A stretch of DNA of 64,000 nucleotides from Olsenella sp. KH3B4 (GTDB lineage Bacteria > Actinomycetota > Coriobacteriia > Coriobacteriales > Atopobiaceae): NCBI GenBank assembly GCA_900111695.1, contig FOHD01000004.1, positions 185,395-249,394 of the forward strand, in the 5' to 3' direction. The notes below the pieces were generated by a model that did no database searches, was not told the origin of the DNA, and saw only the letters and a list, made by a program, of their open reading frames with translations. This document shows, one piece after another, positions 1-64,000 of the stretch. Position numbers and translations under genes: made by a program. How positions within the stretch are numbered: position 1 is the stretch's first letter; the number at the start of each line of letters is the position of its first letter.

Positions 1-170
1 AGGTCAACCAGCTCCTCAAGCAGTGGGGCGAGATGAACAAGATGATGAGCAAAATGCGGGCGGCCACCCAGGGCGGCAGCAAGAAGCAGCGTCGCCAGAT
101 GCAGTCGATGATGCGCAACATGGGCATGGGCGGCGGCATGCCCGGCGGCGGCCGCGGCTGGGGCATGTAG
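1..170 (+). CDS. ffh: Signal recognition particle protein Ffh, C-terminal end (partial)
   Basis: Only the last 55 codons are present; the reading frame enters at base 3. The peptide is rich in Met, Gln and Lys, with a KQRRQMQSMM stretch and a glycine/methionine tail ending GMGGGMPGGGRGWGM. This is the typical end of the Ffh M domain, which binds signal sequences and 4.5S RNA. The GTPase domain lies outside the window. The gene ends at TAG 168-170 and is followed by a strong hairpin at 241-271 shared with the convergent L,D-transpeptidase gene. Confidence 0.85.
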   Translation, partial: VNQLLKQWGEMNKMMSKMRAATQGGSKKQRRQMQSMMRNMGMGGGMPGGGRGWGM

Positions 171-240
171 CGGCGGCCGCGGCTGCTTCGGAGGCCGGCG
201 CTCTTCTCGCCCTCAGAAATACACGCGTGCGCGCCAAAAA

Positions 241-271
241 GTTGCGGCCCCGAGTTCATCGGGGCCGCAAC
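241..271. terminator. Hairpin between convergent ffh and L,D-transpeptidase genes
   Basis: A perfect 12-bp stem (GTTGCGGCCCCG / CGGGGCCGCAAC) with a 7-nt loop lies between two convergent genes. There is no clear T-tract on the plus strand, so it is probably a bidirectional terminator or RNA-end stabiliser. Confidence 0.7.
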
Positions 272-273
272 TG

Positions 274-1737
274 CTACTCGTGGATGATGACCACGTCGCC
301 CACGTTACACAGCGAGTAGAGCTTGTCTGCGTCATCGTAGGAGAGGTTGATGCAGCCGTGGCTGCCGTTGGTGAGGTAGATGTCGCCGCCAAAGGCCGAG
401 CGCCACGGCGCGTTGTGGAAGCCCATGAGGTTGCCCACGACGCCCATCCAGAAGTCCACGTGGCTCACCCACTGGGGGTTGCCCGACTCGTCGTTGGGAC
501 CGACGAGCGTGGAGGGACTCTGCTTGTTCGTTATGGTCCAGGTGCCCTGCGTCGTGCTGCGGTTGAGGTTGGGCTGACCGGTCACAACGTCGGCCTGCCA
601 GATGACAGAGCCATCCGAGTCGAAGAAGATGGCGTGCTGGTCGGAGATGTCCACGTCGATGTAGCGGGTTGGCCAGTCCTGGCCTTCGGGGTTGTATGTG
701 GCTGCCGTCGTGTAGCAGGGCAGCTCAAGCGTGGTGGGGGAGCCCGTCATGATGTTGTTGTAGATGTCCTGCGCAGCCTCGGCACCGTTGATCGACCAGC
801 CGTAGACGCCGCCGGCCACCACGGACTCCTGGACGCCGTCGGGACGCGTGTAGGTGCGTGCCGTGCCCACCGAGTCTGTCTTTGCGGAGAGGTCACCCTT
901 TGCCCAGGTGGTGATGGCATCCTGGCTGAGGGTCACCGAGAGGTCGTCTCCAATGGTGATCCACTGAGAGATGAGGTCGGCGTCAACGGTCGTGACCTCG
1001 GTGCCGCCAAGCGTGAGCGTGACGGTTGCGGCGAGCATAGCGTTCGCCGTCTTGATGGCATCGTCCACGGACTCCCCGGCCTGGAGAGATTCGTCGCCAA
1101 GCTCGATGGAGGTCGCGAGGGACTTGACCTGCCCCGCGATTGCCTGGGTGGCCGCAGCCTGATCGATGCGGCTCGCCTGCGCGCTGTCAGATGCGGTGTA
1201 GACCTTCTCCGTTGAGTCATAGGTGATGTCGGAGGTGCTTGATCCACCGTTTGCGGAGGATGCGGCGCTCACGGCGTTTGCCAGCGCGGTCGCGATGGCA
1301 TCCGAGTTTAGCGTGACGTAGGAGGAGACGTCACCCGTCGAGAGACTCTGCGTGGTGCCCTGCGCGAGCTCAACGGGCCAGGCCCAGGGGTGCTGCTGGG
1401 CAATGGCGGCGCGCGCGGCGCTCTCGCCGTCATAGGCCAGCGAGACGTCCGCCCCATCAAGCTCGAACGAGACGCCGTCGCCCGAGACGCTTGCCTTCCA
1501 GCCAGACGTCTTGGTGGCGGAGAGCGAGCTTGCAACCTCGTCGACGCTCATGAGCGAGACGTCCTGACCATCTACGCTGGTAGACGGCATGAAGAAGAAG
1601 TTGAAGTATGCCACGCCCCCCAGGTATACGGCGACGACAACGGCAAGCGAGACGAGAAGCGCAATGACGGGGCCGCGGCTGTTGTGTTTTTTCTTGTGCG
1701 AGCCGGCGAAGTGCCCGCCTCGTGAGGACTGTTTCAT
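274..1737 (-). CDS. L,D-transpeptidase with peptidoglycan-binding-like domains
   Basis: The protein has 487 residues. It starts with a basic cytoplasmic segment, then one membrane anchor at about residues 22-48. A long extracellular part follows that resembles the repeated PG_binding_4 modules of YkuD-family enzymes. The C-terminal YkuD domain carries the catalytic motif SHGCINL, with the nucleophilic Cys near residue 462. The family makes 3-3 cross-links in peptidoglycan outside the membrane, or attaches proteins to it. The ATG at 1735-1737 is chosen because it sits just before the basic segment and anchor; longer in-frame starts add an unlikely N-terminus. The gene is convergent with ffh and divergent from the SpoU methylase. 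Confidence 0.88.
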   Translation of the reverse strand: MKQSSRGGHFAGSHKKKHNSRGPVIALLVSLAVVVAVYLGGVAYFNFFFMPSTSVDGQDVSLMSVDEVASSLSATKTSGWKASVSGDGVSFELDGADVSLAYDGESAARAAIAQQHPWAWPVELAQGTTQSLSTGDVSSYVTLNSDAIATALANAVSAASSANGGSSTSDITYDSTEKVYTASDSAQASRIDQAAATQAIAGQVKSLATSIELGDESLQAGESVDDAIKTANAMLAATVTLTLGGTEVTTVDADLISQWITIGDDLSVTLSQDAITTWAKGDLSAKTDSVGTARTYTRPDGVQESVVAGGVYGWSINGAEAAQDIYNNIMTGSPTTLELPCYTTAATYNPEGQDWPTRYIDVDISDQHAIFFDSDGSVIWQADVVTGQPNLNRSTTQGTWTITNKQSPSTLVGPNDESGNPQWVSHVDFWMGVVGNLMGFHNAPWRSAFGGDIYLTNGSHGCINLSYDDADKLYSLCNVGDVVIIHE

Positions 1738-1910
1738 GGTGATGGCTGGTCTCCCTCGGGATGGGATGAGTGTTTGTTCCAGAGTGCTGTCATGTGTGAC
1801 TATAGTAACCCAGGGCGACCAACAGCCGTCCCCCGACCGACTCATGAGAAAAGCTCCAAAGGCCAAGCTTGCGTGAAGGTGGCGCGGGGCGACAGAGGAA
1901 GGCGAAACAA

Positions 1911-2735
1911 GTGGGCTTGCAGACGGTACGCATGGGGAGCGCGGATGACCCGAGGCTCGACACCTACGTGCGGCTGACCGACCACCAGCTGAGAAACAAG
2001 CTTGAGCCCGAGAAGGGCGTGCTTATCGCCGAGTCGAGGCTGGTTGTGGAGGTTGCCCTGGACGCGGGGCTTGAGCCCCTCTCGTTTCTGGTCGACGATG
2101 CCAGGCTGGAGTCCTGCTCCGACCTTATCGAGCGCGCCGGATGCGTTGCCTACGTGCTGCCACATGACCAGATGGAGCGACTCACCGGCTTCAACGTGAA
2201 CAGGGGCCTGCTCTGCGCGATGCGCCGGCCGCGTCCGCAATCGGTTGGGCAGGTGCTTCTCGGCGCTCGCCACGTGGCGGTGCTGGAGGACCTTGTCGAC
2301 GTGACCAACGTGGGAGCGGTCTTTCGCTCGGCGGCGGCCTTGGGTGCGGATGCCGTGCTTCTCTCGCCGCGCTGTGCAGATCCGCTGGGCAGGCGTGCCG
2401 TGCGCGTCTCTATGGGGACGGTCTTCCAGGTGCCCTGGGCGCGCGTCGATGCCAAGGCGTGGCCGGCGGAAATCGTGGCGGACCTGCGCGAGCGGGGCTT
2501 CGCGTGTCTCTCCATGGCCCTTGAGGATGGCGCCGTGCCCATAGATGACCCCTCGCTTGGCTCTGCCGAGAAGATCGCGCTCTTCTTTGGCTGCGAGGGC
2601 TACGGCCTTACGCGTGCGACGCTTGACGCCGTGGGCCGTTCCGTGATCATCCCCATGTCGAACGGGGTCGACTCCCTGAACGTTGCCGCGTCTTCTGCCG
2701 TCGCGTTCTGGGAGCTCTTTGCTCGCAGGCGTTAG
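1911..2735 (+). CDS. TrmH/SpoU-family rRNA or tRNA 2'-O-methyltransferase
   Basis: The 274-residue protein has an N-terminal substrate-binding region and a C-terminal SPOUT knot domain. The three SpoU motifs are visible: NVGAVFRSAAALGAD, IALFFGCEGYGL and IPMSNGVDSLNVAASSA. The family uses S-adenosylmethionine to methylate a ribose 2'-OH in structured RNA; which RNA is modified cannot be decided from sequence alone. The GTG at 1911 is preferred over an upstream TTG at 1869 because AGAGGAAGG (1894-1902) lies 8 nt before it. The gene appears monocistronic and is followed by an intergenic palindrome at 2803-2882. Confidence 0.85.
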   Translation: MGLQTVRMGSADDPRLDTYVRLTDHQLRNKLEPEKGVLIAESRLVVEVALDAGLEPLSFLVDDARLESCSDLIERAGCVAYVLPHDQMERLTGFNVNRGLLCAMRRPRPQSVGQVLLGARHVAVLEDLVDVTNVGAVFRSAAALGADAVLLSPRCADPLGRRAVRVSMGTVFQVPWARVDAKAWPAEIVADLRERGFACLSMALEDGAVPIDDPSLGSAEKIALFFGCEGYGLTRATLDAVGRSVIIPMSNGVDSLNVAASSAVAFWELFARRR

Positions 2736-2802
2736 TAGGGGTTGCAGGCAAGTCCCGCGAGCGGCGCGGGCGAGCCCCGCGAGCGGCGCGGGCGAGTACC
2801 GC

Positions 2803-2882
2803 GGAGAATATCGCCATTTCTTAAAAGAGATACCCGCGACCTGCGAAAACGTCTCCGAAGTTTTAGAAATAGCGATATTCTC
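2803..2882. repeat. 80-bp palindromic intergenic element, copy 1
   Basis: The ends are perfect 11-bp inverted repeats, GAGAATATCGC and GCGATATTCTC. Inside them lie further complementary blocks (TTTCTTAAAA and TTTTAGAAA) and a central ACCTGCGAAAACG. The same 80-bp length, the same ends and a related core recur at 47101-47180; about 58 of 80 positions match by hand count. It lies between the SpoU methylase and fbp, with GC-rich repeats of GCGAGCGGCGCGGGC just upstream. Confidence 0.8.
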
Positions 2883-3032
2883 TGCGACTTTGGACTGGGT
2901 AGGCATTTGGGCCGCCGCGCCCGCAGTCGCCGTCGCAACCGCGGCCATCGTGCGTCTCGCCGAAATCACGCCGTCGACTTTGACGCGCCGGCGCATGCTG
3001 GAACGATGCAACCGTCTGAGGGAGACCGCCAC

Positions 3033-4928
3033 ATGCAGGACACCAACGCCGACCAGCTTAAGTACCTCGAGCTTCTCTCGGAGAAGTTCCCCACCACGCA
3101 GGCCGCATTCACCGAGATCATCAACCTCGAGGCAATTCTCAACCTGCCAAAGGGCACCGAGCACTTCGTCTCGGACGTCCACGGCGAGTACGAGGCCTTC
3201 GAGCACATCCTCAACAACTGCTCGGGCGTCATCCGCGAGCGCGTGGAGGAGGTGTTTAACCTCGAGCTTACGGCGGGCGAGCAGGCCGACCTCTGCACGC
3301 TCGTCTACTATCCGGTCGAGAAGCTCCGCCGCCTGCGCGAGGAGGGCGCGGCAACAGGCGAGTGGTACGCCATCACGCTCATGCGCCTCGTGCGTCTCGC
3401 CCGCCGCCTCTCCGGCTCCTACACCCGCTCCAAGGTGCGCAAGGCCATGCCTGTGGCCTACGCCTACATCATCGACGAGCTCCTGCACATCTCGCCTGAC
3501 GAGCGGGAGGCGCGCCTTGCCTACCACCAGCGCATCATCGACACGATCATCGATACCGGGTCGGCCGACGACTTCATCTGCTCGCTTGCGGCGCTCATCA
3601 AGCGCCTGGCTGTGGACCACATGCATCTGGTGGGTGACATCTTCGACCGCGGGTCTCACGCTGACAAGATCTGCGACCGCCTGATGGGCTACCACTCCAT
3701 CGACGTCGAGTGGGGCAACCACGACATCGTCTGGATGGGCGCGGCCTCGGGCTCGGCGGCGTGCTTGGCCGCCGTGATTCGCAACAACATCCACTACGAG
3801 AGCCTTTCGATCCTCGAGAGCGCCTATGGCGTGAGCCTGCGTGAGCTGGCGCTCTTCTCGGAGGCTATCTACACGCAGGACGATGGCATGACGCCCATGG
3901 AGAAGGCCATCTCGGTCATCCTCTTCAAGCTCGAGAGCCAGGTCATCATGCGCCACCCCAACTGGCACATGGAAGACAGGCTGCTGCTGGGGCATGTGGA
4001 CGCGTCCCGGGGCGTGCTCGAGCTCAACGGCACCACGTACGAGATGCGCACGCGAGACTTCCCCACGCTCGATCCGGCCCACCCCTATGAGCTCTCGGCA
4101 GACGAGAAGCGCGTGATGGACGGCCTCATGGACGCCGTGCGCTCCTCGGACAAGCTGCGCGCCCACATTGGCTTCCTCTACGATCACGGGTCAGCCTACC
4201 TGGTGCGCAACGGCAACGCGATCTTCCATGCCTGCGTCCCCATGAACGAGGACGGCACCTTCTGCGCCGTGCGCCACCAGGACCGCCTCCTCGCCGGACG
4301 CGAGTACTACGACTACGCCGATCGCCTTGCTCGCCAGGCCTGGCACGAGCACGACCAGGTTTCCCTCGACTGGATGTGGTACCTCTGGTGCGGGCGCTAC
4401 TCGCCGCTCTCGGGACGCGTGGTGAAGACCTTCGAGCGCACCTACCTCACCGACCGCTCCACCTGGGAGGAACCGCGTGACCCATACTTCAGGCTCACCG
4501 AGAAGCCCGAGGTGGCACGGCGCATCCTTACGGAGTTTGGGGCTGATCCGGTTCACGGCCACATCATCAACGGCCACACCCCCGTGCACGCTGCGGATGG
4601 CGAGAGCCCCATCAAGGCGGGTGGCCTTCTCGTGGTTATCGACGGTGGCTTCTGTCAGGCCTACCACAAGACCACGGGCATCGCGGGCTACACCCTCATC
4701 TCGGACCCCAGGGGCATGCGCATCAAGGCGCACCGGCCCTTTGGCACCATCGCCGACGTGCTCGATCTCAATGCCGACATCATGAGCGACGACGACCGCT
4801 TTGAGATCTACCCCAGGCCAAAGACCATTGGCGACACGGACACGGGTGTCCAGATTCGCGGACAGGTAGCAGACCTGCGGGCGCTTCTCGACGCATACCG
4901 CACCGGCATGCTTCCCGAGAGGGGATAG
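3033..4928 (+). CDS. fbp: Fructose-1,6-bisphosphatase, class III
   Basis: The 631-residue protein matches the class III (Firmicutes-type) FBPase family, usually 640-670 residues. It hydrolyses fructose 1,6-bisphosphate to fructose 6-phosphate in gluconeogenesis. The calcineurin-like metal site is complete: DVHGEYEAF near residue 48, VGDIFDRGSHADK, VEWGNHDIVW and GHIINGHTPV. The ATG at 3033 is chosen because GAGGGAGA (3018-3025) is 7 nt upstream; ATG 3005 is a weaker alternative. No other gluconeogenic gene is adjacent. Confidence 0.93.
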   Translation: MQDTNADQLKYLELLSEKFPTTQAAFTEIINLEAILNLPKGTEHFVSDVHGEYEAFEHILNNCSGVIRERVEEVFNLELTAGEQADLCTLVYYPVEKLRRLREEGAATGEWYAITLMRLVRLARRLSGSYTRSKVRKAMPVAYAYIIDELLHISPDEREARLAYHQRIIDTIIDTGSADDFICSLAALIKRLAVDHMHLVGDIFDRGSHADKICDRLMGYHSIDVEWGNHDIVWMGAASGSAACLAAVIRNNIHYESLSILESAYGVSLRELALFSEAIYTQDDGMTPMEKAISVILFKLESQVIMRHPNWHMEDRLLLGHVDASRGVLELNGTTYEMRTRDFPTLDPAHPYELSADEKRVMDGLMDAVRSSDKLRAHIGFLYDHGSAYLVRNGNAIFHACVPMNEDGTFCAVRHQDRLLAGREYYDYADRLARQAWHEHDQVSLDWMWYLWCGRYSPLSGRVVKTFERTYLTDRSTWEEPRDPYFRLTEKPEVARRILTEFGADPVHGHIINGHTPVHAADGESPIKAGGLLVVIDGGFCQAYHKTTGIAGYTLISDPRGMRIKAHRPFGTIADVLDLNADIMSDDDRFEIYPRPKTIGDTDTGVQIRGQVADLRALLDAYRTGMLPERG

Positions 4929-5075
4929 CCCGGCTTTGCGCCTGGTGCCGGCCCCCATGCGGGTCTCTCGGCGTGCAACGGGCATGAATCGTTGCTGCGA
5001 TTTAATAATGGACGCCCGGTAAATGGGTACGCTAGAGCCAGGTACATGCACGGCACCGGACGAAAGGGTCCACAC

Positions 5076-6977
5076 ATGGACATGGATGACAACAAGAGAC
5101 GCAGGTCAATGCTGATCTACGTGCTCATCGCGATTGTGGTGTACCTCGCGGTGAGCCAGACGCTCTACCCCAACTTGGTGAGCTCGCAGGTGACCGAGAC
5201 CAGCTACTCTCAGTTCCTCGACGACGTCGACAGCAACAAGGTTGTTTCGGCCGAGATTGACACCAGCAACAACGAGATCAAGTACACCGAAGGCACGGGC
5301 GACTCCCAGAAGATCTACAAGACAACCGCCTGGCCCAACGATGACACCCTCGCGACCACGCTCAAGGACCACGGCGTTGACATGACGGCGTCGATTCCCG
5401 ACACCTCGGGCGATCTGTGGCTCTACATGCTCATCGCCTACGGCCTGCCGCTCGTTGGCCTGTTCCTGCTCGGCTGGTGGGCAAACCGCCAGATGAAGAA
5501 GCAGATGGGCGACGACGGTCCGTCGATGAACTTTGGCGGAGGCTTTGGCATGGGTGGCGGTCTTGGCCGCTCAAACGCCAAGGAGGTCAAGGGTGAGGAC
5601 ACCGGCGTCACCTTCAAGGACGTCGCCGGCCAGGACGAGGCCAAGGAGTCGCTCCAGGAGATTGTTCACTTCCTCAAGAACCCCGGCAAGTACAACGAGA
5701 TCGGTGCCAAGTGCCCCCGCGGCGCGCTGCTTGTGGGCCCTCCGGGTACGGGCAAGACGCTGCTCGCCAAGGCCGTGGCTGGCGAGGCGGGCGTTCCCTT
5801 CTTCCAGATCTCTGGCTCCGAGTTCGTCGAGATGTTCGTGGGTCGCGGCGCAGCCAAGGTGCGCGACCTCTTCAAGCAGGCCAAGGAGAAGGCCCCCTGC
5901 ATCGTCTTTATCGACGAGATCGATGCCGTGGGCAAGAAGCGCGACATGTCCATCAACTCCAACGACGAGCGCGAGCAGACCTTGAACCAGTTGCTCTCCG
6001 AGATGGACGGCTTCGATAACCACAAGGGCATCGTGGTGCTCGCCGCGACTAACCGTCCCGAGACCCTCGACCCGGCACTGCTGCGTCCCGGCCGCTTCGA
6101 CCGCCGCATTCCTGTCGAGCTGCCCGACCTCGCCGGTCGTGAGGCCATCCTCAAGATCCACGCTAACGACGTCAAGATGGAGCGCGACATCGACCTCAGC
6201 GTGATTGCCCGCTCCACGCCCGGTGCCTCTGGCGCCGACCTCGCCAACATCATCAACGAGGCAGCACTGCGCGCCGTGCGCTACGGTCGCAGCCGCGTCT
6301 CCCAGGAGGACCTGGAGGAGTCGGTCGATGTGGTCATCGCCGGCGAGAAGAAGAAGTCGACGGTCCTCTCCGAGCACGAGAAGGAGGTCGTGGCCTACCA
6401 CGAGACCGGCCACGCCATCGTCGCCGCCATGCAGAGCGGCTCCGCCCCCGTCCAGAAGATCACGATCGTGCCGCGCACCTCGGGTGCCCTGGGCTTCACC
6501 ATGCAGGTGGAGGAGGACCAGCACTTCCTCACCACGCGCAAGGAGGCAAAGGACAAGATCGCAGTCCTGTGCGGCGGCCGTGCGGCAGAGGAGCTCATCT
6601 TTGGCGAGATGACCACCGGCGCCTCGAATGATATCGAGAAGGCCACCCAGATAGCACGCGCCATGGTCACCCAGTACGGCATGTCCGACAAGTTCGGCAT
6701 GGTGGCCCTGGGCCAGCAGCGCAGCCGCTACCTTGGCGGCGGCGCCGAGCTCACGTGCTCCGAGGGCACTGCACAGGAGATCGACAATGAGGTTCAGGCG
6801 CTCGTCGAGGAGGGTCACTCGCAGGCCATGGAGACCCTCAAGGCCAATCGCTTCAAGCTTCACGAGATCGCCCACTATCTCCAGAAGAAGGAGACCATCA
6901 CGGGCGAGGAGTTCATGAAGATGCTCAAGCGCGACGACGGCTTTGCCCCGCAGTTCTCTGCGCAGAACGCACAGTAG
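5076..6977 (+). CDS. ftsH: ATP-dependent zinc metalloprotease FtsH
   Basis: The 633-residue membrane AAA+ protease has two N-terminal membrane segments (about residues 10-30 and 108-130) flanking an extracytoplasmic domain. The AAA module has Walker A GPPGTGKT near residue 220, Walker [13 protein letters not shown], and the second region of homology. The M41 protease domain has the zinc site HETGH near residue 442. It degrades misfolded membrane proteins and short-lived regulators. A Gly/Met-rich linker ([13 protein letters not shown]) follows the second membrane segment. The ATG at 5076 gives a conventional N-terminus; upstream in-frame ATGs lack good ribosome sites. A hairpin at 7018-7050 ends the unit. 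Confidence 0.96.
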
Positions 6978-7017
6978 GAATGCCCGATCAGCCAATTGCC
7001 CGTTCGTCTTACATAGC

Positions 7018-7050
7018 GACGCCGCACGGAACCCTTTTCCGTGCGGCGTC
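7018..7050 (+). terminator. Terminator-like hairpin after ftsH
   Basis: A 14-bp perfect stem (GACGCCGCACGGAA / TTCCGTGCGGCGTC) with a 5-nt loop sits 40 nt after the ftsH stop. The region downstream is not strongly T-rich. Confidence 0.75.
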
Positions 7051-7103
7051 ATGCTCTTCTCGGGCTAAATCGGCAGGCGCTCGAATACGCGCCGCGAACG
7101 TGC

Positions 7104-7109
7104 TATCAT
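7104..7109 (+). promoter_or_regulatory. Extended -10 promoter element for the ileS leader
   Basis: TATCAT is preceded by TGC, giving an extended -10 box just before the T-box leader. No good -35 is seen 17 nt upstream. Transcription would start near 7116. Confidence 0.5.
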
Positions 7110-7115
7110 GCAGGC

Positions 7116-7380
7116 CTGAAGGCTGTGAAGGGGACAGGTAGCCTCGGACAGCGTCAAGGGAAGCGAGCGGGGATGGTGGGAGCCCGCCTTGGCGTCCGTC
7201 GCAAGATCACCCCGGAGCTGCGGTCCCAAAGCGGGAGTGCTTCTCGCCCGCAAGTAGGCGCCGACGGAGTGGCCGCCGATACAGGCCAGCCGAGTTTGGC
7301 GGAAGATCCGCTCGCTGGGTGGTCACAAGCGAAGTGTGAAACGAGCGCTTCGTCCCAGCACGAGGGACGGGCGCTCTTTT
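7116..7380 (+). promoter_or_regulatory. T-box leader with isoleucine specifier (ileS)
   Basis: Stem I contains GCGGGGATGGTGGGAGCCCGC and, in the specifier loop, an ATC isoleucine codon at 7206-7208 followed by ACCCCGGAGCTGC, a pattern typical of T-box leaders. The T-box itself, GGGTGGTCACAAGCG, is at about 7317-7331, and its TGGT bulge can pair with the ACCA end of uncharged tRNA-Ile. GCTGGG (7314-7319) pairs with CCCAGC (7354-7359) as antiterminator. The alternative terminator pairs GAGCGC and CGTCCC (7343-7356) with GGGACG and GCGCTC (7364-7376), followed by TTTT. This indicates transcriptional control of ileS by isoleucyl-tRNA charging. Confidence 0.88.
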
Positions 7381-7406
7381 GTGCCCGCGAGATGGAGGGT
7401 GTCCAG

Positions 7407-10220
7407 GTGGCAAACGAGTACAAGAAGACGATGAACCTCCCCAAGACGGGGTTCCCCATGAGGGCGTCGCTCGCGCAGAACGAGCCCAAGCGCCTCGCCC
7501 AGTGGGAGGAGGACAAGCTCTACGAACAGCTCCTCAAGAAGAACGAGGGGCACGATAAGTTCGTCCTGCACGATGGCCCTCCGTACGCCAACGGCCCCAT
7601 CCACCTTGGTCACGCCCAGAACAAGATCAGCAAGGACATCATCAACCGCTACTGGGCCATGCGCGGCTACCAGACGCCGTACATCCCCGGCTGGGACTGC
7701 CACGGCCAGCCCATCGAGCACAAGGTCGAGGAGATGCTGGGCACCGAGAAGTTCAACCAGCTTCCCACGGTCAAGATTCGCGAGCTCTGCCGTAAGATGG
7801 CCGTTGAGCAGGTCGACACCCAGCGCCAGGGCTTCAAGCGCCTGGGCGTGCTCGCGGAGTGGGACAACCCCTACCTCACCTACACCCATGACTACGACGC
7901 CACTGACGTCGAGATCTTCAAGGCCATCTTCGACAAGGGCGCCATCTACCGCGGACGCAAGCCCGTGCACTGGTGCACCCACTGCCACACGGCGCTCGCC
8001 GAGGCCGAGATCGAGTACGGCGACGAGGTCTCGCCTGCCATCTTCGTCCGCTTCGAGATGACTACGGTCCCCGAGGGCCTCGAGGCCTACAAGGGCAACC
8101 TCTGGGTGGACATCTGGACCACGACCCCGTGGACCCTCCCTGCAGACGACGCGGTCATCCTGCACCCGGAGGCGGACTACGTCGCCGTGCTGGTCGACGG
8201 ACGCGCCGAGATAATGGCCGAGGCGCTTGTCGAGAAGGACTGTGCCAAGTTTGGCTACGAGTCCTACGAGCTCGCGCGCCGCGCCGATGGCGAGGTCTGG
8301 CGCATGACCGGCACCGAGCTCTGTCACAACAAGTACAAGCAGCCAATCTTTGGCGACCAGGGTGTCGAAGGCGAGTTCATCTACGCTGACTACGTCACGC
8401 TCGACGACGGCACTGGCGTTGTCCACACCGCGCCCGGCCACGGCGTCGACGACTACAACGCGGGCATGCGCTTTGGCATTCCCGTCGTGATGCCCGTCGA
8501 CGACGACGGCAACTTCTACAAGGGCGACGGCATGGGGACCGGCGGCCCATGGTCCGGCATGAACGTGAACGACGCCAACCCCAAGATCATCGAGTGGCTC
8601 CAGGAGCGCGGCACGCTGATCCTGCACGAGGACATCACGCACAGCTACCCGCACTGCTGGCGCTGCAAGGAGCCTGTCATCTTCCGTGCCACGAGCCAGT
8701 GGTTTGTCTCGATGGACAAGACCGGCCTGCGCAAGGATGCCCTGCGCGAGCTCGAGAAGGTCAAGTTCTATCCTGCCCATTCGCGCAACCGCATCACCTC
8801 GATGGTCGAGGGCCGTCCCGACTGGTGCATCTCCCGCCAGCGCAACTGGGGCGTGCCCATTCCGGCCTACACCTGCCAGGACTGCGGCGAGACGGTCATG
8901 AACGACGCCACGCTCGACAAGGTCATTGAACTCTTCCGCGAGAAGGGCTCCGACGCCTGGTTCACCGAGGACCCCGCGAGCTACCTGGGCGATGCCTGCG
9001 TCTGCCCCAAGTGCGGCGGCCACAACCTCAAGGCCAACTCCGACATCCTCGATGTGTGGTGGGACTCGGGCGTGAGCCACACCGCCGTGTGCAAGCACCG
9101 CGGCTACCTCAAGTTCCCGGCCGACATGTACCTCGAGGGCTCCGACCAGCACCGCGGCTGGTTCATGAGCTCGCTCATGACCTCGGTGGGCGCGTACGAC
9201 GTGGCGCCGTACAAGTCGATCGTCTCCCAGGGCTTCACGCTGGACGGCCAGGGCCGCAAGATGTCCAAGTCGCTCGGCAACGTGATTGACCCCAACAAGG
9301 AGTGCGACACCCGTGGTGCCGACGTGCTTCGTCTGTGGGTCGCCTCGGTCGACACCTCGACCGACGTTCCCTGCGACGACACGATCCTCGGCCACGTTGG
9401 TGACGCCTACCGCAAGATTCGCAACACCTTCAGGTTCCTTCTCGGCGAGATCGAGGACCAGTTCGACCCTGCCACGCAGGGCGTTCCCGTGGCAGAGCTC
9501 ACGCCGTACGACCGCATCACGCTTGCGCACATGTGCGAGGTCCACGACACCGTGGCCCGCGCCTACGAGGGCTATCGCTTCAACGTGGTCTTCCGCACGC
9601 TCTACGACTATGTGACCGAGCTCTCCAACGGCTACCTCAACGCGACGAAGGACCGCGTCTACTGCGGTGCCTCCAACTCGCCCGAGCGTCGCTCCGCGCA
9701 GACCACCTGGGCCTACATCCTGTCGATGCTCATCCACGACTTCCAGCCCATCCTGGTCTACACCACCGACGAGGTCATGCCGCACCTGCCCGCCTCCATG
9801 CGGGACAACCAGGAGCACGCGGCGCTGCTCGACTGGTACCAGGCGCCCATGACGGAGGCCGAGTACGAGCCGCTCCTCAAGGCGCACAAGGCTCTCGTCG
9901 AGGCGAGGAGCGCCTTCACCAAGGCGTATGAGGAGGCCACCTCGGAGGGCGTCATTCCCGAGAAGACCTCACAGGCCGCTCGCGCTTCGCTCACCATGCC
10001 GGCAGAGGCTCTGGACGAGCTTGCCGCGACGGGCATCGACCTCGCCGAGCCGCTTGTGTGCTCTGCGGTCTCGACCTCTGCTGGCGAGGAGTTCTCTGCC
10101 ACCGTTAGCCATGCCGAGGGCGAGCGTTGCCCCAGGTGCTGGAACTGGCGCGAGCTTGGCGAGGACGGCCTGTGCGAGCGTTGCCACGACGCGGTTGAGG
10201 GCGCGTCTCAGCAGGGGTAG
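7407..10220 (+). CDS. ileS: Isoleucyl-tRNA synthetase
   Basis: The 937-residue class I synthetase charges tRNA-Ile. It has the HIGH-type motif PIHLGHA near residue 63, a large editing (CP1) insertion, WWDSGVSH and EGSDQHRGWF in the catalytic core, KMSKSLGN near residue 617, and a C-terminal zinc finger (CPRCWNW and CERCHDA). This architecture fits the bacterial short-type IleS. GTG 7407 is chosen because GGAGG (7394-7398) lies 8 nt upstream; ATG 7392 would place that ribosome site inside the gene. It is controlled by the T-box leader immediately upstream. Confidence 0.97.
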   Translation: MANEYKKTMNLPKTGFPMRASLAQNEPKRLAQWEEDKLYEQLLKKNEGHDKFVLHDGPPYANGPIHLGHAQNKISKDIINRYWAMRGYQTPYIPGWDCHGQPIEHKVEEMLGTEKFNQLPTVKIRELCRKMAVEQVDTQRQGFKRLGVLAEWDNPYLTYTHDYDATDVEIFKAIFDKGAIYRGRKPVHWCTHCHTALAEAEIEYGDEVSPAIFVRFEMTTVPEGLEAYKGNLWVDIWTTTPWTLPADDAVILHPEADYVAVLVDGRAEIMAEALVEKDCAKFGYESYELARRADGEVWRMTGTELCHNKYKQPIFGDQGVEGEFIYADYVTLDDGTGVVHTAPGHGVDDYNAGMRFGIPVVMPVDDDGNFYKGDGMGTGGPWSGMNVNDANPKIIEWLQERGTLILHEDITHSYPHCWRCKEPVIFRATSQWFVSMDKTGLRKDALRELEKVKFYPAHSRNRITSMVEGRPDWCISRQRNWGVPIPAYTCQDCGETVMNDATLDKVIELFREKGSDAWFTEDPASYLGDACVCPKCGGHNLKANSDILDVWWDSGVSHTAVCKHRGYLKFPADMYLEGSDQHRGWFMSSLMTSVGAYDVAPYKSIVSQGFTLDGQGRKMSKSLGNVIDPNKECDTRGADVLRLWVASVDTSTDVPCDDTILGHVGDAYRKIRNTFRFLLGEIEDQFDPATQGVPVAELTPYDRITLAHMCEVHDTVARAYEGYRFNVVFRTLYDYVTELSNGYLNATKDRVYCGASNSPERRSAQTTWAYILSMLIHDFQPILVYTTDEVMPHLPASMRDNQEHAALLDWYQAPMTEAEYEPLLKAHKALVEARSAFTKAYEEATSEGVIPEKTSQAARASLTMPAEALDELAATGIDLAEPLVCSAVSTSAGEEFSATVSHAEGERCPRCWNWRELGEDGLCERCHDAVEGASQQG

Positions 10221-10263
10221 CGCACTTAGGGAAGTTGTTGGGAAACGTACGTAGGGGGCTTTT

Positions 10264-10836
10264 GTGACAGTTGACGCAATGCATAGGGCACGGTCATGGC
10301 GAGGCGCTCGGCTCGTTGTGTTCTGGGTCGTCTGCGTGCTTGCCGTTCTCGTCGACCAGGTCACCAAGGCCGCCGCGCGTGCGTCTCTTGTCTCTGGGCA
10401 ACCCCAGGAGTTCATTCCGGGGGTCCTGGACCTTTCATTCGTGAAGAACACGGGTGCGGCGTTCTCCCTTGGGGAGGGCGCCGGCCCCGTGTTCATCGTC
10501 TTCGCTGCCGTCGTGCTGGCCTTTGGCATCTGGCTTGTGTGGTCGCACGATGGCCTGCCCATGCCCCTGGTGGTATCTGTCGCCTGCGTCTGCGGCGGTG
10601 GCGTGGGCAACATGATCGACCGCATGATGTTTGGCTATGTCACGGATTTCTTTGCCACCACGTTCATGGACTTTCCCGTGTTCAACGTGGCAGACATCTT
10701 TGTCACAGTGGGCATTGTCGTCTCGGTCATCCTCTACCTGGTGATGGTCGATGAGCCCACGGTCTCCGCCGAGGCCGGCGAGCATCCCCGGACTTCCGTC
10801 TCGTCATCAAGCGTCGGAGACAGCCAGGATGCCTGA
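10264..10836 (+). CDS. lspA: Lipoprotein signal peptidase (signal peptidase II)
   Basis: The 190-residue protein has four predicted membrane helices. It cleaves signal peptides of prolipoproteins at the membrane. The two aspartyl-protease blocks are present: GNMIDRMMFGYVTDFF and FNVADIFVTVG. A conserved NTGAAFS block precedes them. The start is GTG 10264 behind TAGGGGGC. The Ser-rich C-terminal tail (about 25 residues) exceeds the family core. The last 8 bp overlap the next gene, so the two are translationally coupled. Confidence 0.93.
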   Translation: MTVDAMHRARSWRGARLVVFWVVCVLAVLVDQVTKAAARASLVSGQPQEFIPGVLDLSFVKNTGAAFSLGEGAGPVFIVFAAVVLAFGIWLVWSHDGLPMPLVVSVACVCGGGVGNMIDRMMFGYVTDFFATTFMDFPVFNVADIFVTVGIVVSVILYLVMVDEPTVSAEAGEHPRTSVSSSSVGDSQDA

Positions 10837-11845
10837 TCGTCTCGTTGGCCTGCTCGTGGGACCCGAGGGCGATGGTACCCGCATCGACGCGTTTCTCTCG
10901 GCGCAGGACGGCATGCCGTCGAGAAGCGCCTGCGCACGTCTCGTCGAAGAGGGGCGCGTGACGCTCAACGCCACGCCCGTCTCGTCCAAAAGTGAGCGGC
11001 TCTGCCTGGGCGACCGCCTCCAGGTGACGCTTCCCGAGGAGGAGCCCGCCACGGGCACCCTGGCACCTAACCCCTACATTCCGTTGGACATACGCTTTGA
11101 GGACCAGTACCTCATGGTCCTCTCGAAGCAGTCCGGTCTGGTGTGCCACCCCAGTCCCGGCCACGTCGACGACACGTTGGCTAACGCCCTTGTCGCACAT
11201 TGCGGCGCCGCTCACCTGGGACGCCTCCAGGGCGATGACCGGCCGGGCATTGTGCACCGCCTTGACATGGACACCTCTGGCCTCATGGTTGCCGCCAAGG
11301 ACGACGAGACCCAGAAGGCCCTGCAGGACCTTATCCGCCTGCGCGTGCTCGACCGTCGCTACGTTACGCTTGTGCAGGGCTATGTGGCGCCCGACAAGGG
11401 CACCATAGAGAGTGGCATCGCGCGCTCGACGAGGGACCGCCTGCGCATGATGGTGACCGACGACCCGGGTGCCCGCGAGGCAATCACCACGTTCACCACG
11501 CTCGAGCGCTTTGAGGCAGGCCGCCGCGACGATGGCTACACGCTTCTCGAATGCCACCTCTATACCGGCCGCACGCATCAGATTCGCGTCCACATGCGCC
11601 ACATTGGCCACTGCGTGGTGGGAGACCCGCTCTACGGACGTGGCGACCTTCGCCAGAACCTGGGACTTACCAGGCAGTTTCTTCACTCGTGGCACATCCG
11701 CTTTGACCACCCCGTGACCGGAGAGACCATCGAGCTTGCCGATGAGCTGCCGGAGGACCTGCGCTCTGTACTAGAATCGCTGAAGGATACCTCAATGGGA
11801 CGAACCGAGGCAGGGGAGCGCATCTGTCCGCAGCTTGGGGTGTAA
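10829..11845 (+). CDS. rluD: RluA/RluD-family 23S rRNA pseudouridine synthase
   Basis: The 338-residue protein has an N-terminal S4 RNA-binding domain (about residues 15-75) and a pseudouridine synthase domain with the catalytic motif HRLDMDTSGLMV and the later TGRTHQIRVHM block. It isomerises specific uridines in 23S rRNA. The ATG at 10829 overlaps the lspA stop, and the lspA-rluD order is common in bacteria. Which uridine is modified is not certain, so the gene symbol is tentative. Confidence 0.88.
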   Translation: MPDRLVGLLVGPEGDGTRIDAFLSAQDGMPSRSACARLVEEGRVTLNATPVSSKSERLCLGDRLQVTLPEEEPATGTLAPNPYIPLDIRFEDQYLMVLSKQSGLVCHPSPGHVDDTLANALVAHCGAAHLGRLQGDDRPGIVHRLDMDTSGLMVAAKDDETQKALQDLIRLRVLDRRYVTLVQGYVAPDKGTIESGIARSTRDRLRMMVTDDPGAREAITTFTTLERFEAGRRDDGYTLLECHLYTGRTHQIRVHMRHIGHCVVGDPLYGRGDLRQNLGLTRQFLHSWHIRFDHPVTGETIELADELPEDLRSVLESLKDTSMGRTEAGERICPQLGV

Positions 11846-11902
11846 CGCAGTCGCCTCGCGTGCGTTGTATGGTGTGCGCGGCCTCGTGAGAGAGAGCTTG
11901 CT

Positions 11903-13207
11903 ATGGAGTTCAACAGGATCGGACTCACGCCCATCGTGATCTTCAACATGGTTGTGTGGCTCTTCTTCACGCTGGCGTACTTCTACCAGTTTGTCTATCT
12001 CATCCGCGTGGCGGCGCGCGGCACGGTCAAGCTGCCTGCGGCAAAGAAGCTGCACCGGTATGCCTTCTTCATCTCGGCGCACAACGAGGAGCCGGTCATT
12101 GGCAACCTCGTGCGCTCGATTCTCGCCCAGGACTACCCGCGCGAGCTCATGGATGTCTTTGTGGTGTGCGACGCCTGCACCGACAACACCCACGAGGAGG
12201 CGGAGCGCGCCGGGGCCATTGTCTGGGACAGGAACGACCTCGCGCGTCGTGGCAAGAGCTGGGCTATGGACTACGGCTTTGACCGCATCCTCAACGAGTA
12301 TGGCGACAAGTACGAGGGCTTCTTTGTGTTCGACGCAGACAATCTCGTCTCGCCCAACTACGTCCGCATCATGAACGACGCCTTCGACGCCGGCTACCTG
12401 GTGTGCACGAGCTATCGCAACTCGAAGAACTTCGACTCCAGCTGGATCTCGGCGGCCAACGCCCTGTGGTTCATGCGCGAGGCCAAGTTCCTGAACAACG
12501 CCCGCATGATGGTGGGCACGAGCTGCGCCATCTCTGGGTCCGGCTGGCTCGTCTCGGGCAAGATCATCAAGGGCATGCACGGGTGGGACTTCCACACCCT
12601 GACGGAGGACATCCAGTTCTCAACGTTTTGCTGTGCGAACAACATCCAGATTGGCTATGCCCCGGCAGAGTTTTTTGACGAGCAACCCGTCACCTTCAAG
12701 GCCAGCTGGGTTCAGCGCCTGCGGTGGACCAAGGGGTTCTACCAGGTATTCTTCTCGTATTGCAGAGACCTTTTCCACGGGATTCGCCATGGACGCTTTG
12801 CGTCGTACGACATGCTCATGACCATAGCCCCGGGCATGATCCTCACGCTTCTCTCGGCCTTTGTGAACGCGACCTACCTTATTGTGGGTGGCCTGAGCCA
12901 CGGCTTCATTGCGACGGAGGCCGAGCTCTCCATGTGCGTGGGGTCGCTGATCATGACGTTTGCGTCGATGTACGTCGTGTTTTTCCTTCTCGCCGTCATT
13001 ACGACCATCGCCGAGCGCAAGCACATCCACTGCCACAAGAGCAGGCGTTGGATCATCTTCGCCAACCTGTTCACTTTCCCGCTCTTCATGATGACCTACA
13101 TACCCATGGCCGTGGTGGCGCTCTTCAAGAAGGTCGAGTGGATTCCCACCAAGCACGACATTGCCGTGAACGTTGAGGATGTGCTGGGCGAGGATGCGGC
13201 CAGCTAG
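11903..13207 (+). CDS. Membrane glycosyltransferase, family 2
   Basis: The 434-residue protein has one N-terminal membrane helix (residues 8-32), a cytoplasmic GT-A domain, and several C-terminal helices. Motifs match processive family 2 enzymes such as cellulose or hyaluronan synthases: CDACTDNT, FDADN, LTEDIQFS and QRLRWTKG (QxxRW). It probably transfers a sugar from a nucleotide-sugar to a membrane-associated acceptor or polysaccharide; substrate unknown. A purine-rich GAGAGAG site precedes the ATG. It stands alone between rluD and a palindrome-rich spacer. Confidence 0.82.
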   Translation: MEFNRIGLTPIVIFNMVVWLFFTLAYFYQFVYLIRVAARGTVKLPAAKKLHRYAFFISAHNEEPVIGNLVRSILAQDYPRELMDVFVVCDACTDNTHEEAERAGAIVWDRNDLARRGKSWAMDYGFDRILNEYGDKYEGFFVFDADNLVSPNYVRIMNDAFDAGYLVCTSYRNSKNFDSSWISAANALWFMREAKFLNNARMMVGTSCAISGSGWLVSGKIIKGMHGWDFHTLTEDIQFSTFCCANNIQIGYAPAEFFDEQPVTFKASWVQRLRWTKGFYQVFFSYCRDLFHGIRHGRFASYDMLMTIAPGMILTLLSAFVNATYLIVGGLSHGFIATEAELSMCVGSLIMTFASMYVVFFLLAVITTIAERKHIHCHKSRRWIIFANLFTFPLFMMTYIPMAVVALFKKVEWIPTKHDIAVNVEDVLGEDAAS

Positions 13208-13247
13208 GCGCGGGGGCGTTGCGCCGGGGTGGGCCGCGTCTGGCCGC

Positions 13248-13372
13248 GGATTTCGAACGGTTAGCCGCCCCTAAACGGCGAGAGCCCGCGGCATTGTCGA
13301 GGTGCCGCAGATTTCGAACGGTTGGGCCCCTCTAACCGTTCGGAAAAATCCTAACCGTCCGATATTTGCGGC
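13248..13372. repeat. Intergenic nested inverted repeats (GATTTCGAACGGTT family)
   Basis: Two direct copies of GATTTCGAACGGTT (starting about 13249 and 13310) are followed by two inverted, slightly diverged copies: AACCGTTCGGAAAAATC (13334-13350) and AACCGTCCGATATTTGC (13353-13369). The inner pair makes a compact hairpin around GGGCCCCT. The arrangement of two direct and two inverted copies resembles that at 60646-60878 but with unrelated sequence. Confidence 0.7.
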
Positions 13373-13433
13373 ATCCCCTATGGTGCGTTCTCGCAGCTCG
13401 GCCGACGGTGCCTATCCGTGGCCTGCCTGATGC

Positions 13434-13439
13434 TACAAT
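13434..13439 (+). promoter_or_regulatory. Extended -10 promoter element for guaB
   Basis: TGCTACAAT gives an extended -10 box (TACAAT at 13434-13439), 55 nt before the guaB ATG. No convincing -35 is present. Confidence 0.5.
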
Positions 13440-13493
13440 GGCCCGAAAAGTGTCCACCGGCACCGCATTGGCGGAGAGTAGGAGCGCACGCGC

Positions 13494-15011
13494 ATGGCAA
13501 CGTTCTTCGAAGGGGAATCCCATACCTTCTCTGAGTACCTTCTCGTACCTGGTTATTCCTCGGCGGAGAACATCCCCGCGAATGTCTCGCTCCGCACGCC
13601 CCTCGTGCGCTACAAGCGCGGCGAGGAGCCGGCCCTGAGCCTCAACATCCCCATGGTTTCCGCAATCATGCAGGCAGTCTCCGGTCCCAAGCTGGCCGTT
13701 GCTCTCGCCCAGGAGGGCGGCCTCTCCTTCATCTACGGCTCCCAGAGCGCCGACGACGAGGCTGCCATGGTGCGAGAGGTGAAGTCCTACAAGGCCGGCT
13801 TCGTGGTCTCCGACTCCACGCTAACACCCGACATGACGCTTGGCCAGGTCATGGAGATGAAGGAGCGCACCGGCCACTCCACCATGCCCGTCACCGACGA
13901 CGGCACCTCCCATGGCCACCTTGTGGGCATTGTGACCTCGCGCGACTATCGCCCCTCTCGTGACGACCGCGCCAAGCTCGTCTCCGAGTTCATGACGCCG
14001 CGCGAGAAGATGATCGTCGCCGAGGATGGGACCTCGCTCAAGACCGCAAATGACATCATCTGGGACAACAAGCTCAACCAGCTGCCCATCGTCGATGCTG
14101 ACAACCGCCTGGTTGCGCTGGTCTTCCGCAAGGACTACGACTCCCACAAGTCCCGCCCGGATGAGCTTCTCGACCAGCACAAGCGCTACCTCGTGGGTGC
14201 CGGCATCAACACGCGCGACTATGCCGAGCGTGTCCCCAAGCTGGTTGAGGCCGGTGCCGACGTTCTCTGCATCGACTCCTCCGAGGGCTTCTCGGAGTGG
14301 CAGAAGCGCACGCTCGCCTGGATTCGCGAGAACTACGGCGACTCCGTGCGCGTGGGTGCCGGCAACGTGGTCGACGCCGAGGGCTTCCGCTTTCTTGCCG
14401 ACTGCGGCGCGGACTTCGTGAAGGTTGGCATCGGCGGTGGCTCCATCTGCATCACGCGCGAGCAGAAGGGCATCGGCCGCGGCCAGGCCTCCGCGCTTAT
14501 CGACGTGTGTCGCGCGCGTGACGAGTACTTCGAGGAGACCGGCGTCTACGTGCCCGTGTGCTCCGACGGCGGCATCGTCTACGACTACCACATGACGCTC
14601 GCACTGGCCATGGGCGCCGACTTCCTCATGCTCGGGCGCTACTTCGCCCGCTTCGACGAGAGCCCCACGCGCCGCGTCAACGTGAACGGCTCCTACATGA
14701 AGGAGTACTGGGGCGAGGGCTCTGCGCGTGCCCGCAACTGGCAGCGCTACGACCTGGGTGGCAACAAGAAGGGCCTCTCGTTTGTCGAGGGCGTCGACTC
14801 CTACGTGCCCTATGCCGGCCCGCTCAAGGAGAACGTCGACAACTCTCTGCTCAAGGTCCGCTCCACGATGTGCAACTGCGGTGCTCTCGATCTGGCGGAG
14901 TTCCGCGACAAGGCCAAGCTCACGCTCGTCTCGGCCACCTCGCTCGTTGAGGGCGGCGCGCACGACGTGCTCCTCAAGGACTCCAGCCAGCAGGTGAACT
15001 TCCGGTCGTGA
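13494..15011 (+). CDS. guaB: Inosine-5'-monophosphate dehydrogenase
   Basis: The 505-residue protein oxidises IMP to XMP with NAD, the committed step of GMP synthesis. The catalytic loop is [18 protein letters not shown], with the active Cys near residue 319. Two CBS domains are inserted at about residues 100-220, with VTSRDYRP and MTPREKM blocks. Downstream [10 protein letters not shown] and the flap region with [11 protein letters not shown] are present. AGGAG (13480-13484) precedes the ATG by 9 nt. The TGA stop is the first part of a perfect palindrome at 15009-15037. Confidence 0.93.
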
Positions 15012-15037
15012 GACAAAGGGACAGTCCCTTTGTCTCA
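15009..15037. repeat. Perfect 13-bp-stem palindrome overlapping the guaB stop codon
   Basis: TGAGACAAAGGGA and TCCCTTTGTCTCA form a perfect 13-bp stem around CAG. The first three bases are the guaB TGA stop. It may end guaB transcription, but no T-run follows; the symmetry fits a mobile palindromic repeat. Confidence 0.75.
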
Positions 15038-15088
15038 TCGGCGAGGGGCTGCTCCTGCCTTGTCTTGCCTGACAATGGGAGGTCAGGG

Positions 15089-16174
15089 GTGGACGAGAAG
15101 GACTTCGACAACATACGCCGCGCTGGTACCGATGCTGCGCGACAGGTGGGCGAGGCCTTCTCGCAGATTGACTTCTCTGGGGTCTCGAAGTCGCTTGCGA
15201 AAGCCGTCCGTGACGTTGGACAGCAGCTGAGCACCTTTGGCCGAGACGTTCAATCGCCTTACGTTATCAGCGATCCGCAGGATGTGAGCCGGGCTCGCTG
15301 GTGCATGTGGGTGGGGTTTGCTCTCCTCGTCTTTCTGGCGCTTCCCTTGGTGGTCGTGGGGCTGGGCCTTCTCGTCTTGGGTCCGGTCTCTGGCATCGTG
15401 ACCATGGCGCTGGGCGCCGTGGCCGCGGCAGTGGGTGCGCGTCTTGTCGGCAGGGGTAGGCACGAGAAGAACTTCGCGCAAGTACTGCGGCGCGTTGACA
15501 AGGCCGTGGGGGAGCGCCAGAGCGTTGCCGTGCCCGAGCTTGCCGGCGAGGCGGGCGTTGCCGTGCCCGAGCTGGTGTCGGTGCTCGACGAGGCCATTAC
15601 CAGGGGCCTTATTCCCGAGGGGCATTTGGATGTCGCAGATGGCAGGAAGATGCTCTACCTTACCGACGGGGCTTGGGGCGACGCGCAGGGGAGAAGGCGC
15701 CCTGCGCAGGTATCCAGCTCGACCGGCGAGGGTTCGGACTCTGCCGGCTTGCCGGAAGAGGCGCGAGAAGTGCTGGCCGCCGCCACGCAAAGCGTAGAGC
15801 AGATTCGTGACAGCGCCTCGAAGATTCGTGGGGCAGAGATTCGCACGACGCTTGAGCGCGTTGCCTCGAAGACCGAGGACATCTGTGCGTATGTCATGCA
15901 CCATCCCGAGGTTGCGTCGCAGCTGCGTCGGGCGGCGACGTACTACCTTCCCACCACGGCCAAGCTCGCGGCGTCTTATGCGGAGCTGGAGGGCCACGCG
16001 GGCGGACCTGAGGCGGTGAGGACGCTCTCGGAGCTGCGCGGGTCGTTTGTGCAGATGGACGAGGCCCTTTCGAAGCTTTCGGACGAGCTGGTGCTTGACC
16101 AGTCCATCGACGTCCACAGCGATATCGAGGTTTTGCGCACGATGCTCAAACAGGACGGCCTCTCGCGGGATTAA
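15089..16174 (+). CDS. XpaC-like membrane protein (5-bromo-4-chloroindolyl phosphate hydrolysis family)
   Basis: The 361-residue protein has an N-terminal soluble part, two adjacent membrane helices at about residues 71-95 and 98-122, a winged-helix-like stretch, and a C-terminal helical domain typical of XpaC proteins (PF10112-like). The biochemical role is unknown; family members are usually encoded beside TelA/YaaN proteins, as here. GTG 15089 is chosen because GGGAGG (15077-15082) is 6 nt upstream. The final residues Arg-Asp and the TAA stop are supplied by the REP palindrome beginning at 16167. Confidence 0.75.
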   Translation: MDEKDFDNIRRAGTDAARQVGEAFSQIDFSGVSKSLAKAVRDVGQQLSTFGRDVQSPYVISDPQDVSRARWCMWVGFALLVFLALPLVVVGLGLLVLGPVSGIVTMALGAVAAAVGARLVGRGRHEKNFAQVLRRVDKAVGERQSVAVPELAGEAGVAVPELVSVLDEAITRGLIPEGHLDVADGRKMLYLTDGAWGDAQGRRRPAQVSSSTGEGSDSAGLPEEAREVLAAATQSVEQIRDSASKIRGAEIRTTLERVASKTEDICAYVMHHPEVASQLRRAATYYLPTTAKLAASYAELEGHAGGPEAVRTLSELRGSFVQMDEALSKLSDELVLDQSIDVHSDIEVLRTMLKQDGLSRD

Positions 16175-16237
16175 ACTCCCCGGCAATGGAATCCCGTTCC
16201 CCGGCAATGGAATCCCGTTGCCGGGGAGTTGAATCCC
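16167..16237. repeat. REP palindrome, left copy (one and a half units)
   Basis: The element runs from GGGATT (16167-16172) to AATCCC (16232-16237). The stem pairs AACTCCCCGGCAA with TTGCCGGGGAGTT. The unit CCCCGGCAATGGAATCCCGT is present twice in tandem. Its first bases form the last codon and TAA stop of the xpaC-like gene. Confidence 0.85.
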
Positions 16238-16288
16238 ACTGCAAGTTCTGGGGTACAGATAACCACCACTCGACGGGAGGGGGTCTGC

Positions 16289-17047
16289 ATGCCCAGGCGC
16301 AGTTTGAGCGAGTCTGGTTACTATCACGTTGTCGTGCGGAGCGCAGGAAAGGTGGCGCTCTTTGAGGACGATGCTGACCGTCGGTGTTACCTCAGGCTGC
16401 TCAAAGAGGCGCGCGAGAAGACCGGCGCGCGTATTATCGCTTGGGTTCTCATGACCAACCACGTGCACCTTGTTGTTGACTTCGGCGAGTCCCCGTCTGC
16501 CGTAAGCACCTTCATGTCCAAGGTTGATTGGGCCTACAGCAAATACTTCAATACTCGAACTGGTCGCGAGGGCACCCTCTTCCAGGGAGGCTTCTGGAGC
16601 AAGCCCATTAGCAATGACGCGCAGCTAGTTGCCACAGTTTACTATGTGCACATGAATCCCGAAGCCGCTGGGATAGCGTCCATGCGCGAGTATCACTGGA
16701 GTAGCTACCAGGAGTACGCGGGTACCCATTGGGTGGTGGACACGAGCGTGCTCCTTGGTTACTTCGGAAGCTTTGAGGCATTCGATGCGTATAAGGGCTC
16801 GCCGCGGGACGTTGTCTGGGATGCGACACGGCTGAACAACGATGACCGGCTTCAAGACGAGGATGCGCTTGCTCTGGCGATTAGCCTAGCTGGCGTGAAA
16901 ACCTCCAGCGAGCTTCGGGGGATTAACCGTCCCAAGCGAGATGAAATTATCCGTCTTATGAGCAATCACGGGCTGAGTGGTAAGACGATTGCGAGGATCT
17001 GGGGTCTCGGCACCTCAACGGTCTCGCGCATCCTGCGGCGGGATTGA
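16289..17047 (+). CDS. REP-associated tyrosine transposase (RAYT, Y1_Tnp family)
   Basis: The 252-residue protein has the HuH motif HVHLVV (His58, His60) and the YYVHMNPEAAGI block near residue 117, where this family carries its catalytic tyrosine. The C-terminal part (about 200-252) looks like a helix-turn-helix (GLSGKTIARIWGLGTSTVSR). These enzymes nick and join single-stranded DNA at REP palindromes. The ATG at 16289 follows GGGAGGGGG (16275-16283). The gene ends in Arg-Asp-TGA read from the right REP copy. Codon use looks slightly less GC-biased than its neighbours, consistent with transfer. Confidence 0.88.
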   Translation: MPRRSLSESGYYHVVVRSAGKVALFEDDADRRCYLRLLKEAREKTGARIIAWVLMTNHVHLVVDFGESPSAVSTFMSKVDWAYSKYFNTRTGREGTLFQGGFWSKPISNDAQLVATVYYVHMNPEAAGIASMREYHWSSYQEYAGTHWVVDTSVLLGYFGSFEAFDAYKGSPRDVVWDATRLNNDDRLQDEDALALAISLAGVKTSSELRGINRPKRDEIIRLMSNHGLSGKTIARIWGLGTSTVSRILRRD

Positions 17048-17089
17048 GTTCCCCGGCAATGGAATCCCATTGCCGGGGAGTTTAATCCC
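17040..17089. repeat. REP palindrome, right copy
   Basis: This 50-bp near-perfect palindrome has arms GGGATTGAGTTCCCCGGCAA and TTGCCGGGGAGTTTAATCCC around TGGAATCCCA. Its left end provides the Asp-TGA end of the RAYT gene, and its right end, read on the minus strand, provides the Asp-TAA end of the telA-like gene. Confidence 0.9.
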
Positions 17090-18242
17090 GCGAGGCGTCG
17101 AGGAGTTTGGCCTTGAGCTCGTCCTCGATCTGCGCGAGCTCGCCCTCGGCCTGGCGGCGCTTCTCGCGCCCCTCCGCCTGCACGCGCTTGACCTCGTCGA
17201 GCGTCGAGATGAGCTGCTCGTTGGTGTGCTTCAAGGTCTCGATGTCCACCACGCCTCGCTCTGCCTCGCGGGCGGCGTCGACCGTTGCCACCTTGAGCTT
17301 GTCGGCGTTCTTCTTGAGGAGCTCGTTCGTCATGTCCGCGACCTCGCGCTGGGCACGTGCGGCCTGCGTGGCGTGCTCGATGCCCAACGCGATGACCATC
17401 TGGTTCTTCCAGAGCGGGATGGTGTTGACCACCGTCGATTGGATCTTCTCAGCCATCACAGCGTCCGAGGCCTGGACCATGCGAATCTGCGGCGCCGTCT
17501 GGAGGGCCACCTGGCGCGTGAGCTCAAGGTCGTAGATGCGCTTCTCGAAGCGATCGCACTTCTGCGACAGGTCGCGCGCGGCCTGGGCGTCCTCGGCAAG
17601 GCCGGTCTCGGCGGCCTTTGCCTGGAGCTGGGCAAGCTCGCCCGTACGCACCTGCTCGAGCTTCTCCTTGCCCGCCACCACGTACATCGTGAGCTCCTTG
17701 AAGTACGCCTCGTTGAGCGCGTAGAGCTGGTCGAGCGTCGCGATGTCCTTGAGGAGCGTTCGCTGGTGCCCCTCGAGGGTGTCGGAGATCTCGCGGACGT
17801 TCTTCTCGACCGCGGTATAGCGCGTGCGCAGCGCCTCGAGGTTGTTCTTCGCCTTGCGGAAGATGGCGAGAGGACCGGACTTCTCCTGCTTCTCGGGGTC
17901 AAAGTCCTTGAGCGTCACGATGAGGGAGCTGATGTCGTTGCCGATCTCGCCGAGGTCGTTGTTGCGCACACCGGCGAGGGCGCGCTCGGAGAACTCGGAG
18001 ACCTTGCGCTGGGAGCCAACGCCGTAGGAGAGGACGCCTGCGGTGTCCGTGATGTCGATTTTCTCGACAAAGGCATCGACCTTCTCTTGCTCGGCGGGCG
18101 AGAGGGACTGGGCGGGGTCGTTTGCGGGAGCGGGCGCCGGCGGTGTGACGGGAGCGGGGTCTGGCGCGGCCGGTGCGGGGTCGCCAAACTCCAGCTCCGG
18201 CTCGGGGATGTCCATATTGAAGTCCTGCGTGCTGTCAGCCAT
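17082..18242 (-). CDS. Toxic anion resistance (TelA/YaaN-like) protein
   Basis: The 386-residue protein has an acidic and Pro/Ala-rich N-terminus (about 60 residues) followed by a long, mostly helical TelA domain (PF05816-like), with the conserved block KNQMVIALGIEHATQAARAQ. TelA proteins are linked to tellurite and envelope stress tolerance; the mechanism is not established. GGAGGA precedes the ATG at 18242 on the minus strand. It is convergent with the xpaC-like gene, with the REP-RAYT module in between. The last residues Ser-Arg-Asp and TAA overlap the REP palindrome. Confidence 0.82.
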   Translation of the reverse strand: MADSTQDFNMDIPEPELEFGDPAPAAPDPAPVTPPAPAPANDPAQSLSPAEQEKVDAFVEKIDITDTAGVLSYGVGSQRKVSEFSERALAGVRNNDLGEIGNDISSLIVTLKDFDPEKQEKSGPLAIFRKAKNNLEALRTRYTAVEKNVREISDTLEGHQRTLLKDIATLDQLYALNEAYFKELTMYVVAGKEKLEQVRTGELAQLQAKAAETGLAEDAQAARDLSQKCDRFEKRIYDLELTRQVALQTAPQIRMVQASDAVMAEKIQSTVVNTIPLWKNQMVIALGIEHATQAARAQREVADMTNELLKKNADKLKVATVDAAREAERGVVDIETLKHTNEQLISTLDEVKRVQAEGREKRRQAEGELAQIEDELKAKLLDASRD

Positions 18243-18442
18243 GATTCCTCCAGTGTCACGGAGCGGAGCTTGTGCGATGCATTGCGGCAATTCTACCCCG
18301 TGGGATGCCGTGTCGGACGAGCGGGGCGGAGCGGTCCCGTGTGCGGCATGTGCGGGAGATTCGATAATCCCTCGACCGAGAAGCGCGAACTGCACGGCCC
18401 ATGTGCACTCCTGACGCCTCGGGGGAGCAGAGTCTGCTCGCG

Positions 18443-18733
18443 CTACTCGTCCCCCGCGTCTCGATACGTGAAGTCCAGCGTGTAGGTGTCCTTCTCGAAG
18501 GCCGCGTTGAAGATCTGGGTTAGCTGGCCCTCGGCGTTCGTCCTTGCCTCGTCGAGAAGGCCGCCGCTCTTGTCCATGTCTGGGGTGTTCGAGATGAGGT
18601 GCTCACCAGCTCGCCCTCCTCGCGGACGCGTGTGTAGAGGAATGCCCCCAGTGCCGCCCCCACAACGAGAAATGCAAGCCAAACCTTCCACTCTGCGGGA
18701 TTGCCTTGATGCGTTCTTTTCCGGCTTCTCCAT
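18443..18733 (-). pseudogene. Small membrane-anchored protein gene with two compensating frameshifts
   Basis: ATG 18733 has an excellent AAGGAGG site, and the frame it opens runs to the stop at 18443. The middle of that frame is not protein-like. The +1 frame over 18613-18690 instead encodes a clear membrane helix (KVWLAFLVVGAALGAFLY) followed by charged residues. After about 18600 the first frame again looks natural (ISNTPDMDKSGGLLDEARTN and onwards). So the likely ancestral product had a short cytoplasmic start, one helix, and a 50-residue external tail. Either two indels broke it or the sequence has errors. Function unknown. Confidence 0.5.
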
Positions 18734-18887
18734 CCGTACCTCCTTGGTTGTCTGTCGGCGGAGATGGGCATTCTAGGTCACTCGACGCGCGGCCCTGGTA
18801 ACAGGCGTGCAGGATGTCGCGGCGAGAAAGGCTTACCCGGCGCTCTACCTCGGCGATTCTCCAGTCATGATGTTCGGCGGTCCCCAT
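18603..18887 (-). pseudogene. MerR-like helix-turn-helix gene remnant
   Basis: ATG 18887 is preceded by GGAGGAGGTGAG, a strong ribosome site. The first 35 codons read DWRIAEVERRVSLSRRDI and then a short block, similar to the N-terminal winged-helix of MerR-type regulators. After that the frame runs on without recognisable domain content and overlaps the next gene by about 130 bp. It looks like a truncated regulator whose DNA-binding start survived. A 17-bp palindrome at 18917-18933 sits where such a regulator would bind. Confidence 0.4.
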
Positions 18888-18916
18888 GCGCTCACCTCCT
18901 CCTGATTAACCAAACC

Positions 18917-18933
18917 TGTTCAACGGTTGAACA
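18917..18933. promoter_or_regulatory. 17-bp palindromic operator candidate upstream of the MerR remnant
   Basis: TGTTCAACGGTTGAACA is a perfect dyad around a central G, 30 nt upstream of the MerR-like ATG. MerR-family regulators often bind dyads in their own promoters, so autoregulation of the ancestral gene is plausible. Confidence 0.45.
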
Positions 18934-19226
18934 GCAACCGAGACCTGTCTTGATGCGGCCATTGGTCATTGCGGCGTCCTCAAAAGGGGAAGTGATTGCC
19001 TTGCGAACAGGTGCGGTGCCCGTCCCGAGCAGGGCGGGCGGCGTGCATCTCGGCTCTCCTGGGGCCTCCTCTTGGGGCGCGAGGGTTTCTTCGCTCGATT
19101 TATTGCGCGATATTCCTGAGAAAAAATACGTCAACAGGGAAAATGTACTTCTTGCGAGAAATAACGTGCAATAACAAGTGCGAGAGAAGACCAACGCCTG
19201 GAATGACGCCCGACACAGTGACCGGT

Positions 19227-19310
19227 CGCGGAGTTTGGCTCATTCTCTTTAAACTGGTATAGATTACCTGCGGAAACGCGGCGCAGATATTAAATGAGCT
19301 ATTTTCCGCG
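19227..19310. repeat. 84-bp palindromic intergenic element upstream of leuS
   Basis: The ends carry CGCGGA..TT..GCTCATT and its imperfect inverse (TTAAATGAGC..TTTTCCGCG). The core ACCTGCGGAAACG matches the core of the 80-bp elements at 2803 and 47101, although the ends differ. Length and layout suggest the same family. Confidence 0.55.
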
Positions 19311-19370
19311 GAGAGAGGCACCGAGGGCATAGGGCCGCCGCCGAGAAGGGCACGGGCTGCGGGTTCGGTG

Positions 19371-19415
19371 CCGCCACGGGACCGCCGCCACGGGACCGCT
19401 ACCGCCACGGGACCG
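19371..19415. repeat. Three tandem copies of CCGCCACGGGACCG
   Basis: Copies at 19371-19384, 19385-19398 and 19402-19415 are identical; the second and third are separated by CTA. They lie about 60 bp upstream of the leuS -10 box. Function unknown. Confidence 0.75.
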
Positions 19416-19473
19416 CCCCCTGCCCAGTGTGTCAAGCAGGTTCCACATCCCTGCCACGTTGGGGGATACCTGC

Positions 19474-19479
19474 TAGAAT
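19474..19479 (+). promoter_or_regulatory. Extended -10 promoter element for leuS
   Basis: TGCTAGAAT gives an extended -10 box with TAGAAT at 19474-19479. Transcription would start just before a short 5' leader of about 30 nt. Confidence 0.55.
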
Positions 19480-19515
19480 CGACAGGCTATGCAAAGGAGC
19501 GAGAAGGGGCTTCAC

Positions 19516-22080
19516 ATGTGCGACAGCACTCAACAGAATGACTTCGAGGTGCCTGCCTACGACGCGCAGGCCATAGAAACCAAGTGGCAGAAGACCTGGG
19601 AGGACGAGGAGCTCTACAAGACCGACGAGGACCCCTCCAAGCCCAAGAAGTACGTCCTTGAGATGTTCCCGTACCCTTCGGGCGACCTTCACATGGGCCA
19701 CGCGCGCAACTACACCATCGGAGACGCCATGGCGCGCCAGGCCCGCATGCGCGGCTACGACGTGCTGCACCCCATGGGCTTCGACGCCTTTGGCCTCCCC
19801 GCCGAGAACGCCGCCATCAAGCACCACACCCAGGCGGCCAAGTGGACGTACCAGAACATCGCGCAGGCTGTCAAGACCATGAAGCGCATGGGCTTCTCGT
19901 ACGACTACGACCGCATGTTCAACACCTGCGACCCCGAGTACTACAAGTGGGGCCAGTGGATGTTCATCGAGATGTGGAAGCGCGGCCTGGCGTATCGCGC
20001 CACCAGCCCCGTCAACTGGTGCCCCACCTGCAAGACCGTCCTCGCCAACGAGCAGGTCGTGGAGGGTCGCTGCTGGCGCTGCGGCTCCATCCCCGAGAAG
20101 CGCGAGCTCTCCCAGTGGTACCTCAAGATTACCGACTATGCTCAGGAGCTCCTTGACGACCTCGATAAGCTCACCGGCTGGCCCGAGAACGTAAAGGCCC
20201 AGCAGCGCAACTGGATCGGCCGCTCCGAGGGCGCCGAAATTGACTTCAAGCTGGCCGCCGAGGACGGGGTGACGCCCACCGACCGCACCATTTCCGTCTT
20301 CACCACGCGCGCCGACACCATCTTCGGCGTCTCGTTCATGGTGCTCCCGCCCGAGAGCGACCTTGCCGCCGAGCTCGTCAAGGGCACCCAGTACGAGGCC
20401 GACTACCTGCGTCTCAAGGAGGCCACCGAGAAGGTCTCCTCGGTCGACCGCCAGGGCTCCGCGCGCGAGAAGCACGGCGTCTTCACCGGCCGCTACGTGA
20501 TCAACCCCGTGACCGGCAAGCCCGCCCCGCTGTGGGTTGCCGACTACGTCCTTCTCGACTACGGCACCGGTGCCGTCATGGGCGTCCCCTGCGGCGACCA
20601 GCGCGACTTTGACTTCGCCCGCAAGTACGGTCTGCCCATCCCGCCCATCATCTGTCAGAAGGAGGACCCCCTCTACGACGAGCTCAAGGACGAGCGCGAG
20701 CTGCGCGTGACCAACGTCGACTGGGACCAGGCCATGGCGGCCGAGGGCTACCTCGTCCAGTCCGGTCAGTTCACGGGCATGAAGGGCGGCAAGCACTCCG
20801 AGGCGGTGGACGCCATCGTCGCCTGGCTCGAAGAGCACGGCTGCGGTCGTACCAAGGTGCAGTTCCGCCTGCGCGACTGGCTCATCAGCCGCCAGCGCTA
20901 CTGGGGCAACCCCATCCCCATGGTCCACTGCGACTGCTGCGGCGACGTGCCCGTGCCCGAGGATCAGCTCCCGGTGCGCCTGCCTGACAACCTCGACCTC
21001 GGCGCCGGCGAGACGCTCGCCGAGTGCCCCGAGTTCTACGAGACCACCTGCCCCAAGTGCGGCAAGCCGGCCAAGCGCATCACCGACACCATGGACACCT
21101 TCACGTGCTCCAGCTGGTACTACCTGCGCTACACCGACCCCCACAACGACAAGTCCCCCTTCTCCAAGGAGGCGGTGGACCGCTGGATGCCCGTCGACAA
21201 CTACATCGGCGGCATCGAGCACGCAATTCTCCACCTGCTCTACTCGCGCTTCTGGACCAAGGTCCTGCGCGACATGGGCATGGTCGACGAGGACGAGCCC
21301 TTCACCAACCTGCTCTGCCAGGGCATGGTCAAGGACGAGAACGGCGACACCATGTCCAAGTCCAAGGGCAACGTGGTCCCGCCCTCCAGCGTGATTGATC
21401 CCTACGGCGCGGACACCATGCGCCTGGCCATCCTCTTCGTGGCTCCGCCCGAGAAGGACTTCGACTGGGACCCCGAGGCTGTCGCGGGCGCCAACCGCTT
21501 CATCAAGCGCGCCTGGCGCGTGGTGTGGCTGCTCTCGCACGGTGCCAAGAGGGGGGAGGTCGATGCCGCAAAGCTCTCCGGTGCCAGCGCGGAGCTCAAC
21601 CGCGCCCTCCACGAGCTGGGCATCAAGTGCACGAACGACTTCGACCGCGGCCAGTTCAACACGGCCATCTCCGCCTCGATGGAGCTCGTGAACGCCGCCT
21701 CCAAGTACGTGAACGACGTTCCCGAGGACAAGCGTGACGCCGCCCTCGCGTGGCGCGTGGCCCACGACATCGTGACCATGCTCGCCCCCATCTGCCCGCA
21801 CTGGTCCGAGGAGCTCTTCCACGAGGCGCTGGGGCTTTCCGGCTCCGTCTACAACGAGCCCTGGCCCGAGTTTGACGCCGAGCAGGCCAAGAGCGACATG
21901 GTCGAGATCGCGGTGCAGGTCAAGGGCAAGGTTCGTGCCCGCATCAAGGTGGCCGCGGACGCCTCCAAGGAGGAGCTCGAGGCAGCGGCCCGCGAGGCGG
22001 TGGCCGAGCAGATCGCCGGCAAGACGGTGAAGAAGGTTGTCGTGGTGCCCGGGCGCCTGGTGAACATCGTCGCCATCTAG
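19516..22080 (+). CDS. leuS: Leucyl-tRNA synthetase
   Basis: The 854-residue class I synthetase charges tRNA-Leu. HMGHARN near residue 58 is the HIGH motif, and TMSKSKGN near residue 611 is the KMSKS motif. Between them lie zinc-like Cys pairs (CPTC..CWRC), the editing domain, and the catalytic block GGIEHAILHLLYSRFW. The C-terminal anticodon and tRNA-binding domains are complete. ATG 19516 is chosen for AAGGGG 6 nt upstream; ATG 19489 lacks a site. A GC-rich hairpin follows at 22130-22160. Confidence 0.97.
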   Translation: MCDSTQQNDFEVPAYDAQAIETKWQKTWEDEELYKTDEDPSKPKKYVLEMFPYPSGDLHMGHARNYTIGDAMARQARMRGYDVLHPMGFDAFGLPAENAAIKHHTQAAKWTYQNIAQAVKTMKRMGFSYDYDRMFNTCDPEYYKWGQWMFIEMWKRGLAYRATSPVNWCPTCKTVLANEQVVEGRCWRCGSIPEKRELSQWYLKITDYAQELLDDLDKLTGWPENVKAQQRNWIGRSEGAEIDFKLAAEDGVTPTDRTISVFTTRADTIFGVSFMVLPPESDLAAELVKGTQYEADYLRLKEATEKVSSVDRQGSAREKHGVFTGRYVINPVTGKPAPLWVADYVLLDYGTGAVMGVPCGDQRDFDFARKYGLPIPPIICQKEDPLYDELKDERELRVTNVDWDQAMAAEGYLVQSGQFTGMKGGKHSEAVDAIVAWLEEHGCGRTKVQFRLRDWLISRQRYWGNPIPMVHCDCCGDVPVPEDQLPVRLPDNLDLGAGETLAECPEFYETTCPKCGKPAKRITDTMDTFTCSSWYYLRYTDPHNDKSPFSKEAVDRWMPVDNYIGGIEHAILHLLYSRFWTKVLRDMGMVDEDEPFTNLLCQGMVKDENGDTMSKSKGNVVPPSSVIDPYGADTMRLAILFVAPPEKDFDWDPEAVAGANRFIKRAWRVVWLLSHGAKRGEVDAAKLSGASAELNRALHELGIKCTNDFDRGQFNTAISASMELVNAASKYVNDVPEDKRDAALAWRVAHDIVTMLAPICPHWSEELFHEALGLSGSVYNEPWPEFDAEQAKSDMVEIAVQVKGKVRARIKVAADASKEELEAAAREAVAEQIAGKTVKKVVVVPGRLVNIVAI

Positions 22081-22129
22081 GCGAGAAGCGCCGTGCGGTG
22101 CCCTGTCGGCACTGGCTGGCAGGTGTCAC

Positions 22130-22160
22130 GGCGGGTCCGGCGCCAGGCGCTGGGCCCGCC
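22130..22160 (+). terminator. Terminator after leuS
   Basis: GGCGGGTCCGGCGCC and GCGCTGGGCCCGCC form a long, slightly imperfect stem, followed by TTCTTGTT. It lies about 50 nt after the leuS stop and before the phosphopantetheinyl transferase gene. Confidence 0.7.
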
Positions 22161-22192
22161 TTCTTGTTCGATGCCTCACGCGGAGTATGCGC

Positions 22193-22834
22193 ATGCACGT
22201 TGACCTACACATCATGACGCTCGAGGCCGCCCCCGTAGACTGGGCCTCTCACCTGGGGCTCGTTTGTCCGCGCTATCGTGAGAAGGCTGCGACGAAGGCA
22301 CCCGAGCCCACGCGGTTGGGCGAGTTCGCCGCGGGACTCCTCCTGGCGAGCGTCCTCGACGTGCGCACAGACGAGCAGCTTTCCTTGGGGCCCGAGGGCA
22401 AGCCGGAACTGGCTGCGGGCTCCCCACACATTGGGCTTTCGCACGACGACGCTATGACCATCCTTGCGGTGGCTGACGGCGTGGTTGGCGTGGACGTTGA
22501 GGAGGTGCCCGCCCAGTACGGCAGCCTCCAGCGGGACGCCCTGCGTGGTGTGCTCTCTGCCGAGCACATCGAGCGGGTTGAGAGTGCGCCAGACCCGGCG
22601 CTGTCGTTCGCGCTCGCGTGGACGCACGTGGAGGCCGTGCTCAAGGCCGATGGCCGCGGCTTTGCCTTCGACGTGCGCGGCGGGCATCTGCCTGCCGGCT
22701 GGAAGACCGCGTATGTGCTGGTCGATGGTCATGCGGTGACCTGTGCCATGCGAGAGGAGCCGGCGATTTGCGTCCATCGGGTTTGCATGCGCGATGCCAT
22801 GGCCCTTCTCGGCGGCGAGAAAACCGGGCGATAG
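22193..22834 (+). CDS. 4'-Phosphopantetheinyl transferase (Sfp/AcpT type)
   Basis: The 213-residue protein has the two motifs of the transferase superfamily: VVGVDVEEVP near residue 98 and WTHVEAVLKADGRG near residue 142. It would move phosphopantetheine from CoA to a serine of an acyl carrier protein. The usual WxxKEAxxK has Val in place of the first Lys (WTHVEAVLK), which may alter activity. The likely substrates are the carrier proteins encoded at 22996 and 30965. ATG 22193 is preferred because GGAG (22182-22185) is 7 nt upstream; ATG 22187 would be too close. Confidence 0.82.
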   Translation: MHVDLHIMTLEAAPVDWASHLGLVCPRYREKAATKAPEPTRLGEFAAGLLLASVLDVRTDEQLSLGPEGKPELAAGSPHIGLSHDDAMTILAVADGVVGVDVEEVPAQYGSLQRDALRGVLSAEHIERVESAPDPALSFALAWTHVEAVLKADGRGFAFDVRGGHLPAGWKTAYVLVDGHAVTCAMREEPAICVHRVCMRDAMALLGGEKTGR

Positions 22835-22929
22835 TAAAAGGCAGCCCAGCACCTCTCAGCGTTCCTTTGCACTGCTGCACAATGCGCCCTTAGCCCGGCA
22901 GCCCCAATTTGAATCCACTTACATTGTCC

Positions 22930-22978
22930 GGCCAGCCGTCTGGCCCCAAACTCATATGCGTCAGAAGCTTTATTGACG
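22930..22978 (+). promoter_or_regulatory. Two inverted repeats in the leader before the first acyl carrier protein gene
   Basis: GGCCAG-CCGT-CTGGCC (22930-22945) forms a tight hairpin. CGTCA and TGACG (22959-22978) form a wider inverted repeat. They may be regulatory, but neither matches a known class that I recognise. Confidence 0.35.
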
Positions 22979-22995
22979 CCGCGAAAGGGGCAGAC

Positions 22996-23244
22996 ATGGA
23001 CCAGGATCGTCAGGAAGTTTGGGACGCGCTCACCACTCGAGCCAGCCAGCTCTTTGGTAAGGACCCCTCCGAGTTCACGGAGGACACCAAGTTCGCAGAC
23101 CTCGGCATCAAGTCGGTGCAGGTCTCGCAGATCACGACCTACCTCGAGGACGAGCTGGACATTGAGGTTCCGTACATGAAGTTCCGTCGCTGCGCAACGT
23201 TTGGCGAGGCCACGGACTTTGTCTGCGACCTCCTGGACCAGTAG
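22996..23244 (+). CDS. Acyl carrier protein-like protein (first copy)
   Basis: The 82-residue acidic protein has the four-helix carrier protein pattern. The attachment site reads DLGIKSVQVSQ, with Ser40 in place of the usual DSL serine. It would carry acyl groups on phosphopantetheine. GAAAGGGG precedes the ATG. It lies just after the transferase gene and 10 bp before the CocE-like hydrolase gene, so the carrier and hydrolase are probably cotranscribed. It is not in a fatty-acid synthesis cluster, so a dedicated acyl substrate is likely. Confidence 0.82.
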   Translation: MDQDRQEVWDALTTRASQLFGKDPSEFTEDTKFADLGIKSVQVSQITTYLEDELDIEVPYMKFRRCATFGEATDFVCDLLDQ

Positions 23245-23254
23245 GGGGCGGCAG

Positions 23255-25174
23255 ATGTTTCTTGAGCCTAGGATTCCCGAGGACTGGGTTCCTGTCACTG
23301 ACAAGAAGCTCCACGACCTCATCCAGATGACGGGCGAGTGCGCGAGCTTCGACGAGGACGAGTGCCCCATCTACTGGGACCCCGACACTGAGGGCTACAT
23401 CTTCCTCCACCGCGAGGCCTTTGGCGAGGACGAGGTCATGGCGGCCTACCGCGTTGCGCGCCAGCCCAACGACAACCAGGCCGAGGTCGACCTCTCCGCG
23501 AGCGACGACCCCATGGCCCGCATGGGCCAGGGCTTCTGCCCGCCCTTCAACCCCCACACCTACCAGGCCGCGGACGGCGTCGTGTGCATGCAGGACCAGG
23601 AAGTGGTCATGCGCGACGGCACCAAGATCTACTGCGACATCTACAGGCCTGAGGGCGACGGCCGCTATCCCACGATCGTCTCCTGGTCCTGGTTTGGCAA
23701 GCGCCCGGGCGACGGCATGAGCGAGTGGCAGATCATGGGCGTGCCCCCCGCGACGGTCTCGAAGTGCGCCAAGTTCGAGTCCCCCGACCCGCTCTACTGG
23801 TGCTACAAGGGCTACGCCGTGGCCAACGTGGACGTGCGCGGTGCCGGCCACTCCGAGGGCTCCGTCCACATGTTCACGCACCAGGACCGCGAGGACGGCT
23901 ACGACTTCGTCGAGTGGGTCGCGGCCCAGCCCTGGTCCAACGGCAAGGTCGGCATGTCGGGCAACTCCGGCGTCGCCATGCACCAGTGGGGCATTGCGGC
24001 CACCTGCCCTCCGCACCTGGTCTGCATTGCCCCGTGGGAGTGCACGACCGACCTCTACCGCGAGAGCTTCTTCGAGGGCGGCGTCCCGGCCCTCTCGTTC
24101 AACAAGTTCATCGCAGCGCAGGTGACGGGCCCCAACGGTGTGGACGACCAGGTCGCCATGGCCAAGATGTACCCCGACATGAACGCCTACTGGAACGACA
24201 AGCGTGCCGACGTGCGCAAGGTCAAGATCCCCGTCTACCAGACCGCCGGCTGGTCGCACTTCCACCTGCCGGGCTCGTTCAACGCCTGGAGGCGCTGCCG
24301 CAGCCACCTCAAGTGGATGCGTGCCCACAGGGACTTTGAGTGGCCCGACACCTACAACCCCGAGAACCTCGAGGACCTGCTGCGCTACTACGACCGCTAC
24401 CTCAAGGAGATCCACAACGGCTGGGAGATGACGCCGCGCGTCCGTCTTGACATCATGGACGGCTACGACGTCGACTATCAGGAGCAGCGTCCCGAGAAGG
24501 CGTGGCCCATCAAGCGCACGCAGTACAAGAAGCTCTACCTCGACGCGTCCGCGCCCAAGGAGTGCGCCGAGCTCGACCACAAGAGCTCCTGCTTCTCGCT
24601 CTCGACCGAGCCGGTGGCCACGCAGGCCAAGGCCAGCTACAACCCGGAGGACGAGGAGCTCGACTTTGACCTCACGCTCCCGGAGGACGTCGAGATCACG
24701 GGCTACATGAACCTGCACCTCTTTGTCTCGTGCGACGGCTTCGACGACATGGACCTCTTCGTGAACGTCCAGAAGGCCGACGCCGAGGGCAACTGGGTGC
24801 CCTGGCTCACGCTCGACGAGCCGCACCCCGGCGCGTGGGGCAAGTGCCGCGTCTCTCGTGCAACCGTGGACACCGGCCTCACCAAGGCCCACACCCCGGT
24901 CTACACGATGACCGACACCAACAAGCTGGCCGAGGGCGAGGTCCGTGCCGTGGACATCGCGATCGTTCCTACGGCCCGCGTGTACCACAAGGGCGAGCGC
25001 TTCCGCGTGCAGATTTCTGGCCGCTACATCCGCGACGGCTGGTTCGAGCCGCTCTCCTGGGATACCGAGAACCACGGCACCCACAACATCCATACCGGTG
25101 GCGAGTGGGAGTCCTGGATCGAGGTGCCCGTGGTGCCGCCGAGGTACCAGGCGGGGGAGTACATCCATCGCTAG
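23255..25174 (+). CDS. CocE/NonD or X-Pro dipeptidyl-peptidase-like hydrolase
   Basis: The 639-residue protein has an alpha/beta-hydrolase domain with nucleophile motif GNSGV (Ser238) and an oxyanion-type block IVSWSWFGKR. A C-terminal jelly-roll domain (about residues 430-639) resembles PepX_C. Relatives cleave acyl esters, amides or peptides; the substrate here is unknown. The N-terminal 90 residues are extra to the core. No signal peptide is seen, so it is likely cytoplasmic. It starts 10 bp after the acyl carrier protein, with GGGGG before ATG 23255, suggesting joint action on an acyl or ester substrate. Confidence 0.78.
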   Translation: MFLEPRIPEDWVPVTDKKLHDLIQMTGECASFDEDECPIYWDPDTEGYIFLHREAFGEDEVMAAYRVARQPNDNQAEVDLSASDDPMARMGQGFCPPFNPHTYQAADGVVCMQDQEVVMRDGTKIYCDIYRPEGDGRYPTIVSWSWFGKRPGDGMSEWQIMGVPPATVSKCAKFESPDPLYWCYKGYAVANVDVRGAGHSEGSVHMFTHQDREDGYDFVEWVAAQPWSNGKVGMSGNSGVAMHQWGIAATCPPHLVCIAPWECTTDLYRESFFEGGVPALSFNKFIAAQVTGPNGVDDQVAMAKMYPDMNAYWNDKRADVRKVKIPVYQTAGWSHFHLPGSFNAWRRCRSHLKWMRAHRDFEWPDTYNPENLEDLLRYYDRYLKEIHNGWEMTPRVRLDIMDGYDVDYQEQRPEKAWPIKRTQYKKLYLDASAPKECAELDHKSSCFSLSTEPVATQAKASYNPEDEELDFDLTLPEDVEITGYMNLHLFVSCDGFDDMDLFVNVQKADAEGNWVPWLTLDEPHPGAWGKCRVSRATVDTGLTKAHTPVYTMTDTNKLAEGEVRAVDIAIVPTARVYHKGERFRVQISGRYIRDGWFEPLSWDTENHGTHNIHTGGEWESWIEVPVVPPRYQAGEYIHR

Positions 25175-25199
25175 GCGATATAGGCCAAGCTCTGGCTCG

Positions 25200-25230
25200 G
25201 GGGCTCTCCGGCATGTTGCCGGGGAGCCCC
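25200..25230 (+). terminator. Terminator after the CocE-like hydrolase
   Basis: GGGGCTCTCCGGCA and TGCCGGGGAGCCCC form a 14-bp stem (one mismatch) around TGT, followed by TTTCC. It lies about 25 nt after the stop. Confidence 0.75.
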
Positions 25231-25415
25231 TTTCCGTGGGGCTCCAACCCGACACCGTGCGTTCGCACAACCCATCTCCCAACCCCGGACGCAGTTTCGT
25301 CTCGTCAGACGAATACCGCGAGAACCCCGCCGCCTACCATCAGGGAGGCATGCGCGGACCGGCAGGGGCCGGCGCTGCGCACCAAGCATCCCACATCCCA
25401 GGAGAGGGGTCTTTC

Positions 25416-26378
25416 ATGGCACAGCACAAGGTAATGGGCATCTGCGCCGGTATGCATGGCGGCAACAGCGAGATCGCGCTCAAGGCGGCGCTCGAGGTCC
25501 TGCGCGACAAGGGCGCGGACTGCGAGCTCATCAATCTGTTCGACTACGACATTCTGCCCTGCACCGGCTGCGAGGGCTGCACCATGCAAATGGGTGCCAT
25601 CGCGCAGGACCCCACCAAGGAGTACAAGGGCTGCGTCCTCAAGGACAAGGACGACGTCGACCGCCTGATTGCCGAGATGCACACCTGCAACGGCGTCCTT
25701 ATCGCCGTCCCCACCTACGACCTCATGCCCAGCTCGCTCTACACCCGCTTTGCCCAGCGCTTCCTTGCCTACGAGCTCTCGTTCCTGCTGCAGATCGGCG
25801 TCGTGAAGGAGAACCCGCACACCGTCGCCGGCCTCATTGCCGTTGGCGGCTCCATGCACGACTGGCAGCCGCTCGCGCTCGAGAGCCTGCAGGCCACCAT
25901 GTTCACCATGTCGCTGCAGGTCGTCGACCGCTACATGATCCAGCGCTCCGCGCGTCCCGGCTCGATGCTCATCTTCCCCGAGCAGGTCGAGCGCTGCCGC
26001 GAGATGGGCGAGCACATCTGGGAGGCCATGGAGACCCCGTTTGACCAGCGCACCTGGCTGGGCGACCCGGATGACGGCGTGTGCCCCAACTGCCACTCGA
26101 GCCTGGTCTACCCCGGTGACAAGCACTGGGACGGCGTCGAGTTCCCGTGGGAGTGCGCCGTGTGCGGTGCCGGCGGCGACCTCGTGGTGGACGAGAAGAC
26201 CGGCAAGCCCAAGCTCAAGATTGCCGAGAACGGCCTGATGCGCGACCGCAACGACGACAAGGCCCGCGCCGAGCACCTGAACGAGATCATCAAGACCCGC
26301 ATCGAGTTCATGCAGAAGAAAGAATCCGTGGTCGACCAGGCCGAGCACTTCCGCAAGCTGAGCTTCCCCACCGTGTAG
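25416..26378 (+). CDS. Iron-sulfur flavoprotein/NADPH-dependent FMN reductase, first copy
   Basis: The 320-residue protein has an N-terminal flavodoxin-like fold with a Gly/Asn-rich phosphate loop (CAGMHGGNSE) and CTGCEGC (Cys49, 52, 55), a compact cysteine motif like that of iron-sulfur flavoproteins. The C-terminal 80 residues add two CxxC pairs (VCPNCHSS, ECAVCGAG) that look like a zinc or rubredoxin-type ribbon. It likely passes electrons between a pyridine nucleotide or ferredoxin and an organic substrate. GGAGAGGGG precedes ATG 25416. It is convergent with PucR copy 1, and a paralogue lies at 41018-41995. Confidence 0.75.
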   Translation: MAQHKVMGICAGMHGGNSEIALKAALEVLRDKGADCELINLFDYDILPCTGCEGCTMQMGAIAQDPTKEYKGCVLKDKDDVDRLIAEMHTCNGVLIAVPTYDLMPSSLYTRFAQRFLAYELSFLLQIGVVKENPHTVAGLIAVGGSMHDWQPLALESLQATMFTMSLQVVDRYMIQRSARPGSMLIFPEQVERCREMGEHIWEAMETPFDQRTWLGDPDDGVCPNCHSSLVYPGDKHWDGVEFPWECAVCGAGGDLVVDEKTGKPKLKIAENGLMRDRNDDKARAEHLNEIIKTRIEFMQKKESVVDQAEHFRKLSFPTV

Positions 26379-26402
26379 CAGGCCTCTTTCGCACGAGAGT
26401 CC

Positions 26403-26439
26403 GCGCCGGGCGCAGGTGCTGCGTCCGGCGCTGTTCTTT
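26403..26439. terminator. Bidirectional terminator between convergent flavoprotein and PucR genes
   Basis: GCGCCGGGCGCAG and CTGCGTCCGGCGC form a 13-bp stem with one mismatch around GTG, followed by TGTTCTTT on the plus strand. Confidence 0.75.
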
Positions 26440-28051
26440 AGTCCCCTTCGGTCCTAAAATCCGCGCGTGTGGTGCTGATGCGCGACGTGAAGAGGTCGAG
26501 GAAGAAGAGGATGCGGTAGGACAGCTGGATCATGAACTGGTCCTCGCCCGAGGAGAGGTTGCACCCAAGAATCTCGCGGATGCGGCCCATGCGGTAGAGC
26601 AGCGTGTTCTTGTGGAGGTTGAGCATCTTCGCCGAGCGCTGGGTGTTGCAGGCGTTCTGCAGGTAGATGAAGAGCGTGTCCATGAGCTCGGTTCCGTGCT
26701 CGCGGTCGTAGCGTGCCAGTCGCATGAGCGAGGGGTGCACAAAGTTGAGCAGGTTGTACTGCGCGTTGGTGAGGTCGAGCATCTGCACGTAGGCATAGTC
26801 GCAGTAGTGGTAGACCTGGCCGTCCTCGAGAAAGACCGAGACCATGCGACCCGCCCTGATGGCGGCGCGTGCCTGCTCGTAGTGGCTCTGGATGTGCGTG
26901 AGGTCCTCGAAGGCGTTGCTCACGCCCACCGAGAGGTCGTTCACGTCGGCGACCTTGTGGAGAAGCTCCTCGGTGTAGGTCCCTAGGCCGGCGTCCTTCT
27001 CGCGAGAGAAGAGCACCACGAGCGCCTTCTCATACGTGGCGTAGATGCTGTTCTGGAGGCAGCCGGTGAGCTGCATGGCAATGGACTCGAGGTCATGCGG
27101 GGCGACGTCTGCGTGGTTGGGGTCGAAGACTGCCACGTAGAGCGCGGGGAGGGGACGAAAGTCCAGCACGCTCAGGCGCCGCGCGGTTACGGCATGGCTG
27201 GGCTGCTCGTCGTTGAGGAGGCTTACCAGGAAGTAGGAGTCCATCTGCCCGCGGCTCGCAACATAGAGGTTGGTCTTTTGCATCTCCTGGGCGACGAAGC
27301 GCCCCAGACGGGCCATGCACTCCACGTCCACCTCGCCGAAGGGATGGTCGCGCTCGATCATCATGGTGTGGGCGATGGTCACCCCGTGCACCACCGAGGG
27401 CGTGACCATGGTGTTTGCCCCAAGGACCTCGTTGTACACCACGATGGGCCGGGCAGACTGCGCACAGCGCTCGGTGATCCGTTCGTGCTCGATGAAGGCA
27501 ACGCCGTCCTCGAGGATAGACTCGTAGTGAAACTCCTGCTCAAGCACTTTGTTGATGCGGTTGGTTGGGTCGAGTCTGCCTTCCACGTGGCGTGCCACGT
27601 AGTGGTAGGCGCTGTCCACAACGACAATGGGGTTGCCCAGGGCGCGCGACGCCTCCTCGATGAGGTACTGGAGGCCGTTGTTTGTGAAGTGGGCGGTGAG
27701 CATGCGACGAACGATGTCCGTCACCTGGATGTCCTCGAGGAAGAATCCCTGGACGTCGTTGTAGCAGGAGAAGGGGTTGAACTCCAGGTGGAGCAACACC
27801 ACGTTGGAGGAGGGGCTCTCGAGATACGTCGCAGGTACCTCCTGACACCCAAAGAGGACGACGTTGAGGATGTCTGCGGGAGGCGTCTCGGGCAGGTGCA
27901 CGTCGTCCGAGAAATACAGGACATTGGGGTGGGTGCGCCTCGTTGAGGGGGTGAGGAAGCAGATGTTGTCGATGTTGACCTCTGGGTCACGGAGCTTCCT
28001 CAGGGCAACGGATCCCTCGGGCAGGCGCTTGAGCAGCTCTTTGAGTTCCAC
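26438..28051 (-). CDS. PucR-family transcriptional regulator, copy 1
   Basis: The 537-residue protein has an N-terminal ligand-sensing region, a central GGDEF-like or GAF-like segment, and a C-terminal PucR helix-turn-helix (HTH_30) with CNTQRSAKMLNLHKNTLLYR. Such proteins control catabolic operons in response to small molecules. GTG 28051 is chosen because GAAGGA lies 7 nt upstream; ATGs further upstream give an unlikely N-terminus. It is divergent from the TetR gene at 28202, leaving a 150-bp shared control region. A paralogue sits at 39300, also next to an iron-sulfur flavoprotein gene. Confidence 0.83.
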   Translation of the reverse strand: MELKELLKRLPEGSVALRKLRDPEVNIDNICFLTPSTRRTHPNVLYFSDDVHLPETPPADILNVVLFGCQEVPATYLESPSSNVVLLHLEFNPFSCYNDVQGFFLEDIQVTDIVRRMLTAHFTNNGLQYLIEEASRALGNPIVVVDSAYHYVARHVEGRLDPTNRINKVLEQEFHYESILEDGVAFIEHERITERCAQSARPIVVYNEVLGANTMVTPSVVHGVTIAHTMMIERDHPFGEVDVECMARLGRFVAQEMQKTNLYVASRGQMDSYFLVSLLNDEQPSHAVTARRLSVLDFRPLPALYVAVFDPNHADVAPHDLESIAMQLTGCLQNSIYATYEKALVVLFSREKDAGLGTYTEELLHKVADVNDLSVGVSNAFEDLTHIQSHYEQARAAIRAGRMVSVFLEDGQVYHYCDYAYVQMLDLTNAQYNLLNFVHPSLMRLARYDREHGTELMDTLFIYLQNACNTQRSAKMLNLHKNTLLYRMGRIREILGCNLSSGEDQFMIQLSYRILFFLDLFTSRISTTRADFRTEGD

Positions 28052-28201
28052 GGCTAGGTCCTTCTTGTCGTATGTGCAAGTACACAAAATAATAGGGGAA
28101 TGTCGTCTCGCACGTTGGTCTCGCGCGGGCGGGCGGCAGGGCCACCATCGTTTATAGTTCAGCATATGCGCAGGAAGCGGTAGCATTCGGGAGGTGCGCG
28201 G

Positions 28202-28822
28202 GTGAAGCGGGGCACTGAGAGGAAAGCCAGGAAAAGCGTCGAGGAGAGAATCGAGGAGGCAGTCTTCTGCCTCATGGAGTCAACCGACATCCCCGACATC
28301 AAGGTGGCTGACGTGGTGCGTCTGGCTGGTGTCTCGCGCTCGACCTTCTACCGGCACTTCGATGGCGTCGAGGACGTGGTGAAGCAGTTCGAGGCAGGTC
28401 TTCTCGACACCATGCGGACGATCAACAACACGGCGCTGGGGGTGCAGTTCGACAAGGCCGAGCTTAAGCCCACGCATTCGATGGTTGCCCGTATGGAGGT
28501 GCTTCGCAAGAACCGCGACAAGATCGTGGCGCTCAACAGCGACCACGGCGATCCCGTCTTTCAGCATAGGGCGACCATGCTCATGCACGAGTACTTTCGC
28601 ATTCGCCTGCAGGGGGTTGGCGGCTCCGAGCTCCATCGCGACCTGTACCTCTCGTTTGTGATAGCTGGCCACAACAACCTCATCCAGTACTGGCTCGAGA
28701 AGCGTCCGGAGATCCCGCCCACCGAGGTCGCCGCCATGCTCAACCGCATGTACTACTCGCCGCTCTTTATCGACGAGAAGACCGCGCTCGAGCTTCCCGA
28801 AGACCCGTTCGCCCGCTTGTAG
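28202..28822 (+). CDS. TetR-family transcriptional regulator
   Basis: The 206-residue protein has an N-terminal TetR helix-turn-helix with IKVADVVRLAGVSRSTFYRH, then a helical ligand-binding domain with a hydrophobic C-terminal half. The start is GTG 28202, with GGGAGG about 8 nt upstream. It faces away from PucR copy 1 and lies upstream of the thiolase operon, so it probably represses that operon or itself. Dyads at 29000-29038 are candidate binding sites. A weak promoter (TTCAGC, 17 nt, TAGCAT ending near 28190) may drive it. Confidence 0.88.
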   Translation: MKRGTERKARKSVEERIEEAVFCLMESTDIPDIKVADVVRLAGVSRSTFYRHFDGVEDVVKQFEAGLLDTMRTINNTALGVQFDKAELKPTHSMVARMEVLRKNRDKIVALNSDHGDPVFQHRATMLMHEYFRIRLQGVGGSELHRDLYLSFVIAGHNNLIQYWLEKRPEIPPTEVAAMLNRMYYSPLFIDEKTALELPEDPFARL

Positions 28823-28832
28823 GGGCCGCTTG

Positions 28833-28863
28833 CCGGGGGTCTGGCGCGCTCTTGGTCCCCGGG
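28833..28863 (+). terminator. Hairpin after the TetR gene
   Basis: CCGGGGG and CCCCGGG pair over a GC-rich loop (about 28833-28863), 15 nt after the TetR stop. No T-tract follows, so function as a terminator is tentative. Confidence 0.4.
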
Positions 28864-28999
28864 AGATAGCGTAGCTCGAACAACCCATCTACCAGCGCGT
28901 TTATGCGCACGCCCAAAAGTGCGCACCTATGGCATTCCGTTCTTTGGACATCGCAAACAACTGGCCTTTTCCTGCGAAAAGAAACATATACCTCGTCTG

Positions 29000-29038
29000 T
29001 GTCCCACATTGCGGGACATGGTGTGTGGTTATGTCCCG
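29000..29038. promoter_or_regulatory. Triple half-site operator upstream of the thiolase operon
   Basis: TGTCCCACATTGCGGGACA (29000-29018) is a dyad with TGTCCC/GGGACA arms. The second arm also pairs, as CGGGACAT, with ATGTCCCG at 29031-29038. Two overlapping dyads therefore share one half-site, about 80-115 nt before the thiolase start. The TetR regulator just upstream is the obvious candidate to bind here. Confidence 0.5.
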
Positions 29039-29116
29039 TCTAGCAGGCTGCGTGCCCCATATCCTGTGCTCGTACGCAGTGAGAGCTCTGCACACACGAG
29101 CAAAGGAGTGATCGTC

Positions 29117-30403
29117 TTGGTCAAGCTTGGCAAGCAGGCGCGCAGCGTGTCCATCGTGGGCGTGGGCTGCACTCCCTTCAAGAACTTCGAGGACCATCCC
29201 CAGACGAAGGGCATGAGCGAGGGCGATGCCTTTGGCTATGCCGCGCTGGAGGCCATCCAGGACGCGGGTCTCGAGCCGCGCGACATCCAGTACTTCTACC
29301 ACGGCGCCGCCAACCCCTTCATGATTGGCGACTCGCTCACGCCCAACATGCAGGTCGCTGATTGGTTTGGCGTCCGCGGCATTGGCTCGGTTCACCACTC
29401 TGAGGCGTGCTGCACGGGCTACGTCGCCCTGCAGGAGGCCGTGCAGGCGGTTGCCTCGGGCACCTACGACGTGGTGCTCTCGGGTGCCGTCGACCTTGCG
29501 GCGTCCCTTCCGGTGGTCGACGCGCCAGGCTGCTTCCGCCGCGACTTCCCGCTCTCCGAGATGCTGCCCTCGATCCCCAAGGTCTACGACCGCGCCTACG
29601 GCCGCCCGTTTGACTCCGCGTTTGGCATCTCGTTCGACAACTGGATCAACAAGTACCGCTGGGAGTACGACCTCTCGGCGGAGCAGATCGACGACGCCCT
29701 CAACGGCGTGTCCAAGTCCCTGAGGCGCGATGCCGTGCTCAACCCCCTGGCCTTCTCGACAAAGACCTTCGACGAACTGGCCAAGGAGAACGACCTTCCT
29801 GACGCCGACGCCTACCTCAAGAGCTTTGGCAACCCCAAGGTCACGCAGTACCTGCGCGTGACCGGCTTCGAGATCAAGTGCGACGGCGCCGCCGCCCTGG
29901 TGGTCATGCCCACTGACATGGCTGTCGCGCGCGGACTCGACCACAAGGTGATTGACGTCCTGGGTACCGGTGCCGCCGCCTTCGAGGGAGCCACGCCGGA
30001 CAACGAGTACAACGGCACGAAGGCTGGTGCCGAGCAGGTCTACGAGCTCACGGGCGTGAGCCCCGACGAACTCGACCTTCTCTTTGTGAACGACTTCTTC
30101 CTGGCAGGCGACATCGTGGCGGCCGAGGAGGTTGGCTACATCCCGCGCGGCGAGGCGTGGCAGTACGCCATCGACGGCCGCATGGGCTTCGATGGCGACA
30201 AGCCCATCAACACGCATGGTGGCCGCTGCAACTTTGGTCACGCACATGGCGCCTCCGGCGTTGCGGACGTCGTCGAGGCCGTCAAGCAGATGCGCGGGGA
30301 GGCCGGCGCCACGCAGATGCCCAAGGTCCCCCAGACCACGTTCCTGCGCGGCTTTGGCGGTGGCCAGAACATCCGCTGCCAGATCCTTCGCACCCACGAC
30401 TAG
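29117..30403 (+). CDS. Thiolase-fold acyltransferase (SCP-x/acetyl-CoA acetyltransferase type)
   Basis: The 428-residue protein has the two-domain thiolase fold. The reactive Cys lies in EACCTGYVAL (Cys98), and the C-terminal NTHGGRCNFGHAHGASG block provides the catalytic His residues. Thiolases cleave or form beta-ketoacyl thioesters with CoA; some act with carrier proteins or as aldolases. The next gene encodes a DUF35 zinc-ribbon partner, a common pairing needed for activity in this subgroup. A TTG start at 29117 is chosen because AAAGGAG lies 8 nt upstream. It opens an operon reaching at least to the acyl kinase at 33418. Confidence 0.85.
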   Translation: MVKLGKQARSVSIVGVGCTPFKNFEDHPQTKGMSEGDAFGYAALEAIQDAGLEPRDIQYFYHGAANPFMIGDSLTPNMQVADWFGVRGIGSVHHSEACCTGYVALQEAVQAVASGTYDVVLSGAVDLAASLPVVDAPGCFRRDFPLSEMLPSIPKVYDRAYGRPFDSAFGISFDNWINKYRWEYDLSAEQIDDALNGVSKSLRRDAVLNPLAFSTKTFDELAKENDLPDADAYLKSFGNPKVTQYLRVTGFEIKCDGAAALVVMPTDMAVARGLDHKVIDVLGTGAAAFEGATPDNEYNGTKAGAEQVYELTGVSPDELDLLFVNDFFLAGDIVAAEEVGYIPRGEAWQYAIDGRMGFDGDKPINTHGGRCNFGHAHGASGVADVVEAVKQMRGEAGATQMPKVPQTTFLRGFGGGQNIRCQILRTHD

Positions 30404-30441
30404 CGCTCGGCGCACGCCAAGCAACCAAGAGGAGGTACACG

Positions 30442-30909
30442 ATGCTTCTTGAAGACATGGAGCCAATCGTCAAGAGGTTCTACGACGGCGTTGCCGAGGG
30501 GAAGCTCCTTGGCCGCAAGTGCGCCGAGTGCGGTGCCATCGAGTTCCCGCCGCACCTGGGCTGCAACGCCTGTGGCTACCACAAGACCGAGTGGGTCGAG
30601 CTCTCCGGCCACGGCACCCTCGAGTCCTTCGTGGTGCCCGGCATCCAGAACGACAAGCCCTACCTCAAGGAGATTGAGCCCTACGGCTACGGCAAGGTGA
30701 AGCTCGACGAGGGCGTGGAGTACTCGTTCGTGGTCTTCTGCGGCAAGAAGAAGGTCGTCAAGGGCCTGCAGGAGCGTCTCTACAAGAACCACGAGACCAT
30801 AGGGGTCCACTTCAAGCCCATCAAGCGCCTCGTGCCCGAGAAGGAGGGCTCGGACGTGATGGTCGAGTGGTGGGAGCCCTGCTTCGAGCTGGACGAGGTT
30901 GCGCAGTAA
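30442..30909 (+). CDS. DUF35 zinc-ribbon/OB-fold acyl-CoA-binding partner of thiolase
   Basis: The 155-residue protein has an N-terminal rubredoxin-like zinc ribbon (CAECG and CNACG) and a C-terminal OB fold. DUF35 proteins bind CoA thioesters and associate with thiolase-fold enzymes (for example PhlB, or the archaeal HMG-CoA pathway complex). AGAGGAGGT precedes ATG 30442. The tight spacing between thiolase and acyl carrier protein genes suggests a complex. Substrate unknown. Confidence 0.85.
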   Translation: MLLEDMEPIVKRFYDGVAEGKLLGRKCAECGAIEFPPHLGCNACGYHKTEWVELSGHGTLESFVVPGIQNDKPYLKEIEPYGYGKVKLDEGVEYSFVVFCGKKKVVKGLQERLYKNHETIGVHFKPIKRLVPEKEGSDVMVEWWEPCFELDEVAQ

Positions 30910-30964
30910 GGCCCCCAGGGCAGTACCGCGCATCAAACACACAACAAATCGAAAGGAAACAACC

Positions 30965-31204
30965 ATGGACAGGAACGAACTTCTCGCAACTCTCGCTGGC
31001 CTCGCCAAGGAGGCCTACAAGACCGACGTCGACATCACGCCCGACACCACCTTCGACGAGCTGGGCAAGGGTTCCATGAAGATGATCGCCCTCACCTCGA
31101 TGATCGAGAACGAGCTCGACGCCGAGGTCACCGTCTCCGAGATCATGAACATGAAGACCTTCGGCGAGCTCGTCGACCGTGTTGCCGAGGAGGTCGAGGA
31201 GTAG
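30965..31204 (+). CDS. Acyl carrier protein-like protein (second copy)
   Basis: The 79-residue acidic carrier protein has its attachment site in DELGKGSMKM (Ser37), again not the standard DSL. It lies between DUF35 and phosphate acyltransferase genes, which suggests that the thiolase product or substrate is held on this carrier. GAAAGGAAAC precedes the ATG. It is only distantly similar to the first carrier protein at 22996. Confidence 0.82.
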   Translation: MDRNELLATLAGLAKEAYKTDVDITPDTTFDELGKGSMKMIALTSMIENELDAEVTVSEIMNMKTFGELVDRVAEEVEE

Positions 31205-31292
31205 CACCCAGCGCTTCTCGCACGCAGCACTGCCAGGAAACCCCGGGGCGGCTCCTTCTGGGGCCGCCCCTCTCTACTTACGGGAGAGACAC

Positions 31293-32300
31293 ATGAACCT
31301 CATGGATGCCATGCGCGAACGCGCCAAGGCAGACGTCCAGCGCGTTGCCTTCTTCGAGGGCGAGAACCCCACCATGATCAAGGCGGTGGCGGAGCTCACC
31401 GCAGAGGGCCTTGCCACGTGCACCGTGGTTGGCGATGCCGAGGCGATCAGGAAAAACGCTGACGAGCAGGGCGTGAGCCTTGCGGGCGTGGAGCTTGTCG
31501 ACCTTGCCGACGAGGAGGCCAACGAGGCCATAGCCCAGCGCTTCGAGGTGCTTCCCAGCTGCCGCTGGAGGGCAAAGGGCGTGCGTCGCCGCGTGACGCG
31601 TCCCATGGAGCGCGCCCTCATGATGCAGGCGCTCGGCGACGTGGACATCACCTTTGGCGGCATCGACTGCCCCACCGGCGACGTCATCCTGGGAGGCCAG
31701 GAGATCATCGGCCTCGCGGACGGCATCGACACCGTCTCGTCCATGGGCATCTTCGACATCCCCGGATACCAGGGCTCGGATGGCCAGCTTCTGGGTTTTG
31801 GCGACTCTGCGGTGTGCCAGAACCCCACGCCCGAGCAGGAGGCGTCCATCGCCATCTCCGCCTGTGACACCTGGAGCGCCCTCACCGGCCGAGAGGCGCG
31901 CTGCGCGCTGCTCTCCTTCTCGACCGACGGCTCCGGAGCGGGCGAGATGGTCCAGAAGGTGCGCGACGCCCGCGACATCGCCCGCGAGCGCCGCCCTGAC
32001 CTCAAGATCGACGGCGAGTTCCAGCTCGACGCCGCCCTGCGCCCGGAGGTCGCCGCCCACAAGGTCCATCGCGAGAGCGACGTTGCCGGCAGGGCGAACG
32101 TCATCATCTGGCCAGACCTCAACGTGGGCAACGTGGGCGTGAAGCTCGTGCAGATGTTCGGCCACGCAGACGCGTATGGTCCCATGCTCCAGGGCTTCAA
32201 GAAGATCGTCTGCGACTGCTCGAGGAGTGCCCCCGTGTCCGAGATCGTGGGCAACGTCGTGATGTCCTGCGTTCGCTCGCAGTGCCTGGAGGGGGAGTAG
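31293..32300 (+). CDS. Phosphate acyltransferase (Pta/Ptb family), copy 1
   Basis: The 335-residue protein belongs to the phosphate acetyl/butyryltransferase family. It exchanges the CoA (or carrier) group of an acyl thioester for phosphate, giving acyl phosphate. The phosphate-site block LLSFSTDGSGAGE and the C-terminal KIDGEFQLDAALRPEV are visible. It is followed 2 bp later by an acyl kinase gene, the classic pair for making ATP from acyl-CoA. Acyl chain length cannot be told from sequence. A close paralogue is at 37721-38716. Confidence 0.84.
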   Translation: MNLMDAMRERAKADVQRVAFFEGENPTMIKAVAELTAEGLATCTVVGDAEAIRKNADEQGVSLAGVELVDLADEEANEAIAQRFEVLPSCRWRAKGVRRRVTRPMERALMMQALGDVDITFGGIDCPTGDVILGGQEIIGLADGIDTVSSMGIFDIPGYQGSDGQLLGFGDSAVCQNPTPEQEASIAISACDTWSALTGREARCALLSFSTDGSGAGEMVQKVRDARDIARERRPDLKIDGEFQLDAALRPEVAAHKVHRESDVAGRANVIIWPDLNVGNVGVKLVQMFGHADAYGPMLQGFKKIVCDCSRSAPVSEIVGNVVMSCVRSQCLEGE

Positions 32301-32302
32301 CC

Positions 32303-33418
32303 ATGGCTGAGAAGAACTACCGTATCTTGGTCATCAATCCCGGGTCCACCTCGACCAAGGTGGGTCTCTTCGAGGGCGATGCCTGTGTCTTCTCGGCAAA
32401 CGTCGCCCACGACGCGCAGAAGCTCAAGGAGATCGGTGACGTCTCGGCCCAGCTGCCGTACCGACGCGACATGATCCTCGACATTCTCGACCAGAACAAG
32501 GTCGACCTTGCGGGGATGGACGCGTTCGTCGGCCGCGGCGGAGGGCTCATGCCCTGCGAGGGCGGCGTCTATCAGATTGAGGAGAAGCTCCTCCACGACG
32601 CGCGGATCGGAGCCAACGGGGTGCAGCACCCCGCCCAGCTGGGAAGCCAGCTCGCCCACGAGTTCGCGCGCTTCTCGGGCAACAAGCCTGCCTTTGTGGT
32701 GAACCCGCCCGACACCGACGAGCTCTGCGACGATGCGCGCATGACGGGCATCAGGGGCGTCTACCGCAACGTCCACCTTCACGCGCTCAACCTCAAGGAG
32801 ACGGCCATCCGGCATGCCGCAACGCTTGGAAAGCGCTACGAGGACTGCGACTTCATCGTGTGCCACATTGGGGGAGGAATCTCCATCTCCGCGCACAAGC
32901 ACGGGCGCATGATTGACGGCTACGACATCGTGGGCGGTGAGGGTCCCATGACCCCCACGCGCTGCGGCGCGGTTCCGGTGATCGAAGCGTTTGCCTACCT
33001 CGAGGAGCACGGGATCAACACCACGAGGAGACTGTGCCAGCGCAGCGGCGGCTTTGCCGACCTCCTGGGCACCTCCGACGCCCTTGAGGTGTGCCGTCGC
33101 GCGGAGGCCGGCGACGAGGCAGCGTCACGTGCCTGGAGTGCCATGGAGTACCAGATCGTGAAGTACATCGCCTCGATGGCAGGCGTGCTCCACGGTCATG
33201 TGGACGGCATCCTTCTTGGCGGCGGCATGGTGCACAACCAGGGGCTCGTTGACTACATCCGGGAGGGTTGCGGCTGGATTGCCCCCGTTACGGCATACCC
33301 GGGCGAGTTCGAGCTGGAGGCCATGGCGGCGGGCGCTGTCCGCGCCCTCTCCGGCAAGGAAGAGGTAAGGCACTATACCGGACGCCCGGTCTTCTCGGGC
33401 TTTGCGTGCTTCGAGTAG
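32303..33418 (+). CDS. Butyrate kinase-family acyl kinase, copy 1
   Basis: The 371-residue protein is of the ASKHA acyl kinase type (Buk). It converts acyl phosphate and ADP to free acid and ATP. The phosphate loop NPGSTSTKVGLFEG lies near residue 13, HIGGGISISAHKHGRMID in the middle, and DGILLGGGMVHNQ late. It is just downstream of phosphate acyltransferase copy 1 (GGAGGGGGAG precedes ATG 32303). The pair is the energy-conserving end of a fermentation. Acetate, butyrate or branched-acid use is undecided. Confidence 0.88.
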   Translation: MAEKNYRILVINPGSTSTKVGLFEGDACVFSANVAHDAQKLKEIGDVSAQLPYRRDMILDILDQNKVDLAGMDAFVGRGGGLMPCEGGVYQIEEKLLHDARIGANGVQHPAQLGSQLAHEFARFSGNKPAFVVNPPDTDELCDDARMTGIRGVYRNVHLHALNLKETAIRHAATLGKRYEDCDFIVCHIGGGISISAHKHGRMIDGYDIVGGEGPMTPTRCGAVPVIEAFAYLEEHGINTTRRLCQRSGGFADLLGTSDALEVCRRAEAGDEAASRAWSAMEYQIVKYIASMAGVLHGHVDGILLGGGMVHNQGLVDYIREGCGWIAPVTAYPGEFELEAMAAGAVRALSGKEEVRHYTGRPVFSGFACFE

Positions 33419-33550
33419 GGATGCGAGTCTGTCTTGACGGGGGTCTTCTCGCTTCGTGCGATAGCACATAAAGTCGTCACATATCGACGAAAGCTTGTGC
33501 TAAGAGCCATAGGACGCTGGGGGTCCTCCTAATAGCATAAAGGGCATCGG

Positions 33551-33585
33551 GCGGCGCGCGGGAATGCCTCGTGCGCCGCATTTTG
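33551..33585 (+). terminator. Terminator after acyl kinase copy 1
   Basis: GCGGCGCGCG and CGTGCGCCGC form a stem (one mismatch) with a short loop, then ATTTTGT. It ends the thiolase operon. Confidence 0.7.
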
Positions 33586-33591
33586 TACCTT

Positions 33592-33605
33592 TGGGCATAT
33601 GCCCA
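33592..33605. promoter_or_regulatory. 14-bp perfect palindrome before the small membrane protein gene
   Basis: TGGGCATATGCCCA lies 22 nt upstream of the ATG of the 169-residue membrane protein. It could be an operator or part of the 5' untranslated region. Confidence 0.4.
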
Positions 33606-33627
33606 GCGTCTAGGGAAGGAATCACTC

Positions 33628-34137
33628 ATGCCGATGAAGACTTCAACGCGGTTCGTGAAGGCAGCAATTCTGAACCTCTGCACAGCCTTGGTGCTGTGCG
33701 TGCTCTGCGAGTGGCTTGCAATCTACGTCTTCCACACCGCGACGCCGACTCCGGGCGAGGGGTGGATCTGGCCCATGTTCTGGATCAACTACGTGTTTGC
33801 CTGGTGCGTGGCAACCATCATCGGCATGGTTCCCTCGCTTCCCGAGGCGAGCGTCCGCTGGGCAATGAAGCGCTCCAACCCCTCCGAGGGTGCCAAGTTT
33901 GGGGCGCTTGTGAACGTGCCCATCAACACGGTCTACGCACTTATCCTCTGCTACTTGGTGGGGACGCTCGACGCCTGCATCCTGGGCGGTGCGCCAATCA
34001 TCGCGTCGGTCTTCGGCTTCCTGCAGAACATCATTCCGGTGTGGATTGCCTGCTACATCGTTACGTTCTTCCTGCAGGGTCCCATCGAGAACTTCGCACG
34101 CAAGGTCTGCAACGACCCTGCGCCGCAGATGCACTAG
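33628..34137 (+). CDS. Small four-helix membrane protein, copy 1
   Basis: The 169-residue hydrophobic protein has about four membrane helices (residues 10-32, 43-65, 85-110, 128-152) and no recognised domain. GGAAGGA precedes ATG 33628. It follows the acyl kinase and precedes the metallo-hydrolase, so a link to uptake or export of the fermented compound is possible. The protein at 38757-39155 has similar topology and a similar neighbourhood and may be a distant paralogue. Confidence 0.65.
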   Translation: MPMKTSTRFVKAAILNLCTALVLCVLCEWLAIYVFHTATPTPGEGWIWPMFWINYVFAWCVATIIGMVPSLPEASVRWAMKRSNPSEGAKFGALVNVPINTVYALILCYLVGTLDACILGGAPIIASVFGFLQNIIPVWIACYIVTFFLQGPIENFARKVCNDPAPQMH

Positions 34138-34176
34138 TACAGTCGCGCGGAGGGTATGCATAGCAAATGGCGTTCC

Positions 34177-34210
34177 GGCGCCCGGGCCATGTGGCTCGGG
34201 CGCCACTTTG
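34177..34210 (+). terminator. Hairpin between the small membrane protein and metallo-hydrolase genes
   Basis: GGCGCCCGGGCC and GGCTCGGGCGCC pair (one mismatch) around ATGT, followed by ACTTTGG. It may partly terminate transcription before the metallo-hydrolase gene. Confidence 0.6.
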
Positions 34211-34233
34211 GACTTAAGGGAGGCACTTCTCGC

Positions 34234-35136
34234 ATGGACAAGATCTTTACGGTTACGGACCTCGGCGACGGCCTGTGGGAGATTGCGGACAGCGTTGGCT
34301 GCCGCTGCTACCTCGTGAGGGGGCGCGATCGCGTGGCGCTCGTGGACTCCTGTGTGGGCGTGGGCGACCTGCGTCCCGTGGTGGAGGGGCTTGCGGGCGG
34401 CCTTCCCGTGACCGTGCTTCTCACGCACCGTCACCACGACCACATTGCGGGATCCTACCTCTTCGACGACGTGCGCATTCCCCAGGAGGAGGTCGACCTC
34501 GGCGTTGAGGAGGAGCAGAACCTGCATGCCCGGAGCTTCTACGTGGAGCAGGGGCGTGCTCCCGAGGGGGCGTTCTGGGCCATGAGCGAGGGCCGGAGGC
34601 CGAACTTCTCGCACTTTGAGGAGGGAGACGTTCTCGACCTGGGCGGAGTCACCATCGAGGGGTACTTCCTGCCCGGACACACCGACCACTCCATGGGCTA
34701 TCTGCTGCGCGAACGGAGACTCCTGCTGGCTGGCGATGCGGTCACGCCCTGCATGTGCCTCTTCTTCCCCGAGAGCCTGCCCATTGCCGATTGGCGCCAA
34801 ACGCTTGACAAGATGGGCGAGATGCCCTTCGACACGTTCCGGATCGGCCACTACTCCCACGAGTTCACCAAGGATGACCTGCGGGGATTCATCGTCGCAG
34901 CCGACTATGCGCTGAGTGGCGCGCGCGGTCTCTCGTGGATGTACACCTACATCGAGGGGCTCAAAGGGTCGCTCTACATCTCGCCGGAAACGCCGACGGA
35001 CGATGCGGACTCGCCGGACTTTCGCGCGGTGATTGGGCCCTACGTGCCCAGGGAGCACAAGCGCCGCAGACGACGCGGGACGCAGGGCGCGGCGGCCGAG
35101 GGGACGCCCGGCGAGGCATCCGGCGAGGAGCGGTAG
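34234..35136 (+). CDS. Metallo-beta-lactamase-fold hydrolase
   Basis: The 300-residue protein has the MBL-fold metal site THRHHDHIAG, then PGHTDHSMG and AGDAVTPC. The family includes glyoxalase II-like thioesterases, lactonases and phosphodiesterases; the substrate here is unknown. A thioesterase role would fit its place next to acyl-CoA and acyl carrier genes, but this is a guess. AAGGGAGG (34217-34224) precedes ATG 34234. The last 30 residues are basic then Gly/Ala-rich and outside the core fold. Confidence 0.75.
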   Translation: MDKIFTVTDLGDGLWEIADSVGCRCYLVRGRDRVALVDSCVGVGDLRPVVEGLAGGLPVTVLLTHRHHDHIAGSYLFDDVRIPQEEVDLGVEEEQNLHARSFYVEQGRAPEGAFWAMSEGRRPNFSHFEEGDVLDLGGVTIEGYFLPGHTDHSMGYLLRERRLLLAGDAVTPCMCLFFPESLPIADWRQTLDKMGEMPFDTFRIGHYSHEFTKDDLRGFIVAADYALSGARGLSWMYTYIEGLKGSLYISPETPTDDADSPDFRAVIGPYVPREHKRRRRRGTQGAAAEGTPGEASGEER

Positions 35137-35168
35137 CGCGCCACAGGGCGCATTCTCGCGGCTATCAC

Positions 35169-35219
35169 GCACAAGAAGAGCCTCCGGCGCCACCTGGGCG
35201 CCGGAGGCTCTTCTTGTGC
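35169..35219. terminator. Long perfect bidirectional terminator between metallo-hydrolase and MFS genes
   Basis: GCACAAGAAGAGCCTCCGG with its continuation CGCC pairs perfectly with its inverse (23 bp) over a 5-nt loop. It separates two convergent genes. Confidence 0.85.
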
Positions 35220-35241
35220 AAAACCGTCGTGCGTGCGCCGT

Positions 35242-36546
35242 CTACCGCTCGGAACCCGCGGATTCCTTGGGCGCGTGCGCAAGCGCATAGATTGCCAGTG
35301 CCAGGCACGCAGCCATGCACACCAGCGACAGGGCAAACATCAGGCCGTACCCGCCGGCCGAATCAATCACCAGGCTCCAGAACACCGCTGCAACGGCGCT
35401 CATCAGCGATCCAACCATTGAGACGCGCGAGTAGATGTTGGCGTAGTCCGCAGAGCCAAAGACGCTCCGCACCAGAAGCGGCGTCTCGACCGTGGTCATG
35501 GCGTAGACAACGCCAAAGCAGAAGGCTCCCACCAGCAGCAGCGCGAGCACCGATGGCATGCCCCACATGAGAAGGACGCCCACGGCGCCAACGGCGATGC
35601 CGCATACGGCACCAAGGCGCACGGAACGGTCGCTCACGGAGCCGAGAAACACCTTGCCAATCGCCTGGCCGGCCATCGCGGCAGACGCGACGATACCTGA
35701 CGCGGCAGCAATCTGCGGCAGCGAATCGGAAAACGACAGCGCGTAGCTCGAGAGGAACTGGTAGACGGTCTGGTTGAGCGTTATCAGCCCGCAGAAGGCC
35801 ACGATTGCCCAGAACGCGGGCGTGTGCATGGCATCGGCGGCCGAGACGCCCTTCGCAGGCGCGGTTGCGTCAGCACCAGCGCTGGTACCTGTACCGTCGG
35901 CAGTCTCAACCTCGTCTGCGCCATAGGGGAGAAGGCCCTTGTCGGCCGGCTTGCCCCGCACCACGAAGAGCGTGAACGGCAGCGTCCCCACAAGGATGAT
36001 GATGCCAAAGACGAGATACGCCTGGCGCCAACCCTCTGGCGACGACTGGATGATCGACGTTCCCAGCGGGTTGAAGATGACGCCGCCAATGCCCGTGAAG
36101 GCCATGCACAGGCCAACAAAGAACCCCACACGCTTGACGCACCAGGCGTTGATGAGCGTGGGAACGGCCAGGTAGATGAGAGGTGCCACGCCTATACCCA
36201 GCACAGCGCCCACGAGGTAGAACTGCCAGATCTGCTGGCAGGACGCCATGCCAAACATGCTCAGGCCGCAGAGCGCGGTGGCAGCGGAGAGCACTGCGCG
36301 CGAGTCTCGCACGGCCAGGAGCTTGCCGGCAACGGGAAGCGTGGCCATCATGGCGAGGTTGAGCACTGAGAAGTACAGCGTGAAGGAGGCCTTGGGCACG
36401 CCGAAGAACTCGGAGACCGGCGTGAAGAAGATGCCCGCGCACGAGAGAACCAGCGCGCAGGGAAGGCATGTCATCACGATGCACGAGAGGACGATGAGGT
36501 AGGCGTAGTGAAAGCCGCTGCGCGTGGTCGCGTTGTTTCTCGCCAT
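35242..36546 (-). CDS. MFS transporter (OxlT-like monocarboxylate carrier group)
   Basis: The 434-residue protein has twelve predicted membrane helices with a cytoplasmic loop at about residues 200-240. It resembles oxalate/formate antiporter-type MFS proteins. It lies 3 bp after acyl kinase copy 2, with GGAGG in the junction, so it is cotranscribed with phosphate acyltransferase 2 and kinase 2. Export of the carboxylic acid made by that pair, or uptake of its precursor, is the natural guess. Substrate unproven. Confidence 0.78.
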   Translation of the reverse strand: MARNNATTRSGFHYAYLIVLSCIVMTCLPCALVLSCAGIFFTPVSEFFGVPKASFTLYFSVLNLAMMATLPVAGKLLAVRDSRAVLSAATALCGLSMFGMASCQQIWQFYLVGAVLGIGVAPLIYLAVPTLINAWCVKRVGFFVGLCMAFTGIGGVIFNPLGTSIIQSSPEGWRQAYLVFGIIILVGTLPFTLFVVRGKPADKGLLPYGADEVETADGTGTSAGADATAPAKGVSAADAMHTPAFWAIVAFCGLITLNQTVYQFLSSYALSFSDSLPQIAAASGIVASAAMAGQAIGKVFLGSVSDRSVRLGAVCGIAVGAVGVLLMWGMPSVLALLLVGAFCFGVVYAMTTVETPLLVRSVFGSADYANIYSRVSMVGSLMSAVAAVFWSLVIDSAGGYGLMFALSLVCMAACLALAIYALAHAPKESAGSER

Positions 36547-36549
36547 GCC

Positions 36550-37674
36550 CTAGGCCTCCACGTCGGCGGGAGCGCCGTCCAGCTCGAAGCCGTCCCAGGA
36601 GGGCTCGCCCGTGTAGGTCATGACGTCCTCCGTGCCGTCGAGCGCGCGCACCGCACCGGCTGCCGCGCCCTCCATCTCGAAGTCGCCCGCAAAGACGCTC
36701 ACCGGGGCGATCCAGCTCACGCGCTCTGTGACGTAGTCAACAAAGCGCTGGTCATGCGAGACGCCGCCCGTGAGAACAATGCCGTCGACCTTGCCCTCGA
36801 GCACGGCCGCGAAGGCGCCGATCTGCTTTGCGGTCTGGTATGCCATGGCCTCGAAGACGAGCTTTGCCCACTCGTCGCCCGCGTCGATTCGCGCGTCAAT
36901 CTCCATCGCGTCGTCGGTGCCGAGCAGGCCCTTGAGGCCGCCGGTCTTGCCAATGACCCCCATGACCTCCTTCTTGTCGTGCTTGCCGGAGAAGGCGAGA
37001 GCGGCGACGGGCTTTACCGGCACGTCGCCGGAGCGGTTGGGGGCAAAGGGGCCCGAGCCCTCCAGCACGTCATTCGTGTCGACCATGCGCCCGCGCCTGT
37101 GCGCTGCAACCGAAAGGCCGCCGCCGACGTGCGCCACGATAACGTTGACCTCGTCATAGGCCTTGCCGAGAGACGCCGCGCAGCGGATGGCGCACTCCTT
37201 CTGGTTGAGGCAGTGCACGTGGCTCTTGCGGTAGATGCCGGGGTAGCCGGTGATGCGGGCAACGTCCTCGAGCTCGTCGGTGTCGGGCTGGTTCACGGCA
37301 AAGGCGGGCTTGCCGCAGCGGCCGGCAAGGTCGAAGAGGATGGGCGCGCCCAGGATAGCGGGGTGGTTCATCCCGCAGTTGAGCACGTGGTCGCAGACGG
37401 TCTTGTCGATACGGAAGATGCCACCGACCGTGGGGCCCATGCCGCCGCAGTAGCCCGAGAATGCGTCGATGCTCTCGAGCGCGATCCCCGCTGCCTCAAG
37501 CGCGTCGAGCACGGTCTTTGTGCGGAATCCCAGCTGGTCCGCCGCCTTGTCGAATCCAGCCAGCACAGCAGGGTCGTGGCGGACGTTTTCCCTCATGAGG
37601 GCCTTCTCGCCCTCGAAGACGGCGACCTTGGTGGAGGTCGAGCCGGGGGAGAGCGTGAGTATGCGATAGGTCAT
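36550..37674 (-). CDS. Butyrate kinase-family acyl kinase, copy 2
   Basis: The 374-residue acyl kinase has SPGSTSTKVAVFEG near residue 9, HVGGGLSVAAHRRGRMVD in the middle, and DGIVLTGGVSHDQ late. It forms ATP from acyl phosphate. AAGGAG precedes ATG 37674. It is paired with phosphate acyltransferase copy 2 upstream and the MFS carrier downstream. It is a clear paralogue of copy 1 at 32303 but in opposite orientation. Confidence 0.88.
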   Translation of the reverse strand: MTYRILTLSPGSTSTKVAVFEGEKALMRENVRHDPAVLAGFDKAADQLGFRTKTVLDALEAAGIALESIDAFSGYCGGMGPTVGGIFRIDKTVCDHVLNCGMNHPAILGAPILFDLAGRCGKPAFAVNQPDTDELEDVARITGYPGIYRKSHVHCLNQKECAIRCAASLGKAYDEVNVIVAHVGGGLSVAAHRRGRMVDTNDVLEGSGPFAPNRSGDVPVKPVAALAFSGKHDKKEVMGVIGKTGGLKGLLGTDDAMEIDARIDAGDEWAKLVFEAMAYQTAKQIGAFAAVLEGKVDGIVLTGGVSHDQRFVDYVTERVSWIAPVSVFAGDFEMEGAAAGAVRALDGTEDVMTYTGEPSWDGFELDGAPADVEA

Positions 37675-37720
37675 GTGGTGCTCCTTAGGTTGCTTCTGGC
37701 TTCTGGCGGCGTCCGCGCTG

Positions 37721-38716
37721 TTAGCGGGCGGAGAGGACGAGCATGGCGATGTCGCCCACCATCTCCTCGACGGAGGAGCCGCGCGAGCTGTCCGCCACCG
37801 GGCGCTTGAAGCCCGAGAGGTTGTGGCCGTAGCCCTTGCCGTGCGCGAAGAGCTGAACGAGCTTGACGGCGGTGTTCGCGCAGTTGAGGTCGGGGAACAC
37901 GAGCACGTTCGCGCGGCCGGCCACGGCGCTCTCGCGCTTAACCTTCTTTGCGGCAACCGCCGGAACGATGGCCGCATCGAGCTGGAACTCGCCATCGAGG
38001 GCAAGGTCGGGCCTGCGGTCGCGGGCAATCGAGAGGGCCTCGCGGATGCGCTCGACGCTGGGGCTCTCGCCGGAGCCGTCCGTGGAGTAGCTGATAAAGG
38101 CGCAGCGGGGCTCCCAGTCCATGAGGGAGGCTACGTTGTCGCAGGCGGCAATCGCGATGGAGGCAAGCTCCTCTGCTGTGGGCTCGGGGTTGAGGCCGCA
38201 GTCGGCGAGCGCGATGACGTCGCCCTCGGGTCCGGAGAAGCCCGGAGTCTGCACGAGCGCCAGGATGGAGGGCACGTCCATGCCATCGGCCAGGCCAATG
38301 ATCATCTGAGCTGCCATGAGGACGTCGCCAGTCGTGTTGGTGTGGCCGCAGAACGTGCAGTCCACGTCGCCAAGGTCCTCGAGCATCATTGCGTAGTTGA
38401 GCGGGTTCTTGAGCTTGCGACGGGCGGCCTTTGCCGAGAAGAGCCTCTCGCGGCCGGCGCTCATGTAGCGCTCGGCGAGGGCGTCTGCCGCCTCCGCGTC
38501 TGCGGTGTCCACGATGCGCATACCCTCAGTCGAGACACCCGCGCGCTCTGCCGTCTGCGCGATGACGTCAGCAGGGCTCACGAGGACCGGGGTCCCAATG
38601 CCATCGTCCGCGACGCGCCTTGCCGCAAGCAGGGTGTCCTCGTTCTCGCACTCGGGAAGCGCCACAACCTTGGGCGTCTTACGTGCCTTCTCAATGAGCT
38701 CGTCAATAAGTGCCAT
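37721..38716 (-). CDS. Phosphate acyltransferase (Pta/Ptb family), copy 2
   Basis: The 331-residue protein matches copy 1 over its whole length, with FISYSTDGSGES and ALDGEFQLDAAIVPAV. The N-terminal half differs more (ALPECENEDTLLAARRVADD). It would convert an acyl thioester to acyl phosphate for kinase copy 2. It starts an operon on the minus strand together with kinase 2 and the MFS carrier; the small membrane protein gene lies 40 bp upstream in the same direction and may belong too. Confidence 0.84.
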   Translation of the reverse strand: MALIDELIEKARKTPKVVALPECENEDTLLAARRVADDGIGTPVLVSPADVIAQTAERAGVSTEGMRIVDTADAEAADALAERYMSAGRERLFSAKAARRKLKNPLNYAMMLEDLGDVDCTFCGHTNTTGDVLMAAQMIIGLADGMDVPSILALVQTPGFSGPEGDVIALADCGLNPEPTAEELASIAIAACDNVASLMDWEPRCAFISYSTDGSGESPSVERIREALSIARDRRPDLALDGEFQLDAAIVPAVAAKKVKRESAVAGRANVLVFPDLNCANTAVKLVQLFAHGKGYGHNLSGFKRPVADSSRGSSVEEMVGDIAMLVLSAR

Positions 38717-38756
38717 GTTCCTTCTACCTTTCCTTGGCCTTGTATGCTGCTGGCCA

Positions 38757-39155
38757 CTATCGCCTGGAGGGAATCTTGAAGAGGATGACCGACGTCACAT
38801 AGCCGATAAGAACGAGCTGCAGGTACGTCTGGCTCCACGTGGCAAGCATCTGGGCCGGGCCCACCTGCGTCACCGCCTCGGTGAGGGAGATGATCGTGAC
38901 GAAGATCAGGTTCTCAACGAAGATCGCGACGTACGGTCGCGCGCCCTTCCCGTCAAGACCCCTTGTGAGCGACTGCGAGATGCTCACCGTGGGGACGAGA
39001 AGCTGTGCCACGACGTTGGTCGTGAACGCCACGCAGGTGTAGGGATACCAGGTCGCCCACGCCAGCGGCGCGCCTGCAAGCAGCGTTGCGCTCGTGTTGA
39101 TGACGAGCGCAAGGACGATGTCGTTGACGAGCGTTCTGATGTTCCATTCGCACAT
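38757..39155 (-). CDS. Small four-helix membrane protein, copy 2
   Basis: The 132-residue hydrophobic protein has about four membrane helices and no known domain. ATG 39155 follows GAGGGG at 6 nt. It is the first gene of the minus-strand operon and is divergent from PucR copy 2. It may be a diverged paralogue of the protein at 33628, judged by topology and a similar neighbourhood; this needs a profile comparison. Confidence 0.6.
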   Translation of the reverse strand: MCEWNIRTLVNDIVLALVINTSATLLAGAPLAWATWYPYTCVAFTTNVVAQLLVPTVSISQSLTRGLDGKGARPYVAIFVENLIFVTIISLTEAVTQVGPAQMLATWSQTYLQLVLIGYVTSVILFKIPSRR

Positions 39156-39299
39156 GGCATGCCCCTCGTGTCTCTCCGCGATAGTCCACAAGCTAGAGTA
39201 CGGCGCACCAAAACTGGCTCCCATGGAACGCACACCAAATTACTTGCGCGGAGAAGTTACTATGTTTGTGCACGAGCACAGCACGGCTGAGGAGGAGAG

Positions 39300-40892
39300 A
39301 TGAGGCTTCGGACCATCCTGAACGAGCTGCCCATTACGAGCTCCTACATCCACGATGACGAGCTGCTCGAGTGGGACCTCATCGTCTCTCCCGAGTGGAA
39401 CGTGGGGTCAAAGGGTGTCGTGTGCCTGGGCTCCATGGCAGACTTCCAGAGCAATGACGTCCCCCAGACGGGCGACGGGATCATGCTCGTCTACGTTCAG
39501 GGTGAGCTGGACGAGCAGTACCACAAGCCCCCGCGCAACGTGGTGTTTGTCACTGGCGAGGCCTCTCCGAGCGATTTCCAGGAGGCCTTCATGCGTCTGG
39601 TGCTCAAGAGCGGCGAGCTTGCCGTGAGGAGGGAGGCGCTTTTCCGCTGCTATCTGGACTCCTACGACCTCAGGCAGTTCGCCCGTCGCGCCTCCGAGGT
39701 GATTGGCAACCCGGTGGTGATAAGCAACACCGACCACAAGGTGCTGGCAACGGCCGGCGAAATCCCCAGCGATCGCCCCGATATCGCCGCTACGGTCGAG
39801 AACGGCTACGTCTCGCAGTCGGTGGAGGACCATCTCGCCGAGTCGGGGATTCTCAGCTCCGTGAGGAGCTCGCGCCACTCGATCATCACCACCAACGTGG
39901 CCGACAACCTGCGGTGCGTGACCTCGATCATCTACCACCACCGCCTCGAGATGGGACGCTTCGACGCGTTTGAGGTGACCCACGAGGTCACGGGCGTCGA
40001 CCTGGAGCTCATCGATTTCGCCACCTCGCTCGCCGGCCTCATGATCGATAGGCTTGGCGTCGCCGGAAAGCGCGTGGACATGGGTTCGTCCGTTCTTGCG
40101 GACGTTCTCTCTGGCAAGTTTGAGGACAGGGGCGCCGTTCGAGAGCACCTGCGAATCGCCGATGTCCCGCTCGACTGCAACTACGTGCTGCTGCGCGTGG
40201 TGGGGCAGCCCGGTGCCGGCCACGACTACTACGCGCGTGTTGGCCAGCTTGTGGGAGACGCGCTCTCCGGCAGCGTCTGGACCATCTTTGGTTCTGCGGT
40301 TGTCGTGCTCGTCTCGCTTGGGGAGGCCGCCGGCCAGGGCTTTGGGGACTACGAGACGTGCGAGCGCAGGATCTTGAGGGACAGGAGCTTCATGGCCGCG
40401 CTCGAACACAACGACATGCGCGCCTTTGTGAGCGAGCCCTTCTCCGACGTCATGCTGGTACGTCCCCGCCTCAAGCAGTGCATCCTTCTCGACGAGGCGG
40501 ACGCCCTCGAGAGGGGGGAGCGCCAGCGCGTGGTCTTCTTCTGGGAGAGGCGCTTCCAGATGGTGGCATCCGTCTTCAAGGGCCTTGGCTACTCCGACAT
40601 GCTCCTCGACAAGCGCGTGGTGGCGATGGCGCGCTACGACCGAGCGCACGGGAGCGCCTACCTCGAGACGGCGGTGATGTCGGTGCGCTTCCCGGGAAGC
40701 CCCGCCGAGGCAGCAGAGGCTCTCAACGTGCACAGGAACACCTACTTCTACCGCGTGAACAAGATCAGCGAGCTTTTCAAGCTCGACCTCAAGGACGGTG
40801 ACGACCGCCTGGCGGTATCCTTCACGGCGCGGGTTCTCGAGGCGCTGGGAGACGATGCGGCGGCCAGCGGAGACCTCCTCGAGACGGTCTGA
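39300..40892 (+). CDS. PucR-family transcriptional regulator, copy 2
   Basis: The 530-residue protein has the same plan as copy 1: an N-terminal sensing part (residues 1-120), a central domain, and a C-terminal PucR helix-turn-helix (EALNVHRNTYFYRVNK). GAGGAGAG precedes ATG 39300. It is divergent from the small membrane protein, phosphate acyltransferase, kinase and MFS operon and upstream of iron-sulfur flavoprotein copy 2. It probably controls one or both in response to a metabolite. Confidence 0.83.
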   Translation: MRLRTILNELPITSSYIHDDELLEWDLIVSPEWNVGSKGVVCLGSMADFQSNDVPQTGDGIMLVYVQGELDEQYHKPPRNVVFVTGEASPSDFQEAFMRLVLKSGELAVRREALFRCYLDSYDLRQFARRASEVIGNPVVISNTDHKVLATAGEIPSDRPDIAATVENGYVSQSVEDHLAESGILSSVRSSRHSIITTNVADNLRCVTSIIYHHRLEMGRFDAFEVTHEVTGVDLELIDFATSLAGLMIDRLGVAGKRVDMGSSVLADVLSGKFEDRGAVREHLRIADVPLDCNYVLLRVVGQPGAGHDYYARVGQLVGDALSGSVWTIFGSAVVVLVSLGEAAGQGFGDYETCERRILRDRSFMAALEHNDMRAFVSEPFSDVMLVRPRLKQCILLDEADALERGERQRVVFFWERRFQMVASVFKGLGYSDMLLDKRVVAMARYDRAHGSAYLETAVMSVRFPGSPAEAAEALNVHRNTYFYRVNKISELFKLDLKDGDDRLAVSFTARVLEALGDDAAASGDLLETV

Positions 40893-40917
40893 GGGGACTT
40901 TCTCGGCCAATCTTCTA

Positions 40918-40927
40918 TGCAATTGCA
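40918..40927. promoter_or_regulatory. TGCAATTGCA palindrome between PucR 2 and flavoprotein 2
   Basis: This perfect 10-bp palindrome lies in the 125-bp spacer about 90 nt upstream of the flavoprotein ATG. It could be a regulator half-site pair; the evidence is only positional. Confidence 0.3.
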
Positions 40928-41017
40928 CAGCATTCCCGGCGATAGGCTTCTGCCATCAGGAAAGGCCGCCGCGCGGGGGCGTGGCGGAAACGCTGCGAGA
41001 GGGAAGGTTGGTGTCCC

Positions 41018-41995
41018 ATGGCAAAGGTTTTGGGCGTCTCGTTTGGAACCAAGAACGGCAACAACGACAGCATCTGCAAGGAAGCGCTGATGGGGGCCGT
41101 CGAGGAGGGCTGCGAGGTCGAGTTCATCCGTGCGATGGACCTCAACATCAAGCACTGCACCGGCTGCATCACCTGCGTGAAGATGCTCATGAGCGGCCAG
41201 GGCAACATGTGCATCCACAAGGACGACTTCGACTGGCTGTTCTTCAAGATGGCCGAGGCAGACGGCATCATCATGTGCGACCCCATCTTCGAGACGGGCG
41301 CGTCGGGCCTCTTCCACACCATCATGGACCGCTTTGGGCCTCGCATGGATACCGGCAACAACGTGATTGCCACCCACATTGCCGAGAAGATCGCCGCCGA
41401 GGGCGGCAAGTCCAAGGCGCCGGACCCGCGCATCATCTGCCCGGGCAAGCCCGTCTCCTACATTGGCATCGGCGGCTCCGACTGGGGCACGCACGTCCAG
41501 TCCGACCACGCGATCCAGTCGATGACCCCCACCTGGAAGGTCATTGACAACGAGTGGGTGCCCTGGTCCAAGCGCGCCCTTCTCGACGACAAGGTCGTTG
41601 CCCGCGCGCACCAGATCGGCGTGAACCTCGCCCGCGCCGCCAAGGATCCCGAGCACGCCTCCTACCAGGGCGCCGAAGGCGTCTGCCCGCATTGCCACGC
41701 CAACGACTTCTACCTGGTCCCCGGCACCGATAAGGCTATCTGCTCCGTCTGCGGCCTTGAGGGCCACGTGAGCGTTGTTGATGGCAAGATCCAGGTGGAG
41801 TACCGCCACGACGAGTGCTACGACGAGCGCGGCCTCTTCCGTGCGCACGACACCGCCGAGGGCAAGCAGATTCACGGCGAGGACATTGGCCGCATGGAGG
41901 GCGAGCTCGCGCAGCTTCAGAAAGGTGACGAGTACAAGCAGCGCGTCGCTAAGTACAAGGCCTTCATCCAGCCAACGATGCCCCCGAGGGACTAG
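41018..41995 (+). CDS. Iron-sulfur flavoprotein/NADPH-dependent FMN reductase, second copy
   Basis: The 325-residue protein has a flavodoxin-like start (SFGTKNGNNDS), the cysteine motif CTGCITC with a fourth Cys 12 residues on (Cys47, 50, 53, 65), and a C-terminal double-CxxC ribbon (VCPHCHAN, ICSVCGLE). The architecture matches copy 1 at 25416, and both neighbour a PucR regulator. It likely takes part in an electron-transfer or reductive step. The fourth Cys fits the CX2CX2CXnC pattern of iron-sulfur flavoproteins better than copy 1. Confidence 0.77.
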   Translation: MAKVLGVSFGTKNGNNDSICKEALMGAVEEGCEVEFIRAMDLNIKHCTGCITCVKMLMSGQGNMCIHKDDFDWLFFKMAEADGIIMCDPIFETGASGLFHTIMDRFGPRMDTGNNVIATHIAEKIAAEGGKSKAPDPRIICPGKPVSYIGIGGSDWGTHVQSDHAIQSMTPTWKVIDNEWVPWSKRALLDDKVVARAHQIGVNLARAAKDPEHASYQGAEGVCPHCHANDFYLVPGTDKAICSVCGLEGHVSVVDGKIQVEYRHDECYDERGLFRAHDTAEGKQIHGEDIGRMEGELAQLQKGDEYKQRVAKYKAFIQPTMPPRD

Positions 41996-42022
41996 CGGGC
42001 CCGCACACGGCGACTCTCCCAC

Positions 42023-42070
42023 GGCATCGCGCGCCGCGCACAGTTTTGTGCCGGGCGCGATGCCGTTCTT
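42023..42070 (+). terminator. Terminator after flavoprotein copy 2
   Basis: GGCATCGCGC and GCGCGATGCC form a stem, with an inner GCACA-GTTTT-GTGC stem, followed by GTTCTTTT. Confidence 0.8.
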
Positions 42071-42169
42071 TTGTACGGCCGCACATAGCCCGTACGGCCC
42101 GGTGCTGCGACATTACTAAGTGTCTACGTTACACAAAGCGTCTTGTTGTCCCAAACATGGAGGTATGAC

Positions 42170-43693
42170 ATGGCCAAGCAGCTGGAAACCGACGTTGTCG
42201 TCGTTGCGGCGGGTCTCTCCGGACTCGCTGCGGCGATCTCTGCCGCGGAGAACGGCGCAAGCGTCATCGCTCTGGAAAAGGCGTCCAACACCGGCGGCGC
42301 CGCCAACATGGGCATGGGCCCCTGCGCGGCCGGCTCTCCGGTGCAGAAGGCCTCGATGATCGAGGTCACCCCTGGCGAGCTGTTCCGTCGCCACATGTTC
42401 TATACCCACTACCAGGTTGACCCCCGCCTTGTGCGCGCGTACTACTTCAAGAGCGGCGACACCATCCAGTGGCTCATGGACATGGGCGTCAAGTTCAACT
42501 CCGTGCGCCCCGCGTTCCGCGCCCGCGAGCGCACCCGCGCCTACGCCGACGGCGAGTACACCTGGCACGTCGTCCAGCCCGAGGACGGCTCCGAGCCCGG
42601 CCCGCGCGCCGCGACCACGATGACCAAGCGCATGACCGAGCGTGCCCAGGCACTGGGCGTCGAGTTCATGTTCGAGACCCCCGGCAAGGAGCTCATCACC
42701 AACGACGAGGGTGCCGTCGTGGGCGTGAAGGCCGTCGACAAGAACGGCGAGGAGGTTGACGTCACCTCCAAGGCGGTCATCGTCGCCACCGGCGGCTTTG
42801 GTGCCAACTCCAAGATGATCAAGGACCTCATCGGCTTTGACTGGGGCAAGAACCTCTACTCCTTTGCCGTGCCCGGCATGGATGGCGACGGCTTCAACAT
42901 GTGCCACAAGGTCGGCGCCGGTCACACGCCCGTGACCATGGAGATGATGTACCAGCTCCCCGACAACATGAACCACTTCTACGTCGAGGGCGGCTTCCGC
43001 CAGCCCTGCTACTGGTGCGACCGCAACGGCGAGCGCTTCATGCCCGAGGACGACATCTTCAACACCACCTTCGTGGGCAACGCGATCAACCACCTGCCCG
43101 GCAAGGTCGCCTTCTCGATCTTCGACTCCAAGATGCTCAAGCACTGGAAGAAGGATGGCCCGGACATCGTGAGCCACGTCCACCCCAAGGACCTCTACCA
43201 GGGCTTCGACGAGCAGTTTGCCCGCGATGAGGACACCTACCTCGACGGTAACGGCAACCACGTGATCGCCAAGGCCGATACGCTCGAGGAGCTTGCCGAG
43301 AAGATCGGCATCGACCCCGAGGGCCTCGTCAAGAACGTCGAGGAGTACAACGCCATGTGCGCCGAGGGCTGGGATTCGCTCTTCGAGAAGGAGCGCGAGT
43401 TCATGATGCCGCTCGAGAACGGCCCCTTCTACGCCTGCCGCCAGTACGTTGGCGCCTACGGCACGCTTGGCGGCGTTCTCATCAACCAGCGCATGGAGGT
43501 CATGACCGACGAGTACAAGACCATCCCTGGCCTCTACTGCGTGGGCACGGACGCGTGCACCATCTACGGCGACTCCTACAACTACTCCATCCCGGGCAAC
43601 ACCATGGGCTTCTGCCTCAACTCCGGCCGCATCGCCGGCGAGAACGCGGCTGCCCTCTCGATGGAGTCCGCGTCGGACGACGAGTGGGACTAG
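42170..43693 (+). CDS. FAD-dependent reductase/dehydrogenase (fumarate reductase/KstD-like flavoprotein)
   Basis: The 507-residue protein has an N-terminal FAD-binding domain and a capping domain, with ending GNTMGFCLNSGRIAGENAAA, typical of soluble fumarate-reductase-like flavoproteins. The dinucleotide motif reads VVVVAAGLSGLAAA; the usual first Gly of GxGxxG is Ala. The family reduces or dehydrogenates carbon-carbon double bonds in acids, steroids or phenolics; the substrate here is unknown. There is no heme or membrane part and no signal peptide. GGAGGT precedes ATG 42170. The next two genes could feed it electrons. Confidence 0.78.
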   Translation: MAKQLETDVVVVAAGLSGLAAAISAAENGASVIALEKASNTGGAANMGMGPCAAGSPVQKASMIEVTPGELFRRHMFYTHYQVDPRLVRAYYFKSGDTIQWLMDMGVKFNSVRPAFRARERTRAYADGEYTWHVVQPEDGSEPGPRAATTMTKRMTERAQALGVEFMFETPGKELITNDEGAVVGVKAVDKNGEEVDVTSKAVIVATGGFGANSKMIKDLIGFDWGKNLYSFAVPGMDGDGFNMCHKVGAGHTPVTMEMMYQLPDNMNHFYVEGGFRQPCYWCDRNGERFMPEDDIFNTTFVGNAINHLPGKVAFSIFDSKMLKHWKKDGPDIVSHVHPKDLYQGFDEQFARDEDTYLDGNGNHVIAKADTLEELAEKIGIDPEGLVKNVEEYNAMCAEGWDSLFEKEREFMMPLENGPFYACRQYVGAYGTLGGVLINQRMEVMTDEYKTIPGLYCVGTDACTIYGDSYNYSIPGNTMGFCLNSGRIAGENAAALSMESASDDEWD

Positions 43694-43715
43694 TACCTAA
43701 GAGCGCGTGATGGGT

Positions 43716-43745
43716 CGCGCCCCGCTGCGCATGCGGCGGGGCGCG
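43716..43745 (+). terminator. Hairpin between the FAD reductase and NuoG/GltD-like genes
   Basis: CGCGCCCCGC and GCGGGGCGCG pair perfectly with a 10-nt loop. The downstream stretch is only weakly T-rich, so it may attenuate rather than end transcription. Confidence 0.6.
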
Positions 43746-43782
43746 CCATCTTGCGAAACCATCATTGTCATTGGAGAGGGAC

Positions 43783-45930
43783 ATGATGAAGCTGACCATA
43801 GACGGGAGTGAGGTCGAGGCCGCCGAGGGCACCTCCGTGCTCGACGCCGCGCTCGATGCGGGAATCTTTATCCCGCACCTCTGCAAGCACCCGGACCTCG
43901 AGGCCGTTGGCGGCTGCAGGCTGTGCGCGGTCGAGGTGAACGGGTCGGGGCATGCCGTTCCCGCATGCAAGACCACAGTTGAGGAAGGGATGGTCGTCGA
44001 CTCCCACGCCGCCTGTGCCGACCACGTGCGCAGGATGGCGATGGAGCTCATTCTCGCCACCCACCCCTCGGACTGCACGGGCTGCCCCAAGTACGGCGTC
44101 TGCGAGCTGCAGTCCATGTACCAGTATCTGGGGGTCTCGCCGTCGCGCTGGCGCTGCCGCGCCCGCACCGTCCCCACGGACGATTCCAACCCGCTCATCA
44201 CCCACATGTTCACGCGCTGCGTGCGCTGCGGCCGCTGCGTGCGTGCCTGCCGCGAGCTGCGTGGCGTTGGGGTTCTCGACTACCAGCGCACCGAGGACGG
44301 CGTGCGCATTGGCATCGACGGGGGCGTCTCGCTCGAGGAGGCGGGCTGCCGCTTCTGTGGCGCCTGCGTCGAGGTGTGCCCCACTGGTTCGATCGTGGAC
44401 GTTCTCGGCCTTAACAAGCCCGAGCGCAGCCGCGAGGACAACGTGGTGCCCTGCCGCTCCGGCTGCCCCGCGCGCATCGACATCCCGCGCTACCTGCGCC
44501 ACGTGAAGGCGGGGGAGTGGGAGAAGGCCACAGCCGTCGTGCGCGAGAAGGTCCCGTTCCCCGAGACCCTGGGCTCCATCTGCACGCACAACTGCCAGGG
44601 CGAGTGCAAGCGCAACCACCTGGAGGGGCCGCTTTCCATCTGCAGGCTCAAGCGCGCCGCCGCCGTGCGCGACACGGGCGAGTGGAAGTCCCGCGTGCGC
44701 CACGAGCCACTTTCGGGCAAGCACGTGGCCATCGTGGGCGCCGGCCCCGCCGGCCTCACCGCGGCGTACTACCTGGCCGAGAAGGGCCACGCGGTCACCG
44801 TCTTCGAGGCCGAGGAGCGCCCCGGCGGCCAGCTGCGCTACGGCATTCCCGCCTACCGCCTGCCTGACGAGGTTCTTGACCACGAGGTCTCGACCATCCT
44901 CGAGGTGACGCAGGGCACAGACGAGAAGCCCCGCATCGAGCTCCGCTGCGGCGAGCGCCTGCACGACGTGAAGTCGCTTCTCGGCAGCTATGACGCGGTG
45001 CTTGTGACGGTTGGCACCTTCGACGGGACCGTGCTCCCCATGAAGGGGCACGATCTCTCCGGCGTCATCCGCAACACCGACTTCCTCAAGGCCGCCCGCA
45101 AGGGCAATCCCATCGAGGTCAAGGGGCGTGTGGTGGTTCTCGGCGGCGGAAACGTTGCCTGCGACTGCGCCCGCACCGCCGTGCGCCTTGGTGCCACGAG
45201 CGTCGACGTTGCCTGCCTCGAGGCCGAGGCCGTCATGACCTCCACCCCCGAGGAGCGCGAGGAGGCTGCCGAGGAGGGCGTGGTGCTGCACGACGCCTAC
45301 GCCTTCACCTCCATCAACGAGTCCGAGGAGGGCTCGGGCAAGGTGGGCTCCATCACCATCAACAAGATTGCCAAGTTCTACTTTGACGAGAACCACCGCG
45401 CGGTGACCGAGCTCGTCGAGGGCGGCGAGCTTACGCTTCCCGCCGACTACGTGATCTTTGCCGTTGGCCAGAAGCCCGAGGACACGCGCGACATGGGCCT
45501 CGAGCTCACGCACGGGCCGTATCTGGTGGCGGACGGCGAGCACCGCACGAGTGAGGAGGGCATCTTCGCCGCGGGCGACGCCGTGACGGGCACCAAGTCC
45601 GTGATCGGCGCCATCGAGGGTGGCCGCGAGGCGGCCCAGGCCATCGACCGCTACCTTGGCGGCGACGGCGACATCTCCGAGGTCCTTCTCGACCGCGACG
45701 TCCCCGAGCAGCGCATTGGCAAGCCAGGCGAGCACTTCTACGATGCCCCGCTTGAGCCCGAGATTGCCCCAGCCGCCGAGCGCCGCGACAACTTCAAGCA
45801 GTACGAGTGCCCCTTCGCCGAGTCCGAGGCCGAGCGCGAGGCGTCGCGCTGCCTCCAGTGCGACCTGCGCCTGACCCTCGAGCGCCCGAAGCTGTGGAAC
45901 GAGTACCCGCAAAGGAGCGCAACACGATGA
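43783..45930 (+). CDS. Multi-iron-sulfur NAD(P)H oxidoreductase (NuoG/HoxU-like N-terminus fused to GltD/NfnB-like domain)
   Basis: The 715-residue protein begins with a [2Fe-2S] domain (CKHPDLEAVGGCRLC, then VPACK), a NuoG-type His/Cys cluster site (CTGCPKYGVC), and two [4Fe-4S] motifs (CVRCGRCVRAC and CRFCGACVEVC). After residue 235 comes a GltD/NfnB-like half with an extra Cys site (CTHNCQGEC), FAD motif GAGPAGLTAAYYLAE, and NAD(P)H motif GGGNVACDCARTA. This plan fits electron flow from NAD(P)H through FAD and clusters. ATG 43783 follows GGAGAGGG. It overlaps the next gene (ATGA), so the two are coupled, and likely supply electrons to the FAD reductase upstream. Confidence 0.83.
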   Translation: MMKLTIDGSEVEAAEGTSVLDAALDAGIFIPHLCKHPDLEAVGGCRLCAVEVNGSGHAVPACKTTVEEGMVVDSHAACADHVRRMAMELILATHPSDCTGCPKYGVCELQSMYQYLGVSPSRWRCRARTVPTDDSNPLITHMFTRCVRCGRCVRACRELRGVGVLDYQRTEDGVRIGIDGGVSLEEAGCRFCGACVEVCPTGSIVDVLGLNKPERSREDNVVPCRSGCPARIDIPRYLRHVKAGEWEKATAVVREKVPFPETLGSICTHNCQGECKRNHLEGPLSICRLKRAAAVRDTGEWKSRVRHEPLSGKHVAIVGAGPAGLTAAYYLAEKGHAVTVFEAEERPGGQLRYGIPAYRLPDEVLDHEVSTILEVTQGTDEKPRIELRCGERLHDVKSLLGSYDAVLVTVGTFDGTVLPMKGHDLSGVIRNTDFLKAARKGNPIEVKGRVVVLGGGNVACDCARTAVRLGATSVDVACLEAEAVMTSTPEEREEAAEEGVVLHDAYAFTSINESEEGSGKVGSITINKIAKFYFDENHRAVTELVEGGELTLPADYVIFAVGQKPEDTRDMGLELTHGPYLVADGEHRTSEEGIFAAGDAVTGTKSVIGAIEGGREAAQAIDRYLGGDGDISEVLLDRDVPEQRIGKPGEHFYDAPLEPEIAPAAERRDNFKQYECPFAESEAEREASRCLQCDLRLTLERPKLWNEYPQRSATR

Positions 45931-46991
45931 CTCTCGTCAACTTCATGCCGCTCGACCGTTCGCATCCGGTCGCGCTCGAGCTGCTTCGTTTGAACCTGGG
46001 GGAGGCCGCGCAGCGCGTGGCGGCAGAGGACGTGCGCCTGCTTGTGCCCGCCTCTGCCGTAGACGTTATCGCCGCGCTGCCCGAGGGGAGCTACGTCACG
46101 GCGGACGACTCCTTTGGCTTCGTCTACGCTAACGACACCGCCGCCGCGCGCGTCCTTGTCGGCGAGAAGCCCCTGCCCTCCGCTGTGAGCGGAACCACCG
46201 AGGGCTGCGACCCGCTCGTGTCCGGCGAGAGCTGGCTCCGTGGCGAAGAGCGCAAGGTGGTCTACGTGGGCGATGTCCGCGTGGAGAGCACCGCACATAC
46301 CACGGTGGGGGAGCTTCTCGGCGCCGCAGGCGTTTCCACCGACGACGTTAAGGCTGTCTACCTGGGCTATCCCATGAGCACCTTTGTGGTGCCCGCGCAC
46401 TTTGGGGATGCCGTGACCCTCTCCTGCGACGATGTGCGCGTCATTGGTGCGGGCGACTGCGCTGTTGACGCTGTGCGCGAGATCCTCGACGGCTTCCACC
46501 GCGAGTGCTGCGGCCGGTGCGTCTTTGGCAACGAGGGTGGCCACCAGCTCTGCGCTATTCTCGCCGACGCCTGTGGCGGTAAGGGCCAGAGCGCCGACCT
46601 CGACCTCATTCGCGACCTTGCGCCAACGATGGCCGAGCAGGCGCTCTGCGAGGTGGGCCAGCGCATGGCCTCTGTGGCCGCGCAGGCGCTCGACCTCTTT
46701 GGGGACGAGTTCGAGGCACACGTCTCGCGCCACCAGTGTCCGGCGGGGACCTGCCGCGCGCTTGTCACCTACCATATCCTGGTGTCTCGCTGCACCGGCT
46801 GCGGCGAGTGCCTGGACGCGTGCGAGGAGGACGCCATCGAGGGCAAGGCCGGGTTCGTCCACGTTATCGACCAGCGTGCCTGCGTGCATTGCGGCAAGTG
46901 CCTGGACGCGTGCCCCAAGGGAGCCGTGGTGACGGCCGGGCTCAAGAAGCCCAAGACGCCGCCGCACCCCATTCCCTGCCGCGTGCACTAG
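45927..46991 (+). CDS. NuoF/HymB-like protein with two C-terminal ferredoxin clusters
   Basis: The 354-residue protein resembles the C-terminal part of NuoF/HymB (SLBB and iron-sulfur region) and lacks an obvious FMN/NADH domain. The usual ESCGxCxPC cluster site reads ECCGRCVFGNEGG, so one cluster Cys is shifted or missing. Two ferredoxin motifs follow: CTGCGECLDACEED and CVHCGKCLDACPKG. ATG 45927 overlaps the TGA of the upstream gene, with AAAGGAG ahead. It probably forms a complex with the 715-residue protein. A strong terminator follows at 47023-47053. Confidence 0.78.
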   Translation: MTLVNFMPLDRSHPVALELLRLNLGEAAQRVAAEDVRLLVPASAVDVIAALPEGSYVTADDSFGFVYANDTAAARVLVGEKPLPSAVSGTTEGCDPLVSGESWLRGEERKVVYVGDVRVESTAHTTVGELLGAAGVSTDDVKAVYLGYPMSTFVVPAHFGDAVTLSCDDVRVIGAGDCAVDAVREILDGFHRECCGRCVFGNEGGHQLCAILADACGGKGQSADLDLIRDLAPTMAEQALCEVGQRMASVAAQALDLFGDEFEAHVSRHQCPAGTCRALVTYHILVSRCTGCGECLDACEEDAIEGKAGFVHVIDQRACVHCGKCLDACPKGAVVTAGLKKPKTPPHPIPCRVH

Positions 46992-47022
46992 CGCATGCTG
47001 ACCGAGCCTGCGCTTGGCCACC

Positions 47023-47053
47023 GGGCCCGCCGCCACGTGCGGCGGGCCCTTTT
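47023..47053 (+). terminator. Terminator after the NuoF-like gene
   Basis: GGGCCCGCCGC and GCGGCGGGCCC pair perfectly around CACGT and are followed by TTTT. This is a canonical intrinsic terminator. Confidence 0.9.
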
Positions 47054-47100
47054 CGTTTACTGCCAGTGCCGTAGCGCGGCCCGTGTCCCACGCTTTTCTC

Positions 47101-47180
47101 GGAGAATATCGCTTGTTCTTAAAACTGAAATCTCGCAACTGGGCAAACGCCGCGAGCGTTTAAGGAATAGCGATATTCTC
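47101..47180. repeat. 80-bp palindromic intergenic element, copy 2
   Basis: The terminal inverted repeats are the same as in copy 1 (GAGAATATCGC / GCGATATTCTC), with core AACTGGGCAAACG. About 58 of 80 positions match copy 1 by hand count. It lies 48 bp after a terminator. Confidence 0.8.
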
Positions 47181-47276
47181 CGAGCTTAGTTGTGGGCGGG
47201 CCTGTCGTCCCCTCGCCGGAGGAGGCACGTCTCCCCAAGAGACATTCCCGGGCTTCTAGTACAACCCCGTGCCCAT

Positions 47277-47414
47277 AATTTGCGGTTGACGGCCCAAATC
47301 GGGGGTTCCGCTTAGTATCACCTGACAGGTGCCATTTCCCTACCTGCGGTTCCGTAAAAAGTTAGAGCCTTCGTACTCGGCAATTTGCTCAAAATGGGCC
47401 GTCAACCGCAAATT
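47277..47414. repeat. 138-bp element with perfect 20-bp inverted ends
   Basis: AATTTGCGGTTGACGGCCCA (47277-47296) and its exact inverse TGGGCCGTCAACCGCAAATT (47395-47414) enclose 98 bp. The interior has a small CACCTGACAGGTG palindrome and no gene. It fits a miniature inverted-repeat element or a large hairpin RNA. Confidence 0.75.
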
Positions 47415-47695
47415 TTGTGCAGAGCATGTTGCCGGGAGTGGCCCCGTACGCCCGGAAGGGCGCAGGGGGCCGCTCCACCCGGCGCCAAGACCACATGCCG
47501 CGTCCGTTCCGCTCCCAAATGCTAACATCCGCGTGCCGCCATGTTTCGAGCGTGCGAAACCCCCGTTACCATGCTCGTTTGGTTCCGATTCTTACAAGAC
47601 CCAGCGAATACTCCCACGTAAAACGGTATGCGTGGGGCAGGGGAGCCCCGGAGAGTGCGGGCCTAGACCCGCAGAGAGTTTGGGGAAGTGATCGC

Positions 47696-47959
47696 ATGGG
47701 AACGCGCTTCGATGAGCACCCGATCCTTGGGACAACTGAGAGGGGGCGTCTGGTCAGCTTCACCTACGACGGGAAGACGCTTCAGGGCTACGGGGGCGAG
47801 CCGGTTGCCGTTGCCCTGAGCGCAGCCGGCGTCAAGGTGCACCGCTACACCGCCAAACGTCACGAGCCGCGTGGCATCTTCTGCGCCATCGGCCGCTGCA
47901 CCGACTGCGTGATGGCGGCGCGTTCCCGCGGCCGGTGCGCTTTGCCGCCGTACTCGTGA
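47696..47959 (+). CDS. Small [2Fe-2S]-binding protein, possibly truncated
   Basis: The 87-residue protein resembles the small [2Fe-2S] subunits of opine/proline/amino-acid oxidases (HcnA type). GKTLQGYGGEPVAVALSAAG is followed by the cluster site FCAIGRCTDC. Family members continue with a CVTP-type fourth Cys about 12 residues on. Here the frame ends 15 residues after the third Cys (GRCALPPYS), and the +1 frame continues with a plausible segment, so a frameshift may have cut it. No partner oxidase subunit is adjacent, which suggests an orphan or remnant. Confidence 0.55.
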   Translation: MGTRFDEHPILGTTERGRLVSFTYDGKTLQGYGGEPVAVALSAAGVKVHRYTAKRHEPRGIFCAIGRCTDCVMAARSRGRCALPPYS

Positions 47960-47988
47960 CGTCCTTGTGATGCCGCTCGTCTCGCTCC

Positions 47989-48017
47989 TTGACCGGCTGC
48001 CGATAAGTCCCTATACT
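47989..48017 (+). promoter_or_regulatory. Sigma-70-type promoter of the rimP-nusA operon
   Basis: TTGACC at 47989-47994 and TATACT at 48012-48017 are spaced 17 bp apart, close to the housekeeping consensus. It is the clearest promoter in the window, about 96 bp upstream of rimP. Confidence 0.8.
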
Positions 48018-48044
48018 CAACTCGCAATGCAGTAGTGATTCGTA

Positions 48045-48079
48045 GGAAGTGGGGTGGAGTTTCTCACCCCGCTTCCTTT
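48045..48079 (+). promoter_or_regulatory. Leader hairpin (attenuator-like) before rimP
   Basis: GGAAGTGGGGTG pairs with CACCCCGCTTCC (one G-T) and is followed by TTTCT. It lies 20-30 nt after the expected transcript start. NusA operons often carry such a leader, which could let NusA attenuate its own operon; this is an inference. Confidence 0.55.
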
Positions 48080-48112
48080 CTGTATGTACCTGCGATGTGT
48101 GAGGGAGGGAAC

Positions 48113-48619
48113 ATGCCCGCAGTGCCAGAGCACGACACGCGCCAGCGCATCCTTGACGCGCTCGAGGCAGCAGCGCCCGAGCATGGCATCGACATCGTCG
48201 ACGTCGAGGTCGTGGGCTCGAAGAAGAACCCGTGCGTCCGCGTGCGCATCGACCACGCAGACGAGGAGGCCGCGCCCATTTCGCTCGATGAGGTGGCCGC
48301 CGAGACCGAGTGGATCTCTGCCGCGATCGACGAGCTCGACCCCATCGAGGGGTCCTTCACGCTCGAGGTCTCGTCGCCCGGCCTCTCGCGTCCGCTCCGT
48401 CGCCCGCACGACTTCGAGCGCTTCGCGGGCGAGGACGTCTCGCTTGGGACCACGGCAACCGAGGGTCGTCGTCACTTCACCGGCCGCCTGGAGGGCCTGG
48501 ACGGCAAAAACGTTGTCCTCACGGTTGACGGCGAGCGCGTGAGCATCCCCCTCGACCAGGTCAAGAGCTGCAAGATCAAGCCAAACTTCGATGCCCCCTC
48601 CACCGGGGCCAAGGGTTAG
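48113..48619 (+). CDS. rimP: Ribosome maturation factor RimP
   Basis: The 168-residue protein has the two-domain RimP plan: an alpha/beta N-terminal domain with DVEVVGSKKNPCVRVRID, and an SH3-like C-terminal domain. The SSPGLSRPLRRPHDF signature is clear. It assists 30S subunit assembly. GAGGGAGGGA precedes ATG 48113. It is the first gene of the translation operon. Confidence 0.93.
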   Translation: MPAVPEHDTRQRILDALEAAAPEHGIDIVDVEVVGSKKNPCVRVRIDHADEEAAPISLDEVAAETEWISAAIDELDPIEGSFTLEVSSPGLSRPLRRPHDFERFAGEDVSLGTTATEGRRHFTGRLEGLDGKNVVLTVDGERVSIPLDQVKSCKIKPNFDAPSTGAKG

Positions 48620-48631
48620 AAAGGAACTCGC

Positions 48632-49885
48632 ATGGCATCAGAAATGATGGAAGCGCTGATGGCGCTCTGCCAGGAGAAGCACATCGACGAGCTGTACCTG
48701 CTCGACCGACTGGAGCAGTCGCTCGCCAAGAGCTACGCCGACATTCTCCACCTCCCCTTCGGCGCGCGCGTCACAATCGACCACGCCACCGGCAAGGTCT
48801 ACGTCTACGAACTCATCCCCAAGGAGGAGTCCTACGACGAGGAGACCGGCGAGTACCTCGACTTTGACGAGAAGGACGTCACCCCGCCCGACACCTCCCG
48901 CATCGCGGCGCAGCACGCCAAGGCCGAGATTCGCGCGATCGTGCGCAACGCGGCCCGCGTCCAGATCTACGAGGAGTTCTCGCAGCGCATCGGCGACATC
49001 ATCACCGGCACGGTGCTCCAGACCACGCCCGACTTCACGATTATCAAGATCCGCGAGGGCGTCGAGGCCGAGCTTCCCCACTTTGACCAGCGCCGCTTCC
49101 CCGAGGAGCGCAACGAGCGTCCCGTGGGCGAGCACTACGCGCACAACCAGCGCCTGAAGGCCATCATCATCGACGTGCGCGACCCGAACAACGACCAGCC
49201 CACCGTGCGCGGCGAGCGCCAGCGTCCGCCCATCGTGGTCTCCCGAACCCACCCCGACCTCATCCGCAGGCTCTTCGAGCTCGAGGTCCCCGAGGTCTAC
49301 GACGGCGTCGTCGAGGTTCGCTCCATCGCCCGCGAGCCTGGCATCCGCTCGAAGGTCGCCGTCTCGTCCAAGGACGACCACCTCGATCCCGTGGGCGCCT
49401 GCGTCGGCCCCAAGGGCAGCCGCGTGCGCACCGTCGTATCCGAGCTGCGCGGCGAGCGCGTCGACGTGGTGCCCTGGTCTGACGACCCGGCGCGCTGCGT
49501 CGCCAACGCCCTCTCGCCGGCGCGCGTCTCTCGCGTCATCCTTGGTCCCGAGGACGGCTATGCCACGGTCATCGTGCCCGACGACCAGCTGTCGCTGGCC
49601 ATTGGCAAGGAGGGCCAGAACGCCCGTCTGGCCGCGCACCTCACCGGCATGCACATCGACATCAAGAACGAGTCGCTTGCCGCTGGCGTCCTGCGCGACC
49701 TGCCCCATGCCGTCGATGCCCCCGAGGGCGAGCCCGAGGAGGACGGCGAGCAGCACCGCTGCGAGTACGTGGGCGAGAACGGCATCCAGTGCCGCAACAT
49801 GGCCCGTCCGGGCTCGCGCTACTGCGGCATCCACGAGAAGCTCATGGATGCCGAGGTCTCCGACGACCCCGATTCTCTGATCTAG
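48632..49885 (+). CDS. nusA: Transcription termination/antitermination factor NusA with Cys-rich C-terminal extension
   Basis: The 417-residue protein has the NusA N-terminal domain, an S1 domain ([13 protein letters not shown]) and two KH domains ([14 protein letters not shown] and [14 protein letters not shown]). It binds RNA polymerase and nascent RNA. After about residue 365 there is an extension with a Cys/His pattern ([12 protein letters not shown], then YCGIHEK) that could bind zinc. The usual downstream ylxR gene is missing; infB starts 73 bp later. ATG 48632 follows AGAAAGGAAC. Confidence 0.93.
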
Positions 49886-49958
49886 CGTCCCCAAGCGGAC
49901 CATCGTTAGCAGGCACTACCCGGGCGGCACGGCCGCCCGTGAATGAAAGGTTGGTCAC

Positions 49959-52595
49959 ATGGCCAAGACTCGCGTACACGACCTTGCCAAGGAGTACGGG
50001 ATGACGAGCAAGGAGATGCTCGACCATCTCCGCGACATGAAGATTCCCGCAAAGTCCGCGTCCTCGACGCTCGAGGACGCCTACGTCTCCATCGTGCGCA
50101 AGAAGCTCAAGCCCATCCTCGAGGACCGCGCCGCCCAGATCGAGGCCGCCAAGAAGGCCGAGGAGGAGGCTGCCGCCGAGGCCAAGAAGGCCGAGGAGGA
50201 GGCCGCCGAGAAGGAGCGCGTCGCAGCCGAGAAGCGCCGCGAGCGCGAGCGCGCCGAGGAGGAGAAGAAGCGCGCTGCCGCCGAGGCTGCGAGGAAGCGC
50301 GCCGAGGAGGAGAAGAAGCGCGCCGCCGAGAAGGCCGCCAAGGAGGCCGAGCGCAACCGCGTTCACGACAACGCCCCCAAGTCGATGCCCACCTTCACCT
50401 CGCTGCTCGACCAGATTGCCCAGCAGGAGCAGGTGCTCAAGCAGCAGGCCGAGGAGGCCGCCCAGAAGAAGGCCGAGGGCCAGGGCCGTCGCGAGCGCCG
50501 CGGCGATTCCGACCATGCCCGCTCCGAGCGCAAGAGCTACTCGGCTCCCTCCCGCATGGAGAAGGATGGCGCCCCCGAGCAGGGCGAGGGCCGTCCTGGC
50601 CGCAAGGGTCGCAAGGGCAGCCGCCGCGGAGACGATGGCGAGGACCGCTACAGCCGCATGGCCCGTGAGGCAGAGGCCTACAACAGGAGCCGCGTCCTCG
50701 ACGAGGCCCGCGAGGCAGTCGAGGAGGCGTCACGCGAGTCCACCGGCAGGCGCCGTCGCCGCAAGGAGCGTCGCCAGAAGCAGGCCGAGGAGGCCGCGGA
50801 GGAGAAGCGCATTGAGGAGGCCATCGCCAACGACCAGGACCTCTCGCAGCTTGACACGGTGAAGGTCCCGCAGGGCGCCACGGTGGCGCAGCTCGCCGAG
50901 CTTCTCGGCGTGCCTGCCAATGACATCATCAAGCGCCTCTTCCTTCTGGGTAACCCCCTGACGCTCACCGAGTCCATGTCCGACGACCTCATCGAGCTGG
51001 TCGCGGACGACCTGGGCCGCGACGTCAAGGTCATGACCAAGGAGGAGGAGAACTCCTTCACCTTCTACGACGACCCCAAGGACCTGAAGCCCCGTCCGCC
51101 CGTCGTCACCGTCATGGGCCACGTCGACCACGGCAAGACGTCGCTTCTGGACGCCATTCGCCACACCGGCGTCGCCGAGGGCGAGGCCGGCGGCATCACG
51201 CAGGCCATCGGCGCCTCGCAGGTCAAGATCAACGGCCGTACCATCACGTTCATCGACACCCCTGGTCACGAGACCTTCACGGCCATGCGTGCCCGTGGTG
51301 CCAAGGTGACCGACATCGTCATCCTCATCGTGGCCGCAGACGACGGCGTCATGCCCCAGACCGTCGAGTCCATCAACCACGCCAAGGCAGCCGGCGTGCC
51401 CATCATCGTGGCTGTGAACAAGATCGACAAGCCCGGAGCCGATCCCACCCGCGTGCGCCAGGAGCTCACCGAGTACGGCATCATCCCCGAGGAGTGGGGC
51501 GGGCAGAACATGTTCGTCGACATCTCGGCCAAGAAGCACCTCGGCATCGACAACCTGCTCGAGGCCGTCCTGCTCGAGGCCGACGTCCTCGAGCTCAAGG
51601 CCAACCCCGACACGTTTGCCTCGGGCAACGTCCTCGAGGCCAAGCTCGACCGCGGCCGCGGCTCTGTGGCCACGGTGCTCGTGACCCGCGGCACGCTCCA
51701 CGTGGGCGACGCCGTGGTTGCCGGCATGGCCTACGGCCGCGTCCGCGCCATGCTCGACCCCAAGGGCAAGCCCGTCGAGACGGCCGGCCCCTCCGACCCG
51801 GTGGAGATCCTGGGCCTCCAGAGCGTCCCCATGGCAGGCGACGAGTTCCGCGTCTTCCAGGACGACCGCGACGCCCGCGACCTTGCCGACCAGCGCGCCC
51901 TCAAGGCCCGCATCGAGGAGCAGAACCGCGTGAAGCACGTCACGCTCGAGAACCTCTTCGACACCATGGCCGACGCCGAGGTCAAGGAGCTCAACCTCAT
52001 CATCAAGGCCGACGTCCAGGGCTCCATCGAGGCGCTCCAGGACTCGCTCGACAAGATGGACCAGTCCGAGGTCCGCATCAACACGATTCACGCGGCCGTG
52101 GGCGCCATCACCGAGACCGACGTCACGCTTGCCGACGCCTCCAACGCCATCATCATCGGCTTTGGCGTGCGTCCCGACGCCAAGGCTCGCGCGGCAGCCG
52201 AGCGCGAGGGCGTCGAGATCCGCACCTACAGCGTCATCTACAAGGCCATTGAGGACATCGACGCCGCCCGCATCGGCATGCTCAAGCCCACCGAGGAAGA
52301 GGTCCAGACCGGCGTCGCCGAGGTCCGTGACACCTTCAAGGTCCCCAAGGTTGGCATCGCGGCCGGCTGCATGATTTCCGAGGGCGAGGTCTCCCGCGAC
52401 GACCAGGTGCGCCTCGTCCGCGACGGCATCGTGGTCTACGAGGGCAAGATCGCCTCGCTCAGGCGCTACAAGGACGACGTCAAGAGCGTCAAGGCCGGCT
52501 TCGAGTGCGGCATTGGCCTGGAGAACTTCCAGGACATCCACCCCGGCGACCAGATCGAGGCGTACCGCGTCGAAGAGGTCGCGCGCACGGAGTAG
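49959..52595 (+). CDS. infB: Translation initiation factor IF-2
   Basis: The 878-residue protein has an N-terminal IF2_N domain, then a long, highly charged Lys/Glu/Ala/Arg linker (about residues 50-280) with coiled-coil character. A second IF2_N-like segment and the GTPase domain follow: GHVDHGKT near residue 387, DTPGHE and [11 protein letters not shown]-2 brings fMet-tRNA to the 30S subunit. GAAAGG precedes ATG 49959. It stands between nusA and rbfA in the standard order. Confidence 0.96.
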
Positions 52596-52605
52596 GGAGG
52601 CACAT

Positions 52606-53037
52606 ATGAAGCAGAACCAGCACTCTCGCCGCACCAACGAGATCGCGCGCGAGAAGCTCGCCACCATCATGCTTTTCGAGGTCTCCGATCCAGACCTCCG
52701 GCTCGTGACCGTCACGGGCGTGGAGGTCTCGGTCGACAAGTCCTTCATGCGCGCCTACGTGAGCTGCGAGGCCTCCCGCTATGAGGAGGTCTCCGCAGCC
52801 CTCGAGCGCGCCAAGGGGCGCATCCGCTCGCTTCTCGGCCACGCGCTCGGCTGGCGCGTGACCCCCGAGCTGGCGTTCCAGATCGACACCACCACCGACG
52901 AGGCCGAGCGCATCTCTCGTGCGCTCGAGAACGTCCCGCCCACGCTTAGCGTCGAGAAGGACGAGAACGGCTATCCCATCGCGGCGGACGCCCAAGACGG
53001 CGCCAACGACGCCGCCGAGGGTGACGAAGGCGAGTAG
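52606..53037 (+). CDS. rbfA: Ribosome-binding factor A
   Basis: The 143-residue protein has the KH-type RbfA fold, with SDPDLRLVTVTGVEVSVD and the basic N-terminus RRTNEIAREKL. It binds the 30S subunit during late maturation and cold stress. The last 25 residues are acidic and outside the core. AGGGAGG precedes ATG 52606, 10 nt after infB. Confidence 0.93.
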   Translation: MKQNQHSRRTNEIAREKLATIMLFEVSDPDLRLVTVTGVEVSVDKSFMRAYVSCEASRYEEVSAALERAKGRIRSLLGHALGWRVTPELAFQIDTTTDEAERISRALENVPPTLSVEKDENGYPIAADAQDGANDAAEGDEGE

Positions 53038-53048
53038 GGAAGAGCTTA

Positions 53049-54104
53049 ATGAGGGTTTCCGAATACATGGAGCAGGCCGAGCTCTTCAAGGGCGTGGTCG
53101 CGCTGATCCAGGACGCCAAGACCATCGCGATCTGCGCACACACCTCGCCCGACGGTGACGCCATTGGGTCCGGCCTTGCCCTGGCCGAGGTCATCCGCAC
53201 CGCGTGGCCGGGCAAGCGCGTGACCAACCTCCTTGCCGACAAGGACCCGGTCCCCAGGATCTACCGCTTCCTCCCGGGCTCCGACACCTTTGTGCACGCG
53301 GCGGACTACGACGTGACGCCGGACCTCTTCATCTGCGTTGACCTCTCGCAGATGTCGCGCCTGGCAGATGCCGAGAAGATCTGCGCCCGTGCGCACCACG
53401 TTGCCGTTCTCGACCACCACCCCTCGAACGAGCGCTTCTGGGATGCCGGCGTCGTGCGTCCCGATGCCGCCGCCACGGGCGTCATCATCTCGGAGTTCTG
53501 CCTGCACTCCTCGCGCGTGCTCACGCCCACCATCGCGCAGAACCTCCTCTGCGCCATCATCACCGACACGGGGCGCTTCCAGTACCAAAACGCCGACAGC
53601 GAGGCCTTCGAGACGGCGAGCATGCTGGTGGAGGCTGGCGCGTCGCCCGCAGAGGTCGCGCTCAACGTGTACCAGTCCGACCGGCTTGCCTACGTGCACC
53701 TTGCCGCCCGCGTGCTTGCGCGCATCCAGACCTTCGCGCACGGCCGCGTTGCCTACAGCTTTGCCACGGCAGAGGACATCGCCCATGCCGGCGTCACGCT
53801 CGACGAGCTTGACGGCCTCATCGACCTGGTTCGCTGCATCGAGGGCACCAAGGTGGCGCTCTTCCTGAAGGAGGTCGACGGCGGCAAGGTCCGCGGCAAC
53901 CTTCGCTCCAAGTGCGACCTGGACGTCTCGGGCATCGCGCGCGAGATGGGCGGCGGCGGGCACCGCGCTGCGGCGGGATTTACCGCCTCTGGCACCGTGG
54001 ACGAGGTGCGCGCCATTGTGCTCCCCAAGCTCTGCGCGCTCTTTGGCGACGAGGACGTCGTGACCGCCTCCTGCGAGGCAGACGTGCGAGGTGCGTCACG
54101 GTGA
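53049..54104 (+). CDS. nrnA: DHH-family bifunctional oligoribonuclease/PAP phosphatase NrnA
   Basis: The 351-residue protein has a DHH domain with AHTSPDGDAIGSGLAL, FICVDLSQMSRL and VLDHHPSN, and a DHHA1 domain ending GGGGHRAAAGF. It degrades short RNAs and 3'-phosphoadenosine 5'-phosphate. The start at 53049 follows rbfA by 11 bp. The stop overlaps the truB start (GTGA), so translation is coupled. This order (rbfA-nrnA-truB) is usual. Confidence 0.92.
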   Translation: MRVSEYMEQAELFKGVVALIQDAKTIAICAHTSPDGDAIGSGLALAEVIRTAWPGKRVTNLLADKDPVPRIYRFLPGSDTFVHAADYDVTPDLFICVDLSQMSRLADAEKICARAHHVAVLDHHPSNERFWDAGVVRPDAAATGVIISEFCLHSSRVLTPTIAQNLLCAIITDTGRFQYQNADSEAFETASMLVEAGASPAEVALNVYQSDRLAYVHLAARVLARIQTFAHGRVAYSFATAEDIAHAGVTLDELDGLIDLVRCIEGTKVALFLKEVDGGKVRGNLRSKCDLDVSGIAREMGGGGHRAAAGFTASGTVDEVRAIVLPKLCALFGDEDVVTASCEADVRGASR

Positions 54105-55060
54105 GGCGCGGCGAGTCGGGCGTGAACGCCCTCCTCGGCATTGACAAGCCCTGCGGCATGACAAGCCACGACGTGGTGAACCACGTGCGGCGCGCCCTGG
54201 GGGAGCGTCGCGTGGGGCATGCCGGCACGCTTGACCCCGCCGCCTCGGGCGTCATGGTGGTTGGCGTGGGCCAGGGCACGCGACTCATGGGGCTTCTCAC
54301 CGCCGAGCGAAAGTGCTATACGGCAGGTATCATATTTGGCTGCGAGACCGACACCGACGACGCCGACGGCGCACCCACGGTTGCTGCCGAGGTGCCTGAG
54401 CGCCTGGCCAGCGAGGACGTGGCGCGCGGGATCCTCGCCGGCTTTGTGGGCGAGCAGGACCAGGTGCCGCCCGCGTACTCCGCCATCTCGGTGGGCGGGC
54501 AGCGCTCCTATGCGCTCGCGCGCGAAGGCAAGGCACCTCAGCTGGCGGCCCGCCGCGTCACGGTATTCTCGGCCAAGCTTGTCGAGATAGCCTCCGTGGA
54601 AGGGCAGCTCAGCTGGGTTGTGGACTTCGACGTCTCCAAGGGTACCTATGTGCGGAGCCTTGCGCGCGACATCGGGCGGGCCGCTGGGTCTGCCGCGCAC
54701 CTCGTGGGGCTGCGTCGCACGCGGTCCGGCTCCGTGGGGCTCGACGACTGCCTCGCCCTCGACGCCGTCGATGCGGCGCATGACCCCTCCGAAGTCCTTG
54801 CCCATGCGCTCGACCCCGTTTGTGCCCTGGGCGCTCCGGTGCGACACCTGAGCGCGCGCGAGGCGGCGGATGCCGCCTGCGGCAAGGTTGTGGCTGCGGG
54901 AACGGTATGCGAGGCGGGCGGCACCGAGCGCGCCCCGCTGCCTGGCGAGCGCGTTGCCATGGTATTTGACCAGCGTCTTGTTGGCGTGTGGAGCTGTGGC
55001 AGGCGTGGCCTTACCTGCGAGGTCAACTTCCCGGCGGGCATCACGGGGGTGCGCGCATGA
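54101..55060 (+). CDS. truB: tRNA pseudouridine-55 synthase
   Basis: The 319-residue protein has the TruB catalytic motif HAGTLDPAASGVM, with the active Asp near residue 45, plus the RVGHAGT and KGTYVRSLARDIG blocks and a C-terminal PUA-like region. It makes pseudouridine 55 in the tRNA T-loop. GTG 54101 overlaps the nrnA stop; GTG 54122 is an alternative. The stop overlaps the ribF ATG (ATGA). Confidence 0.92.
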   Translation: MRRGESGVNALLGIDKPCGMTSHDVVNHVRRALGERRVGHAGTLDPAASGVMVVGVGQGTRLMGLLTAERKCYTAGIIFGCETDTDDADGAPTVAAEVPERLASEDVARGILAGFVGEQDQVPPAYSAISVGGQRSYALAREGKAPQLAARRVTVFSAKLVEIASVEGQLSWVVDFDVSKGTYVRSLARDIGRAAGSAAHLVGLRRTRSGSVGLDDCLALDAVDAAHDPSEVLAHALDPVCALGAPVRHLSAREAADAACGKVVAAGTVCEAGGTERAPLPGERVAMVFDQRLVGVWSCGRRGLTCEVNFPAGITGVRA

Positions 55061-56142
55061 CGGGGGAGCCCTTCTCGAGCGCCCCGGCCTGGCGCGAGCC
55101 CGTCTGGCCGCTTTCGCCCGCGGAGGCGCTTCGGTTGGCGACGGCATCGACCTTCTCGGGCGTGTCGCTTGGGTTGGCCGTTCGTCTGCCCAACGCCACG
55201 GCCCACCTTGCTCCTGGCGTGAAGCTTGGGCCTAACCAGCGCTTTGTTTGCGTGATTGGCGCCTTTGACGGGCTTCATGCCGGACATCGTGCCCTCATTG
55301 GCGCCGCTGCCGCAGATGCGCGGTCGCGCAACCTGCCCCTGGCTATCGTGACCTTCGACCCCGACCCCTCGGAGGTCCTCTCCACGCGTCCGCCCGAGCG
55401 CCTGCTCTCTGACGCAGAGCGCGTTCGCGCCCTCGCGCTGGCCGGTGCGGACGCCATCGTGGTGCACCGCTTCACGCCCGAGCTTGCGGCGCTCCCGTAT
55501 GACCGCTACGTGACTGAGGTCCTGGGCGGCATCCTCTCGCCCGCCGCCATCCACGTGGGCGAGGACTTCCGCTTTGGCGCCGGCGGGGCGGGGACGGTCG
55601 CCGCTATGTCGCGTTTGGGCGAGCAGCGCCGCTTCGACGTCTGCGGGCACGCCCTCGTGACGGCGGAGGGCAGTCCCGTCTCGGCCACGCGCGTGCGCGG
55701 GCTTCTCGGCGAGGGCAAGGTCGAGAAGGCCGCCGAGCTCCTGCTTCGTCACCACTTCCTGGGCGGGCGGATCGTCCACGGCCGCGGCGAGGGCACCTCC
55801 TTTGGCTTCCCCACGGCAAACGTCGAGCTAGACGGCCGCGACTGCCTGCCCGCCAACGGAGTCTACGCCTGTCTCGCCATCATTGACGGGCGCGTCTGGC
55901 CGGCGGCGGTCAACGTGGGCGCGCCGCCGTCCTTTGACGTGGCTGCCCACCCCATGCTCGAGGCCAACCTCGTGGGCTTCTCGGGAGACATCTACGGCGA
56001 GGACGCCCGCGTGGTGTTCCTCCGCCATCTTCGCGCCTCTCGTCGATTCGACTCGCTCGCCGAGCTGGAATCCGTCGTGTTGGGGAACATCCAATGGGTA
56101 CGGGAGAACGTCGGGGAGGAGTGCGTGGGGGTGGTCGCGTGA
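55057..56142 (+). CDS. ribF: Bifunctional riboflavin kinase/FAD synthetase
   Basis: The 361-residue protein carries an N-terminal FMN adenylyltransferase domain (VIGAFDGLHAGHRALI, near residue 66) and a C-terminal flavokinase domain (FGFPTANVEL, then NVGAPPSFD). It converts riboflavin to FMN and FAD. The first 50 residues are extra compared with typical RibF. The ATG overlaps the truB stop, and its own stop overlaps the dnaG GTG. FAD supply is relevant to the many flavoproteins in this window. Confidence 0.92.
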   Translation: MTGEPFSSAPAWREPVWPLSPAEALRLATASTFSGVSLGLAVRLPNATAHLAPGVKLGPNQRFVCVIGAFDGLHAGHRALIGAAAADARSRNLPLAIVTFDPDPSEVLSTRPPERLLSDAERVRALALAGADAIVVHRFTPELAALPYDRYVTEVLGGILSPAAIHVGEDFRFGAGGAGTVAAMSRLGEQRRFDVCGHALVTAEGSPVSATRVRGLLGEGKVEKAAELLLRHHFLGGRIVHGRGEGTSFGFPTANVELDGRDCLPANGVYACLAIIDGRVWPAAVNVGAPPSFDVAAHPMLEANLVGFSGDIYGEDARVVFLRHLRASRRFDSLAELESVVLGNIQWVRENVGEECVGVVA

Positions 56143-58121
56143 TCAGCGACGAGGACAAGGAGCGGGTTCGCCAGGCCACCGACATCGTGCAGCTGGTGGG
56201 CGAGACGGTCGAGCTGCGTCAGCGCGGCCGCGAGTTCTGGGGATGCTGTCCCTTCCACCACGAGAAGACCCCCTCGTTCAAGGTGGACCCGGCAACGGGC
56301 CTGTGGCATTGCTTTGGTGCGTGCAGCGAGGGCGGCGACGTCTTCAAGTACGTGATGAAGCGCGAGAACCTCTCGTTTCCGGACTCCATTCGCTACCTGG
56401 CAGACCGCGCGGGCATCGAGCTTACCGAGGATAGGGGCGCCGTCCGCGGGCCGCGCAAGAACCGCCTGATCGAGGCCCTCACGCTGGCAGACGACTACTA
56501 CCACACCATGCTCATGCGTGGTCGCGGTGAGGGGCCTGCCGCCGCGCGCGCCTACCTTGCCGGGCGCGGCTTTGGCTCGGACGTGTGCCGTCGCTGGCAC
56601 CTTGGCTACGCGCCTGGGCGCGGCGCGCTCGTTGCGTACCTGCGAGGGAAGGGCTTTAGCCCCAAGGAGCTCATCGCCGCCAACCTTGCCGTGGAGCGCT
56701 CGGGGCGCCTTGCCGACTGGTTCTACGACCGGGCGATGTTCCCCATCCACGACGAGCAGGGCAGGACCATCGCCTTTGGCGGCCGCATCCTGCGTCCGGC
56801 CACCAACGCGCCCAAGTACCTCAACACGCGCGACACCACGGTCTTCAACAAGGGCAAGCACCTCTTTGCCTACGACCGCGCCAAGGAGACCATGGCGGCA
56901 ACCGGGACGGCTATTGTCTGCGAGGGCTACACCGACGTCATCGCTATGCACGAGGCCGGCTTCACCAACGCGGTGGCGGCGTTGGGGACGGCCTTCCGCA
57001 TCGACCACATCCGGCTCATGGAGCGCCAGCGCGTCTCTCGCATCATCTGCATGTTTGACGGCGACGAGGCTGGCCAGCGCGCGGCCGAGCGGGCGGTGCA
57101 GTTCATCGACAAGACCTCGGCCTCGATGGTCTGCGTGGTGCTGCCAGACGGCCAGGACCCCATGGAGTTCCTCTCGTCCCACGACGCCTCTGCCATGCAG
57201 GCCGAGCTCGACGCCGCCGTGCCGCTGATGGACTTCGTGTTCACCAAGCGCCTGGCCGGCTACGACCTCTCGGCGCCCGGCCGGCGCGTCAAGGCCCTGG
57301 ACGAGATGGCCCAGCTCCTGGCGCCGCTCAAGAACTCGGTGCTGCTCGACGAGTACGCCACGCAGCTCGCGGATGCCCTTGGGATGGATGTTGCCGAGAC
57401 AAAGCGCGTGATTCGCGAGAAGCCCGTGAAGGCGGCCGAGTCCGAGGAGCGGGAGCGCCGCCGCGAGGCCGCCCCCAGGCCGAGGACGGCTGGCCCCTGG
57501 CAGGCGCCATCGGCCCCGGACCCAGAGGACGCCTACGTGCCCGAGGATTACGTCCCGGCAGACGCCTACGAGGACGGAGGCGTCCCCGTTGCCGCCGCGA
57601 CCGCGGGCGGCGGGTCCACTTGGGGTGGCGGGTCTTTCTCGGTCTCGCGCATGCTCTCGGGCGACGAGCGCATGCAGGTCGCCGTGGAGCGCGAGCTTCT
57701 CTCGATGCTCGCCGCCATGCCCGACGAGGTGCGGCCCTACGCCGACCGCCTCGCTGACGTGATGTGGGCGGACGGGCGCCACGAGGGGATGGCGTGGGCC
57801 ATGCTCGCCACGCCGGAGGGCACCGCGCCCGCAGACGTGGTGGCCGCCGCGACGGCCGTCGAGCCAGACGCGCCGCAGATCCTCTCGTCCGGCCGCGTGG
57901 TCTCGAGCCCCGGCATGGACGCGCGCGAGAAGGTCGCGTTTCTCGTCGATTCGGTCGAGCTCTACTCGTGCAAGCGGCGCGTGCGCGAGATCAAGGCGCG
58001 GCTGCGCCAGGCTGGTGACGCGGGCGGCGAGGACGCCGAGGCGCTCTTCGAGCAGGCCACTGCGCTCCAGAAGCGTATTAATGAGCTGACGAAGAAACTT
58101 TCTGCTGTTGTCGAGCAGTAA
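56139..58121 (+). CDS. dnaG: DNA primase
   Basis: The 660-residue protein has the CHC2 zinc domain (CPFHHEKTPSF, then HCFGACSEGGD), a TOPRIM domain with CEGYTDVIAMHEAGF and MFDGDEAG, and a C-terminal helical helicase-interacting region after a Pro/Ala-rich linker (about residues 440-520). It makes RNA primers for replication. The zinc site reads CFGAC, one residue longer than the common CFGC. GTG 56139 overlaps the ribF stop. The dnaG-rpoD order is the classic macromolecular synthesis pair. Confidence 0.95.
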   Translation: MISDEDKERVRQATDIVQLVGETVELRQRGREFWGCCPFHHEKTPSFKVDPATGLWHCFGACSEGGDVFKYVMKRENLSFPDSIRYLADRAGIELTEDRGAVRGPRKNRLIEALTLADDYYHTMLMRGRGEGPAAARAYLAGRGFGSDVCRRWHLGYAPGRGALVAYLRGKGFSPKELIAANLAVERSGRLADWFYDRAMFPIHDEQGRTIAFGGRILRPATNAPKYLNTRDTTVFNKGKHLFAYDRAKETMAATGTAIVCEGYTDVIAMHEAGFTNAVAALGTAFRIDHIRLMERQRVSRIICMFDGDEAGQRAAERAVQFIDKTSASMVCVVLPDGQDPMEFLSSHDASAMQAELDAAVPLMDFVFTKRLAGYDLSAPGRRVKALDEMAQLLAPLKNSVLLDEYATQLADALGMDVAETKRVIREKPVKAAESEERERRREAAPRPRTAGPWQAPSAPDPEDAYVPEDYVPADAYEDGGVPVAAATAGGGSTWGGGSFSVSRMLSGDERMQVAVERELLSMLAAMPDEVRPYADRLADVMWADGRHEGMAWAMLATPEGTAPADVVAAATAVEPDAPQILSSGRVVSSPGMDAREKVAFLVDSVELYSCKRRVREIKARLRQAGDAGGEDAEALFEQATALQKRINELTKKLSAVVEQ

Positions 58122-58164
58122 AAACGGGTAGCATTCTGAAGGTTACTGCGTCGAAGGGAATAAC

Positions 58165-59553
58165 TTGGCTGCTGCAAAGAAGACGAAGGACGACATCAAG
58201 CTCTCCGACGAGCTGGGACGCGTTGTCGATGGGCTGGTGAGCGCGTCTGCCAAGGCTGGCGGAAGCGTGTCCGAGGACGACATCCAGGTTGCCATCCGTG
58301 ACGTCGACGTGGACGGGGACGAGCTCTCCGACCTCTACGACACGCTGCGCGCCAAGGGTGTCGAGATCACCACGTCGGGCGAGACGGCCAACCCCGCCTA
58401 CGGCATTGGCTCCATGGATGCCGGCGACGACGATGATGACTTTGGTGCTGACGAAGACTTCTCCGACGACGAGGACTCCCTCGACGGCGAGGACGACGAG
58501 GAGTCCGAGGCCGCCAACGAGGCCAAGGAGATCAAGGAGGCCCTGCGCTCGGTGCCCAAGGCCAAGGTCTCGAAGCCCAAGCGCTCGAGCCGCGCCCGCG
58601 CACGCCGCCAGGACACCTCCACCGTCATGCTCACCGGCGACCCCGTGCGCATGTACCTCAAGGAGATCGGCAAGGTTGACCTGCTCACCGCCGACGAGGA
58701 GGTCCACCTCGCCATGAAGATCGAGGCCGGCACCGAGGCCTCCGAGAAGCTCGAGGCCGCCGAGAACGGCGAGATCGAGCTCACGCGTGCCGAGCAGCGC
58801 CGCCTCATGCGCATCGAGCAGGTGGGCCTTGACGCCAAGCAGCAGCTCATCTCCGCTAACCTGCGCCTGGTGGTGTCTATCGCCAAGCGCTACGTTGGCC
58901 GTGGCATGCTCTTCCTCGACCTCATCCAGGAGGGCAACCTTGGCCTCATCCGCGCGGTCGAGAAGTTCGACTACACCAAGGGCTTCAAGTTCTCCACGTA
59001 CGCCACGTGGTGGATTCGCCAGGCCATTACCCGCGCCATCGCCGACCAGGCCCGTACCATCCGCATCCCGGTGCACATGGTCGAGACCATCAACAAGCTC
59101 ATCCGCGTGCAGCGCCAGCTCCTGCAGGACCTGGGCCGCGACCCCACGCCGGAGGAGATTGGCGCCGAGATGGGCATGTCGCCCGACCGCGTGCGCGAGA
59201 TCCAGAAGATCAGCCAGGAGCCCGTCTCGCTGGAGACGCCCATTGGCGAGGAGGAGGACTCCCAGCTTGGCGACTTCATCGAGGACTCCACCGCGGTGGC
59301 GCCGCCCGAGGCCGCGAGCGACTCCATGCTGCGCGAGCAGCTCGACCAGGTGCTCGATGGGCTTGCCGACCGCGAGCGCAAGGTCATCAAGTTCCGCTTT
59401 GGCCTTGAGGACGGTCACCCCCGCACGCTTGAGGAGGTTGGCCGCGAGTTTGGCGTGACGCGCGAGCGTATTCGCCAGATCGAGTCCAAGACGCTTGCCA
59501 AGCTGCGCCATCCTAGCCGTTCCGGCAGGCTTAAGGACTACATGGAGGAGTAG
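58165..59553 (+). CDS. rpoD: RNA polymerase primary sigma factor RpoD
   Basis: The 462-residue protein has an acidic N-terminal region (about residues 80-130), region 1.2 ([16 protein letters not shown]), region 2 ([17 protein letters not shown] and [17 protein letters not shown]), region 3, and region 4 with the helix-turn-helix [18 protein letters not shown]. It directs housekeeping transcription. A TTG start at 58165 is used behind AAGGGAA; no better ATG exists before the conserved domains. It lies 43 bp after dnaG, with a possible weak promoter (TAGCAT near 58127). Confidence 0.96.
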
Positions 59554-59586
59554 CTCCTCTCGCGTTTGAGCTGGTAGATGTATGTG

Positions 59587-59620
59587 CGGGCCGTCCCTTG
59601 GGCGGCCCGCAATTTTGTAA
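59587..59620 (+). terminator. Terminator after rpoD
   Basis: GCGGGCCGTCC and GGGCGGCCCGC pair around a short loop and are followed by AATTTTGT. It lies about 35 nt after the rpoD stop. Confidence 0.85.
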
Positions 59621-59684
59621 CGCGAGTACTCTCTGCGCGGTTGCGGCGCGGACGGGTCGCCGGTCGTAGTGCCGCCGCCGGTAG

Positions 59685-59778
59685 GCCCTTTTTGATGCAA
59701 ATTGCAACAACGCACGCTCTCCGGCGACAAATAGTCGCCGGAAGGCCCAGTTTGGCGACAAAGTCATTCAAAAGGGGC
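59685..59778. repeat. Nested inverted repeat between convergent rpoD and yaaA
   Basis: The outer arms GCCCTTTTTGA (59685-59695) and TCAAAAGGGGC (59768-59778) match except for one base. Inside lies a CCGGCGAC/GTCGCCGG hairpin (59721-59740). GCTCTCCGGCG occurs twice. The minus strand contains CAAACTGGGC, similar to the core of other intergenic palindromes here. Confidence 0.6.
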
Positions 59779-59792
59779 TCTCCGGCGGAAGG

Positions 59793-60569
59793 TCACCCGC
59801 GCACGAACGTGAGCGTCTCCGCGTCAGAGCGACTCCGATTCAAACGGTACCCTCGTTCCGAGAAACCCTTGAGCTGCTCGACCTTCTCGACTCCCTGCTC
59901 GGCGCACCACCGCACAAACGCTCCGCGTGCGGCCTTCGCCTCGGTAGCGCGCTGGACAACGCGACCGTCAGAGGCGCGAACCTCTCCAAAAACGCAGGTC
60001 ACCACAGGTACGCCCGCGCGCTGCGCCCAAGGGACCACGGCCTTTGCGTACTCCTGCGAGGCAATGTTCACGATGACGTCCGTACCGCCGCCGAGGATGG
60101 CGTTTATAAGTCGCCCTCCCCAGAACTCGTAGAGGTCTCGGCACTCGCCAAGGGAAAGCTTCGCCTGCATCTCCAGGCGGTATGGGACCACGCCGTCAAA
60201 TGGACACAGAAGCCCGTACATCCCGGAAAGAATACGCAGGTGCGACGAGAGCCACATCAGCTCCTTCTCAGTCATGACCTCCGGAGCCAGGTGCTGGTAT
60301 TGAATGCCCACGTACGTGAGAACGGCAGGGGAAAGCAGCCGAGGTTCTCTCGCCATGTCCTCAGGCATGGTGGTAAGCCGTTCCCAGTTGGGCCGTGCCA
60401 GTGCGTCGCTGCATCGCCAGACCCTGCGTGCGCCGTCGTAGCCAAGGGAGCGCAGCTCGCGGGCTAGGTGCTGCGCGTCGGCGAGAAACGCGGGCCGAGT
60501 CTGGGCGAAGGGCGGGCCTTCGACTACGTCCATCCGCTTCGCCGGCGATATTACGAGCATCAATGCCAT
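59793..60569 (-). CDS. yaaA: YaaA-family peroxide-stress protein (DUF328)
   Basis: The 258-residue protein matches YaaA/UPF0246: an ISPAKRMD start, IQYQHLAPEVM, YGLLCPFDGVVPYRLEM and the C-terminal LKGFSERGYRLNRSRS. In E. coli YaaA lowers free iron during peroxide stress and binds DNA. Starts at 60569 or 60560 are possible; E. coli YaaA begins at the position equivalent to 60560. It is convergent with rpoD. Confidence 0.85.
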   Translation of the reverse strand: MALMLVISPAKRMDVVEGPPFAQTRPAFLADAQHLARELRSLGYDGARRVWRCSDALARPNWERLTTMPEDMAREPRLLSPAVLTYVGIQYQHLAPEVMTEKELMWLSSHLRILSGMYGLLCPFDGVVPYRLEMQAKLSLGECRDLYEFWGGRLINAILGGGTDVIVNIASQEYAKAVVPWAQRAGVPVVTCVFGEVRASDGRVVQRATEAKAARGAFVRWCAEQGVEKVEQLKGFSERGYRLNRSRSDAETLTFVRG

Positions 60570-60993
60570 GCTGTTCCATTCCGTTGGCTGCCTAAGCCGG
60601 CCCGCAAGCGCGGCAAGACGAGAAAGTAACAAAAAAATATTCGAGGAACTGCCCTACGTTACACGATTTTTGAGTTTATTGCGCCGAACTGCCCTTCGTT
60701 ACATGGGGTTTCAGGAACTCCTCAAGTATGAGGACCTGCATATTGTCCTTGCAAGTCTGATAACCACTATATGTTGTAGGCTTCTACACGCCGACACTTA
60801 GGTGTCCTTCAAAATAGGGTGTAACGAAGGGCAGTTCGATGCAAAGAAACAGAAATTTGTGTAACAAAGGCGAGTTCGATGCAGAACGGAGCCCCTTTCA
60901 CGCGCAATCTTGACTGCGCTCAAACTGATGAGCCACACAATGACGAATTCGCGCCGCGGGTTGGATCCGCGCGGCTTGCGGGAAGGCGGGGCT
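60570..60993. other. Gene-free, repeat-rich region between divergent yaaA and PNPOx genes
   Basis: About 420 bp lack any supportable gene and are AT-richer than the surroundings. Most of it is the nested inverted repeat at 60646-60878. Promoters for both divergent genes should lie here, but none matches the consensus well. Confidence 0.55.
60646..60878. repeat. Nested inverted repeats (GAACTGCCCTTCGTTACA family)
   Basis: CGAACTGCCCTTCGTTACA (60685-60703) has an exact inverse at 60820-60838. Outside these lie diverged copies: GAACTGCCCTACGTTACAC (60646-60664) and its inverse GTGTAACAAAGGCGAGTTCG (60859-60878). This gives two direct and two inverted copies, the same plan as at 13248-13372. Confidence 0.75.
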
Positions 60994-61461
60994 ATGTTCA
61001 GGCAGATGAGACGCTTCAAGCAGCAGCTGGCGCAGGAAGAGTGCGAGAAGATTCTGCTCTCCGAGTGGCGTGGCGTCCTGGCGGTTCACGGCGAGGACGG
61101 CTATCCGTACGGCGTTCCCATGGACTACCTGTACGAACAGGGAAAGATCTACTTTCACGGTGCCAAGACTGGCCACAAGATTGATGCCATCAAGGCCGAC
61201 AATCGCGTCTCGTTCACCGTCTTTGATCAAGGCGTGCCCGTTGAGGGCAAGGTTGGCCCAGACGTGCGAAGTGTCATCGTCTTCGGGCGCATCACGCTTA
61301 TGGAAACAACCCCGGAGTCCCTCGAGATTGCGCGTCGCCTGGGCGAGAAGTACGACCCATCCGGCTACGTGGCCGACGAGATCAAACGCACCGCCGAGAG
61401 GATCCAGCTGCTTGAGCTTTCCATTGACCACATGAGCGGCAAGCGCGTGAACGAGTCGTAG
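60994..61461 (+). CDS. Pyridoxamine 5'-phosphate oxidase-like flavin-binding protein
   Basis: The 155-residue protein has the split-barrel PNPOx fold of the NimA-like group: GVLAVHGEDGYPYGVPMDYLY, then IYFHGAKTGHKIDAI and VSFTVFD. Such proteins bind FMN or heme and some reduce nitroimidazoles. The exact activity is not clear. GGGAAGGCGGGG precedes ATG 60994. The next gene, DUF554, starts 59 bp later on the same strand. Confidence 0.82.
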   Translation: MFRQMRRFKQQLAQEECEKILLSEWRGVLAVHGEDGYPYGVPMDYLYEQGKIYFHGAKTGHKIDAIKADNRVSFTVFDQGVPVEGKVGPDVRSVIVFGRITLMETTPESLEIARRLGEKYDPSGYVADEIKRTAERIQLLELSIDHMSGKRVNES

Positions 61462-61520
61462 GCGAGGCTCCGCACGGGACAACGGAACGAGAAGCGACAG
61501 GCAGCAGGCAAGGAGTGAAC

Positions 61521-62237
61521 GTGGTACTGGCAGGAGCCCTCATAAACGGCCTCGAGGCAGCGGTTGGTGGAATTCTCGGCCTTCTCTTTAAGGGTCGGGT
61601 CTCGGAGCGCTTGGGGGACTTCCTTCTCAAGGGGCAGGGCCTTGCCGTCGTGCTGGTGGCCGTCCAGGGGATGATGCAGGGCGGCAGCGTTGCCATCGTC
61701 ACGCTTTCGTTGGCGCTTGGCTCCGTGATCGGCCTGGGCATCGACATCGACGCGCACATTCGTTCGTTGGGTGACTGGGCTCAGCGGCGTCTCAACCAGG
61801 CGTTTGCTGGTTCGAAGCGCCTTGGGAACTTCTCGGACGGCTTCGTCACGGCCTCGATCTTCACTTGTACGGGAGCCATGGCCATTGTCGGGTCGCTCTC
61901 GAGCGGCATCTTGCTTGACCACTCGACCCTCATCTCGAAGGGCGTCATCGACCTGGCGGTCTGCCTTCCCATGGCGGCGACTATGGGCATCGGTGTGCCC
62001 TTTTGCGGCGTGAGCGTTGTCGTTTACGAGGGCATCCTCTCCGTGCTGGCAAGCCTGGTAGGGTCCTTCCTTACCGACGCCGTGGTCACCGAGGTCGCCG
62101 TTACCGGCTCCACGCTGCTGCTGGCCGTGGGCACCAACCTTCTTGGCGTGACCGATATCAAGGTTGCAAATCTCATCCCCGCCGCGTTTGTCCCCATCCT
62201 GCTGGTGCCCGTCGCCACGGCTCTGGGGCTGATGTAG
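61521..62237 (+). CDS. DUF554-family membrane protein
   Basis: The 238-residue protein has about six to seven membrane helices and matches the DUF554 family (YqgA-like), with AIVGSLSSG and TNLLGVTDIKVANLIPA. Function unknown; a transport role is often assumed. GTG 61521 is chosen because AAGGAG is 5 nt upstream; GTG 61515 overlaps that site. It is probably cotranscribed with the PNPOx-like gene. Confidence 0.82.
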   Translation: MVLAGALINGLEAAVGGILGLLFKGRVSERLGDFLLKGQGLAVVLVAVQGMMQGGSVAIVTLSLALGSVIGLGIDIDAHIRSLGDWAQRRLNQAFAGSKRLGNFSDGFVTASIFTCTGAMAIVGSLSSGILLDHSTLISKGVIDLAVCLPMAATMGIGVPFCGVSVVVYEGILSVLASLVGSFLTDAVVTEVAVTGSTLLLAVGTNLLGVTDIKVANLIPAAFVPILLVPVATALGLM

Positions 62238-62700
62238 CCGCCGGGCCGCGCATTTGCGGCAGTGACGCTGGTTGCTCAGATGCTTGTTACCGGCTCATCT
62301 CGCATTTGGGAACCCAACTGGGCAAACGCTGCGGCCCCGCGACGAGCCGGTAACAGGGGGGCTTCTCGGCCTATGCGTTGTTACCGGCACGTTCGTTGTT
62401 GCGGGCGGCTACCTGGGAAGATGACGCGGCGGTTCGACGAGCCGGTAACAAGGGGGCTTCTCGGCCCGTGCGTTGTTACCGGCACGTTTGGCGCAAGATT
62501 GCCCAACAGGGCAAACGATGAGAACCTCGAACGGCCCGGTAACAACGATTCGCGACCCCAGCATCCCGCGGAGTCTATTGGTATCTCCTAATCGGCTGCT
62601 GTATGAGCCCAGCTGGTGCATGATGGGTCAAAGGGACATAGATAAACTCTGGGGAAGGTCCGGTCGGTCGGAACAGAGGACCAGGGAGAGGGGAGAGCGC
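62238..62700. other. Gene-free region before birA, dominated by a tandem palindrome array
   Basis: About 460 bp contain no supportable gene. The array at 62284-62545 fills most of it. The 150 bp before birA show only a weak promoter-like TTGGTA, 18 nt, TATGAG near 62578-62607. Confidence 0.55.
62284..62545. repeat. Three-unit array of 70-74-bp palindromes, period about 95 bp
   Basis: Each unit is bounded by TTGTTACCGGC and GCCGGTAACAA (62284-62355, 62378-62451, 62473-62545; the last right end reads GCCCGGTAACAA). Units are separated by about 22 bp of nearly identical spacer (AGGGGGCTTCTCGGCC and following). The interiors differ, but units 1 and 3 share CCAACTGGGCAAACG and CCAACAGGGCAAACG, the same core as the 80-bp element at 47101. 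Confidence 0.8.
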
Positions 62701-63543
62701 ATGGCGAGAAGAACGGGGCTTCCTGTGGTCACGATTGTCGACGTGACCGAGTCAACCAATAATGACGTCATGCGCCTCGGTCGCGAGGGAGCGCCCCACG
62801 GTGCTGCCGTCGCCGCGCGCCGCCAGACCCTGGGCCGCGGCCGCAGGGGCCACGTGTGGGTCTCGCCCAAGGGAGGCCTGTACTTCTCGGTTCTGGTGCG
62901 TCCGCAGGTTCCGCGTGCGAGCTTCTCGGCCATCCCCGCAGCGTGCGGGCTTGGCGTGCTCGATGCGTGCCACGCGCTTGGCGCCCGGGACGTCGCGCTC
63001 AAGTGGCCAAACGACATCATTGCACTCACGGGCGAGAAGAACGGCTCCAAGCTCGGTGGCATTCTCGTCGAGGTGGGGGAGTCCACAGCCGGCGCGTTTG
63101 CCGTATGCGGCATCGGCGTGAACCTTACGCACCCGTCCCGCGAGGCCATTTGCCCTCCCGCGGTCCATGACGGCATGGTGGGCGCGCTTCCGCCTGCCTA
63201 CCTAGACGAATGCGTTGGCGGTACCACGGCTGACGCGGCAGGTGGCTTTGAGAGGCTCGCCACGATCTTCCGCGACGCCGTTGTCTCACGCGTAGACGCG
63301 TGGGCGCAAGCGCTTGCCGCCCAGCCTCGGGTGGTGGGTCCTCTCTCGCCGCTCCTCGAAGACTACCAGGTGTCGCTGGCGCTTCTCGGTCACGCGGTAC
63401 AGGTCGTCTCGCCTTCGGGCGAGCAGCTCGGCGAGGGGACCTTTACTGCCGTGGACGCGCTCGGCCATGCCATCGTGCGCCAGGCCAATGGCCACGAGCT
63501 GAGGTTCTCCTCCGAGCAGGTCTCTCTCCGCGCGCGGGATTAA
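62701..63543 (+). CDS. birA: Biotin-protein ligase BirA, catalytic form without repressor domain
   Basis: The 280-residue protein has the biotin ligase core: TESTNNDVMRLG, GRGRRGHVWVSPKGGLYFS and LKWPNDIIA, then the C-terminal SH3-like domain. It activates biotin and attaches it to carboxylase subunits. There is no N-terminal winged helix, so it does not double as a repressor. GAGAGGGGAG precedes ATG 62701. The last residues Arg-Asp and TAA come from the REP-like palindrome at 63536. The MarR gene downstream suggests a fatty-acid synthesis locus, where biotin is needed. Confidence 0.92.
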   Translation: MARRTGLPVVTIVDVTESTNNDVMRLGREGAPHGAAVAARRQTLGRGRRGHVWVSPKGGLYFSVLVRPQVPRASFSAIPAACGLGVLDACHALGARDVALKWPNDIIALTGEKNGSKLGGILVEVGESTAGAFAVCGIGVNLTHPSREAICPPAVHDGMVGALPPAYLDECVGGTTADAAGGFERLATIFRDAVVSRVDAWAQALAAQPRVVGPLSPLLEDYQVSLALLGHAVQVVSPSGEQLGEGTFTAVDALGHAIVRQANGHELRFSSEQVSLRARD

Positions 63544-63585
63544 TTTGCCGGGCAACGGAATCCCATTGCCGGGCAACGGGATTCC
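63536..63585. repeat. REP-family palindrome at the birA 3' end
   Basis: It starts with GGGATTAA, which forms the last codon and stop of birA, and continues with TTGCCGGGCAA twice and GGAATCCC/GGGATTCC arms. It is a variant of the REP copies flanking the RAYT gene at 16167-17089. Confidence 0.8.
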
Positions 63586-63652
63586 ATCGTGCAGATTGCA
63601 TGAATGTGTCGGCATAACAGCGCATTGCGGAGAATTCGCTACACTGTAAATG

Positions 63653-63671
63653 ATTAGTTAGACTAACTAAT
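63653..63671. promoter_or_regulatory. 19-bp perfect palindromic operator before the MarR gene
   Basis: ATTAGTTAGACTAACTAAT is a perfect dyad around a central A, 38 bp upstream of the MarR start. MarR regulators usually bind such dyads in their own promoters. If the downstream genes are a fab operon, this is a FabT-type box. Confidence 0.65.
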
Positions 63672-63708
63672 TAATTCCAACATCGTCGCCAACGCGATCG
63701 GGGGTCAC

Positions 63709-64000
63709 GTGGGCAAGTCGTACGAGAGACACGCGCAAGAGCCGGGCCTCGCCGCCGCAGGCGACCCCGAGGACATAGACGTCAACGACGAGGTCGCCTT
63801 TGTCGCCGAGATCTCGCGCCTGCTGAGCAACACCTACGATTCCATCGATCGCCTTGAGGACCTCACGCGCCGCTCGCACGGCATCGACCTCTCGGTGGCC
63901 GAGCTCAACCTCGTCGAGGTCGTGGGCCGCACGACCTTCCACACCGAGAAGACCATAACCGTCTCGGATATCGCCCGCGCGCTCGACATCAAGGTTCCCT
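63709..64000 (+). CDS. MarR-family transcriptional regulator (partial, N-terminal part)
   Basis: The 97 visible residues start at GTG 63709 (GGGGG 5 nt upstream) and contain a helix, a segment DLSVAELNLVEVVGR, and the beginning of the winged helix (TVSDIARALDIKVP). The gene runs off the window. The plan fits FabT-like MarR proteins, which often head fatty-acid synthesis operons; the nearby biotin ligase fits that context, but the operon itself is not visible. Confidence 0.72.
   Translation, partial: MGKSYERHAQEPGLAAAGDPEDIDVNDEVAFVAEISRLLSNTYDSIDRLEDLTRRSHGIDLSVAELNLVEVVGRTTFHTEKTITVSDIARALDIKVP

Follow-up and report, generated by a model that had tools for sequence, protein, structure and literature searches.

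A thiolase–DUF35–acyl carrier protein–transacylase–kinase module in Olsenella sp. KH3B4, a candidate for carrier-protein-dependent acyl-phosphate formation

Carrier proteins are familiar in synthesis, and some enzymes, citrate lyase among them, also have one; ATP formation by way of an acyl phosphate is known with CoA. What, then, is the function of an acyl carrier protein (ACP) encoded between a thiolase–DUF35 pair and an acyl-phosphate-forming pair? This question is raised by a five-gene set on the plus strand (29117–33418) of a 64,000-nucleotide stretch of DNA from Olsenella sp. KH3B4, the window analysed here, which encodes a thiolase, a DUF35 protein, an ACP, a PTA_PTB transacylase and a butyrate kinase, in that order.

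Gene content of the locus

The five-gene order, originally predicted from the letters, was borne out by the open reading frames and by Pfam/NCBIfam matches for all five proteins (Table 1). The "transferase at 22193" of the same prediction was identified as a phosphopantetheinyl transferase; it presumably activates both carrier proteins, and the genome contains one further PF01648 match. The thiolase gene starts with a TTG codon preceded by AAAGGAG. For the first FMN_red gene, the start at 25416 was chosen, while searches were carried out with the start at 25470; the best PDB match of its product, at E 7e-10, is the gut-bacterial flavone ene-reductase FLR (7d38; PMC7862272), a distant relative.

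Table 1. Features in the window, with their family matches.
Feature	Position	Strand	Match
Phosphopantetheinyl transferase (Sfp/AcpT-like)	22187..22834	+	PF01648 33.2 bits, cut-off 25
ACP2, 82 aa, Ser in LGIKSVQV	22996..23244	+	PF00550 35.0 bits, cut-off 20.8
CocE/NonD (Peptidase_S15) alpha/beta-hydrolase, ACP2 partner	23255..25174	+	TIGR00976 225.7 bits, cut-off 66.3
FMN_red protein, C-terminal Zn-ribbon-like cysteines	25416..26378	+	PF03358 34.1 bits
PucR-type regulator, divergent from thiolase operon	26438..28186	-	PF13556 64.6 bits
TetR-type regulator, directly upstream of thiolase	28202..28822	+	PF14278 38.2 bits; PF00440 slightly below cut-off
Thiolase-like subunit, 428 aa	29117..30403	+	Thiolase_C_1 91.3 bits
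DUF35 partner subunit (ChsH2-type Zn ribbon + OB fold)	30442..30909	+	zf-ChsH2 28.1 bits, cut-off 23.2
ACP1, 79 aa, Ser in LGKGSMKM, pI 4.1	30965..31204	+	PP-binding (PF00550) 43.5 bits, cut-off 20.8
Pta1, PTA_PTB phosphate acyltransferase	31293..32300	+	PTA_PTB 269.2 bits
Buk1, butyrate-kinase-family acyl kinase	32303..33418	+	TIGR02707 344.9 bits, cut-off 289.1
Hydrophobic protein, no Pfam match	33571..34137	+	
Metallo-beta-lactamase-fold hydrolase	34156..35136	+	PF00753 60.2 bits
MFS transporter	35242..36546	-	PF07690 103.5 bits
Buk2, second acyl kinase	36550..37674	-	TIGR02707 376.7 bits, cut-off 289.1
Pta2, second PTA_PTB phosphate acyltransferase	37721..38716	-	PTA_PTB (Pfam)
Second PucR-type regulator	39300..40892	+	PF13556 55.7 bits
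Second FMN_red protein	41018..41995	+	PF03358 54.9 bits
FAD_binding_2 reductase	42143..43693	+	nearest NCBIfam model vinyl phenol reductase NF053717
NuoG/GltD-like Fe-S flavoprotein	43765..45930	+	

Downstream of the operon, the hydrophobic protein is often encoded close to the module in relatives, and the MFS transporter bears a weak likeness, below cut-offs, to bile-salt and oxalate/formate transporters. A second transacylase–kinase pair, Pta2–Buk2 (minus strand, 36550–38716), had not been noted before. The FAD_binding_2 reductase scored 312 bits against NF053717, under the cut-off of 600; the NuoG/GltD-like flavoprotein is presumed to be its electron donor.

Carrier proteins and their neighbours

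For comparison, 77 thiolase sites were collected from Coriobacteriia, Lachnospiraceae and one Anaerolineales MAG, of which 68 had at least 1.7 kb of sequence downstream. DUF35 was present at all 68 and an ACP within 1.6 kb at 62; since the whole genome of the window (2.38 Mb) contains four PF00550 carriers, this co-occurrence exceeds chance. Where 8 kb could be inspected on either side of the thiolase (50 sites), ACP was found at 47, Pta at 39 and Buk at 36, leaving 11 without Pta and 14 without Buk within that distance. Four genomes encode DUF35 and ACP as a single chain, at a total of five sites; two of these have two ACPs. The parts of the module, their order, conservation and fusions, and the residues kept or lost are read directly from the sequences.

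ACPs were searched using a model built from seven module ACPs. The attachment Ser is present in 84/84 aligned ACP domains, and ACP1 and ACP2 both carry it and score above the PF00550 cut-off. The ACP of L201 has no Pfam match; that of L181 (19.7 of 20.8) falls barely below the Pfam cut-off, and the DUF35 ribbons in L239 and L243 likewise fall just short of theirs. No complete ACP was found near the thiolase at three Lachnospiraceae sites (L226, L229, L237), which have lost it or lack it; L229 contains an ACP-like frame that is shortened and lacks the Ser region. A neighbourhood search around four CoA-type or uncharacterised DUF35–thiolase pairs on plasmids detected no ACP. A phosphopantetheinyl transferase is also encoded near the module in Collinsella, in the Anaerolineales locus (L139) and in Lachnospiraceae L181. 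The minimal module, in Collinsella aerofaciens, reads PPTase-TetR-Thl-DUF35-ACP-Pta-Buk-MFS, and no counterpart of the window's reductases was found within about 10 kb of it.

A role of the module ACP as the fatty-acid ACP of the cell was also considered and is disfavoured: besides ACP1 and ACP2, the genome has two other PF00550 carriers (C22:1515 and C13:178731), the latter about 0.5 kb after a weak PF01515 match (C13:177740) that we infer to be PlsX.

In the window, ACP2 lies directly before the CocE/NonD hydrolase, an arrangement overlooked earlier. ACP2 adjoins CocE in all 14 CocE-bearing loci among L084–L142, and ACP2, Pta2 and Buk2 are consecutive genes in Collinsella phocaeensis. In Lachnospiraceae L181, ACP and CocE are one chain, beside Buk, AcpS, FMN_red and Pta, and the gene order is ACP-CocE-Pta-Buk or CocE-ACP-Pta-Buk in L201, L203, L205 and L208; no ACP was detected at 5 of 11 Lachnospiraceae CocE loci (11 of 13 CocE places being covered). 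As the ACP–CocE pair stands beside the same transacylase and kinase in Lachnospiraceae, two unrelated acyl-cleaving enzymes therefore have a common ACP–transacylase–kinase back end.

Active-site residues of the thiolase, transacylase and kinase

Ordinary thiolases have a second, acid/base Cys in an HDCF or CxG motif, and it is needed by condensing thiolases. In the window thiolase, Cys98, His62, Asn325 and His375 are present and the acid/base Cys is absent. Among the 77 aligned thiolases, the nucleophilic Cys98 is invariant and the catalytic His375 (GHxxGA) is found in 74; the HDCF Cys is absent in 74, the other three having Cys at 327 (L093 twice, L095). In most relatives NDF replaces HDC and a GFGG/GYGG-like sequence replaces CxG, and position 413 is Phe/Tyr in 71/77. 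The PDB relative PhlC was matched at 74.5 bits; His62, present in 72/77, has a spacing to the Cys similar to that of PhlC His56, PhlC itself being unaligned at that place. The thiolase, DUF35 and ACP proteins were below every NCBIfam cut-off compared, including those of the benzoylsuccinyl-CoA thiolase BbsAB (BbsB, 88.3 of 750; BbsA, 24.2 of 250).

Transacylase residues were numbered as in M. thermophila Pta, in which Ser309/Arg310 are catalytic and Arg87/Arg133 contact the CoA phosphate. All 72 module transacylases, many from genomes taken in twice, keep Ser309/Arg310 and have lost Arg133; Arg87 is likewise lost as aligned, in a less certain column within a gapped stretch, where Pta2 has an Arg one column off. 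At the Arg133 position Pta1 has Leu and Pta2 Met, with Ser309/Arg310 present in Pta1. The pattern recurred in 24/24 sequences of a second set, 18 of these new. Canonical Pta controls retained all four residues in 30/30 cases; these were the top-scoring 30 loci from the 55 genomes with a match and, because of that choice, are biased to canonical Pta. L143, left out of the controls because BLASTP gave no match to the reference, was later found to lack both arginines, as do the other CoA-type Ptb relatives (L176–L178). Ptb enzymes use CoA. In P. gingivalis Pta, these arginines are reported to lie at a second CoA site, and their mutation cost only 58% and 21% of activity (PMC6461089). Arginine loss is thus no proof of CoA exclusion, since it is shared by Ptb relatives and the P. 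gingivalis mutants stay partly active.

In a tree, a single clade with support 0.996 unites 31/33 module Ptas, and those of L093 and L095, whose thiolases retain HDC, fall outside it; L185, a PF01515 protein outside the module, keeps Arg133. Pta1 scored under the cut-offs for phosphate acetyltransferase (TIGR00651, 227.6 of 311.2 bits) and phosphate butyryltransferase (TIGR02706, 57.5 of 410.5 bits), and PTA_PTB, not PlsX, is the sole Pfam family of Pta1 and Pta2. Buk1 and Buk2 both exceed the butyrate kinase cut-off.

Proposed route and its alternatives

On balance, the module is probably best explained as acyl-phosphate substrate-level phosphorylation in which a carrier protein takes the place of CoA. 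The phosphopantetheinyl transferase would convert ACP to holo-ACP. Cys98 of the thiolase–DUF35 pair would then attack an uncharged diketone or acyl-phenol at a carbonyl group, the other half departing as a stabilised enolate or phenolate in a PhlC-like retro-Claisen or retro-Friedel-Crafts reaction, and the acyl group would pass from Cys98 to the ACP1 thiol. From acyl-ACP and phosphate, Pta1 would form acyl phosphate and holo-ACP, and Buk1 would yield the carboxylate and ATP. In a sister module, a parallel route would run through ACP2, Pta2 and Buk2 with the CocE-type serine hydrolase as front end, and the FMN and FAD reductases may serve substrate preparation or electron disposal. Acyl transfer to ACP, the direction and ATP formation are what we infer from these sequences: ACP is very probably the acyl carrier between the module enzymes, and the module quite probably runs in the ATP-forming direction. 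The substrate is possibly derived from phenolics; that these are plant phenolics is a guess from hints.

Of the original prediction, the dedicated carrier finds support in co-occurrence, DUF35–ACP fusions in four genomes, the ACP-CocE-Pta-Buk order, the nearby phosphopantetheinyl transferase and the arginine loss. Its carrier-bound beta-ketoacyl substrate finds none in that form, the set being without a loading enzyme and the thiolase without the acid/base Cys; cleavage of a free diketone or acyl-phenol, followed by acyl transfer to the carrier, would fit better. Among titles and abstract openings of the open PMC literature, no description of a route from acyl-ACP through acyl phosphate to ATP was recognised. 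A link to phloretin/DAPG hydrolase found no support: of the 140 family genomes, 10 contain PF18089 (9 above cut-off), that of the window not among them, and PF18089 coincides with the thiolase in three (G042, G046, G053), about the chance expectation (46 x 10 / 140 = 3.3).

Several known systems resemble the module in part. Ptb-Buk and Pta-Ack phosphorylation, such as phloroglucinol fermentation in Clostridium scatologenes, likewise employs thiolase, phosphate acyltransferase and acyl kinase to give acid and ATP; CoA is the carrier there, and neither DUF35 nor ACP is named in the available part of that paper (PMC10470551). The window module differs by its dedicated ACP, conserved and fused, and by a Pta without the CoA-contacting Arg133. 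CoA-type thiolase–DUF35 pairs show the same pairing, with profile matches to the window thiolase at 89.8 and 78.6 bits, but have CoA thioester substrates and an HDxF motif where the window clade has NDF. PhlABC of Pseudomonas protegens, a CoA-independent Friedel-Crafts acyltransferase, shares the thiolase-fold subunit with a nucleophilic Cys and the DUF35 subunit, and its active-site His upstream of the Cys may have a counterpart in His62; acyl transfer to or from a C-nucleophile without CoA is proposed here for the window module too. Unlike that module, PhlABC as described comprises no ACP, Pta or kinase (PMC6392133), and no FabH/KAS III-type gene corresponding to its FabH-like third subunit PhlA was found by Pfam in the window operon. 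FakAB-PlsX fatty-acid activation also connects acyl phosphate and acyl-ACP beside a carboxylate kinase; it serves fatty-acid uptake for lipids, not ATP, and the window enzymes belong to other families (PF01515 and the acetokinase family).

Every step being reversible, the module could also run in the activating direction for biosynthesis or priming: Buk would phosphorylate an imported carboxylic acid and Pta load ACP, after which the acyl-ACP would be reduced by the FMN/FAD enzymes, or Thl-DUF35 would acylate another molecule, with export of the product by the MFS transporter, whose gene adjoins many modules. This is rather unlikely. The fatty acid kinase and PlsX provide precedent for the chemistry, and the thiolase relative PhlC is described as transferring acyl groups in a biosynthetic pathway (PMC6392133). 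However, the PucR regulators, the paired Pta-Buk sets, the reductases and the URO-D-type and Gfo/Idh-type genes around relatives fit catabolism, and a hydrolase-type CocE front end on the same back end suits cleavage more than condensation, for which the thiolase moreover lacks the required acid/base Cys.

An ordinary CoA pathway, with Thl-DUF35, Pta and Buk acting on acyl-CoA and ACP a bystander or serving another enzyme, would agree with the use of CoA by all these families in known cases, including the Ptb relatives that are without the arginines. It is nonetheless improbable: the fusions of ACP to DUF35 and to CocE, its presence at most thiolase sites, the separate ACP that accompanies CocE and the plasmid pairs without a detected ACP all speak against it, and a plain CoA thiolase-Ptb-Buk operon is ruled against by the fusions and the conserved ACP. 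In a further view, ACP is a subunit that tethers a reductase substrate or stabilises thiolase–DUF35, and the acyl product leaves on CoA. ACP does follow DUF35 even without Pta or Buk nearby (e.g. L141, L227), but the invariant attachment Ser, the phosphopantetheinyl transferase often close by and a module Pta without CoA-phosphate contacts make this highly improbable.

Returning to the carrier-based phosphorylation route, the loci may, tentatively, represent a modular, CoA-free harvest of C-C (maybe ester) bond energy in gut and rumen anaerobes, in which exchangeable front ends (thiolase–DUF35, CocE) load dedicated, sometimes fused carriers, and an altered-contact Pta and a butyrate-kinase-family enzyme make ATP. 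The gene set is present in common gut organisms, e.g. Collinsella aerofaciens and the skatole former Tractidigestivibacter scatoligenes. If true, a function would be assigned to thiolase, DUF35 and ACP proteins below NCBIfam cut-offs, and uncharged diketones or acyl-phenols, e.g. from plant polyphenols, would be fermentable without prior activation to CoA thioesters. Such a carrier-based branch with two exchangeable front ends would account for ATP gain by anaerobes on ketones not readily converted to CoA esters and, if confirmed, would be a hitherto undescribed energy-gaining route for fermenting bacteria.

Gene content of the region

A thiolase (Thl), a DUF35 protein, an acyl carrier protein (ACP1), a transacylase (Pta1) and a kinase (Buk1) had been predicted in this order, and both genes and order were borne out by gene calls and profile matches. 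Against the NCBIfam models shown, the best scores of the thiolase (154.5 of 420 bits), DUF35 (24.2 of 250 bits) and ACP (31.1 of 66 bits) lay below the curated cut-offs. The window transacylase fell below both the Pta and Ptb cut-offs, and both window kinases passed the butyrate kinase cut-off. The window has a G+C content of 64.5% and belongs to a genome of 2.38 Mb in 22 contigs.

Features of the module and its neighborhood (window positions)
Feature	Coordinates	Strand	Placement
Phosphopantetheinyl transferase	22187-22834
Second ACP (ACP2)	22996-23244
CocE/NonD hydrolase	23255-25174
FMN_red protein (FMN_red1)	ends 26378		between CocE/NonD hydrolase and PucR regulator
PucR regulator		minus	after FMN_red1
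TetR regulator			between PucR regulator and module
Thl-DUF35-ACP1-Pta1-Buk1 (module)	29117-33418	plus
Hairpin	31245-31270		between ACP1 and Pta1
Small hydrophobic protein			first gene downstream of module
Metallo-beta-lactamase-fold hydrolase			downstream, after small hydrophobic protein
Pta2-Buk2-MFS run		minus	downstream of metallo-beta-lactamase-fold hydrolase
Second PucR regulator			beyond Pta2-Buk2-MFS run
Second FMN_red protein, FAD_binding_2 reductase, NuoG/GltD-like Fe-S flavoprotein	41018-45930		gene run

The last gene run, which also occurs near other modules, appears to pair a reductase with a dedicated electron donor. The strong hairpin contains 11 G+C pairs and is not followed by a T run; 89 nt around it fold at -37.8 kcal/mol (z -2.95), with 2 of 200 shuffles equally good. 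It could set the level of Pta-Buk lower than that of Thl-DUF35-ACP.

Distribution and constancy of the gene set

The thiolase shares 98% identity with its counterparts in Tractidigestivibacter scatoligenes and related strains. Relatives were found in 46/140 genomes of its own family (E up to 1e-20), in 49/396 of its class (E up to 1e-60) and in 10/299 of the family to which a Lachnospiraceae MAG belongs (E up to 1e-70); across 398 genomes sampled evenly from the phylum of this MAG, the MAG itself was the single positive. A scan of named genomes yielded 47 loci, including T. scatoligenes, Parafannyhessea umbonata, Olsenella, Collinsella aerofaciens, C. phocaeensis, C. provencensis, one Anaerolineales MAG and one Lachnospiraceae MAG. 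The distribution is therefore patchy and extends across phyla. Two genomes (contigs G006:C6 and G034:C26) matched the thiolase in two pieces each, which may reflect a disrupted gene or an assembly error. In another (G138, L050:1738-3606), thiolase and DUF35 form a single 622-aa chain.

Gene content was counted at 77 thiolase sites (loci L085, L088-L142 and L226-L244), excluding duplicates of one place. All 68 sites with at least 1.7 kb of downstream sequence carried DUF35, and 62 had an ACP no more than 1.6 kb away, encoded separately at 57 and fused at five. At the 50 sites with 8 kb on both sides, ACP, Pta and Buk were present within 8 kb in 47, 39 and 36 cases, respectively. The six sites without ACP by this count were one of two in L093, L095, the first thiolase of the tandem pair in L244, L226, L229 and L237. 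The L093 site and L095 have an ACP farther away in the same locus. After DUF35, L229 contains a truncated ACP-like frame that lacks the Ser region (11342-11485), and no ACP was detected in its close relative L226; one lineage thus appears to have lost the carrier. Since ACP adjoins Thl-DUF35 even at sites with no Pta and Buk nearby, for example L141 and L227, it belongs primarily to the thiolase.

The five fusions, from four genomes (G335, G836, G842 and G903), join DUF35 to one ACP (L092, L239, L242) or to two behind Ala-rich or Ser-rich linkers (L241, L243). Pfam recognized both domains in all five; the zinc ribbon was below cut-off by 1.0 bit in L239 and 0.1 bit in L243.

A search of plasmids matched 540 records, and four of the ten listed relatives (approximately 30% identity) were opened. 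In each, an adjoining small gene is the DUF35 partner by annotation or by position (in relative H2 it is annotated just as hypothetical), and our ACP model detected no ACP beside the pair; neighbors in H3 and H8 were acyl-CoA genes. On this small sample (n = 4), thiolase-DUF35 pairs are not generally accompanied by an ACP. A Chloroflexota cold-seep plasmid (L245, CP069395.1) carries a distant thiolase and a Zn-ribbon OB-fold protein, together with KAS III, a ketoacyl-ACP reductase, a CoA transferase and an alpha/beta hydrolase.

Carrier, transacylase and the two front ends

The genome encodes four PF00550 carriers, two of them in the window (the fourth lies at G000:C22:1515-1703); the window also contains one of the genome's two phosphopantetheinyl transferases. 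Such a transferase is likewise close to the module in T. scatoligenes-type loci, six Collinsella-type loci (L085-L087, L134, L135 and L142, two being duplicates), the Anaerolineales MAG (PF01648, 69.9 bits) and the Lachnospiraceae locus L181 (67.3 bits). Ser was aligned in 84/84 ACP domains; ACP1 and ACP2 are both acidic (pI 4.1).

According to one report, Arg89 and Arg135 of P. gingivalis Pta, the equivalents of Arg87 and Arg133 in M. thermophila, belong to a second CoA site; mutating them caused 58% and 21% activity loss, and in M. thermophila arginine mutation mainly changed Km (PMC6461089). In the alignment of 72 module Ptas, no Arg occupied the Arg87 or Arg133 column (M. thermophila numbering), the latter holding Leu (46), Met (11), Ile (11), Ala (2), Thr (1) or Val (1), and Ser309-Arg310 was kept throughout. 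All four residues are present in 30/30 canonical Ptas of the order, including the genome's own. A second set of 24 module Ptas, 18 of them new, gave the same pattern. The Arg87 result is less certain because the alignment is gapped there and the next column holds an Arg in Pta2. Both arginines are also absent from Ptb-like proteins (L143, L176-L178); the loss is therefore compatible with an ACP substrate but no proof of it. In the tree, 31/33 module Ptas, associated with either front end, formed one clade separate from canonical Ptas (support 0.996), with those of L093 and L095 outside.

ACP2 adjoins CocE in all 14 CocE-bearing loci among L084-L142, and ACP2, Pta2 and Buk2 are consecutive in C. 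phocaeensis. Of 13 Lachnospiraceae CocE places, 11 were inspected: the orders ACP-CocE-Pta-Buk (L201, L203) and CocE-ACP-Pta-Buk (L205, L208) were found, L204 had ACP and Pta farther along, L181 had a fusion, and no ACP was detected at the remaining five. In L181, a 735-aa chain joins ACP to CocE through a linker rich in Ala and Pro, and after it come Buk, an AcpS-type transferase, FMN_red and Pta; the same genome carries ACP-Thl-DUF35 (L141) and Thl-DUF35-ACP (L234). Acyl-enzyme formation is the sole chemistry shared by a thiolase-fold enzyme and an alpha/beta-hydrolase. Since both front ends occur with ACP, Pta and Buk, the back end would work on acyl-ACP; in our view, this sharing by unrelated front ends is the strongest argument for that substrate.

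Proposed thiolase chemistry and predicted role

Profile searches related the thiolase to PDB entries 7yvy (135 bits), archaeal 6esq (89.8), BbsB 7pxp (78.6), PhlC 9skh (74.5) and Ltp2-type 6ok1 (64.1 bits). Among 77 aligned relatives, Cys98 was present in 77, His375 in 74 and His62 in 72. The HDCF stretch mostly reads NDF (Asn325 in 70/77, Phe327 in 71/77), and Phe or Tyr occupies the C-terminal CxG position in 71/77. In SCP2-type thiolases, the HDCF Cys is an acid/base residue. A deposited trypanosome enzyme variant with this Cys changed to Ala (4bi9 versus 4bia) is in line with that role. PhlC acylates and deacylates phloroglucinols without CoA via Cys88, His56 being essential and His347 having a role (PMC6392133). 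With a stable enolate or phenolate as leaving group, the lost Cys would not be needed; hence we propose a PhlC-like cleavage in which the acyl group would end on ACP.

FMN_red1 is distantly related (E 7e-10) to the gut flavone reductase FLR, the protein of PDB entry 7D38 (PMC7862272). The model nearest to the FAD reductase is vinyl phenol reductase (312 of 600 bits), and Lachnospiraceae modules have Gfo/Idh oxidoreductases, a xylose-isomerase-like barrel and URO-D-family proteins nearby. These three types are known from the C-deglycosylation and O-demethylation of phenolic plant compounds. The neighboring enzyme types are a lead towards a plant-phenolic substrate; the Collinsella module has none of the reductases within about 10 kb, which suggests that the imported compound itself could be cleaved.

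ACP as carrier in the module is well supported at the sequence level, and ATP formation is the likeliest use predicted for the module. Since each protein family is already known, the proposed process would be a variant of acyl-phosphate substrate-level phosphorylation; a bolder reading would be a CoA-free modular system.
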